Positions 1 to 36,821 of a DNA stretch of 36,821 nucleotides are shown one piece after another. The stretch lies in assembly GCA_012841305.1 (NCBI GenBank), contig DUVA01000081.1, positions 1-36,821 on the forward strand, in the 5' to 3' direction. The notes beneath the pieces are model-generated. The model was given only the letters and a program-made list of their open reading frames with translations. It did not search any database and was not told the DNA's origin. Made by a program: the position numbers and the translations under genes. Source of the stretch: Bacillota bacterium (lineage in GTDB: Bacteria; Bacillota; SHA-98; UBA4971). How positions within the stretch are numbered: position 1 is the first letter of the stretch; every line of letters begins with the position of its first letter.

Positions 1-526
1 CACCTCCGATAACGCTCCCCAAGAAAGCCGAACCCATCTGCAGGGCGGAGTTCACTGAAAAGAGAAAAACCCGATTGTCTTCAGTGCTGTACCTCATCAA
101 GAGAGGGACTCCTACAGCCCATATGAAAGTCGCGCCGATCCCGTCAAGAAATCGGAAAACCACGAGTAGCATCTTAGAATCAGCCAATGAGATGCCCAGC
201 AGGCCGACAATACTCAGGAGTGTGCCAACAACGGCAGGTTTCTTATATCCCACCCGATTTACGGCAAGAGAAGCAGGCAGCGCAAAGAACAGCATCGCCA
301 AAGACGGTATTCCGTTTAGGTATCCGATGAAGTCCTGGCGATACCCTAATTCATAGACAAACAGATTGAACGCCACCTGGAAAATGGAACGTGCAATGGC
401 TGTGATGAAAGCACACCATAGATAGTACTTGGCGTTAGGGTGAAATTCCTTGACTCCTCTGAGATATCTACGCACTACAGATGGGCTACGTGGAGTTACT
501 TCATAAGCTACAAACGCTTCTTCCAT
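1..526 (-). CDS. MFS transporter, N-terminal part (3' end runs off the window)
   Basis: Manual minus-strand translation from ATG at 526: MEEAFVAYEVTPRSPSVVRRYLRGVKEFHPNAKYYLWCAFITAIARSIFQVAFNLFVYELGYRQDFIGYLNGIPSLAMLFFALPASLAVNRVGYKKP...; hydrophobic segments and MFS-like loop. Confidence 0.75.
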   Translation of the reverse strand, partial: MEEAFVAYEVTPRSPSVVRRYLRGVKEFHPNAKYYLWCAFITAIARSIFQVAFNLFVYELGYRQDFIGYLNGIPSLAMLFFALPASLAVNRVGYKKPAVVGTLLSIVGLLGISLADSKMLLVVFRFLDGIGATFIWAVGVPLLMRYSTEDNRVFLFSVNSALQMGSAFLGSVIGG

Positions 527-600
527 GTCAAATTGGTATTCTACGTCCAAGCTGTGTTTTCCTTCAGATAGCTCTTGGCTGGAGACCCAACTGGTACCCC

Positions 601-1491
601 TTAACCGGACGATGTCCCGGCTTCTCGTGTTAGGAAAGGAAGTTCTAGATAAGGAAGGAAATGCAAAGCAAGCGTGACCCCAAGGAGATCTCCGGAACCG
701 CCGGGACTGATTCCAAGAGACACAAACTCCTTATCCATAAGAAGAATGCTCTTTCTCCCATCTCCCGTGAACATCCCGCCTTTTGCCAGAGCCATTCTTG
801 CTCGTGGCTTTACCTCTTGCTCCAGGGTCTCTAAGGAGGATCTATGAACCACGCATGTATCATCCAGATACGCCATTATCGAGATTAGAGAGTGCACCAT
901 AGCGTCATTTAATGAAAGACCGCACTTGAGGGCTTTCTCCAATGCAGGTAACCCATGGCCGACCACTGTAGGGAACCCCAGTTCAGCCTCGCCTCTCGCC
1001 CCTGTCAACCCGTGCGTCATGTAGATACGCTCTCCGTGAGAAAGATGGCCCGGACCTGCTTTCGACCGGCTCAAGCCGAGAAGGTCCCTCTCCACTATGC
1101 CACGGGTTATGGCTTTGACACCCTCGGTTACTTTGAACCTGTCAAGCCTTTGGCGCCTGGTAAGGACATACCCGGCAGATGCAGCTATCAATCCTAAACT
1201 GAATATGGCCCCCTTATGGGTGTTTATGCCGCCGGTCGCCTGATACATTCGGGCTTCAGCTTCAAGTCCGATGGATCGCACCTTCTCCAATAATTCGCAC
1301 ACCGGACCGACATGACGCATTCCTGCTTCTGCCATGGCTACAAAACTCGGTGCGATTGCACCTGCGCTTCTCACCAGCTTCGCATGATCCATGTCATCAT
1401 GCGCGCCGGGGCTGTCCACATCAACAAGGCCTGGCGCAGGCGCGCAAGATGCCTCCAGAATCAGGGCAAGGAGTAACACATCACCTATCAT
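601..1491 (-). CDS. mdcB: Triphosphoribosyl-dephospho-CoA synthase (CitG/MdcB/MadG family)
   Basis: LLLALILEASCAPAPGLVDVDSPGAHDDMDH, typical CitG-family N-terminus; ORF open from 1602 but MIGDVL start at 1491 fits after the mdcG stop with TGAGG upstream. Confidence 0.82.
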   Translation of the reverse strand: MIGDVLLLALILEASCAPAPGLVDVDSPGAHDDMDHAKLVRSAGAIAPSFVAMAEAGMRHVGPVCELLEKVRSIGLEAEARMYQATGGINTHKGAIFSLGLIAASAGYVLTRRQRLDRFKVTEGVKAITRGIVERDLLGLSRSKAGPGHLSHGERIYMTHGLTGARGEAELGFPTVVGHGLPALEKALKCGLSLNDAMVHSLISIMAYLDDTCVVHRSSLETLEQEVKPRARMALAKGGMFTGDGRKSILLMDKEFVSLGISPGGSGDLLGVTLALHFLPYLELPFLTREAGTSSG

Positions 1492-1513
1492 TTGAGCCTC
1501 AGGCGGCACCGAA

Positions 1514-2254
1514 TCACAAGAGGTCCTCACGCCTAGCCAGTTTGACTTCACGAATTCCCTTGACAAGGATAGTGTCTCTGCCTGACAAGAGCTCACGGCC
1601 ATTTGCTCCCCACCCTTCCCCCAGCTGTACTTCTACGTCTATTCTTACGGGAAAACTCTTCTCAAGCGTATCAGCCAGCTCGACGATGCGTGCCACCTCG
1701 TCCATGGAGACCCCTGTTACAACAACATCAAGGTCAGATCTGCCGTCAGTATACGGCAGCCCTGTATATATTTCTAAAGCGCCGGATCCCCATACTCCCA
1801 ACCTGATTCCGTCCGGGACTTTCTTTCTCATGACAGATAGCGCAGCCAATGCAGGAGTTCTTGGTACAAATGGCAGCTTTGCAACCTGCTGCGGAGTTAT
1901 TCGTCTTGTAATATGTTTACGATGGAGCACACACGGAACCCTGATTCTTCTTGACTCAGGCATAAATGGAATGACAAATCCTACTGCAATGAAGTCATCT
2001 TTCTTGCCGTCACCGTAAAGCTCACGTGCGGAGTCCATATCGCCATCGGTAAACCTTCGGACAATACCCGGAAGGTACACACCCTTAAGTCCATGTTCAA
2101 GCACCTGCTTGCAGTGGCTTCGCACGGAAGGTGACGGCCAGGAGTCTACCTTCAGCAGACCCTTTACATCCCAAGCCTGCCCCGACAACTGCTTGCGCCC
2201 TTCCGACGAGATTTCCACCAAGTCGTGCCTGGTAAACTCTTTCGGTGTCTGCAT
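1514..2254 (-). CDS. mdcG: Malonate decarboxylase holo-ACP synthase / phosphoribosyl-dephospho-CoA transferase (MdcG family)
   Basis: MQTPKEFTRHDLVEI... and YTDGRSDLDVVVTG nucleotidyltransferase-like motif; between madH-like and mdcB genes; MQTPKEF start has a GAGGTGAG SD. Confidence 0.78.
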   Translation of the reverse strand: MQTPKEFTRHDLVEISSEGRKQLSGQAWDVKGLLKVDSWPSPSVRSHCKQVLEHGLKGVYLPGIVRRFTDGDMDSARELYGDGKKDDFIAVGFVIPFMPESRRIRVPCVLHRKHITRRITPQQVAKLPFVPRTPALAALSVMRKKVPDGIRLGVWGSGALEIYTGLPYTDGRSDLDVVVTGVSMDEVARIVELADTLEKSFPVRIDVEVQLGEGWGANGRELLSGRDTILVKGIREVKLARREDLL

Positions 2255-2268
2255 TACTTGCAGAGGAC

Positions 2269-3405
2269 TCACCTCCTCTTGGTGTAAGCCGGGTCCCATA
2301 CCTTCTCCATCTCATATTTCACCTGGGCTTCGCCAAGGACATCAAAAAGCCTTGTCTTCTCCGGGCCTTCGATGAGAGCTACCATATTGGATTCGTCCTT
2401 GCAGGAACTGCTTTCGGACACAGACAACGACAACTTCAGCAGTGTTCTGCCAGCCCTAACCTTCACGTTCGGGGAACACTTCACAATTCTCGCCTTTGTT
2501 CTCAAAATGGTCCGGGCAACTCTTTGGACGACTTCGGCATTGGGGAGAGGGGATTCCAGGACACTTACTTCAAAGTCAGGATATGTCCGCATGCGTCTGT
2601 AAGTGATGATCTTGCCTTCGCTGTTTAGGACATGGCCTTTCGAGCTTACAGGGAAGCTGTCTGACATGGGAAGCCCCCCTACGACAAGCTCGTAATACTC
2701 TGTGCCGACCGGGGATTTTGCAAGTGAGATATCGTCCCTCAAAGGAACACCATCCATAGTCAGCCACCCGAACTCCTGGCACCCATAGAGGTCATGGACC
2801 TTTGCGCCGAGGAGTTCGTCTGCAATTGGTATAAGGCCCAGATCCATGGGAGTCCCTGCAACAAATATGGAGCTCACAGGGGGTAGGCAGTCCGCGATAC
2901 CCAGCTTTCTCGCGTCCTGCAAAGCGTAATTGATGAAAGCCGATTCTCCGACAATGAAGTCAGGCCTCTCTTCAATGATTGCCAGAAGAAAGGCATCCCT
3001 CGTTGAACGGCGAAGATAGCTCGCGCTGATCTCCAATTCCCGAAGCGCAGCCCACGGAAACACCAGGACCAAAGGGGGATATGTAAATAGCCCCTTAGCG
3101 CCGGACGTAATCCCAGCCAGCTCAAATGCGAGCAAGGATGCGCTGCTTCTATCCGGGATCTCGCTGAACGTGACCCCGACTACATTCTGAAAGGCAGTCG
3201 AACCTGTCGTAAATGATATGTAAGCATAATTCAACGGTGTATGGACTTCTTCGATAACGTGGGCAGCGGTTGGCCCGTTCGCCCCTTTGTCCGCCAGGGT
3301 TCTCCTGGGCATTTCTTCAACGGTAGGAGCCTGGCCCGGTGTCGCTACGCCGGCTCTCAATATCTCCAGGATCTGCTCTCGCTCAAACTCAGGGTGTAGG
3401 CCCAT
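2269..3405 (-). CDS. madH: AMP-forming ligase-like protein, candidate acetate:[malonate decarboxylase ACP-SH] ligase (MadH-like)
   Basis: Adenylate-forming family features (AYISFTTGSTAFQN, DLYGCQEFGWLTMDG, LNSEGKIITYRRMRTYPDFEV); inside the malonate decarboxylase cluster. Confidence 0.65.
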   Translation of the reverse strand: MGLHPEFEREQILEILRAGVATPGQAPTVEEMPRRTLADKGANGPTAAHVIEEVHTPLNYAYISFTTGSTAFQNVVGVTFSEIPDRSSASLLAFELAGITSGAKGLFTYPPLVLVFPWAALRELEISASYLRRSTRDAFLLAIIEERPDFIVGESAFINYALQDARKLGIADCLPPVSSIFVAGTPMDLGLIPIADELLGAKVHDLYGCQEFGWLTMDGVPLRDDISLAKSPVGTEYYELVVGGLPMSDSFPVSSKGHVLNSEGKIITYRRMRTYPDFEVSVLESPLPNAEVVQRVARTILRTKARIVKCSPNVKVRAGRTLLKLSLSVSESSSCKDESNMVALIEGPEKTRLFDVLGEAQVKYEMEKVWDPAYTKRR

Positions 3406-4345
3406 TATCCTCCCCTCCAAGCCAGCACGGAAGTGCCAAATCGAACTCGTTTTCCATGAGCTCGATAACCTTCTCCGAGGTCTTCCTGCCACCACGCCGG
3501 ATACCAGACATGAGCCTCGACCAAGGGCCTACTTTGTCATGTTCGCCGCCTGCCTTGAGCCTTCGAATCTCCGCTATCTGCGCCTCTACGCATGGCCGCA
3601 TATCTTCAACTGCCTCCACAATGCCGTCAACCCCACCGAGGTTATAAAAGTGCGAGACTCCTGCCGCAAATACCGGATTGCTCTCTGCAAGCTCCTCCAG
3701 AAGCACAATATTGATCTTCGTTACCCTGGCAATGCCTATTAGTGGCATCACGTGGATCATAGTCCCAAACGTATCAGAAAGCGCGAGGATCCTGTCTGCC
3801 TGGAGACCGTGACAGAGGAACCCTCCGCTTATCGCTCTGCCGATAACCATTGCGACAATGGGATGCCCCGATCTCCTGGCTTCCGCTGACGCCAACTGGT
3901 ATGCACCTGTTGACTTATAGATGCCTATGATCTCTTCGACCTTGCCAGGACTCATCCCGGGAGTGTCAACTACCAAGATAATCGGCCTTTTCTCTGCCAA
4001 GGGCTTATCTTCGTCTGCCTTGATGGTCAAGTAGACAGCATGCGCCATCTTAAGGCCTTCTTCCAGTCCCATGAGGCCGGCGTAGACCATTCTGAAACGA
4101 GGGTTTGCGAACCCTGCGTCATTTGCAATGACAGTTACGGTCTCCCCTGATATCCTGGCAGTTCCCACTAGCGCTGACTCTGCCCACTCTGGATCAAGTC
4201 TTTCTCCTCCACACAGATTCTCTTGGAAAGACCCTTCGTCAACTATGAGATCTATCGCATCACGACCCCTGCCGTAAAAGTTAATCACAGTCTCCAATCC
4301 TCCCCCGAGGCCAACGCTGGGCATGTGCCGCAAATTCTGAAACAT
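3389..4345 (-). CDS. madD: Malonate decarboxylase carboxyltransferase subunit (MadD/MdcE-like, gamma)
   Basis: Crotonase/carboxyltransferase-like IILVVDTPGMSPGKVEEIIGIYKSTGAYQLASAEARRSGHPIVAMVIGRAISGGFLCHGLQADRILAL; ORF open from 4438, start uncertain. Confidence 0.82.
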   Translation of the reverse strand: MFQNLRHMPSVGLGGGLETVINFYGRGRDAIDLIVDEGSFQENLCGGERLDPEWAESALVGTARISGETVTVIANDAGFANPRFRMVYAGLMGLEEGLKMAHAVYLTIKADEDKPLAEKRPIILVVDTPGMSPGKVEEIIGIYKSTGAYQLASAEARRSGHPIVAMVIGRAISGGFLCHGLQADRILALSDTFGTMIHVMPLIGIARVTKINIVLLEELAESNPVFAAGVSHFYNLGGVDGIVEAVEDMRPCVEAQIAEIRRLKAGGEHDKVGPWSRLMSGIRRGGRKTSEKVIELMENEFDLALPCWLGGEDNGPTP

Positions 4346-5267
4346 CAGAATCCCAAAGGTGTTCAATGTCTTCGTTGCCGAACTGCCTCCATAGATCCCA
4401 AGAGTCTTGGATTTTGTCGTTTGCAGCCAGCTCAACAAGGCGCATTTGCTCCAGCACCATGTCTCCCGTGCCTATGATCCTCTTGGAGCTTATCTTCTCA
4501 AGCGGCCAACTTGCAACTTCAGAAACTTTCTCTCTAAATGCCTTCATTGTGTCTTCCACAATGAAGTCCGCATCACGTGTGATGAACCTATGCCTGCCTC
4601 CTGTGGTCCGCCACACCAAAGCCCTGTTGGCAGCATCGAATTCCTCCGTCCCTACGACTTCCTCGATAACCCCCGGCCCTGTCAAACCCAGCCTTCCCAC
4701 ATCACTCATGATCAGCACGTCTACGGACGATGCCACAAAACCCATTCCTCCGAAACAACCTACGGTGCCCCCTATGACGCCGATAATCGGCACCTTGCCC
4801 CTTGCTGCTTGGAATGCATCCATCACTTCAGAATGAGCAAGCAGGCCTGCGTTGGCTTCCTGAAGCCTTACCCCGCCGGTGTCAAAGGAAATCACCAGCG
4901 CAACCTGGCCTGAGTCTTCAGAAGACCTATATTGTGATTTCAGAATCTCCTGCCCGCGCAAAGCAAGGCGGATGGCCATAACCATTTTTGTGCCGTGGAC
5001 TTCACCGACACCCCCTCCTACGAACCTGCTCTCCTGAGACACGACGACAACAGGGGCCTTGCCTGCCTTTCCCAAACCCACGACTATCCCGTCGTCAAAC
5101 TGCGGCGTCTGCCCCATTGGAGGTAGGTGAGGGCTGGTCAATTTACGCCTGGGACACAAGAGCTCGATGAAGCTGTCGGGATTACAGATGGCAAACGCCC
5201 TTTCTCTGGCATTGAGTCGCGAGAAAGGCTGGTCCTGCATTAGATTCCATCTATCGTCCATAACCAA
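4281..5267 (-). CDS. madC: Malonate decarboxylase carboxyltransferase subunit (MadC/MdcD-like, beta)
   Basis: LNARERAFAICNPDSFIELLCPRRKLTSPHLPP...VVVVSQESRFVGGGVGEVHGTKMVMAIRLAL...VIGVIGGTVGCFGGMGFVASSVDVLIMSD. Confidence 0.85.
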   Translation of the reverse strand: MVMDDRWNLMQDQPFSRLNARERAFAICNPDSFIELLCPRRKLTSPHLPPMGQTPQFDDGIVVGLGKAGKAPVVVVSQESRFVGGGVGEVHGTKMVMAIRLALRGQEILKSQYRSSEDSGQVALVISFDTGGVRLQEANAGLLAHSEVMDAFQAARGKVPIIGVIGGTVGCFGGMGFVASSVDVLIMSDVGRLGLTGPGVIEEVVGTEEFDAANRALVWRTTGGRHRFITRDADFIVEDTMKAFREKVSEVASWPLEKISSKRIIGTGDMVLEQMRLVELAANDKIQDSWDLWRQFGNEDIEHLWDSDVSEFAAHAQRWPRGRIGDCD

Positions 5268-5288
5268 TAGCCACCTCCGTGTCTTACC

Positions 5289-5612
5289 CTATTTTACGGA
5301 CATTTCTCTTGCGAGTTGCGATAGTCTGAGCTTAACTACTGCCGGGGTGGCGCCGTCATCGTTTATCCAGATCTCGCATCCGCACACTTTGCGGGTAGCC
5401 ATGAACTCGTCGATAACCATCTGCCAGACGCTCCCAAACCCCACAGCGCTGGTAGTTATACGAATTCTACTTACATTGGCCTGAGCCGGTAAGCGCTCTA
5501 CCAGAATCTCCAGATCCCCTGACATTACATGCCCGACATGGAGATAATCCCAACCGTCTCTTTTCTCCTCCGGTACTCCGGTATACTCAAATTCCAATCG
5601 CTCCAGAGCCAC
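5289..5612 (-). CDS. madE: Malonate decarboxylase acyl carrier protein (MadE/MdcC family)
   Basis: 107 aa; HVMSGDLEILVE fits the conserved SGDLE prosthetic-group attachment serine of MdcC/CitD-like ACPs; between madA and madC. Confidence 0.83.
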   Translation of the reverse strand: MALERLEFEYTGVPEEKRDGWDYLHVGHVMSGDLEILVERLPAQANVSRIRITTSAVGFGSVWQMVIDEFMATRKVCGCEIWINDDGATPAVVKLRLSQLAREMSVK

Positions 5613-5652
5613 AACAATCCCCCTCCCCCGTATGCGTGGACCTCACAGTGCA

Positions 5653-7335
5653 CTACCATTCCCTGAACCGGTCCGGGGGACGATAAAGCCCGCCTGACCA
5701 CTCCACCAATTCCCTTATGGAATGAGCTGCAAGATGCGAGGTGCTTGCATCTCCAATATCGATACCCAAATCCTCGGGAGTCTGAACTATTCCTTGCCGT
5801 CTGAGCTCCAGAGTCTCCTTAGGGTCGGCTTCCCTGCCCAGGTCAGTGTAACCTGCCACAGCCTTAATAGCGGCTTCTCGCTGTTTCAGCGAATCACATC
5901 TGAGAAGGTGCGCTATTCCTTCCTCAGTAACCAGGTGAGTAATGGCGTCACCGTACATCATGATAGGCGGAATTGCAAAGCCTGCTTCCTCCATCAGTGT
6001 CCATGCATCCAGACGATGGACGAAGCTTTGAACACGTCCTGCTCCAAAGGTTTCCACCATCTGAATAACCAGCTTTCTGCCACGCTCCACCGGTCCGATG
6101 AGGCCTCTTGTCATGGCGCTTTCCCTTCCCGCCCTAAGCCAACTCGGAGTGGAATGCCGCCTCCCGGGCGGATCACACCCCATGTTCGGTGCACCGCCGA
6201 ACCCTGCAATCCTGCCTGCAACCGCAGCAGAGCTATTACCATACCGATCAACCTGCAGAGTCGAGCCTACAAATGCATCGACAGCATAGTGGCCTGCAAC
6301 CTGGCACATAGCCCTATTTGACCTCATGTTTCCGTCGGGTCCGATGAAGAACACATCGGGACGACTGGCCATGTAATCCTCCATGCCCACCTCAGAGCCG
6401 AACGAATGAACCGACTCAACGAACCCGCATTCAATAGCCGGAATAAGACTGGGATGCGGATTTACCGTCCAATGAGAACAGATCTTGCCCTTAAGACCAA
6501 GGCTTTCCGCATACGTGGGAAGGAGCAATTCGATTGCACAAGTCCCGAAGCCGATTCCGTGATTCAGCGACCTCACTCCGTATTCCCCGTAGATACCTTT
6601 GATCACCATCATAGCCATAAGGACATGCACATCTGTGATAAGCGCAGGATCCCTTGTAAAGAGGGGCTCAGTATAGCATGGCCTGCCCACCGGGACAAGG
6701 AAATCCACCCACTCTCCGGGTATGTCGACTCGTGGCAGCTTATCCACGATCTTCTCAACCTGTGCCACGACAATCCCCTGTCTGAATTTGGTAGCTTCAA
6801 CTATCGTGGGGGTATCCTCTGTGTTCGGCCCGGTATATAGGTTACCGGCTCGGTCCGCCGAAATCGCAGCAACCAGCGCCACGTCCGGAGTGAGATCAAC
6901 GAAGTAACGGCCGAACAGCTCCAGATAGGTGTGGATCTCCCCTATCTTCATCTTGCCTTCGCTGACCATCTGAGCTACTCTGGCACTCTGAGGAGATGAG
7001 TATGAAAAATCAGCGAGCCGGGCAATTCCGCGCTCAAACACCTCACAGTGGGATGGAAGAGCAATAACTGACTGCACCATGTGAAGATTATTCACTCGCT
7101 TGGCGTCTACATTGCACAAACAGTCTGCCAGGAAATCAGCTTGTTTTTGGTTGTTTCCTTCAAGCGCCACCCTGTCACCTGACTGAATTACCGCCTCCAA
7201 TAAGGATACGCAATCAAGAGGATCCACTATCTTGCTGCCTGGCTCAGATACAAACTGTTGTGCCTCACATAGCCGCTTCAGAAACTCATTCTTCCTCAGC
7301 GTCCATTCAGTTCTTCTCGCAGCCATGCTTTCCAT
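5653..7335 (-). CDS. madA: Acetyl-S-ACP:malonate ACP transferase (MadA/MdcA, malonate decarboxylase alpha subunit)
   Basis: 560 aa; RTEWTLRKNEFLKRLCEA, GNNQKQADFLADCLCNVDAKRVNNLHMVQSV, CoA-transferase-like features typical of MdcA. Confidence 0.9.
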   Translation of the reverse strand: MESMAARRTEWTLRKNEFLKRLCEAQQFVSEPGSKIVDPLDCVSLLEAVIQSGDRVALEGNNQKQADFLADCLCNVDAKRVNNLHMVQSVIALPSHCEVFERGIARLADFSYSSPQSARVAQMVSEGKMKIGEIHTYLELFGRYFVDLTPDVALVAAISADRAGNLYTGPNTEDTPTIVEATKFRQGIVVAQVEKIVDKLPRVDIPGEWVDFLVPVGRPCYTEPLFTRDPALITDVHVLMAMMVIKGIYGEYGVRSLNHGIGFGTCAIELLLPTYAESLGLKGKICSHWTVNPHPSLIPAIECGFVESVHSFGSEVGMEDYMASRPDVFFIGPDGNMRSNRAMCQVAGHYAVDAFVGSTLQVDRYGNSSAAVAGRIAGFGGAPNMGCDPPGRRHSTPSWLRAGRESAMTRGLIGPVERGRKLVIQMVETFGAGRVQSFVHRLDAWTLMEEAGFAIPPIMMYGDAITHLVTEEGIAHLLRCDSLKQREAAIKAVAGYTDLGREADPKETLELRRQGIVQTPEDLGIDIGDASTSHLAAHSIRELVEWSGGLYRPPDRFREW

Positions 7336-7349
7336 ATTCTCAAGCCCCT

Positions 7350-7613
7350 TTATACTTCTTCCAGGGTCATAAGGAGGTCCCCGGCTTTTACCATTTGCCC
7401 TGTGCTTGCATGGATCTCCACAACTCTTGCCTTCTTAGGCGAGAGAATTTGGTTCTGCATCTTCATAGCCTCAATGAACGCTACTTCCTGTCTTACGTCA
7501 ACAACATCGCCTACCCCGGGCAAGTCAGTCTTTCTCATAGGGTGCTTGCCGGGATTTATGGTAAGCTGTCCCGGAAGCTTCGCTCTGATTTCAAACGAGT
7601 TTCCGTTTTTCAT
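7350..7613 (-). CDS. madF: Biotin carrier protein of malonate decarboxylase (MadF-like)
   Basis: 87 aa biotinyl domain with EAMKMQN biotinylation motif; between madB and madA. Confidence 0.9.
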   Translation of the reverse strand: MKNGNSFEIRAKLPGQLTINPGKHPMRKTDLPGVGDVVDVRQEVAFIEAMKMQNQILSPKKARVVEIHASTGQMVKAGDLLMTLEEV

Positions 7614-7678
7614 CCGGAATCACACCTCCCAAATATTCTTGACGGTAACAACGATATCAGGCAGCCTTCCTGACGTGT

Positions 7679-8815
7679 CTAGCCCAGTAGAGTCAGAAAG
7701 CACCCGGCTGCAACCGCAGTCCCGATTACGCCTGCGACGTTCGGGCCCATTGCATGCATAAGTAGGAAGTTCTCAGGGTTTGCCCTCTGTCCCTCCACCT
7801 GGCATACGCGGGCAGCCATAGGAACTGCTGACACTCCGGCTGCTCCGATAATTGGGTTTATCTTTCCTCCGCTCAACACGTAGAATAGTTTTCCAAGTAG
7901 GACTCCACCTGCTGTACTGACTGCGAATGCAACAGCGCCAAGCGCCAGGATCTTAAGGGTTGCCACAGTCAAGAAGGTATCAGCGCCCATTGTTCCGCCT
8001 ACAGCGATAGTCAGGAGTATGGTCACTATATTGACCATCTCACCCTGCGCGGTATTGAAAAGGCGATCCGTCACACCGGACTCCCTCAAGAGGTTTCCAA
8101 GCATTAGGCAACCTATAAGCGGGGTAGTATCCGGCAATAACAAACAACCGACAAGCGTTGTCACAATGGGAAAGAGGATTTTTGTGGTCTGTGAAACAGG
8201 CCTGGGATCCTCCATTACGGTCTCACGTTCTTTTTGTGTAGTAAGAAGGCGAATAACCGGCGGCTGAATCAAGGGCACAAGTGACATGTATGAGTAAGCC
8301 GCAACCGCCACAGCCCCTAGCAGATGAGGAGCGAGTTTCACAGCAAGGTAAATTGCGGTAGGGCCGTCTGCTCCGCCGATTATGGCGATAGAGGCAGCCT
8401 CTCTGATGCCAAAACCCAGCGCATCTGCGAGGAACATAGCGAAAAACACCCCGAACTGCGCTGCAGCCCCTAACAAGAAGGTTACAGGCCGAGCAAGCAA
8501 CGGACCAAAGTCAGTCAAAGCGCCTATTCCCATAAAAATCAAACATGGAAGTATTTCTGTTTCCAGTCCGTATGTGTAGAAGTAGTAGAGAAGTCCTCCT
8601 TCATCTGAAATGCCCGCTCCCGGAATATTGGCTAATAGGCACCCGAAGGCTATCGGCAGAAGCAGTAGGGGCTCAAAGCCCTTGCTAATGGCCAGGTAAA
8701 GGAGGACAATGGCAACTCCGATCATTATCAGGTTCCCCGCTGTCAAGCCCAGGAGTCCACCGGACGCTAACACTGATACCAAAGTTTTCAAAAACAAGGA
8801 TATCCCCCATCTCAT
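7679..8815 (-). CDS. madB: Na+-translocating carboxybiotin decarboxylase (MadB; OadB/GcdB/MmdB family)
   Basis: GGADGPTAIYLAVKLAPHLLGAVAVAAYSYMSLVPLIQPPVIRLL and GAAGVSAVPMAARVCQVEGQRANPENFLLMHAMGPNVAGVIGTAVAAG are hallmark beta-subunit motifs. Confidence 0.95.
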   Translation of the reverse strand: MRWGISLFLKTLVSVLASGGLLGLTAGNLIMIGVAIVLLYLAISKGFEPLLLLPIAFGCLLANIPGAGISDEGGLLYYFYTYGLETEILPCLIFMGIGALTDFGPLLARPVTFLLGAAAQFGVFFAMFLADALGFGIREAASIAIIGGADGPTAIYLAVKLAPHLLGAVAVAAYSYMSLVPLIQPPVIRLLTTQKERETVMEDPRPVSQTTKILFPIVTTLVGCLLLPDTTPLIGCLMLGNLLRESGVTDRLFNTAQGEMVNIVTILLTIAVGGTMGADTFLTVATLKILALGAVAFAVSTAGGVLLGKLFYVLSGGKINPIIGAAGVSAVPMAARVCQVEGQRANPENFLLMHAMGPNVAGVIGTAVAAGCFLTLLG

Positions 8816-8928
8816 TCAGGCGTAATCGCACTGAGCGCCATAATCACCAAGCAAAGAAAACCCGTCACAAGGAAAACAGTGGTAATTGATACGAGACATA
8901 CTGTAAGCGTACTAATTCCGGGTTCCAT
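8812..8928 (-). CDS. 38-aa single-TM peptide, candidate minimal OadG/MmdD-like gamma subunit
   Basis: Manual translation MEPGISTLTVCLVSITTVFLVTGFLCLVIMALSAITPE*; below ORF-track cutoff; ATGA overlap with madB start (8812-8815); hydrophobic pattern like OadG N-termini. Confidence 0.6.
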   Translation of the reverse strand: MEPGISTLTVCLVSITTVFLVTGFLCLVIMALSAITPE

Positions 8929-9011
8929 ACATGTCACCCCCGTTGCGTTTGCCTATGGAAAGCACTGATCATCACCGGCTGACGAATTCATTCCCGACCT
9001 TGCCATCTCAC

Positions 9012-10055
9012 TTATGCTTGCTCCGACGCTCCAAGGCTTCTTAAGAAAGCCGTCAAAAGTGTAGATACCTGGTCCATTGTGTTAAGGTCAATAACTTCGT
9101 ACGGAGAATGGGAATTTCGCCTCGGCACTGTCACCGAAACACACTTTATGTCAGACCACTCATCGTATACACCTGCAGCATCTGTAAACAGGCCAAAGCG
9201 CACATCCAGGCTATAAGGAATACCTGCCTTACCGGCTGATTCCTTAAGACCGGCCACAAGTTCTCTGTCAGCGAAGAACATCAACATACCCCTTGCGGGT
9301 TTCACTGACTCAAATCGCCTTATGACAGGCCCTGTACCCAGTGGGACTCCTACACCCGGCCCTGCTTCAGGATCCCCGCCATATCCTGTGTCAATGGAAA
9401 TAGCCCACTTCGGATAGACGGTTTTTGCCAGGTGCCGCGCTCCCCTGCATCCGATTTCCTCCTGAACCGTAAATGCGAACATCACGCTTACATCAAGTTC
9501 AACTTCGGCCAGGCGTCGTGCAGTCTCAAGTAAAATTGCACATCCTTGTCGATTATCAACTGCTCTTGATGCAAGCAGCGTTTCCTCGTCATCCAACCAT
9601 CGTGGAGTTGTGTCAAACACTATCGGATCTCCCGGTTCCACCTGAGAACAACGCGGCCCTGCATCAATCCAAAGGCGGTTTAGGGTTTGGCCTAAGTGAG
9701 TGCTGGGTGAACGAACTACACCCGGAACAGGCCCTTTTTCTGTTAGAATCACTACAGGTTGGCCTGCTGTCACAGCTGCGTTTATGTCCACCACAAATTC
9801 AAACCACACAAATCCGTCCCTGACATCAGTCGTGACCATGCTTATCTCATCCATGTGAGCCATCAGCACCAAAACCGGGGCTCCTTCCGGGCCTTCTCTA
9901 GTAGCCAATAAGTTCCCCATTCCGTCTGTTTGCACTGTGGACACATGTGATTGGATCTTCTTACTGATCACCTCTGCCACCGGCTGTTCAAAACCGGAGG
10001 GGCCTGGGATTTTCACAAGGTCAAGGAAATCACGGCGTAGATCTGCAATACCCAT
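9012..10055 (-). CDS. M42-family metallopeptidase (glutamyl aminopeptidase/endoglucanase-type) or related amidohydrolase
   Basis: Metal-site motifs MAHMDE, SRAVDNRQGCA, VQEEIGCRGARH, SIDTGYGGDP, NSHSPYEVID; start MGIADLRRDF with GGTGGGAG upstream. Confidence 0.85.
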   Translation of the reverse strand: MGIADLRRDFLDLVKIPGPSGFEQPVAEVISKKIQSHVSTVQTDGMGNLLATREGPEGAPVLVLMAHMDEISMVTTDVRDGFVWFEFVVDINAAVTAGQPVVILTEKGPVPGVVRSPSTHLGQTLNRLWIDAGPRCSQVEPGDPIVFDTTPRWLDDEETLLASRAVDNRQGCAILLETARRLAEVELDVSVMFAFTVQEEIGCRGARHLAKTVYPKWAISIDTGYGGDPEAGPGVGVPLGTGPVIRRFESVKPARGMLMFFADRELVAGLKESAGKAGIPYSLDVRFGLFTDAAGVYDEWSDIKCVSVTVPRRNSHSPYEVIDLNTMDQVSTLLTAFLRSLGASEQA

Positions 10056-10065
10056 TTGCTCCCAC

Positions 10066-10851
10066 CTACTCACTGTCAAATGCCACAATTCGGCATATGG
10101 AAGACTCCCCACCTACAAATCGCCATGGGAAGCACCCGATAATCATTCTCCTGTTAAGAATCTCGTCTATGTCCCCTCCCACATTCTCAGCATGGATAAT
10201 GTCATGAGGGAACAGAAGTGTGTGCATTATCTGATAATCCCGAGGCGGGAAAAAGGCATCAAGGCCTTTGCCGTACTTATTTTTGAGATGGAAGTCCGCC
10301 TCTCTTGCTTGCACGGGCATCCATTCGCGTATCTTGGTGTTCATTGGATGATCAGCGGACCCGCAGTCCACAGCAAGCCACTTCAGTCTCATTTCCTTAC
10401 ACCATTCCGCGAATTCCCTGGCTGGCCCTGGATGCTTAATCATGTACCTGACTTCGTCAGCCTCAGGCTGATCCCAAGCGTATCGGTGATAACCTGTGTT
10501 AATAACGACAATGTCGCCTTCCTTGACCTCGACCCTGTCTGTGATGTCTTTAGATGTGTAGATCCCGTAGTCTTCTGCAATGTCGCTGAGGTCTACCACT
10601 ACCCCTGGCCCCACAAGGTAATCCAAGGACAGGCTGGCAATATCCCTACCATGAGTACAGAAGTGCAATGGCCCGTCAAGATGGGTCCCTACGTGGTTAG
10701 ATGTAGTGATAAGCTGACCGTTGGCACCGTTGGGGCTGAGTCTCTTGAAGAACTTGATCTGAAGCGGTTCATAAGTCGGCCACGGCGGCGTAAGATGGCT
10801 TAGAGGTTGTGTAAGGTCATACATCTTCACCTTATCCCAAAACTTGGTCAT
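10066..10851 (-). CDS. Cyclase-family metal-dependent hydrolase (kynurenine formamidase / isatin hydrolase-like, PF04199)
   Basis: TTSNHVGTHLDGPLHF (HxGTHxDxPxHF signature), NTGYHRY, LAVDCGSADHPMN, LFPHDIIHAENVGGDIDEI. Confidence 0.87.
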   Translation of the reverse strand: MTKFWDKVKMYDLTQPLSHLTPPWPTYEPLQIKFFKRLSPNGANGQLITTSNHVGTHLDGPLHFCTHGRDIASLSLDYLVGPGVVVDLSDIAEDYGIYTSKDITDRVEVKEGDIVVINTGYHRYAWDQPEADEVRYMIKHPGPAREFAEWCKEMRLKWLAVDCGSADHPMNTKIREWMPVQAREADFHLKNKYGKGLDAFFPPRDYQIMHTLLFPHDIIHAENVGGDIDEILNRRMIIGCFPWRFVGGESSICRIVAFDSE

Positions 10852-10888
10852 TCTGTCTCATCCTCCTTAAAAGAACTGTATGTAAGCC

Positions 10889-12307
10889 CTAATTTCCGTC
10901 GGCGTACTCTTTCCCGAAGGCAATAATTGCCTTCTCAAAACATTCCCAAGGTGGATTCACCAATCCGGCTCCTACCTGGCCCACACCTGGAGCCTTATGG
11001 GCAATTCCGGTATTTATCTGAGGCAATATGCCTGTTTCCACTACTTTTCTGATGTCTATGCCTGTCGGTGTGCCCCTGAAGTTCAAGATGGGTATAGTAA
11101 AGTGCCTATTCTCAGTAATTGTTATGCTGTACATCTTCTCAGAAAACCTGATGGCGTCTTCAGGTGCGCCACCCACGAATTGAACAATGGGGATGGCAGC
11201 TGCCATAGCGAAGCCGCCCACACCTGCAGTCTCCGTTATCGCTGAGTCACCGATATCAGGGTTTGCATCTTCTTCAGAATACCCGGGGAAGTAAAGGCCC
11301 TTGACTATCTCTGCAGGACCGGTAAACCACTGATTGCCCAACCCGCTGACTTTAATTCCGAACTCCGTGCCGTTTCTGGCCATTATCGTCACAACAGAAC
11401 TCTTGTGGATACCGTGGGCAGCCTCAAGCATTGCCTTGACTGCAGGCATAGAAAGGTTGAGAAAGAAATGGTCGTTGGAATTAACGAATTCCAGGCACTT
11501 TCTAATATCAGCTTGTGGATGATCCACCTCCACCAGGTAAGGAACTAAGGCTCGTATGAGGAGGGATGTCCCTGCCCTGTTTCGATTATGCACTTCATCC
11601 CCCATGTGCAGTGCTTGGGCTATCATTGACTTGAGATCTATGCCGCCTGAAAGCTCAATTGCCTTCTTCAAGATTGGGGCGAGAACTTTCTCCATCCATC
11701 TCAGCCTATCCAAGACTTCCTCGCTGTAGGCTCCGTACCGGAGGACCTTTCCCAGGCCTTCGTTGAGTGTAGAATAGGATCGATTTCCATGGGTCCTGTT
11801 TTCCAAAATGAATACTGGCATCCTCGGCGAAACTACCCCTGCCATAGGCCCCACGGCAGAGTGCTCATGACACGGGGAGTACTCGATATCGCCTTTTGAG
11901 GCTAGTTCTTCAGCCTTCTCCGGTGAATCTGCCCACCCCTCGTACAAGATTGCACCTATCACAGCGCCGCGCAGAGGGCCCGACATTTTGCCCCAGGTGA
12001 TGGGAGGTCCTGCGTGAAGCAGCATTCGATCGCCAAATCCGGGAATTGCCTCACGGGCCACACCGATACCGGTAAGGACAGGTTGCGCTGAACTGAACCT
12101 CTCAATTGCCGTTTGGTTAGCCTTATCGATATCACTTCTGCCTTCCAGCTCATCAAGGATATCAATGAGTTCAGCCTTACCATGGGCAGGAGGCTGCCAT
12201 TTCACCTGATATACGTTGGCGCCTTGTTCCTGCATAGATTCGGCAAATACACCGCTTCCCACATTAATCACTCCCCCTTCAGGGGGCCAATTCCTTATCG
12301 TAAGCAC
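10889..12307 (-). CDS. allG: DUF1116 protein (YlbE/AllG-like), candidate carbamoyltransferase subunit
   Basis: 472 aa; NVGSGVFAESMQEQGANVYQVKWQPPAHG...LILYEGWADSPEKAEELASKGDIEYSPCHEHSAVGPMAGVVSPRMPVFILENRTHGNRSYSTLNEGLGKVLRYG, DUF1116-like; next to FdrA-like gene. Confidence 0.82.
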   Translation of the reverse strand: MLTIRNWPPEGGVINVGSGVFAESMQEQGANVYQVKWQPPAHGKAELIDILDELEGRSDIDKANQTAIERFSSAQPVLTGIGVAREAIPGFGDRMLLHAGPPITWGKMSGPLRGAVIGAILYEGWADSPEKAEELASKGDIEYSPCHEHSAVGPMAGVVSPRMPVFILENRTHGNRSYSTLNEGLGKVLRYGAYSEEVLDRLRWMEKVLAPILKKAIELSGGIDLKSMIAQALHMGDEVHNRNRAGTSLLIRALVPYLVEVDHPQADIRKCLEFVNSNDHFFLNLSMPAVKAMLEAAHGIHKSSVVTIMARNGTEFGIKVSGLGNQWFTGPAEIVKGLYFPGYSEEDANPDIGDSAITETAGVGGFAMAAAIPIVQFVGGAPEDAIRFSEKMYSITITENRHFTIPILNFRGTPTGIDIRKVVETGILPQINTGIAHKAPGVGQVGAGLVNPPWECFEKAIIAFGKEYADGN

Positions 12308-13875
12308 TGTCTCGTTCCTCCCTGCGCCTTGATAATTCGAGATACCAAATCTGCCGCTGCCCGGTTCGAGGAAAGGACCTCTGCTCCTGCCTCGCTCAAG
12401 ACTGCGGCCTGCTTCTCCAAGCCTTGGGGATCTCCTGCAGTGCCCACCATGACAGCAATCTGCGCCAGCCCTTGGCCCATATCCTTTCGAATCCGCCCGG
12501 CTTCCCTCACGGCTTCAGCCATTACGCCTGCAGGATCTCTGTGACACCCGTACCCCAACACTACATCGAATAGAAGGATCCCCACATCCTTACGGCCTGC
12601 CTCCGCAATGTACCTGGGAACTCTCATTCCTGGATCCAGCATTGGGTGGGGCTTTCCTCGGGTAAAGTAATCCTCTCCCATATCAATACAAGTGTTGGCA
12701 AAACTCTCCAGAGGGTCTTCAATCAAGAGTCGTCTATCCTGTGCAATGTTGGAATACACATCTATGCCCATCCTTCGGAGCATAGTCAGTGTTTCATGGC
12801 ACAGGGTCCCACCTGAGTACAACCCTCTGAAGTATCCTCCACCATCCACCCTTCTCATCACTTTACGGGCCATTTCGTCGAGTTCATCGCGAGAGTAGAG
12901 GCTCTCCTTGGACTCTCCGGTTGCCAATTGATAAGCCAGAATCGCAGCCTCCTCCAGATCACCGGCAAACAGCACCTTACCTGATCGGCTTCTGCGGGCT
13001 TCCCCAACCTCCTCACCCATGAAGCACACAACCACGGGTTTTGCCCCGTCGTCCAACATCCTTATGAGGTTGTCACGAACACTGGGATGAGGGGGCTTTG
13101 ATATCAAGACTTTGACAGCTGTGTTGGGATCTGATTCAAGAAAAGCCAATCCCATAAAAGTGGTAATCCCGCCTACGTCTTTACTCAAATCGCGCCCGCC
13201 TGTTCCGATAGCTTCAGAGATTCCTTCACCAAGCCTGTCGATAATAGCCATTACCTGTTGCAGCCCTGTACCGGCTGCAGCCACAATACCAATCCTCCCG
13301 GACCTGACTTTATTCGCGAACCCTAGTCCCAGACCGCCGATGACAGCAGTCCCGCAATCAGGCCCCATAACAAAGAGGCCCTTCTCTTTGCCTGACTTCT
13401 TTAGGCGGACCTCATCCTCAACAGAGACGTTGTCGCTGAACAAAAAGACATGTAAGCCACTGGCAAGGGCCTCTCCGGCTTCCCTTGCGGCATACTCACC
13501 GGGAACGGATATTGCTGCGATTCCAGCGCCTCCCACAGAGGCTGCTTCGGACAGAGTCGCATAGATCTTTGCTGCCTTTACGCCTGGCTCTTGCCGGGCG
13601 GAGCCTTCCAAACTTTCCTTAATGACTTCCTCTGCGTTATCTATGGCATCCTCGGCTTCTGCCACAACAGCGACAATGAGATCATTGGCTGTAGCTGTCT
13701 CCAGTTCTTGGGAGACAAACCCCATTTCCCTGACTGCGTCCTTATTAAGCCCAGTCGCCATTCCCACCTGAGCTGCGACCACCTTATCTATGTTCCGGAC
13801 TGTCCGGGCCAGGCGCATGAGCACAATAGAGTCATGGTAACTATTGGGCTTTATTACCAACCTTTTGAACACCAC
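12295..13875 (-). CDS. allF: FdrA-like protein (AllF), candidate carbamoyltransferase subunit with succinyl-CoA-ligase-like folds
   Basis: VMGPDCGTAVIGGLGLGFANKVRSGRIGIVAAAGTGLQQVMAIIDRLGEGISEAIGTGGRDLSKDVGGITTF; FdrA-like length and context. Confidence 0.85.
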   Translation of the reverse strand: MVFKRLVIKPNSYHDSIVLMRLARTVRNIDKVVAAQVGMATGLNKDAVREMGFVSQELETATANDLIVAVVAEAEDAIDNAEEVIKESLEGSARQEPGVKAAKIYATLSEAASVGGAGIAAISVPGEYAAREAGEALASGLHVFLFSDNVSVEDEVRLKKSGKEKGLFVMGPDCGTAVIGGLGLGFANKVRSGRIGIVAAAGTGLQQVMAIIDRLGEGISEAIGTGGRDLSKDVGGITTFMGLAFLESDPNTAVKVLISKPPHPSVRDNLIRMLDDGAKPVVVCFMGEEVGEARRSRSGKVLFAGDLEEAAILAYQLATGESKESLYSRDELDEMARKVMRRVDGGGYFRGLYSGGTLCHETLTMLRRMGIDVYSNIAQDRRLLIEDPLESFANTCIDMGEDYFTRGKPHPMLDPGMRVPRYIAEAGRKDVGILLFDVVLGYGCHRDPAGVMAEAVREAGRIRKDMGQGLAQIAVMVGTAGDPQGLEKQAAVLSEAGAEVLSSNRAAADLVSRIIKAQGGTRQCLR

Positions 13876-14765
13876 GCATACCTCCTTTGCCAGTTCAGGG
13901 CAAGGTAAATGCCTAGCCCTATATCACAGCCGGACGTAGCGCCCACTGAAAGCAACCTACCTACTGCGTCTTTTGCCTCACCGGGTTCTCCTGTAAGCAC
14001 GTAAACCAAGGCTCTTTCTACAGTCTCATGAGCGCATCCTTCCAGCGCTCGATTAATGAAGAACGCGCTGAGATCAGACGTCTTGTGCAGGTTCCTTCTA
14101 ACGCAGGCTTCCCATATACTCCCTTTCGATCGCCAGGGTGTTCCAAAAACACTCCTGGCCAAACTGATTCCAAGGACCAAATCATCACCACTGGGAGTAA
14201 GGCCCGGCCCAAACCCGATTACCCCAGCCAAAGCCTTCTCCAGCCCTTCCCTGTCATTCTCAAGCAAAGTCCTTCTGATATCCTCAATGACCCCGCCGCA
14301 CGCAGCCGGTTCACTGTTGACATTGAACTTGAAACCTCTGCTAAACACAGAATCATTATGTTTTGAAGCTAGGGCTGATTCTAGAACTGCCATGTTCTCG
14401 TCTCCAATTGTATGCAGGCAATTGACAGCCTCTAAAGGGCTTCTCCATCCCTTGCTGCCACTGAAATCTATGACAGTCTTTTCTCCAAGCCACAGGCTGC
14501 AGGAGGCAGGCATGCCGGCTTCATCTCCCGGAGATACGTCCAGGGCGAAGAAAGAGAACCTTTCTGATACAGCCACTGTCGCAACGTCCTTTCCACATCC
14601 TCGTCCCAGCGGCAGGATAGTGAGAAAGCCTGACCCGGCTACAAGGTTAACGGCATGAGTGAATACACTGTGCACCTTAAATGTCTTCCGGTCTTTCAAC
14701 ACACGTTCGAATTCTCGGCCGTGACTTACTGCGGTTAGATAAAATGGCTGTTCATACATATCCAT
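13854..14765 (-). CDS. allH: DUF2877 protein (YlbF/AllH-like), candidate carbamoyltransferase subunit
   Basis: ALAGVIGFGPGLTPSGDDLVLGISLA, DUF2877-like PSGDD motif; adjacent to allF/allG-like genes. Confidence 0.8.
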   Translation of the reverse strand: MDMYEQPFYLTAVSHGREFERVLKDRKTFKVHSVFTHAVNLVAGSGFLTILPLGRGCGKDVATVAVSERFSFFALDVSPGDEAGMPASCSLWLGEKTVIDFSGSKGWRSPLEAVNCLHTIGDENMAVLESALASKHNDSVFSRGFKFNVNSEPAACGGVIEDIRRTLLENDREGLEKALAGVIGFGPGLTPSGDDLVLGISLARSVFGTPWRSKGSIWEACVRRNLHKTSDLSAFFINRALEGCAHETVERALVYVLTGEPGEAKDAVGRLLSVGATSGCDIGLGIYLALNWQRRYAWCSKGW

Positions 14766-14901
14766 ATCAGTGTCATAATTCCAAACTGCACAGTTGTAAA
14801 CCTTTATGAAATAGCTATAAAGTTTAGCCGTCTATTATGTTACAAAGTATCATTTTGCCAGGAAGAACTATGAAACAGGGAGAGCTAGCAAGACACCTGT
14901 G

Positions 14902-16635
14902 TCACAGGCATCCGTTGAGGTGGTGCCCCATATCGAAGATCCTGGACAAGCGGAGAGCTGTCTGTAAGGACAGACGTTGATCAGCATGATTGGGGTCAAG
15001 GCCTGTAAGTTCCTTTATTTTTCTCAGCCGGTAAAGGATTGTGTTGTAATGAGCATACATCAACTCTGCGGTCTTTCGGGCGTTACCGTTAGTTTTGAAG
15101 TAAGCCTCAAGGGTCTTCAGGAGTTCGCCGCCTTTTGACCCGTCGTAATCCCGAAGCTCACCTATAATCTCATCGGCAAATCGCTTCTGCTCATCCAGGT
15201 CTGCCTGGCCCAACAGAAGACCGTATATACCCAGCATTTCGTAGTGGATGTTCTGACCTTTGCCGAAAATAACTTTACCCAGGTCCATGGCTACTTTAGC
15301 CTCTCTGAACCCTCTCTTTATACCTGTCACGCCACTAACCCGGCGGCTGACGCCTGAACTCACTGTCCATCTCCCAAGGTTGCTACGGGCCTTCTTGAGC
15401 AAGCGGTCAGTCCAAGACGTGACATCATCTTCGTTGACTTGCCCCGGATACACAAACAGCAGGATTCCACTGGCATGCCTGGTCAGAATATACCTTAGAC
15501 GATTTCTCCGGCAAAAATCAGCAATAACAGTCGTAGCCTGTGTCTTTGCCAGTTGACATGCTTTTTCATACTCGGCGATATCGCTGATTTCCCTTGACGG
15601 CAGGACATCGAAAAGGATCGTCACGTAGTCCAAACCCAGATTCCATCCGAATGTCCTGGCTCGTTCCAGGAATCCCTCTTCAGCCGGATTGTCAGAGGAA
15701 AACAGTTGATCCAGGAATTCTGTGCGGTATTTCTGCTCTACCTGCGTCACGTCATGATAACGTATTACGTCAAGAGCAATAAGCGGGCAAAGCCGCTCCA
15801 GACTGTACAAGTCTGTTACGCTAAACTCCCCGAAGAATTTCACTGCTGTAAGAGACCCTAACTGCTCGTTTGCCGCGGTAACCGGAGCGCGGATGATTTC
15901 AGCTTTATAGCCGTTTGTCTCAACCTGGTTGCGTTTGAACCAAAGCACAGTGCCTTCCACGCGATCAGTGAATGTCTCAGGTTCAAGATGCTCCGTAGGC
16001 CGATCAAGCAACTCACCTATGAGGGCCTCGTTAGACGGTCCCCAGCACATACCGGACACTGATCTTCTCAGATTCAACGAATCGTCTATAGATACCACTG
16101 CCTGGAGAAGGTCTGCTGCGGCTCCCGATATCTCCTGAAGGCCTCCCCCCTGCAGCAGGAGGTTTATGAACCTTCTGTGAGCGACTAGGCTAACCTGCAC
16201 AAACCTGCTTTGGCGATTAACGAGTTCTGCCAGGACGGCTGATATGAGGTCAGAGAAGTTGGCTTCACGTGGAAGCTCCAGGAGAGGCACTCCAAGTTCA
16301 TCTGCGGCATCTATCATGTGAGGCGGAATCGCGTCTATGTACCGTTTCGGTTTCATACCCAGCACTGCCAATCCTTTACTCGCAAGAGTCGGCAGTAGGG
16401 CTCTTTGAGCGTCCAGGTTGTCCTTGATTGCATAGCCTGTTGTCAAGAGCATGTCTCCCTCTCGCACCCAGTCGAGGATATCAGGGACTTCCATGACGTT
16501 AATGTTAGTGACAACCCGTTCCATACCGGACCTGCCCCCGGCTACGGCAACCCCGGAGAATTCAGGCAACTCGAGAACTTCTCTGACAGTGATTCCGACT
16601 TCATGAAACATCATTTGCGACCCTCCATGAACCAT
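14902..16635 (-). CDS. PucR-family transcriptional regulator
   Basis: PucR N-domain GITVREVLELPEFSGVAVAGGRSGMERVVTNINVMEVPDILDWVREGDMLLTTGYA and C-terminal HTH NARKTAELMYAHYNTILYRLRKIKELTGLD; MFHEVGI start likely slightly downstream. Confidence 0.9.
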   Translation of the reverse strand: MVHGGSQMMFHEVGITVREVLELPEFSGVAVAGGRSGMERVVTNINVMEVPDILDWVREGDMLLTTGYAIKDNLDAQRALLPTLASKGLAVLGMKPKRYIDAIPPHMIDAADELGVPLLELPREANFSDLISAVLAELVNRQSRFVQVSLVAHRRFINLLLQGGGLQEISGAAADLLQAVVSIDDSLNLRRSVSGMCWGPSNEALIGELLDRPTEHLEPETFTDRVEGTVLWFKRNQVETNGYKAEIIRAPVTAANEQLGSLTAVKFFGEFSVTDLYSLERLCPLIALDVIRYHDVTQVEQKYRTEFLDQLFSSDNPAEEGFLERARTFGWNLGLDYVTILFDVLPSREISDIAEYEKACQLAKTQATTVIADFCRRNRLRYILTRHASGILLFVYPGQVNEDDVTSWTDRLLKKARSNLGRWTVSSGVSRRVSGVTGIKRGFREAKVAMDLGKVIFGKGQNIHYEMLGIYGLLLGQADLDEQKRFADEIIGELRDYDGSKGGELLKTLEAYFKTNGNARKTAELMYAHYNTILYRLRKIKELTGLDPNHADQRLSLQTALRLSRIFDMGHHLNGCL

Positions 16636-16824
16636 CGACAGTCAGCAATCAAGTGCTGCCCGCATTATCTCAATATTCCCTTGTTTTTCCGCTTTTGTTT
16701 ACGTTCGACATATGTTCCTGGAATTCCTTTGACATGTACAGCAAAGGGAGCCTCCGTCTCGGCCCCCTTTGCTATCACAGTATAAGACAGCTAACACAAA
16801 TCCGGACTAACCACGGAGTTGAGT

Positions 16825-18063
16825 TTACGCTTCGGCTCTCGGAAGAATCTGGTTGAGGATTATGCCGAGTATAGCTGCAAGGCCCATACCACCCAGTTGA
16901 GCATTGCCCCACAGGGTAATCATTGCACCGCCGATACCCACAACCAGAATTACACTGGCAATAAACAAGTTCCTTGAATCCTTCAAATCAACATTGTTCT
17001 CTACCATAGTCCTAACGCCGATAGCTGCAATCATACCAAAGAGCACAATAGAGATTCCTCCGATAACAGGATCGGGAATCGTCCTGATGGCCGCGCCAAG
17101 CTTCCCAACGAATGCCAATAGGATGGCAGCGACTGCTGCTACCCTCATAACCTCAGGCTTCCACACTTTCGTCAAGGCCAAGACACCGGTATTCTCAGAG
17201 TAAGTAGTGTTGGCAGGCCCGCCAAACAAACCTGCAAGCGATGTAGCAACACCGTCTCCCAGAAGTGTCCTGGTGAGGCCTGGGTCTTCTATGAAGTCGT
17301 CTTCCACCGTAGCTCCTACAGCCAGAATATCTCCAACGTGTTCCACCATACTGGCAAAAGCTGCAGGGGCAATGATCCCGATAGCAGCAGCGTCAAACAC
17401 AGGGAATGTAAATTGCGGCAGTCCTATCCACGCTGCCTGCACCACCGGGGTCGGATCTACGTTACCTGTTATGAGACAGATTATGTACCCGACAACAATC
17501 CCTGCAATAACCGGCAACAATCTCAGGAAACCCTTGAGATACAGGTTTACAATAGCAACTGTAGCAAGCACAATCAGCGCGATCGGCCAATTCTGGCTTG
17601 CGCTTCCGATGGCAACAGGCGCCAGGTTCAACCCTATTACCATAATGATAGGTCCTGTAACCACAGGCGGAAGTATCCGCTGCATAAACTCAGGGCCAAG
17701 AAAATGAATGAGAATTCCGAAAGCTACATAAAGAAAGCCGGCTACAATAATTCCTCCCTGAGCTGCAGGAATTCCCTTTTCTGCCACCACCATTGCCACC
17801 GGCGCAATAAACGCAAATGATGATCCCAAAAACACCGGCACTCTTCCTCTAGTAACCAGATGAAACCATAGAGTTCCGATTCCTGCTGTGAACAAAGCTA
17901 CGCTGACGTCAAGGCCGGTTAGGAGCGGAACAAGAACTGTGGCGCCGAACATGGTGAACGCATGTTGAAGACCGAGTATGAGCAGTTGGTGTGTAGGCAG
18001 ATGGTCTCCGGGTTTAATCGGCCCCATGATTCTCGTGTTAACCGTTGGCTTAGTACTAGCCAT
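16825..18063 (-). CDS. NCS2/NAT nucleobase permease of the UraA (uracil) type
   Basis: [97 protein letters not shown] start at 18063. Confidence 0.9.
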
Positions 18064-18110
18064 TACTTTTTCCTCCCTTCGTGCTCCTTCGCCCATCGCT
18101 CTACAAATAG

Positions 18111-20459
18111 TCAGCGAAGGGATGCACTCGCTCTCTCTTTAAGCGCCCAATACACCTTCTCTGATGTCATGGGTAATGTCCTCACCCTTATGCCTGCTGC
18201 GTGATACAGCGCGTTTGCAATAGCGGGAGGCGTTGGCACCATGACATGCTCTCCTATTCCTCTCGCTCCGTACGGTCCGTCTTCCTGAGGAACCTCCACG
18301 AAATCAACAAGCAACTCATCAGGTATATCGGCTGCAGTAGATATCTTATAATCAATGTAAGATGGATTCAAGAGTTTTCCTTGCTCGCTGAATTTCATTT
18401 CCTCAAGCAAACCTATACTTATGCCCTGTACTACACCCCCTTCCACTTGAGTCTTGGCAGTAACTGGGTTGATGACTCGTCCGGCGTCATACACTGCAGC
18501 GACTTTGAGAACACGTATCTTCCCTGTCTCGACATCAAGCTCGATTTCCACGGCTTGAGCCCCGTAGGTCCAATTGGCTACCGGTTTCTCACTCTGTCCG
18601 GTCTCAGGGTTCATAGCAGTAATCCCTTCCGGGATAAACGTTCCTCTTCCTATCACCGGCCCTCCGTAGCCACTGAAGTCCGGAAGAGTGACGCCCAGTG
18701 ACAACGTGCCTATGTGAACAGATCTCTTGGGATCACTCTTTACGAAGACCTTGCTTTCTGCAATATCAATGTCTTCAACAGGAACCCCGAAATATTTGGC
18801 CCCATGCCCCAGAACCTGGCGCCTGGCATCTTTGGCAGCAGCAATGACCGCCCTGCCACACGAGTAAGTAATCCTGCTGGCTACAGTCTGCCACTCATAT
18901 GCGCTAAAATCAGTGTCGATAGGCTGTACTCTGACATCTTCGTACCTGACTCCGAGCTCATTGGCAAGTATTTGAGCCAGAACGGTAAATGAGCCTTGTC
19001 CCAGTTCTTGGGCACCGATGCTCAAATAGACCGTCCCGTCATCATTTAGCTTAACAATAGCTGAAGATGCCGCATCATTCGGCATGGCAGGCGCCTTAGT
19101 CATACAAGCGATGCCTTTTGCCCGGACTTTCTTTACGCCGGGCTCAATGACCCCAGGCCCACTCACCTCTTGCCAACCGATGAGTTCAGCAGTCCTTTCA
19201 AGACACTGTTCTATGCCTGGGTTACGAAGCACCTGTCCTGTTGCGTTTGTGGAGCCGTCCCTTTGCAAGTTGATCCTGCGGAGCTCGACCGGATCCATAC
19301 CTAGCTCATGGGCAATCTGGTCTATGTGTTGCTCCATTGCCCAGTGATTCTCACTGTGGCCGAAGCCGCGCAGCGGGCCTCCGACAGGCTTATTTGTATA
19401 TACGCAATATGAATCTGTCTTCATATTAGGTATGTCATACACTCCGGATGAGCTGTATCCTGCTGCCCTTGTCACATTCACCCCATATTCCGTATACGCG
19501 CCCGCGTCCCAGTACATTTCAAACTCCTGGGCGGTGAACCTGCCATCGTGTTTGACTCCGGTTTTGAGACGGCATAACATTCCCTGTCTGACAAAAGTGT
19601 CTCTGAACTCCTCTTCTCTCGTACACACCAGTTTAATCGGTGCATTCCTGCATTTCATCGCAAGGGGTACCAGAGTCGCCTCAACATTGAGCCCGGCCTT
19701 ACCGCCAAAACCTCCGCCCACATACGGTCCGATAACCCTCACCTTGTTCATGGGAAAGCCCAGACTGTGGCTTAGGATGTTGCGCATTGCAAAGGGGGAT
19801 TGTGAACTTGCCCATATAGTCAGCTTGTCATTACGGTCGTAGAGAGCTATCGCAGCATGGGGCTCAATGGGTGAATGCTGAATATGAGGCACGTAATACT
19901 CACGTTCAAATATTAGGTCAGCCTCAGCAAACCCCTTTTCAATATCGCCTTTACGTATTCTGAAGTGGTTACTGATATTAGTATTAGGTATAGGGAAAAA
20001 AGCAGCTCCAATCTCATATGTATGGAGATCAGGATGCACCAGGCAAGCGCCGGGCTTTATGGCTTCCCGTAGATCAAGCACAGGAGGAAGCTCTTCATAT
20101 TCCACCTCTATCAGTCTCAAAGCTTCTTCAGCGATCTCCAAGGACTCGGCAGCGACGCCTGCCACAGGTTCCCCGTAATATCGCACTTTATCCACTGCAT
20201 AGGGCGTGCGATCTTTTAGGTAAAGCCCCATCCTATTTGGAAAATCCTTGCCTGTGACAACAGCCTTTACACCGGGCAGTTCTTGTGCTTTCCTTGTGTC
20301 GATTCGCACAATATGGGCATGTGCGTACTCACTTCTTAAGAGCTTCGCAAACAGCATCCCTGGGAACTTCAGATCACCTGCATAACGTGCTGCCCCGGTC
20401 ACCTTCTCCACCGCGTCATTTCGTATGACGCCCACACCCAAATAGTCTTCGCGTGCCAC
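18111..20459 (-). CDS. Molybdenum hydroxylase large subunit (xanthine dehydrogenase family; substrate not assigned)
   Basis: GGGFGGKAG, GGPLRGFGHSENHWAMEQ, GAQELGQGSFTVLAQI, GPYGARGIGEHVMVPTPPAIANAL. Confidence 0.93.
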   Translation of the reverse strand: MAREDYLGVGVIRNDAVEKVTGAARYAGDLKFPGMLFAKLLRSEYAHAHIVRIDTRKAQELPGVKAVVTGKDFPNRMGLYLKDRTPYAVDKVRYYGEPVAGVAAESLEIAEEALRLIEVEYEELPPVLDLREAIKPGACLVHPDLHTYEIGAAFFPIPNTNISNHFRIRKGDIEKGFAEADLIFEREYYVPHIQHSPIEPHAAIALYDRNDKLTIWASSQSPFAMRNILSHSLGFPMNKVRVIGPYVGGGFGGKAGLNVEATLVPLAMKCRNAPIKLVCTREEEFRDTFVRQGMLCRLKTGVKHDGRFTAQEFEMYWDAGAYTEYGVNVTRAAGYSSSGVYDIPNMKTDSYCVYTNKPVGGPLRGFGHSENHWAMEQHIDQIAHELGMDPVELRRINLQRDGSTNATGQVLRNPGIEQCLERTAELIGWQEVSGPGVIEPGVKKVRAKGIACMTKAPAMPNDAASSAIVKLNDDGTVYLSIGAQELGQGSFTVLAQILANELGVRYEDVRVQPIDTDFSAYEWQTVASRITYSCGRAVIAAAKDARRQVLGHGAKYFGVPVEDIDIAESKVFVKSDPKRSVHIGTLSLGVTLPDFSGYGGPVIGRGTFIPEGITAMNPETGQSEKPVANWTYGAQAVEIELDVETGKIRVLKVAAVYDAGRVINPVTAKTQVEGGVVQGISIGLLEEMKFSEQGKLLNPSYIDYKISTAADIPDELLVDFVEVPQEDGPYGARGIGEHVMVPTPPAIANALYHAAGIRVRTLPMTSEKVYWALKERASASLR

Positions 20460-20950
20460 TATCTCTCACTCCCCTCTTCTTGGGAATCGGAGCTTGCTGA
20501 GACCTGCATTATCGCATCGATCACACGGGCATATCCCGTGCACCTGCAGAGATTCCCACTTATAGCCTCAACAACTTCATCCCGAGTAGGGTTTGGGTTT
20601 CGCAAAAGCAGGCCTTTGGCTGACATGACTATCCCCGGTGTGCAGTACCCACATTGAAGCGCGCTGTTATCGATTATGCTCTGCTGTATCGAGTCAAGGC
20701 GGTCTCCTTCGCCAAGGCCTTCTACAGTGAGCACTTCTTTACCGTTAGCCTCCACAGCCAGCATTAGGCATGAGTTCACCGGCTCACCGTCTACCAGGAC
20801 TGTACATGCTCCGCATTCTCCTTTGCCGCATCCCTCTTTGGCGCCTGTTAAGTCCAGTTCCTCGCGGAGAAAGTCCAAGAGTCTCATCTGGGAGGATACT
20901 TCTGCTCTGACCGGTTCACCGTTAACTGTCATCTCTATTCTGTGTGTCAC
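20459..20950 (-). CDS. Molybdenum hydroxylase [2Fe-2S] small subunit
   Basis: EGCGKGECGACTVLVDGEPVNSC, ALQCGYCTPG, GNLCRCTGY cluster ligands. Confidence 0.96.
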   Translation of the reverse strand: MTHRIEMTVNGEPVRAEVSSQMRLLDFLREELDLTGAKEGCGKGECGACTVLVDGEPVNSCLMLAVEANGKEVLTVEGLGEGDRLDSIQQSIIDNSALQCGYCTPGIVMSAKGLLLRNPNPTRDEVVEAISGNLCRCTGYARVIDAIMQVSASSDSQEEGSER

Positions 20951-20953
20951 AGC

Positions 20954-21823
20954 TCACTTCACCTCCCTGATTGCTGCAAGGCCTGAAAGAGCTTGCCGAA
21001 TAGCGTTTCCGGCCATAACCTCTGTCATTTCAAGGCGATACTCCTCGCCTGCTCTTATGTCGCTGATGGGAACAGCCATCTCTCTTGCAAGAGACGCAGC
21101 CTGAGCTATTGCTTCATCGTCCTTACTGTTCAGCAAGACAGACTCAGCTTCTCTTGCTCTTATCGGGGTCGGTGCCACTGCTCCCAGGGCAATCCGAACC
21201 TCTCCGCTTGCGAAAGCCAAGCAAGCGACACTTACGATGGACAAGTCAACAGAGTCGGTTCGACCCAATTTCAGATACACCCCGTATGATTGGGTGTCAT
21301 TCTTAGGAAGCCTGATCTTGTAGACGAACTCTCCCTTTTCCAGGACGGTCTTACCCGGCCCGGTGAAGAATTCACTGATAGGAATCAGGCGTGAGCTCTT
21401 CGGCCCCCAAGTCTCAATCTCAGCTTCGTATACTAATAACGCAGGGGCAGTATCAGCTGCCGGAGAAGCATTGCATATGTTTCCGCCGATTGATGCCCGG
21501 TTTCTGACTTGAAGAGATCCTACGGAATGGGCTGCCTGCGCCAACAACCCGTACTCTGAGCGAATGAACTTGTTTCTTACAAGCATGTTCAAAGGTGATG
21601 CTGCGCCTATGGAGAGACCCTCTCCGTTCTGATGCTCTATTCCCTCGATTCCTTCAATTGCCTTGAGGTCTATCAATGTCTTGGGTCTCAGCTGTCTGTC
21701 GTACATACGCACAAACAGATCTGTTCCGCCTGCGAGGAAACTGCCGGTGTGGCCTGCTTCAATAGCAAGGTTCACCGCATCCTCCCGGGTTCCTGCACGT
21801 ACATAATCAAAAGGTAACAGCAC
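20954..21823 (-). CDS. Molybdenum hydroxylase FAD-binding medium subunit
   Basis: FLAGGTDLFVRMYDRQLRPKTLIDLKAI, VRNRASIGGNICNASPAADTAPALLVYEAEIE. Confidence 0.95.
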   Translation of the reverse strand: MLLPFDYVRAGTREDAVNLAIEAGHTGSFLAGGTDLFVRMYDRQLRPKTLIDLKAIEGIEGIEHQNGEGLSIGAASPLNMLVRNKFIRSEYGLLAQAAHSVGSLQVRNRASIGGNICNASPAADTAPALLVYEAEIETWGPKSSRLIPISEFFTGPGKTVLEKGEFVYKIRLPKNDTQSYGVYLKLGRTDSVDLSIVSVACLAFASGEVRIALGAVAPTPIRAREAESVLLNSKDDEAIAQAASLAREMAVPISDIRAGEEYRLEMTEVMAGNAIRQALSGLAAIREVK

Positions 21824-21919
21824 CGGTCGCCCTCCCTTCCACGTGTCTCTACGGCTTACAGATTCCCACCTACAGTAAAGTAATACTTACAATGAGCCTG
21901 GTTTACACTTCGAATTTCT

Positions 21920-21973
21920 TTAACCTACTAAGGATAACCTTCGTAATATTACACAAAATCTTCCATTACGAAG
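21920..21973. promoter_or_regulatory. Candidate operator region upstream of the molybdenum hydroxylase operon
   Basis: Perfect 9-bp inverted repeat CTTCGTAAT (21939-21947) / ATTACGAAG (21965-21973); nested palindrome GTAATATTAC (21943-21952); GGTTAA on minus strand at 21920-21925. Confidence 0.45.
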
Positions 21974-22066
21974 TAGGCAATCATCACAATATGTAGGTCT
22001 TTTCAGGCAGGAGGCAGGTTTCTGTCGTTTCTGACTCTTGCGATATTGAAGAGAGGCTCCTAAGAA

Positions 22067-22097
22067 TGAAAATAGGCGGGAGAAAATCCCCCGCCGT
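22067..22097 (-). terminator. Rho-independent terminator downstream of lpd
   Basis: Minus strand GGCGGG-GGATTTTCT-CCCGCC-TATTTTCATT; arms 22075-22080 and 22090-22095. Confidence 0.7.
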
Positions 22098-22129
22098 TTC
22101 CAAGACGTGCTGTTGTCAGAGTCTGGCTC

Positions 22130-23509
22130 TCATATGTGTATCGACTTACCGTGCACAGCCTCAGCTGCTTCGACCAGCGACTCAGCAAGCGTAGGATGAG
22201 CGTGTATTGTAGTTGTGAACTCCCCTACAGTCATATGAGTTCGCACTGCCAATGTAGGTTCAGGGATAAGGTCTGTCGCGCCCGGTCCGACAATATGCAC
22301 ACCGACGATTACGTCAGTGCTTGCATCAGCTATGACCTTGACAAATCCGTCAGTCTGGCCCATAGCCAAAGCCTTACCGCTGGCCATGAAGGGAAACTTG
22401 CCTATCCGCACATCAAGGCCACGTTCTTTTGCCTGAGCCTCATTTATTCCTACACTGGCCACTTCGGGCCTGGTGAATATTGCACCTGGGACAGCGTCAT
22501 AACTCATACGACGTTCTTCGCCTGCAATGCTATGAGCAGCGGTTATCCCTTCATAAGACGCTACATGAGCCAGCATGACAGTGCCGACGACATCACCGAT
22601 AGCGTATAGATTTGCAATGTTTGTCTCCATTTTGTCGTTAACCACTATTTCCCCGCGCTTGTTGACCTCAACCCCTAACTCCTCCAAGCCAATTCCTTCA
22701 GAATTGGCTCTCCGTCCTACAGACAACAAGGCCTTCTTCGCAACAAGTTGTTCGCCTGAGTCGAGAAGGGCTACAACTTCACCATCGACTTCTGTAATCT
22801 TCTCAATTCTCACGCCACACTTGACGTCAACCCCATGCTTCTTGAGGGAAGTTAAGATGGCGCCGGAGATATCCGGGTCTTCCATAGGCAGTACAGTCGG
22901 CATGATATCTACAACAGTCACCCTGCTTCCGAGACCGGCGAATATGAAAGCCAGCTCACATCCGATGACACCACCTCCGACAACAAGGAGGCTTTCAGGG
23001 ACTTCTGAAAAATCCAAAGCCTCATCGCTGGTGATGACAGTGTTTCCGTTGTAACCAAATGACGGAAACACCAGAGGCCTGGAGCCGGTGGCGATTATTG
23101 TGTCCCTGGCTTTTATCTCCGAAGATGTACCCTGTGAATCCACTGTAATTCTTCCGGGTGCCACAAGCCTGCCTGTCCCTTTTACGACCTTAACCTTACC
23201 CCTCTTGAGCAGAAAGCTCACACCTGCTCTGAGACGTGAGACTATTTTGTTCTTCCTGGCAATCATCTTACCGAAATCAGCTGACACTTCCTTGGCTTCT
23301 ACCCCGAATTCCCCCAGCCTCTGTGCCAGAGAATAAGCCTCCATGCCTGCAATAAGAGATTTTGTGGGGATACAGCCTCTGTTTAGGCATGTCCCACCAA
23401 GTTGCTCCTTTTCAACAAGGCACACGCTCTGCCCCAGCTGAGCGGCTCTAATAGCTGCAACGTATCCTCCCGGACCTCCTCCAAGCACTGCAACGTCACA
23501 TTCAAACAC
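22130..23509 (-). CDS. lpdA: Dihydrolipoyl dehydrogenase
   Basis: VAVLGGGPGGYVAAIRAAQLG, GGTCLNRGCIPTKSL, ATGSRP, YAIGDVVG, HAHPTLAESLVEA. Confidence 0.95.
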   Translation of the reverse strand: MFECDVAVLGGGPGGYVAAIRAAQLGQSVCLVEKEQLGGTCLNRGCIPTKSLIAGMEAYSLAQRLGEFGVEAKEVSADFGKMIARKNKIVSRLRAGVSFLLKRGKVKVVKGTGRLVAPGRITVDSQGTSSEIKARDTIIATGSRPLVFPSFGYNGNTVITSDEALDFSEVPESLLVVGGGVIGCELAFIFAGLGSRVTVVDIMPTVLPMEDPDISGAILTSLKKHGVDVKCGVRIEKITEVDGEVVALLDSGEQLVAKKALLSVGRRANSEGIGLEELGVEVNKRGEIVVNDKMETNIANLYAIGDVVGTVMLAHVASYEGITAAHSIAGEERRMSYDAVPGAIFTRPEVASVGINEAQAKERGLDVRIGKFPFMASGKALAMGQTDGFVKVIADASTDVIVGVHIVGPGATDLIPEPTLAVRTHMTVGEFTTTIHAHPTLAESLVEAAEAVHGKSIHI

Positions 23510-23572
23510 AAAGCCACGCTCCTTCTCGCTGTTCTTCCCATTTTTCTCCGGGCAATCGGAATCAAGAATCCG

Positions 23573-24721
23573 CTACATTCTGGATAGGTAAACCCGCGGA
23601 ACCCGCCTACTTATTCCACAAAGGATTTCATGAGTTACTGTACCCACTTTCTCCGCAATATCCTCTGCAGTAATCTCTTCCTTGCCTTGCCTGCCGATGA
23701 CAATAACCTCATCGTCTATATCGACTTCCAAGTCACCTGTGGATACCATACATTCATCCATACATACTCTCCCGACTATCGGGAACCTGTTCCCTCTGAC
23801 AAGCACCTCTCCGCAGTTGGAAAGGGCTCGAGGAAAACCGTCAGCGTATCCAATTGGTACTGTTGCAATTGTAGAATCCTTGTCTGTGGTGTAAGTGGCG
23901 CCGTATCCTATGGAAGTACCTGCAGCGCACCTCTTCACAAAACCTACTCTTGTCTTAAAGGACAAAGCAGGCACAATATCCAATTCCGTCCTGAGACTCC
24001 TAGCTCTTTCCCCATGAACCGGAGTCAGTCCATATAAGAAAATCCCCGGCCTTACAATATCAAACCTGGCTTCCGGGACAGTCACCGCAGCCACACTGTT
24101 AGCTGCATGGTAGTATTGAGCCTGAATTCCGCTGTGCCTGAGGGCGGAAATAACGTCATCAAACAGAGAAAGCTGTCTGTAAAGAAAAGTCCTGTCCTCG
24201 TCCTCAGCAGTTGCCAGGTGTGTAAAGATACCTTCAATCTCAATATTGGGAAGCATGGCAATGTGCTTCACAAAGCTTACTGTCTGAGTTGGGTACACAC
24301 CTATACGCCCCATACCCGTATCGACCTTTACATGGCACTTGGCTTTTTTCCCTTCTTTTACGGCAGCATTGGACAAAGCCTCAGCGAACTCGTATGTAGC
24401 AGTTGCACACGACAAGTTATAACGCAAGGCTGCCTGAGCTTGAGCAGGAAATAGCTGAGCAAGAACCAGAATCGGAGCAATGATACCGGATCTCCTGAGA
24501 GCTATGCCTTCTTCCACTAAAGCTACTCCCAGCCAGGTCGCCCCGTTATTCAGCGCTGTACGGGCTACAGGTATCGCTCCGTGCCCATAGGCGTCTGCTT
24601 TCACAACCCCGAGGATTTCACAATCAGGCCCTACCGCCTTACGGATGGCTTGTATGTTTCGGGCTATACACGCAAGATCAATTTCAGCTACGGTTGGCCT
24701 GTCTCGACGGACATCCCACAT
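23573..24721 (-). CDS. alr: Alanine racemase
   Basis: RPTVAEIDLACIARNIQAI, GVVKADAYGHG (PLP lysine), HVKVDTGMGRIG, IGYGATY, VPIGYADGFPRAL, GRVCMDECMV; MWDVRRDRP start at 24721. Confidence 0.96.
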   Translation of the reverse strand: MWDVRRDRPTVAEIDLACIARNIQAIRKAVGPDCEILGVVKADAYGHGAIPVARTALNNGATWLGVALVEEGIALRRSGIIAPILVLAQLFPAQAQAALRYNLSCATATYEFAEALSNAAVKEGKKAKCHVKVDTGMGRIGVYPTQTVSFVKHIAMLPNIEIEGIFTHLATAEDEDRTFLYRQLSLFDDVISALRHSGIQAQYYHAANSVAAVTVPEARFDIVRPGIFLYGLTPVHGERARSLRTELDIVPALSFKTRVGFVKRCAAGTSIGYGATYTTDKDSTIATVPIGYADGFPRALSNCGEVLVRGNRFPIVGRVCMDECMVSTGDLEVDIDDEVIVIGRQGKEEITAEDIAEKVGTVTHEILCGISRRVPRVYLSRM

Positions 24722-26291
24722 TCTTCTCGCCTCTCTCCCCGGCCAATCTGCGCAAGGCGTCCGGGACGCTTCCCAGGATGTCCATGGCGGTAACACCCAT
24801 CTCACCATATCTTAAAGACGCAAGATCTCCGGCCAGTCCATGTACATAAACACCTAACACAGCTGCTTCTAAAGGCCTCATCCCTTGGGCAAGAAGCCCA
24901 ACGATAATCCCGGTAAGCACATCTCCGCTGCCTGCTGTCGCCATTCCGGGATTTCCTGTTGAGTTAACATAGGCGATTCCTGACGGGTCAGCGATTACTG
25001 TCCGAGCGCCTTTCAAAACCACAATCTTTCCCCACTGAGACGCTGCCCGAAGGGCTATGTTGAGCCTGTCCCGCTCAACTTCTTGTATGGGGAGGCCTGT
25101 CAACCTCGCCATCTCGCCGGGATGAGGAGTAAGCACAATCGGTGCCTTCGCAGCCTTCAGAGTGCCCGGATCCTGAGCAATAGCGTTTATCCCGTCAGCA
25201 TCTACCACCGTTGGAACAGATGTCGTCATTACCATATTCCTTACCAACTGAGCAGTCTCGCTGTGAGTGGATAATCCGGGCCCGATAGCCAATGCATCCG
25301 CACCGCGCGTAACCCCGTCAAGAAGAGGTTGAGCTTGCAGGCTTATGCTCCCCGATTCAGTCTCCGGGAGACCCCGAGTCATGACCTCAGTAAGCTTTGA
25401 ATTCATGACACTATGTAGACTAATGGGTACACCCAGAGTTACCAGGCCTGCACCTGCTTTCAGCGCTGCAGTGCCGGTAAGAGCAGCTGCGCCTGACATA
25501 TTCGGTGACCCGGCAATCACTAAAGCCTTCCCGAACGTACCTTTATGAGAGTCCTGATCCCGCACAGGAATCCAGTTGCTGATCTTATCAGCAGTGGAGA
25601 GATTCAACTTAAGACCGTCATCCACCAGAAGAGATCTGGGAAGGCCGATATCAGCAACAACCAATTCACCGGCGTAAGCTGCGCCCGGATAAAGGAGCAG
25701 TCCTACTTTGGGAAGGCCGAAAGTCACTGTATGAGTCGCCTTGACACAACTTGAACTTACCCTGCCGGTTGTGGAATCCAGTCCGGAAGGAACATCAACT
25801 GCAACAACAGGTCGCCCTGACTCATTAACAGTGTCGATTACATGACTGACATACCCTTCGACCTCTCCTTTAAACCCTGTGCCGAACACAGCATCGATTA
25901 CCAGGTCCGACATGGACATTGCAACCCTTGCAGTGGGAAGCCCGTCTGCATTCAGCTCCTCTACTTCCATTCCCATACCCATGAGGATATCTAGGTTGAT
26001 CTTGGCATCACCTTGAATTTGGCCGATCTCGCCCAGAAGAAAGGTTTTCACTCTGAACTGTGAGTTTGCCAGGTGCCTGGCAACAACGAATCCGTCCCCT
26101 CCGTTGTTGCCCTTACCGGCAAATATGCATACACGCGGGCTTGCCACATGCTCCAGAAGGTTCTTTACGGTATCAGCTACAGCTCGTCCTGCATTCTCCA
26201 TGAGCACAACACCGGGAATGCCCACTACTTCAATGGCGTTTCTGTCTATTTCGCGCATCTCGTCAGCAGTTACGATTTTCAAGGTTTCCAC
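24684..26291 (-). CDS. nnr: Bifunctional NAD(P)H-hydrate epimerase / ADP-dependent NAD(P)H-hydrate dehydratase
   Basis: FAGKGNNGGDGFVVARHL, DVPSGLDSTTG, HKGTFGKALVIAGSPNMSGAAALTG, GNPGMATAGSGDVLTGIIVGLLAQG; GTG start near 26291 proposed. Confidence 0.94.
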   Translation of the reverse strand: METLKIVTADEMREIDRNAIEVVGIPGVVLMENAGRAVADTVKNLLEHVASPRVCIFAGKGNNGGDGFVVARHLANSQFRVKTFLLGEIGQIQGDAKINLDILMGMGMEVEELNADGLPTARVAMSMSDLVIDAVFGTGFKGEVEGYVSHVIDTVNESGRPVVAVDVPSGLDSTTGRVSSSCVKATHTVTFGLPKVGLLLYPGAAYAGELVVADIGLPRSLLVDDGLKLNLSTADKISNWIPVRDQDSHKGTFGKALVIAGSPNMSGAAALTGTAALKAGAGLVTLGVPISLHSVMNSKLTEVMTRGLPETESGSISLQAQPLLDGVTRGADALAIGPGLSTHSETAQLVRNMVMTTSVPTVVDADGINAIAQDPGTLKAAKAPIVLTPHPGEMARLTGLPIQEVERDRLNIALRAASQWGKIVVLKGARTVIADPSGIAYVNSTGNPGMATAGSGDVLTGIIVGLLAQGMRPLEAAVLGVYVHGLAGDLASLRYGEMGVTAMDILGSVPDALRRLAGERGEKNVGCPSRQANRS

Positions 26292-26676
26292 CTCCGACGG
26301 CGACCGCAAAAGCTATGGCGAGAGTATCAGTGTGGGACATGCTTATGAAAACAGCTTTCGCGCCCCGTTCCTTGGCAAGTTCCTCTGCCCTGCCGAGCAA
26401 GCGTACATAAGGCTTTCCGGAAGGTTCGTTTGCGATCTCGATTTCATTCCATCCGATTCCGGATATCCCCTGACCCAGCGCCTTAGACACAGCTTCCTTA
26501 GCAGCGAACCTGCCGGCCAATTTCTCGTAGTGTCCTCCCTCTGCAGCATCCATCTCAATATCGGTAAACACCCGTCCGTGGAGCCTGTCTCCCTTACGCT
26601 CCATTAAGTCGCGAATTCTACTTACTTCGATGATGTCTACTCCGATACCGATTACTTGCCAATTACAGTCAGTCAA
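26263..26676 (-). CDS. acpS: Holo-[acyl-carrier-protein] synthase
   Basis: GIGVDIIEVSRI, GRFAAKEAVSKALGQGISGIGWNEIEI, ISMSHTDTLAIAFAV. Confidence 0.95.
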   Translation of the reverse strand: MTDCNWQVIGIGVDIIEVSRIRDLMERKGDRLHGRVFTDIEMDAAEGGHYEKLAGRFAAKEAVSKALGQGISGIGWNEIEIANEPSGKPYVRLLGRAEELAKERGAKAVFISMSHTDTLAIAFAVAVGGGNLENRNC

Positions 26677-26687
26677 AGTTGCAACAC

Positions 26688-28058
26688 CTATCCCAACTCT
26701 TCCTGTATTACTCTTGCTACCTCAGACACGACAGCCCTTACCATGGATTCCTCCGGGCCTTCACCCAGAATTCGAACCAACGACTCCGTGCCTGAAGGAC
26801 GCACAAAGATTCGTCCGTCTTTGCTCATCAACGCCTGAGCCCGCTCGATTGCCCGGTTTACTGCAGAGTTGGAAAACAAACCTCGCTTGTCGGTGACATT
26901 GACATTCACGAGGACTTGCGGGTAAACGTCCATCCATGAAGCCAGCTCAGATAGTTTCCCGCCTGTCCTACGAAGGACTGAAAGGAGGGCAAGGGCAGTA
27001 ATGATCCCGTCCCCTGTTGTATTTCGGTCCAGAAAGATTATGTGCCCTGACTGTTCACCGCCGAGGATGACATCTAGTTTTCTCATTTCTTCCAGGACAT
27101 ATCTGTCTCCGTTTTGCGCAATAACAACGTTACCGCCTTCACGGGCGAAGGCCTTTGACAGTCCTAGGTTACTGTATACAGTGGCGACAATCGTATTTCG
27201 CGGGAGCATCCCCCGTCGCAGAAGGTCTAACCCGCAAATAGCCATGATATGATCGCCGTTAACCAGATTGCCCTTCTCATCAACTGCAACCAACCTGTCA
27301 GCATCTCCATCATGCGCAAGTCCCAGGTCGGCACCGGCTTCAACGACCATTTCAGCCAGAACCTGAGGATGAGTAGAGCCACACCTGGCATTAATATTAG
27401 TTCCATCGGGCTTGTCATTTATCGCTGTCACGTGAACCCCGAGAGCTTCAAGCAGCCGTGGAGTATATAGTGACGCAGCGCCGTTTGCGCAATCCACGAC
27501 TACCCTCAAGCCTTCCAATCCAACATCAATTGTGCTCTTGGCGTGCATAAGATATCTTTCTCCGGCATCCGGGAGCCTTGACACCCTTCCGACGTTATTC
27601 CCTACCGGCCTGGGGAATTCATCATTAGTGTCAATAGACAGCATCCCTCGCTCATGAAATGCGATGTGCTTTTCTATTTCCAGCTCTTCTTCATCTGACA
27701 GCTTAAACCCGTCACCTGAGATGAACTTTATTCCATTGTACTCCATGGGATTATGAGAGGCTGAGATTATGATGCCTGCGTCAGCCGGAAGATCCCTCAC
27801 AAGGAATGCCACTCCGGGAGTGGGGATTACACCGACATCCACCGCTTGCCCCCCGACTGAGGCAATCCCTGCAATCACCGCAGCTTCCAGCATATCTCCG
27901 GAGAGTCGCGTGTCCCGTCCCACCACAACCGTAGGTGGGTTACCAAGTCTCCTTGTGATAATTCCGGCTCCAACTCGACCCAAGACAAAGGCTAACTCAG
28001 GGGAGAGAAACGCATTGGCGATTTCTCGCACCCCATCAGTCCCAAACAATCTCGTCAT
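26688..28058 (-). CDS. glmM: Phosphoglucosamine mutase
   Basis: MTRLFGTDGVREIAN, GIIISASHNPMEYNGIKF (phosphoserine loop), DGDADRLVAVDEKG, FVRPSGTESLVRI. Confidence 0.97.
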   Translation of the reverse strand: MTRLFGTDGVREIANAFLSPELAFVLGRVGAGIITRRLGNPPTVVVGRDTRLSGDMLEAAVIAGIASVGGQAVDVGVIPTPGVAFLVRDLPADAGIIISASHNPMEYNGIKFISGDGFKLSDEEELEIEKHIAFHERGMLSIDTNDEFPRPVGNNVGRVSRLPDAGERYLMHAKSTIDVGLEGLRVVVDCANGAASLYTPRLLEALGVHVTAINDKPDGTNINARCGSTHPQVLAEMVVEAGADLGLAHDGDADRLVAVDEKGNLVNGDHIMAICGLDLLRRGMLPRNTIVATVYSNLGLSKAFAREGGNVVIAQNGDRYVLEEMRKLDVILGGEQSGHIIFLDRNTTGDGIITALALLSVLRRTGGKLSELASWMDVYPQVLVNVNVTDKRGLFSNSAVNRAIERAQALMSKDGRIFVRPSGTESLVRILGEGPEESMVRAVVSEVARVIQEELG

Positions 28059-28104
28059 ATCCGGTTCCTCCTGATCAATATGACAATCCTAGGAAATCAT
28101 GGGT

Positions 28105-28872
28105 TTAGTCAGGCAGCGGCCCCAATTCGTCACCGGGAGCGATGGGCTCTTGGACCTCGTCTGACCCTTCCTCACCCAACGGAATGATCAGCATCTTGCG
28201 AATAGGCACAAACATGCGAATGGTTTGCGGCTGGATACTCAAATCCGCTACAAGATTGCCTGCTGCGTCCAGCGGGTTCACTTTCACACTCTTGGAAATA
28301 GCGGATGTGACACCTGACACATCAATATGAGCCACGACTTCCTCTATCGATTCCACTTGGCTCCTAGGCCCGATAACCGTAACGAATCTAGGCCACAGCT
28401 CCGGCTCAAGCGGAACATTGTTCTCCGCCGGATATCCGATTATCCCAGGCCGCACCTGGAAGTCTTCACTGACAATAGCGTCCATCTTTACCCCTACTGA
28501 CGCTGGAATAATCTCAACTACCTGGACGCCTTCAGGCGCTGATACCTGTACCCTTGCCGCATACTCCCCTTCACCGCGCCCTGCTACAGATACGTATGCT
28601 TTTACCTTCGAGCCATCCAAGGGCTCCACAAGATACTTGGGGCCGCGCACTCGGACCTCAACGTCTCTCGGCCTGGTCTCAACGGTGAATTCCGGCGGTG
28701 CGCCGTCTACCTCCACATCTGTTGTAACAAACCGCTCCACAGTATCGACCTGGGTTTTACTTATCTCTGCACCTGCCACAAACCATACGACGACAGCTAA
28801 CAGGACAGCTGCTACTTTAAGGTAGATCTCTCGAGGGACATGCACCTTCACATTACATGCCCCCTTAACCAA
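28105..28872 (-). CDS. cdaR: YbbR-domain protein (CdaR), diadenylate cyclase regulator
   Basis: N-terminal TM (VAAVLLAVVVWFVAG) and YbbR-like repeats; cdaA-cdaR-glmM order. Confidence 0.88.
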   Translation of the reverse strand: MVKGACNVKVHVPREIYLKVAAVLLAVVVWFVAGAEISKTQVDTVERFVTTDVEVDGAPPEFTVETRPRDVEVRVRGPKYLVEPLDGSKVKAYVSVAGRGEGEYAARVQVSAPEGVQVVEIIPASVGVKMDAIVSEDFQVRPGIIGYPAENNVPLEPELWPRFVTVIGPRSQVESIEEVVAHIDVSGVTSAISKSVKVNPLDAAGNLVADLSIQPQTIRMFVPIRKMLIIPLGEEGSDEVQEPIAPGDELGPLPD

Positions 28873-29699
28873 GCAGGAATCCCCTGCCGTAGCTTACTCC
28901 CATGCAGCAATTCTATGAGTCTCTCCTGGAGGGCGCTCTCATCAAGATAGCGCATTAGCTTCCCGCTGGATGCCAGGGAGATGACTCCTGTTTCCTCCGA
29001 CACCACTACGGACACGGCGTCAGACTGCTCTGACAAGCCCAGAGCTGCACGATGTCTAGTCCCAAGTCTCTTACTGATATTCGGATTTTCAGACAGAGGA
29101 AGGTAGCAGCCTGCAGCCATTATTCTGCCGCCGCGAATTATTACCGCACCGTCATGAAGCGGAGAATTGGGCATGAATATGTTTATCAGGAGTTCCGTTG
29201 AAACCACAGCGTCAATTCGCGTTCCTGTCTCCATTAACTCAGCAATACCCGTGTCGCGTTCAATAACGATAAGAGCCCCGATCTTATCTCTGGCCATCAC
29301 TGTCGCTGCTTTTGCAATATCAGAAATCAGAATTACCGTATCCTCTTTCTCCAGCAAACCTAAGGGGCCTGTGAATATACCTCCACGGCCGATTTGCTCA
29401 AGAGCTCTTCTAAGCTCAGGCAAGAACACTATGGGCAGAGCGACAAAAAGTATGGTAATCGTCTTCTGCAGGAGCCAATTCACTGTGCGCAGCTCAAGCA
29501 AATCGCTGAGCATGGTAGCGATGAAGATAACAGCGATACCCTTGAGGAGGGATACAGCTTTTGTTCCCCTAATGATGACCAGGAGCTTGTAAATGACATA
29601 GGCAACAATAAGAATATCGACTATGGAGCGAATTGCATTCGCCGCGTTTACTTTTGCCAGGCTTTCCGTAAGCCGCGCTACTGTGAAATTAAACGGCAT
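28848..29699 (-). CDS. cdaA: Diadenylate cyclase (CdaA)
   Basis: N-terminal TMs then DAC motifs SPLHDGAVIIRGGRI and GTRHRAALGLSEQSDAVSVVVSEETG. Confidence 0.96.
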   Translation of the reverse strand: MPFNFTVARLTESLAKVNAANAIRSIVDILIVAYVIYKLLVIIRGTKAVSLLKGIAVIFIATMLSDLLELRTVNWLLQKTITILFVALPIVFLPELRRALEQIGRGGIFTGPLGLLEKEDTVILISDIAKAATVMARDKIGALIVIERDTGIAELMETGTRIDAVVSTELLINIFMPNSPLHDGAVIIRGGRIMAAGCYLPLSENPNISKRLGTRHRAALGLSEQSDAVSVVVSEETGVISLASSGKLMRYLDESALQERLIELLHGSKLRQGIPAWLRGHVM

Positions 29700-29825
29700 G
29701 TGCCTCCCCCTTGGATCCATCCGGACGCAGCCTCTATCACAAATATATACTATACATTAATGGAATCCGATGCAAGGCTGATAAATCAATATTATCCAGA
29801 CAAACGCCATCTTCAGAGAAAGATC

Positions 29826-31031
29826 TTAGGCTCCAAATTTGCCCAACTTCAACCCATGCGCAAGGGCCAGAGGCAAAGCGCCGAGTGAAGGGAAGACCCC
29901 GAGATCCCCTTTTGCGCACACAGACTCGCCGAATTCCCGAATTCCCTGAGGCCTCACCCACTGTGAATGAATGAGGAATGGTACCGGATGCCAGCTATGG
30001 CCTTTCATTTTCGCAGGAGTGGAATGGTCACCGGTTACAATGAGGACGTCAGGCTTCAAGTCAAGGATTGACGGAACATAGCTGTCAAACTCCTGGATAA
30101 CTTCGACTTTACGCTGAAAATCACCGTCTTCTCCCGAGCTGTCAGTGTCTTTCACATGAACGTAGAAGAAATCATAGTCACCAAAGTTAACCTTGAGTGT
30201 CTCGATTTCATCTTTGATGTCTGACCCGGTTTCCAGGATTTCCATACCCACCAGCCTCGCCAGGCCACGGTACATAGGATAGCCTGCTATAGCAGCAGAA
30301 GTCAACTTAAATGCCTGGGACATACTGGGTATTTTGGGAAGGCCGGCAAAACCACGAAGCAAAACCATGTTTGCAGGATGCTCATTCCTTAACGCTTCTC
30401 TCACTTTCGAAATCCATTGATTTACAAGGCCTGCAGTGTAAGCTGCTTCAGACGTCCGCGCAGTTGCATCCTTCGGCCTCTCACCGACATGCTGAGGATC
30501 TGTGTCATCCAATTCACCGGACAGGCCTTCTCCGCGGAATACTGCCACAAAACGATGGAACTTTCCGGGCTCAAGAATGACTTCGACTCCTTCAACGGTG
30601 ACTGAACGAAGCGCCTCGATAAGACGTTGATTTTCCTCAGTGGGAATCCTTCCTGCACGCCTGTCGGTAATGACACCTGAGTCATCCACTGTGCAGAAAT
30701 TTCCTCTCGCTGCGACGTCAGAAGGCCCCAGCTTAAGCCCGACCCCCAGTGCCTCCAGAACCCCTCTGCCTATCTCGTGCTTGAGCGGATCATACCCAAA
30801 CAAAGCCAGATGTGAAGGCCCGCTTCCCGGTGTAATACCGAGAGAGACAGGCTCAGCTAAACCACAACTGGAGATAGCTGCCAAACTATCAAGATTTGGC
30901 GTATTTGCCTCTTCCAAGGCTGTGCGGCCAATACCGGGATAAGGTAGCCCTCCCATTCCGTCCACCACTACCATGACGATTTTAGTTTCTGTCTTTTGAC
31001 TGAGATTCCTTACGAGTTCGATATTCACCAC
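29826..31031 (-). CDS. apgM: 2,3-bisphosphoglycerate-independent phosphoglycerate mutase (archaeal ApgM type)
   Basis: VVVDGMGGLPYPGIGRTALEEANTPNLDSLA, GITPGSGPSHLALFGYDP, HVKDTDSSGEDGDFQRKVEVIQ, VTGDHSTPAKMKGHSWHPVPFLIHS. Confidence 0.92.
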   Translation of the reverse strand: MVNIELVRNLSQKTETKIVMVVVDGMGGLPYPGIGRTALEEANTPNLDSLAAISSCGLAEPVSLGITPGSGPSHLALFGYDPLKHEIGRGVLEALGVGLKLGPSDVAARGNFCTVDDSGVITDRRAGRIPTEENQRLIEALRSVTVEGVEVILEPGKFHRFVAVFRGEGLSGELDDTDPQHVGERPKDATARTSEAAYTAGLVNQWISKVREALRNEHPANMVLLRGFAGLPKIPSMSQAFKLTSAAIAGYPMYRGLARLVGMEILETGSDIKDEIETLKVNFGDYDFFYVHVKDTDSSGEDGDFQRKVEVIQEFDSYVPSILDLKPDVLIVTGDHSTPAKMKGHSWHPVPFLIHSQWVRPQGIREFGESVCAKGDLGVFPSLGALPLALAHGLKLGKFGA

Positions 31032-31205
31032 GTTGCTAATGCCTCCTCTGACTACTGTAAAACTCTTAACCTAGTTATTATTCGTTATGCCTTCATATTA
31101 TCCTCTCCGAAGCCCCCATAAGGACATACTACAATCGAATAAACGTGCGCTCCGGCTGAGGAGTGCAAATCCCCGACTCCCGGTCCTGTCCACATATAGC
31201 GGAAG

Positions 31206-33242
31206 GTGGTATACACGCTGAACAAAAACTCGGAAGAAACACAGAACTACCGAAAAAAGCCTGGCGTTACTTTGTCGTGGCGTTGGTGGGTAGTCATCCT
31301 GGTCTTCTCCGTCCTGGCAATTGCGGTGATTGCCGGCATCCGCCCTAACCCTTCCATCAGAGGAGAGAGTGTTTTCTACGACGCAAATGGCGTCGTCATA
31401 GCATCAACTGCAGCCCCGGGCAGAATTGAAGTGCCCCTTTCTGATATGGCCACTGACCTTCGCCACGCATTCGTCGCTGTAGAAGACTCCCGTTTCTATC
31501 AGCATCCGGGGCTTGATCCTGTGGGCATAGTAAGGGCATTCATACGAAACATCCGTGCAGGACGCATAGTTGAAGGAGGAAGCACAATTACTCAGCAACT
31601 GGCAAAGAACATGTACCTCCATTCAAAACGGACGGTCGGGAGAAAGTTGGCTGAAGCAGTCCTCGCCCTTTACCTGGAAGTTAGGTTTTCAAAAGACGAA
31701 ATCCTGGAACGCTACTTGAATCTGGTGTATCTGGGACACGGCGCCTACGGTGTTGAAGCAGGCGCAAGGCTCTACTTCGGAAAGCAAGCATCAGACCTCT
31801 CCCTTGCAGAAGCCTCTATGTTAGCAGGCATAACAAGAGCGCCGTTCTACTACTCACCTTACAGAGATATGGATGCTGCTGCAAGACGCAGGAAGACTGT
31901 ACTTGACAGAATGCTGGCAATGGACTACATCTCCCAAAAGGAAGCCTATGAGGCGGCAAGAGAAGCAGTCAGCGTCGTAGGAATTGGGAGACGAGAAACC
32001 AGGGCTGCTCCATATTTCATGGACTATGTCACTGACGAAGCTTTGAAACTTCTTGGAGACGAAGGCTCGTTGCTCTACTCAGGAAATCTAAGGATTCATA
32101 CATCTTTAGACATGGACTTTCAAAGAGCTGCGGAAAAGGCATTCTCAAAGGGGCTTGACGCTCTCACACCTTCTACTGATGCAGAAGGCTCCGATGCTGC
32201 TGTGAAACATCCGATTCAACCCCAAGGCGCCTTGGTGGCCATTGATCCGAGAACCGGACATGTCAAGGCTCTCATAGGTGGAAGGAGCTACTCTGAAACG
32301 CAGTTTAACCGCGCAATGCAAGCCCTCAGGCAACCAGGATCCTCGTTTAAGCCCTTTTTCTATGCAGCAGCCTTTGATAACGGCTTTACTGCCGCATCTA
32401 CGCTACCTTGTGAACCGGTAACATTCCCAACACAAAGGCAGCCGTACACTCCTACTGATTACGGCGAATTCCAATATCATTTCAGGTGGCTGACCCTAAG
32501 AGAAGCCTTAGTGACTTCGTGTAATGTGATATCTGTGTCCCTTGCAAATATCGTTGGTCCGGAGAAAGGGATAGAGTGGGCAAAACAGCTTGGCATAACA
32601 AGTCCTCTAAGGCCTAACTTATCTCTTGTCCTTGGAACTTCAGAGGTCACCCCGTTTGAAATGGCATTAGCCTTTGCGCCTTTCGCAAACGGAGGAAAGC
32701 GGGTCCAACCTGTATTTATAACATCCATTGAAGACAGATGGGGTCGGAAACTATATCAAGCTCGCGTAGTGGCCAGGCAAGTCCTTGACCCGCGAACCGC
32801 ATTTATCATAACTGACATACTGAGACAAGTCGTCAGCCAATGGGGAACTGCAGGGGGCGTATCATCCAGCATTACACGGCCGGTAGCTGCAAAGACAGGA
32901 TCAACACAGAATTACACTGATGCATGGTTCGTAGGATACACTCCGGACCTGGTATGTTCAGTGTACATCGGTAATGACGACCCCGGTGTTCCATTAGGGA
33001 AATCAGGAGGGGCGGCTGCAGGGCCCATCTTCGCGAATTTCATTGAAAATGCGCTTCAGGACAGTCCGGCGCTGTCGTTTCAAACGCCCCGTGGAATAGT
33101 CAGGGCAGAGATATGTCATGAGACAGGGTATCTGGCTTCGCCTACTTGCCCGAGCACACGTTGGGAACTGTTCAAAAGCGGCACTCAGCCGGTTTATGAA
33201 TGTCCTTGGCACTGGGCTTTTTCTGTTCACGCGCGCTACTAA
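31206..33242 (+). CDS. Penicillin-binding protein 1A family (glycosyltransferase/transpeptidase)
   Basis: EDSRFYQHPGLD, GGSTITQQLAKNMYL; transpeptidase motifs PGSSFKPF, SCN, KTGS; start codon uncertain (GTG or a nearby alternative after GGAAGGTGG). Confidence 0.95.
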   Translation: MVYTLNKNSEETQNYRKKPGVTLSWRWWVVILVFSVLAIAVIAGIRPNPSIRGESVFYDANGVVIASTAAPGRIEVPLSDMATDLRHAFVAVEDSRFYQHPGLDPVGIVRAFIRNIRAGRIVEGGSTITQQLAKNMYLHSKRTVGRKLAEAVLALYLEVRFSKDEILERYLNLVYLGHGAYGVEAGARLYFGKQASDLSLAEASMLAGITRAPFYYSPYRDMDAAARRRKTVLDRMLAMDYISQKEAYEAAREAVSVVGIGRRETRAAPYFMDYVTDEALKLLGDEGSLLYSGNLRIHTSLDMDFQRAAEKAFSKGLDALTPSTDAEGSDAAVKHPIQPQGALVAIDPRTGHVKALIGGRSYSETQFNRAMQALRQPGSSFKPFFYAAAFDNGFTAASTLPCEPVTFPTQRQPYTPTDYGEFQYHFRWLTLREALVTSCNVISVSLANIVGPEKGIEWAKQLGITSPLRPNLSLVLGTSEVTPFEMALAFAPFANGGKRVQPVFITSIEDRWGRKLYQARVVARQVLDPRTAFIITDILRQVVSQWGTAGGVSSSITRPVAAKTGSTQNYTDAWFVGYTPDLVCSVYIGNDDPGVPLGKSGGAAAGPIFANFIENALQDSPALSFQTPRGIVRAEICHETGYLASPTCPSTRWELFKSGTQPVYECPWHWAFSVHARY

Positions 33243-33295
33243 TTCGCTCCGTGTCACTTCTTTGTCCCGTTCCACGCAGATTCCGATTCCTATTC

Positions 33296-33372
33296 CTACT
33301 CCAGACAGAATCCCCTATCCCAGATAGAGCCCTCTATTCCTCGTAGAGCCCCCCTATTCCAGGTAGAGCTGA
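33296..33372. repeat. Four degenerate tandem 19-20 bp units at the 3' end of the YhaM-like gene
   Basis: Minus-strand cores CTCTACCTGGAATAG (33354-33368), CTCTACGAGGAATAG (33334-33348), CTCTATCTGGGATAG (33315-33329), TTCTGTCTGGAGTAG (33296-33310). Confidence 0.75.
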
Positions 33373-34322
33373 CGTTCCAAGCGTCTGTTATAGGGACTCC
33401 ATTTACCTTCAACATTGCTGCATTCTTCCACGACCTCAGCGAATTGAGCAACAGACGCATCCAAATAGTCAGCCAGATGGAGAGCAATTGCTTCAAGAGT
33501 CTTCGGACGCTTTGGAGAACCCCACTCCAACTTTCCGTGGTGACTCAGGATCATGTGACGCAGCTTCAGCGCCAAACTCTGCGGAAAGTCAGGGATCTCT
33601 TCCACAGCTTGCGCAACCATGCGTTCCCCTATGACAACGTGGCCGATGAGTTTCCCTTCATCACTCAAGTCAAAAGGACCGTCATATGTATACTCCACCA
33701 CTTTTCCGATGTCATGGAGTATTGCCGCTGCGACCAGGAGTTCAGTATCAATTACCGGGTAAAGCGCAGGCACGGTCTCACATAGAGATACTACATTAGC
33801 GCTGTGCTCTATTAGTCCCCCGATGACAGCATGGTGAATGGATTTTGCGGCCGGAGCTTGGACATATGCTGCTGCGAATTCCGGATCTTCAAGAAAGCCA
33901 AGAACCAACCGTCGCAGATACGCATTGGTAAAGGCCTTGGTCTTGTTTTTCAGCCGATGAAGTAGTTCCTCCACATCCTTTTTGGTACGGGGAAGGAATA
34001 GAGACAGTTCGTAGTCGCCTCGCCTACATTTATGTACGGTTTCAACGGTGATTTGAGGTGCACCTTTGTACTCTGAGACATGACCCTGTACGCGCACCAC
34101 ATCTCCGTCTTCAAACGAGTTATACATTCCCTCTCCGTCGTCCCATACAATCGCCTTTATCTCCCCTGTTCGGTCGAAAAGCGTAAATGTCAAATAACGG
34201 CCTGGCTTCGATGAAAACTCTAATAGCTGTTTGGATTTGGTCATGAAGATACTTCTGACCGCCTGTCCCACTTCAAGATCGACCACTCGCTGCCTGCTGC
34301 ATTCCGCATCTCTCTTTAACAT
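33354..34322 (-). CDS. YhaM-like 3'->5' exoribonuclease (OB-fold + HD domain)
   Basis: DRTGEIKAIVWD...VRVQGHVSEYKGAPQITVE OB-fold; AAAILHDIGKVVEY and HMILSHHGKLEWGSPKRPKTLEAIALHLADYLDA HD domain. Confidence 0.9.
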   Translation of the reverse strand: MLKRDAECSRQRVVDLEVGQAVRSIFMTKSKQLLEFSSKPGRYLTFTLFDRTGEIKAIVWDDGEGMYNSFEDGDVVRVQGHVSEYKGAPQITVETVHKCRRGDYELSLFLPRTKKDVEELLHRLKNKTKAFTNAYLRRLVLGFLEDPEFAAAYVQAPAAKSIHHAVIGGLIEHSANVVSLCETVPALYPVIDTELLVAAAILHDIGKVVEYTYDGPFDLSDEGKLIGHVVIGERMVAQAVEEIPDFPQSLALKLRHMILSHHGKLEWGSPKRPKTLEAIALHLADYLDASVAQFAEVVEECSNVEGKWSPYNRRLERQLYLE

Positions 34323-34441
34323 AAGTCCTCCAACCCCTAACCCTCAAAAGATGTCAGGATCACCTGTATTATACAGTCCTTACCTTTTATCCTGATTCTA
34401 CGTTGCAGCGAGAGAGTCCTTCAAGTTCCGAAATCCCAGTG

Positions 34442-35260
34442 TCAGCAACCTAGGACAAATCGATATATCGCTTCCGCTACCCCGTCACCGCTTGCTCCAT
34501 CCGCAACATAATCTGCAGCTTCTTTTACCTTGTCACCGGCGTTATTCACGGCTACACCAATTCCGGCATAAGACAGCATGCTTATGTCATTTTCACTGTC
34601 TCCGATAGCCATGACCCGATCCTTTGGAATGCCCAAGTGTTCAGACAAGCCGGCAAGGGCTGAGCCCTTGGTTACTCCTTGGCCCGTAAACTCAATATAT
34701 GAGGGTAAAGACCGCGCTACATGCGACCTGTCTCCGAATTTCCGTTCCAAATCAGGCAAAAGCTTATCAACGATTTCCGGTTCTGCCATCATTAAGAGTT
34801 TTGTCGGAGGTTTGCTTAGAAACTCTAATAGGTTCCCTACGGGGTTAGCCATCACGTTAACACGGGCCATGTAATGACGGGCTTGTTCATTTAGGCTTGC
34901 TACGTAGAGCTCATCGTCGACATAAACATTGATGTGAAGACCAAGGCCCTGTAGATACGCTAGGATCTCTCCTGCATCCTCAAGGGGTATCGGTTTATGC
35001 CAGTATACCTCCTGGGTCTTTGCGGTCTTCACTAAGGCGCCGTCATAAGTTATGAGGGGAGCGTCAAGGCCCAACTCCTCCGCAAAAGGTACTGTTGACC
35101 GGTACATTCGTCCGGTGGCCAATGTGATAGTACTCCCGACGTCTATGGCAGCATATATGGCTTGCTTTGTTCTCTCACTTATCTTAAGATCGCTTCCAAT
35201 CAAGGTGTAGTCTATGTCGATAGCTACAAGTCTAATTCTCCCTGCTCCCGAAATTGTCAC
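34442..35260 (-). CDS. Cof-type HAD-IIB phosphatase
   Basis: IRLVAIDIDYTLIGSDLKISERTKQAI, TLATGRMYRST, VMAIGDSENDISMLSYAGIGVAVNNA. Confidence 0.93.
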   Translation of the reverse strand: MTISGAGRIRLVAIDIDYTLIGSDLKISERTKQAIYAAIDVGSTITLATGRMYRSTVPFAEELGLDAPLITYDGALVKTAKTQEVYWHKPIPLEDAGEILAYLQGLGLHINVYVDDELYVASLNEQARHYMARVNVMANPVGNLLEFLSKPPTKLLMMAEPEIVDKLLPDLERKFGDRSHVARSLPSYIEFTGQGVTKGSALAGLSEHLGIPKDRVMAIGDSENDISMLSYAGIGVAVNNAGDKVKEAADYVADGASGDGVAEAIYRFVLGC

Positions 35261-35610
35261 AGATCTTGCACCACCCAGCTTATGATACTACTTCCTATTG
35301 AGAGGAGTATTGACGCCAGCACCGCCGCCCAGAACCCGGATATGTAGAAACCCTGGACCACCCTGGACACTATCCACAGCATGAAGCCGTTTATTATGAG
35401 TGTAAAGAGGCCTAGCGTCAGTAGTTGTATAGGAAGAGATAGGATAATCAAAACAGGCCTTATTAGCGCATTCACAATTCCCAATATGAAAGCTGCCAGA
35501 AGTGCAGGGACGAATCCGGTTATTCGAACCGCAGGTCCCATAAGGTAGGGAATCATAAAAAGGACAATGGCGTTTGCCAACCATCTGATGATAAATGCGC
35601 GCTTTCCCAA
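35257..35610 (-). CDS. Small membrane protein of 'phage holin superfamily IV' / YvlD type
   Basis: KRAFIIRWLANAIVLFMIPYLMGPAVRITGFVPALLAAFILGIVNALIRPVLIILSLPIQLLTLGLFTLIINGFMLWIVSRVV; TTG start at 35610 has AAGGGGG SD, more plausible than ATG at 35673. Confidence 0.85.
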   Translation of the reverse strand: MGKRAFIIRWLANAIVLFMIPYLMGPAVRITGFVPALLAAFILGIVNALIRPVLIILSLPIQLLTLGLFTLIINGFMLWIVSRVVQGFYISGFWAAVLASILLSIGSSIISWVVQDL

Positions 35611-35675
35611 AAACAGCACCCCCTTCGAACAGAATGTCTCTTCATTCACAAATGAGCCTGTCACGACACGCATAA

Positions 35676-35703
35676 CGAGGACGCCCTTTTGAGGGGCGCC
35701 TCG
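35676..35703. other. Strong hairpin between the 145-aa ORF and the YvlD-like gene
   Basis: CGAGG-a-CGCCC ttttgag GGGCG-CCTCG, 10 bp stem with one bulge; minus-strand side followed only by TTATG so not a canonical terminator. Confidence 0.5.
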
Positions 35704-35726
35704 CTAAACCTCACTACTTGGCTAAC

Positions 35727-36164
35727 CTAGACAAGACGCACAGTAACACTAAGACTCTGGGATCCGTCGGATACCTCCAATAGCGTAAATCTCCCGCAGG
35801 AACGTAGTCCTTTTATCAACTTAGACGTCACATCTAGCACCGTCTTGATATCCAGCTCCTCATCCCAACCTGAAAAGCCCTTGTATCTCATGGTACTGCA
35901 CTGTATTTTTCGTCTCGATAAAGGATGTATGAAACCGAAAGTATTAACGGCAATAGCAGCTGACTCCAAGAGATCCTCCAACACGAACAGCGGGATCACA
36001 ACGGGAATGGGAAACCGGACACCCGGGAACTTCAGGGTCATCACGAAGAAAAACGAAGGGATATTCGGGACTCTTCGTTTACGCATACTGCGCGTGCCCG
36101 GAGTCCCGGAACTACCCTTTGAAGAGAGCCCTGCCCGCATCGCTACCACGTCCCTACTCGACAT
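35727..36164 (-). CDS. Conserved-looking hypothetical protein between yvl-like genes
   Basis: 145 aa ORF, short overlap with upstream gene, co-directional in a tight cluster. Confidence 0.5.
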   Translation of the reverse strand: MSSRDVVAMRAGLSSKGSSGTPGTRSMRKRRVPNIPSFFFVMTLKFPGVRFPIPVVIPLFVLEDLLESAAIAVNTFGFIHPLSRRKIQCSTMRYKGFSGWDEELDIKTVLDVTSKLIKGLRSCGRFTLLEVSDGSQSLSVTVRLV

Positions 36165-36531
36165 AGATTTTTACTTTTGCGTCTTCACTGTCTACGTCAA
36201 CTATTTTCCCTGCAGTTGACTCAGTAATCGCAGCCAGGAGTTGGTCAAGATCTATGTCCTCGTCCTCCAGCTGTTTGGATACATCCTTAGGAATGAACTT
36301 CATTGCCACTTTGGCAAGGGCAAGAGGAATGTTGACATTGACTCGTGTATTGTCAGAGGTATCTAGCACTCTTATCCGAAGCATTCTCCCGTAGCTGCCT
36401 CCGAGACGCCCGGACGGTGACATGCCATCCTGGGTAGAATTATCCAAAGCCTCCAAAAGCCTTAGGCCTTCATCCACTGAAACCTTCCCATCCCGAACAA
36501 GATCGAGGATTCGTTTCTTCTCTTCAGACAT
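36154..36531 (-). CDS. SHOCT-like domain protein (YvlB/LiaX N-terminal type)
   Basis: MSEEKKRILDLVRDGKVSVDEGLRLLEALDNS helical N-terminus; next to DUF4097-like and YvlD-like genes. Confidence 0.7.
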   Translation of the reverse strand: MSEEKKRILDLVRDGKVSVDEGLRLLEALDNSTQDGMSPSGRLGGSYGRMLRIRVLDTSDNTRVNVNIPLALAKVAMKFIPKDVSKQLEDEDIDLDQLLAAITESTAGKIVDVDSEDAKVKIYVE

Positions 36532-36582
36532 CGGGGTTCCCTCCTATCAAGCATATTACGGACACAGCCGCTTGCTTATTGT

Positions 36583-36821
36583 TCATTCTTGATCTGTCAC
36601 AACTTCCTGTCTGCTCACAATACGTACCTGGCCATTAGAAGTCCTCGCCTTAATCGTCAGCTTGTCAGTCTTCTCAGAATACCCTGACGTCTCAGTAATT
36701 ACTTCTCTTCGTACAGTTCCTTCGTCTCTTACTTGATAGGCTAGATTCGGGAGATCAAGGGCGATGCGCCCCAGGCTTGTTTTGGCGTCTATATGATAGC
36801 CTACCTTATCGGCATCTGCAA
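36583..36821 (-). CDS. DUF4097-like protein, C-terminal fragment (5' part beyond window)
   Basis: Manual translation ADKVGYHIDAKTSLGRIALDLPNLAYQVRDEG...SEKTDKLTIKARTSNGQVRIVSRQEVVTDQE*. Confidence 0.6.
   Translation of the reverse strand, partial: ADADKVGYHIDAKTSLGRIALDLPNLAYQVRDEGTVRREVITETSGYSEKTDKLTIKARTSNGQVRIVSRQEVVTDQE

Follow-up and report, generated by a model that had tools for sequence, protein, structure and literature searches.

We conclude that a cyclase-family (PF04199) metal hydrolase of a Bacillota bacterium probably hydrolyzes barbiturate to ureidomalonate, replacing the unrelated AtzD-family barbiturase in an anaerobic oxidative pathway of uracil breakdown. Ring opening is ascribed to this protein because its gene sits in an AtzD-like slot, does not co-occur with AtzD in 399 genomes, and has neighbors that would lead from uracil to malonate, and because the protein has the fold of isatin hydrolase. 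Thus, the activity put forward in the original prediction is supported by context.

The cyclase gene and its operon

The gene lies in a stretch of 36,821 nucleotides (the window, meaning the whole of the DNA analyzed). It encodes 261 amino acids from an ATG start (the coordinates in Table 1 include the stop codon), and an AAGGAGG ribosome-binding site lies 5′ of the start. PF04199 was the sole Pfam family matched (E = 1.2e-36; 126.5 bits vs. a gathering score of 23.1). The metal signature HxGTHxDxPxHF had been claimed to be intact; indeed, it is present as HVGTHLDGPLHF (His53–Phe64), although its proline is not kept in the orthologs, which have P, S, A, E, or Q at this position. The metal-ligand and base positions (H53, H57, D59, and H63 in the signature, plus H210 and E222) are invariant across 56 orthologs.

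All genes from position 21823 down to 601 are on the minus strand (Table 1). The cyclase gene stands, as claimed, between AllG-like and M42/mad genes: AllG is upstream, across a gap of 37 nt, and the M42 gene is directly downstream, followed by the malonate decarboxylase genes. An overlap of the M42 and cyclase genes was rejected, as the likely M42 ATG (10055) falls past the cyclase stop. The genes for AllF, AllG, and AllH are mutually adjacent in the window, as in an AllFGH operon. GGKE is the motif of purine XDH; the GGKA of the molybdenum subunit encoded here may serve as a weak hint only.

Table 1. Features of the window, in minus-strand order.
Feature	Coordinates	Strand	Basis or remark
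XDH-family FAD subunit	20954..21823	-	profile match
XDH-family 2Fe-2S subunit	20459..20950	-	profile match
XDH-family molybdenum subunit, proposed uracil hydroxylase	18111..20459	-	GGGFGGKAG motif, GARGIGE present
NCS2 nucleobase permease	16825..18096	-	best model uracil permease (below cut-off); ncs2 superfamily above
PucR-type regulator	14902..16635	-	profile match
AllH	13854..14765	-	PF11392
FdrA/AllF	12295..13875	-	above NCBIfam cut-off
AllG, AllFGH transcarbamylase-type subunit	10889..12307	-	PF06545, E = 9.4e-104
Cyclase-family metal hydrolase, proposed barbiturase	10066..10851	-	PF04199; proposed ring opening, barbiturate to ureidomalonate
M42-family hydrolase	9012..10055	-	likely ATG start at 10055
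OAD-beta/MadB-type Na+-pumping decarboxylase subunit	7679..8815	-	TIGR01109 above cut-off
87-aa biotin carrier, MadF-like	7350..7613	-	EAMKM biotinylation motif
MdcA/MadA, malonate decarboxylase alpha	5653..7335	-	above cut-off
Malonate decarboxylase acyl carrier protein (ACP)	5289..5612	-	TIGR03130 above cut-off
Malonate decarboxylase beta subunit (MdcD)	4281..5267	-	above cut-off
Malonate decarboxylase gamma subunit (MdcE)	3389..4438	-	above cut-off
408-aa protein inside malonate decarboxylase cluster	2269..3495	-	no Pfam/family match
MdcG-like phosphoribosyl-dephospho-CoA transferase	1514..2299	-	NCBIfam just below cut-off
MdcB/CitG-type triphosphoribosyl-dephospho-CoA synthase	601..1602	-	profile match

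Downstream, a MadB-type subunit, a biotin carrier, and Mdc-type alpha, ACP, beta, and gamma subunits are co-located. With OAD-beta and the biotin carrier next to Mdc subunits, this module is a Mad-type malonate decarboxylase that probably pumps Na+. Its gene order, B-A-E-C-D-H, presumably resembles that of the Malonomonas rubra mad cluster, with the 408-aa protein in what we take to be the MadH position. The 87-aa biotin carrier, located between OAD-beta and MdcA, was missed by the 100-aa ORF cut-off. Elsewhere in the source genome, carbamate kinase is present (C192), and the best CN-hydrolase in a search for a malonamate amidase was only 36% identical. The M42 hydrolase might, as a weak possibility, be the malonamate amidase.

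Fold and active site

The AF2 model of the cyclase has a mean pLDDT of 83.3, with low values (53–58) in residues 21–70, the N-terminal metal-binding stretch. In a fold search with this model, the best PDB structure matches were isatin hydrolases (E = 2.4e-13), and kynurenine formamidase was close behind, among other PF04199 structures; no AtzD was among the matches. By sequence, the best PDB matches were to KynB, the bacterial kynurenine formamidase.

Does the active site resemble that of a cyclic amidohydrolase? The likeness to isatin hydrolase, a cyclic amidohydrolase of PF04199, comprises the fold, the HxxxHxDxxxH metal/base residues, and His210. The relevant residues of LaIHA are His69, His73, Asp75, His79, His207, and Gln219 (PMC6117287); H53, H57, D59, H63, and H210 of the cyclase share the spacing of the first five. 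The sixth differs: E222 aligns with isatin hydrolase Gln219 and with KynB Glu172, and where isatin hydrolases have Gln or Ala (GLQC or GLAS), the cyclase has HAEN, with the invariant Glu222. Identity to isatin hydrolase is about 20%. The comparison of the model with this enzyme thus bore out the fold but not the Gln219 position, which is occupied as in kynurenine formamidase. Indeed, all metal-ligand positions of KynB, its Glu172 included, have their equivalents in the cyclase (H53, H57, D59, H210, and E222). The cyclase nevertheless scores only 54.8 bits against the KynB equivalog TIGR03035 (cut-off 223.05), is about 50 residues longer, and lacks a tryptophan pathway context.

The LaIHA study leaves open whether Glu at the Gln219 position means linear amides (PMC6117287). 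Because Glu222 follows the kynurenine formamidase pattern, the active site alone is no proof of cyclic-amide activity, and ring specificity is drawn from context. The same pattern would fit a linear amidase that converts malonamate to malonate in this pathway, the ring being opened by another enzyme, and the source genome has no clear CN-hydrolase ortholog. However, the cyclase and a CN-hydrolase occur together in 19 of the 80 best loci (see below), the cyclase alternates with the ring opener AtzD, and the loci hold no other conserved ring-opening candidate. We consider such a role quite unlikely, and barbiturate ring opening is the reading that we retain. The stretch WPTYEPLxxKxFKR is invariant in, and characteristic of, the cyclase group; it includes K33, K36, and R37, which would suit the binding of an anionic substrate such as barbiturate.

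Distribution, relation to AtzD, and gene neighborhoods

The cyclase is a member of a large conserved family and is not peculiar to the source genome. A survey of 399 genomes of the phylum found homologs (E < 1e-30) in 42, many of them 76–88% identical, across some two dozen families. A scan of genome_contigs returned at least 585 related stretches, which places the observation far beyond chance; the loci analyzed here are the best 80 of these. Close orthologs are mostly 60–90% identical. The best 80 loci derive from Firmicutes/Bacillota, Synergistetes, Thermotogales, Spirochaetes, Elusimicrobia, Atribacterota, Anaerolineaceae, and others, many being MAGs, and the family is present in the cultured Carboxydothermus islandicus, Clostridium magnum, and Acidaminobacter hydrogenoformans.

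How does this family relate to AtzD? The original prediction saw no AtzD-family enzyme, and an AtzD-family barbiturase co-regulated elsewhere in the genome would have spoken against it; a search of the source genome with PF09663 yielded no match. As this MAG is 88.9% complete, the absence is not absolute; the same search detected AtzD in 12 further genomes of the phylum and therefore works. The cyclase itself has no sequence match to PF09663. Among the 399 genomes, AtzD occurs in 12 and AllG in 60, and none holds both cyclase and AtzD. Cyclase and AllG are found together in 39 genomes (Fisher 4e-35), AtzD and AllG in 10 (Fisher 1.5e-7), and within AllG genomes cyclase and AtzD exclude one another (p = 4.7e-6); all three values ignore descent. 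One family (f15) holds both types, in different genera.

The AtzD genes are ORFs of 365–372 aa. Most lie adjacent to AllG or close to it, in operons of the order PucR-AllH-FdrA-AllG-AtzD, and several of these operons also include NCS2 and carbamate kinase. In loci L167–L171 and L174–L176, AtzD adjoins AllH-FdrA-AllG, and carbamate kinase is present in several. Because AtzD and the cyclase share the slot at the side of AllG, this slot would belong to a ring-opening enzyme that supplies AllFGH with its substrate. By hand count, XDH accompanies 21 of 31 cyclase loci vs. 0 of 9 AtzD loci (p = 0.0003), so that XDH would mark a ring first made by oxidation. We rejected the AtzD-AllG operons as barbiturase operons: they are without XDH, and the one AtzD tested scored above the cut-off of a curated model for cyanuric acid hydrolase. 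Of the proposed replacement of the AtzD/barbiturase family, the slot beside AllG thus held up, but the AtzD that the cyclase parallels looks like a cyanuric acid hydrolase and not a barbiturase. These operons suggest that AllFGH also serves cyanurate breakdown, perhaps acting on carboxybiuret.

AllG is immediately upstream of the cyclase in 52 of the 77 loci scored (from the best 80) and is absent nearby in 14 of the 80, many on short contigs. Every one of the 40 long loci (>18 kb) has AllG and FdrA; the XDH molybdenum subunit is found in 34, NCS2 in 31, CoA-transferase III in 19, CN-hydrolase in 12, and carbamate kinase in 7. The carbamate kinase of cyclase loci scores above the TIGR00746 cut-off, and formamidase and amidases are the closest matches to the CN-hydrolase. 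Malonate modules occur in a minority of cyclase loci, some of which carry malonyl-CoA-type modules of MmdA, biotin carrier, and OAD-beta. In C. islandicus (L083), one run comprises AllH-FdrA-AllG-CoA-transferase-cyclase-carbamate kinase-CN-hydrolase-MmdA-biotin carrier-OAD-beta-XDH.

The CoA-transferase III is nearest, below cut-off, to CoA:oxalate transferase models. This likeness, and the fact that AllFGH is the oxamic transcarbamylase of E. coli (PMC11326118), would accord with a route via parabanate, or another path to oxalurate, that yields oxamate and oxalate. Such a route is highly unlikely in our estimation: the window and several distant clusters encode malonate/malonyl-CoA decarboxylases, the neighbors are those of pyrimidine metabolism, and, in a crude test, the TPP-enzyme motif of oxalyl-CoA decarboxylase occurred in 0 of 64 size-matched unassigned ORFs.

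Uridine phosphorylase is encoded directly downstream of the cyclase in five loci, above cut-off in L126, just below it in L113, and assigned by similarity in L097, L105, and L130. Near the cyclase, L121 encodes a cytosine deaminase that exceeds the cut-off; those of L086, L126, and L129 score close to this threshold. Such pyrimidine neighbors are compatible with either direction of breakdown, and the cyclic amidohydrolase fold would also befit a dihydropyrimidinase-like opener of the reductive pathway, with AllFGH taking carbamoyl from N-carbamoyl-beta-alanine. However, dihydropyrimidine dehydrogenase was not recognized among the genes neighboring the cyclase; XDH-type hydroxylase, amidase, and malonate modules are there instead, and beta-alanine would not need them. 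Further, AllFGH is known to act on an N-acylurea, where the leaving group is an amide (PMC11326118). We give the reductive role very little credence.

A second cyclase paralog, about 47–49% identical, occurs in a separate AllG operon (L071, L072) in genomes that also have the main type (G282, G346); it possibly acts on a different ring, e.g., 5-methylbarbiturate. Its presence could mean two substrates. The main type might then act chiefly on the thymine-derived ring 5-methylbarbiturate, or on both barbiturates, with ureidomethylmalonate as the product and methylmalonyl units formed next, and one carboxyltransferase (L066) indeed scores best, below cut-off, with methylmalonyl-CoA decarboxylase alpha. 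On the other hand, the decarboxylase of the window is of the malonate type, with several subunits above cut-off, and the neighboring uridine phosphorylase and cytosine deaminase feed uracil. A related ring is thus an unlikely substrate, and barbiturate is preferred.

Other genes were observed in these loci. Two loci in which no XDH was seen encode an AFOR-family (tungsten-type) oxidoreductase (L126:466-2385, L130:2532-4445) next to the cyclase and the genes for cytosine deaminase and uridine phosphorylase; this oxidoreductase is a candidate alternative uracil oxidase. A GNAT-like protein (no family match), a thiolase, and an OB-fold protein recur near the cyclase (L119:10861-13090; L093, L102, L111, L128, L131, L137); in L065 and L066, the GNAT-like protein is encoded after a malonyl-CoA decarboxylase-type module as well, and it may handle malonyl-CoA. 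An ornithine-carbamoyltransferase gene directly follows the cyclase in L104:1919-2935 and L120:3279-4241, with no AllG nearby.

Proposed pathway and comparison with known systems

The substrate and the order of steps proposed here are inferred, and the reactions are assigned by homology. An XDH-type enzyme would oxidize uracil at C6 to barbiturate. Metal-bound water of the cyclase would then attack a ring carbonyl, converting barbiturate to ureidomalonate (3-oxo-3-ureidopropionate). With phosphate, AllFGH would split this compound, an N-acylurea like oxalurate, into malonamate and carbamoyl-phosphate, from which carbamate kinase would form ATP. Malonamate would be deamidated to malonate, in many genomes by the CN-hydrolase, and malonate would be decarboxylated either directly (in the window, by the Mad-type Na+ pump) or as malonyl-CoA (in other genomes). 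In E. coli, the oxamic transcarbamylase activity of AllFGH was assayed in the reverse direction, its N-acylurea being oxalurate (PMC11326118).

A full-text literature search, with most subscription papers outside its scope, found no characterized PF04199/cyclase-family barbiturase and nothing on AllFGH with ureidomalonate. Papers on riboflavin and 4-hydroxypyridine catabolism, checked for a PF04199 pyrimidine-ring hydrolase, do not mention the family.

We find it reasonably likely that the cyclases are a second, non-homologous barbiturase family of many anaerobic phyla, acting in an anaerobic, energy-conserving route of uracil breakdown where ureidomalonate is phosphorolyzed by AllFGH to carbamoyl-phosphate and malonamate, and that AllFGH is shared by three heads (allantoin, cyanurate, and barbiturate). 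Oxidative pyrimidine breakdown has been called rare because AtzD/Bar homologs occur in only ~3% of surveyed genomes (PMC3758960). If the cyclase is a barbiturase, this count misses a large anaerobic branch, the widespread label “cyclase family protein” becomes a named enzyme, and AllFGH gains a second substrate; one would also predict uracil fermentation in which carbamoyl-phosphate supplies ATP and malonate a Na+ gradient.

The AtzD family, which includes the Rhodococcus barbiturase Bar (EC 3.5.2.1) and cyanuric acid hydrolase, would have its reaction type, hydrolysis of a cyclic trioxo ring, in common with the cyclase, and in this phylum it has the same AllH-FdrA-AllG surroundings; its fold, however, is different. 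The anaerobic allantoin pathway of E. coli (AllFGHK) is similar in its AllF, AllG, and AllH homologs and in drawing ATP from a ureido acid by carbamate kinase. Here, by contrast, the head consists of the cyclase and an XDH-type enzyme, and the product points to malonate, not oxamate. Finally, the known oxidative pyrimidine pathway, which uses an AtzD-type barbiturase and ureidomalonase (PMC3758960), would have barbiturate, ureidomalonate, and malonate in common with the pathway proposed here; the latter would differ in its unrelated ring opener and in replacing ureidomalonase with phosphorolysis, which would conserve energy.

Follow-up and report, generated by a model that had tools for sequence, protein, structure and literature searches.

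The AllFGH-type carbamoyltransferase genes considered here belong to a larger gene cluster which, going by the genomic context from which every substrate and enzyme role has been drawn, probably encodes an anaerobic, energy-conserving oxidative pathway for uracil. Beyond this one genome, we lean towards a widespread anaerobic oxidative pyrimidine pathway that couples phosphorolytic cleavage of the ureido group, yielding ATP, to a malonate-driven sodium pump. What has been observed is which gene families are present, how they are ordered, that the set recurs, and where AllG falls in its tree.

The carbamoyltransferase genes

The window (the whole stretch of DNA analysed, 36,821 nucleotides) encodes AllF, AllG and AllH together, the subunit set of the AllFGH family:

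13854..14765, minus strand: AllH (DUF2877), 303 aa; PF11392, 2.4e-22
12295..13875, minus strand: AllF (FdrA), 526 aa; NF004760, 458 bits, above cut-off; 38% identity to E. coli AllF
10889..12307, minus strand: AllG (DUF1116), 472 aa; PF06545, 9.4e-104; 48% identity to E. coli AllG; solved relative 3clq

The overlaps at the gene junctions, from which the first-pass annotation had suggested translational coupling, are exact (allH/allF at 13854-13875, 22 nt; allF/allG at 12295-12307, 13 nt), and given the ribosome-binding sites before allF and allG (AAGGAGG and GGGAGG, each upstream of a GTG start), coupling of allH-allF-allG is plausible. The annotation had also placed the genes next to malonate rather than ureide functions, and here too it holds: searches by tblastn with E. 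coli AllA, AllB, AllC, AllD, AllE, Hyi, AllW and carbamate kinase gave no real match in the window (best E 0.12), and malonate genes run downstream of AllFGH from 8928 to 601. The range 10889-14765 covers the carbamoyltransferase genes only; the surrounding cluster is larger, with all its genes from 21823 to 601 on the minus strand, and the genes beyond 22130 are mostly housekeeping.

Genes around the carbamoyltransferase

Upstream of AllFGH, and sharing its strand, are genes for an XDH-family hydroxylase, an NCS2 permease and a regulator of the PucR family, none of which the first-pass annotation mentioned:

20954..21823, minus strand: XDH-family FAD subunit (XdhB-like); NF043083, 208 bits
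20459..20950, minus strand: XDH-family 2Fe-2S subunit (XdhC-like); NF043084, 190 bits
18111..20459, minus strand: XDH-family molybdopterin subunit, candidate uracil 6-hydroxylase; NF043082, 579 bits (below the 780 cut-off)
16825..18096, minus strand: NCS2 nucleobase permease, putative uracil uptake; uracil permease model, 378 bits (cut-off 477)
14902..16635, minus strand: PucR-family regulator; PF07905, PF13556

The uracil permease model is the best match to the permease, ahead of the NCS2 (369 bits), RutG (332 bits) and xanthine permease (226 bits) models. The closest solved structures to the molybdopterin subunit are those of 4-hydroxybenzoyl-CoA reductase, CO dehydrogenase and nicotinate dehydrogenase. 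Its motifs are GARGIGEH and GGGFGGKAGLNVE, the latter common to most cluster relatives and different from E. coli XdhA. Most XdhA proteins of these clusters carry GGGFGGKAG, to which GGGFGNKQD corresponds in E. coli XdhA. In mammalian xanthine dehydrogenase, GGK is followed by a substrate-binding glutamate, so xanthine is not likely to be the substrate of the cluster enzyme, as far as these motifs indicate.

Two hydrolase genes, likewise on the same strand and missing from the first-pass annotation, separate AllG from the malonate genes:

10066..10851, minus strand: cyclase-family metal hydrolase, candidate barbiturate ring opener; PF04199, 1.2e-36
9012..10055, minus strand: M42 metallohydrolase, candidate malonamate amidase; PF05343, 5.6e-55; the start is an internal ATG

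The former is akin to kynurenine formamidase and isatin hydrolase, and the HxGTHxDx..H motif is present in 85/85 cluster copies. The M42 relative in locus L002 is 347 aa long, and M42 genes also adjoin AllG in loci L160, L161 and L170.

The malonate decarboxylase operon completes the cluster:

8812..8928, minus strand: OadG-like one-helix protein, 38 aa; sequence read directly; 4-nt overlap with the oadB start
7679..8815, minus strand: OadB/MadB carboxybiotin decarboxylase, sodium pump; TIGR01109, 499 bits, above cut-off
7350..7613, minus strand: biotin carrier, MadF-like, 87 aa; EAMKM motif; sequence read directly
5653..7335, minus strand: MdcA/MadA ACP transferase; TIGR01110, 887 bits, above cut-off
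5289..5612, minus strand: malonate decarboxylase ACP; TIGR03130, 94 bits, above cut-off
4281..5267, minus strand: malonate decarboxylase beta subunit; NF005530, 339 bits, above cut-off
3389..4438, minus strand: malonate decarboxylase gamma subunit; TIGR03134, 271 bits, above cut-off
2269..3405, minus strand: candidate MadH-like acetate:ACP ligase; position and a ligase-like stretch only
1514..2299, minus strand: MdcG holo-ACP synthase; PF10620, 1.9e-19
601..1602, minus strand: MdcB triphosphoribosyl-dephospho-CoA synthase; TIGR03132, 272 bits (just below the 282 cut-off)

The Mad-type set is complete for MdcA, the ACP, the carboxyltransferase pair, the OadB-type subunit and the biotin carrier, and this combination marks the operon as the sodium-pumping, biotin-dependent type of Malonomonas rather than the soluble one, even though its OadB is a poor match to the malonate-specific model. 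The biotin carrier and the OadG-like protein are too small for the list of open reading frames. The gene at 2269-3405 has no Pfam or NCBIfam match and a predicted structure too poor for a structure search (pLDDT 37); it is conserved in loci L002 and L004, and from its place and sequence it may be an acetate:ACP ligase.

Proposed pathway

Overall, uracil would be converted through barbiturate, ureidomalonate and malonate to acetate without oxygen. Uracil would enter through the NCS2 permease, be turned into barbiturate by the XDH-family molybdenum enzyme, and its ring would then be opened to ureidomalonate by the cyclase-family metal hydrolase. By analogy with the step from oxalurate to oxamate, but on a molecule longer by one CH2, AllFGH would take ureidomalonate and phosphate to malonamate and carbamoyl phosphate, and a carbamate kinase whose gene lies elsewhere in the genome would use the latter to make ATP. 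The M42 hydrolase would release ammonia from malonamate, and the Mad-type biotin enzyme would decarboxylate malonate to acetate while exporting sodium. Thymine and methylmalonate could be processed in the same way. To our knowledge, no sequences have so far been assigned to uracil dehydrogenase or to a barbiturase outside the AtzD family.

The carbamate kinase (443 bits, over the cut-off) is on another contig of the same genome. An AtzD-family hydrolase or barbiturase (PF09663) was found neither in this genome, whose assembly is 89% complete, nor in three genomes of the same genus, while genome G028 was positive; the search for urease was likewise negative in this 89% complete assembly, and the three genomes agree. 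Given a carbamate kinase and neither an AtzD-type barbiturase nor a urease, the ureido group is likely to end as carbamoyl phosphate rather than urea. Several findings count against the pathway. The carbamate kinase lies outside the window, where its neighbours are D-hydantoinase, YgeY and the iron-sulphur gene of an XDH, all components of the reductive uric acid cluster (PMC12507026). Lineages differ in the enzyme that would carry out the amidase step, and an M42 protein is in most cases a peptidase. In related clusters, the CoA-transferase is nearest to CoA:oxalate CoA-transferase, with a score below the cut-off.

Recurrence of the gene set

A scan with the window AllG over 85,462 species genomes gave 80 loci, picked for their likeness to the window; in a phylum-wide search, 61 of 399 genomes had AllG. 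Neighbourhoods were counted within 9 kb of 136 AllG rows, which are related and not independent events. A cyclase is present in 77 of these rows, accompanied by XDH in 55 of the 77, across at least 15 named phyla; among the loci from the phylum-wide genomes, it accompanies about 20 of 50 AllG copies. The core of AllH-AllF-AllG-cyclase-XDH recurs in Bacillota, Actinomycetota, Chloroflexota, Bacteroidota, Verrucomicrobiota, Planctomycetota, Myxococcota, Riflebacteria and others, although a few of these labels may be wrong, as most loci come from metagenome bins.

It is very improbable that nucleobase genes, AllFGH and malonate genes are neighbours by chance, with no pathway in common. The carbamate kinase on another contig and the differing gene order among lineages would fit such an explanation, but the same parts recur across these phyla with shared XdhA motifs, which largely refutes it. 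Moreover, within 9 kb of AllG, decarboxylase genes (13/77 cyclase-linked rows against 2/59 others), nitrilase (18/77 against 0/59) and CoA-transferase (16/77 against 1/59) all favour the cyclase-linked rows, related as these rows are.

The composition of the related clusters varies around the core. Nearly all the proposed steps stand in a single gene row in Bacillota locus L130, in the order PucR-AllH-AllF-AllG-CoA-transferase-cyclase-carbamate kinase-nitrilase-MmdA-OadG-biotin-OadB-XdhB-XdhC. The malonate linkage recurs there with a different decarboxylase system, the MmdA/OadG/biotin/OadB pump, which also joins the core in Halanaerobiales (L017/L151) and L135; L032, L045 and L140 have it as partial or facing copies. 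The amide hydrolase is a nitrilase in many Bacillota, an amidase-signature protein in Chloroflexota and Bacteroidota, and M42 in the window; carbamate kinase and a CaiB-type CoA-transferase join the core in some lineages. An AtzD/barbiturase-family ring-opening hydrolase replaces the cyclase beside AllFGH in Bacillota loci L146 and L159 and on an Aminobacter plasmid. Swapped ring openers, amidases and malonate or malonyl-CoA decarboxylases around a constant core are what a common pathway predicts.

Cytosine deaminase-like proteins occur in Thermacetogenium (L007), together with an NCS1 permease between the cyclase and XDH, and in L052. Haloarchaeal plasmids carry a 53-55% identical cyclase with XDH and without AllFGH; in Halostagnicola (L186, 53% identity), the pair is joined by a cytosine deaminase and a cytosine permease. 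Two further points count against the pathway. A comparison did not bear out that the haloarchaeal XDH belongs to the same subfamily as the cluster XDH, and many clusters instead hold a GNAT-fold protein, a thiolase and an OB-fold protein, for which the pathway does not account; the GNAT-like partner folds as a plain GNAT acyltransferase, a fold that does not name its reaction.

Substrate of the carbamoyltransferase

The first-pass annotation had proposed a C3 carbamoyl acid in place of oxalurate, to be checked by a phylogeny with genomic context mapped. In the AllG tree, a branch with 100/100 support sets the window protein apart from the allantoin-linked AllG of E. coli, Enterococcus and locus L150. 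These allantoin-linked proteins and the group of the window AllG differ at 13 well-conserved positions, including H149, N241, N278, H280 and R411 in the numbering of the window protein. A single clade of all cyclase-linked AllG could be neither established nor dismissed (p-AU 0.15), which counts against the pathway. Together with the malonate linkage, the absence of ureide genes within 9 kb of cyclase-linked AllG and the absence of an oxalyl-CoA decarboxylase above its cut-off in 15 genomes, the tree supports a C3 acid. Three features would narrow this acid to ureidomalonate: the pairing of XDH with the cyclase, a permease of the uracil type, and cytosine deaminase in related clusters.

It is unlikely that AllFGH is instead an ordinary oxamate carbamoyltransferase acting on oxalurate, with parabanate or scavenged ureides as conceivable sources, beside a malonate operon that forms a separate unit. 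The 48% identity to E. coli AllG, with 81 near-invariant columns in common, would suit that explanation, as would the likeness of the CoA-transferase in related clusters to CoA:oxalate CoA-transferase; further, small genes take up no more than part of the 196-nt and 343-nt gaps around oadB, which leaves continuity of the operon unproven. Against it, none of the 77 cyclase-linked rows has a relative of allantoinase, allantoate hydrolase or ureidoglycolate dehydrogenase within 9 kb, and in several further lineages this core goes with the MmdA-type decarboxylase. Moreover, no oxalyl-CoA decarboxylase scored above the curated cut-off in the 15 sampled genomes with this type of cluster (one of the control genomes was positive), and the AllG split is fully supported.

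The outline could also be right with another pyrimidine or C3/C4 ureido acid as the substrate, for instance thymine passing through 5-methylbarbiturate to methylmalonate, which we consider quite unlikely. A known enzyme activity carries the name uracil/thymine dehydrogenase, and MmdA-type (methylmalonyl-CoA) decarboxylase genes in Halanaerobiales and other Bacillota would fit such a route; however, the decarboxylase of the window is malonate-specific and accompanied by dedicated genes for an ACP and a cofactor, and the cytosine deaminase-like proteins point to uracil.

Implications and comparison with known systems

If the proposal is true, anaerobes of many phyla can oxidise uracil and save energy twice, once as ATP from carbamoyl phosphate and once through the sodium gradient that malonate decarboxylation builds up. 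Genes would then be assigned to uracil dehydrogenase, to a second type of barbiturase and to a carbamoyltransferase of new specificity, and the label 'oxamate carbamoyltransferase' that Pfam automatically gives these proteins would be corrected. A search of the open-access literature, with subscription papers and preprints outside its scope, found no description of the proposed pathway or gene set.

E. coli AllFGH is an oxamic transcarbamylase that converts oxalurate and phosphate to oxamate and carbamoyl phosphate (PMC11326118). It shares with the window set the three subunits, their families and carbamoyl phosphate destined for carbamate kinase; the window set differs in its separate AllG branch and in its linkage to XDH, cyclase and malonate decarboxylase genes instead of allantoin genes, and a segment of about 45 residues stands at the N-terminus of AllG in the window and at the C-terminus of AllF in E. 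coli. The AllHFG paralogues of E. coli, YahEFG, also stand with carbamate kinase-like and amidohydrolase genes (YahI-YahJ), and YahG is 51% identical to the window AllG; unlike the window, this locus is without cyclase, XDH and malonate genes.

The oxidative pyrimidine pathway, as outlined where PMC3758960 cites Soong et al., employs barbiturase and ureidomalonase. Measured against that outline, the intermediates barbiturate and ureidomalonate (proposed here) and the product malonate are alike, whereas the present cluster would use a candidate cyclase-family ring opener in place of an AtzD-family barbiturase and form carbamoyl phosphate, not urea, with no urease. The Mad system of Malonomonas rubra has the same MdcA/MadA, ACP, two carboxyltransferase subunits, biotin carrier, OadB/MadB and cofactor genes; the operon of the window differs in being joined to a nucleobase cluster, and with the malonate-specific MadB model TIGR03136 (cut-off 597) its OadB reaches 172 bits. 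In the cluster, parts of E. coli AllFGH are combined with parts of the barbiturase/ureidomalonase pathway and of the Malonomonas decarboxylase.

Genes accompanying AllFGH at other loci

The AllFGH carbamoyltransferase genes keep varied company in the genomes compared with the window. At L160, L161 and L170, AllG is followed directly by an M42 hydrolase gene, with a D-hydantoinase-like gene close by, and this is an independent link between M42 and AllFGH. A ring-opening amidohydrolase of the AtzD/barbiturase family adjoins AllFGH at L146, L148, L149, L157, L159, L163, L168, L172 and L180, frequently together with carbamate kinase, an arrangement that points to a role for some 'cyanuric acid hydrolase' homologues in pathways yielding carbamoyl phosphate. 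Further, an isochorismatase-like cysteine hydrolase and carbamate kinase accompany AllFGH at L181, L182, L144, L154 and L038-L063, among them a locus on an E. coli IncF plasmid and one in Nitrospira; here the substrate is probably still another ureido compound.

At L058:3595-5868 and some 20 further loci, the AllFGH-cyclase-XDH core is itself adjoined by the gene for a GNAT-fold protein that is about 240 aa long and matches no Pfam family, together with those for a thiolase and an OB-fold (DUF35) protein. On a Halorussus plasmid (L190), XDH-cyclase likewise has thiolase and OB-fold genes close by.

One protein of the malonate operon has no family match in Pfam or NCBIfam:

window 2269-3405, 378-aa protein, kept across the genus

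Comparison with known systems

Elsewhere in the window's own genome lies a cluster similar to the reductive uric acid pathway (PMC12507026):

L178 (G000:C192) 2017-7032, carbamate kinase, D-hydantoinase, YgeY, XDH iron-sulphur and MocA-like genes

As regards E. coli AllFGH, the N-terminal ~55 residues (12143-12274) of the window AllG correspond to the C-terminus of AllF in that species, and the AllF/AllG subunit boundary is therefore placed differently in the two groups.
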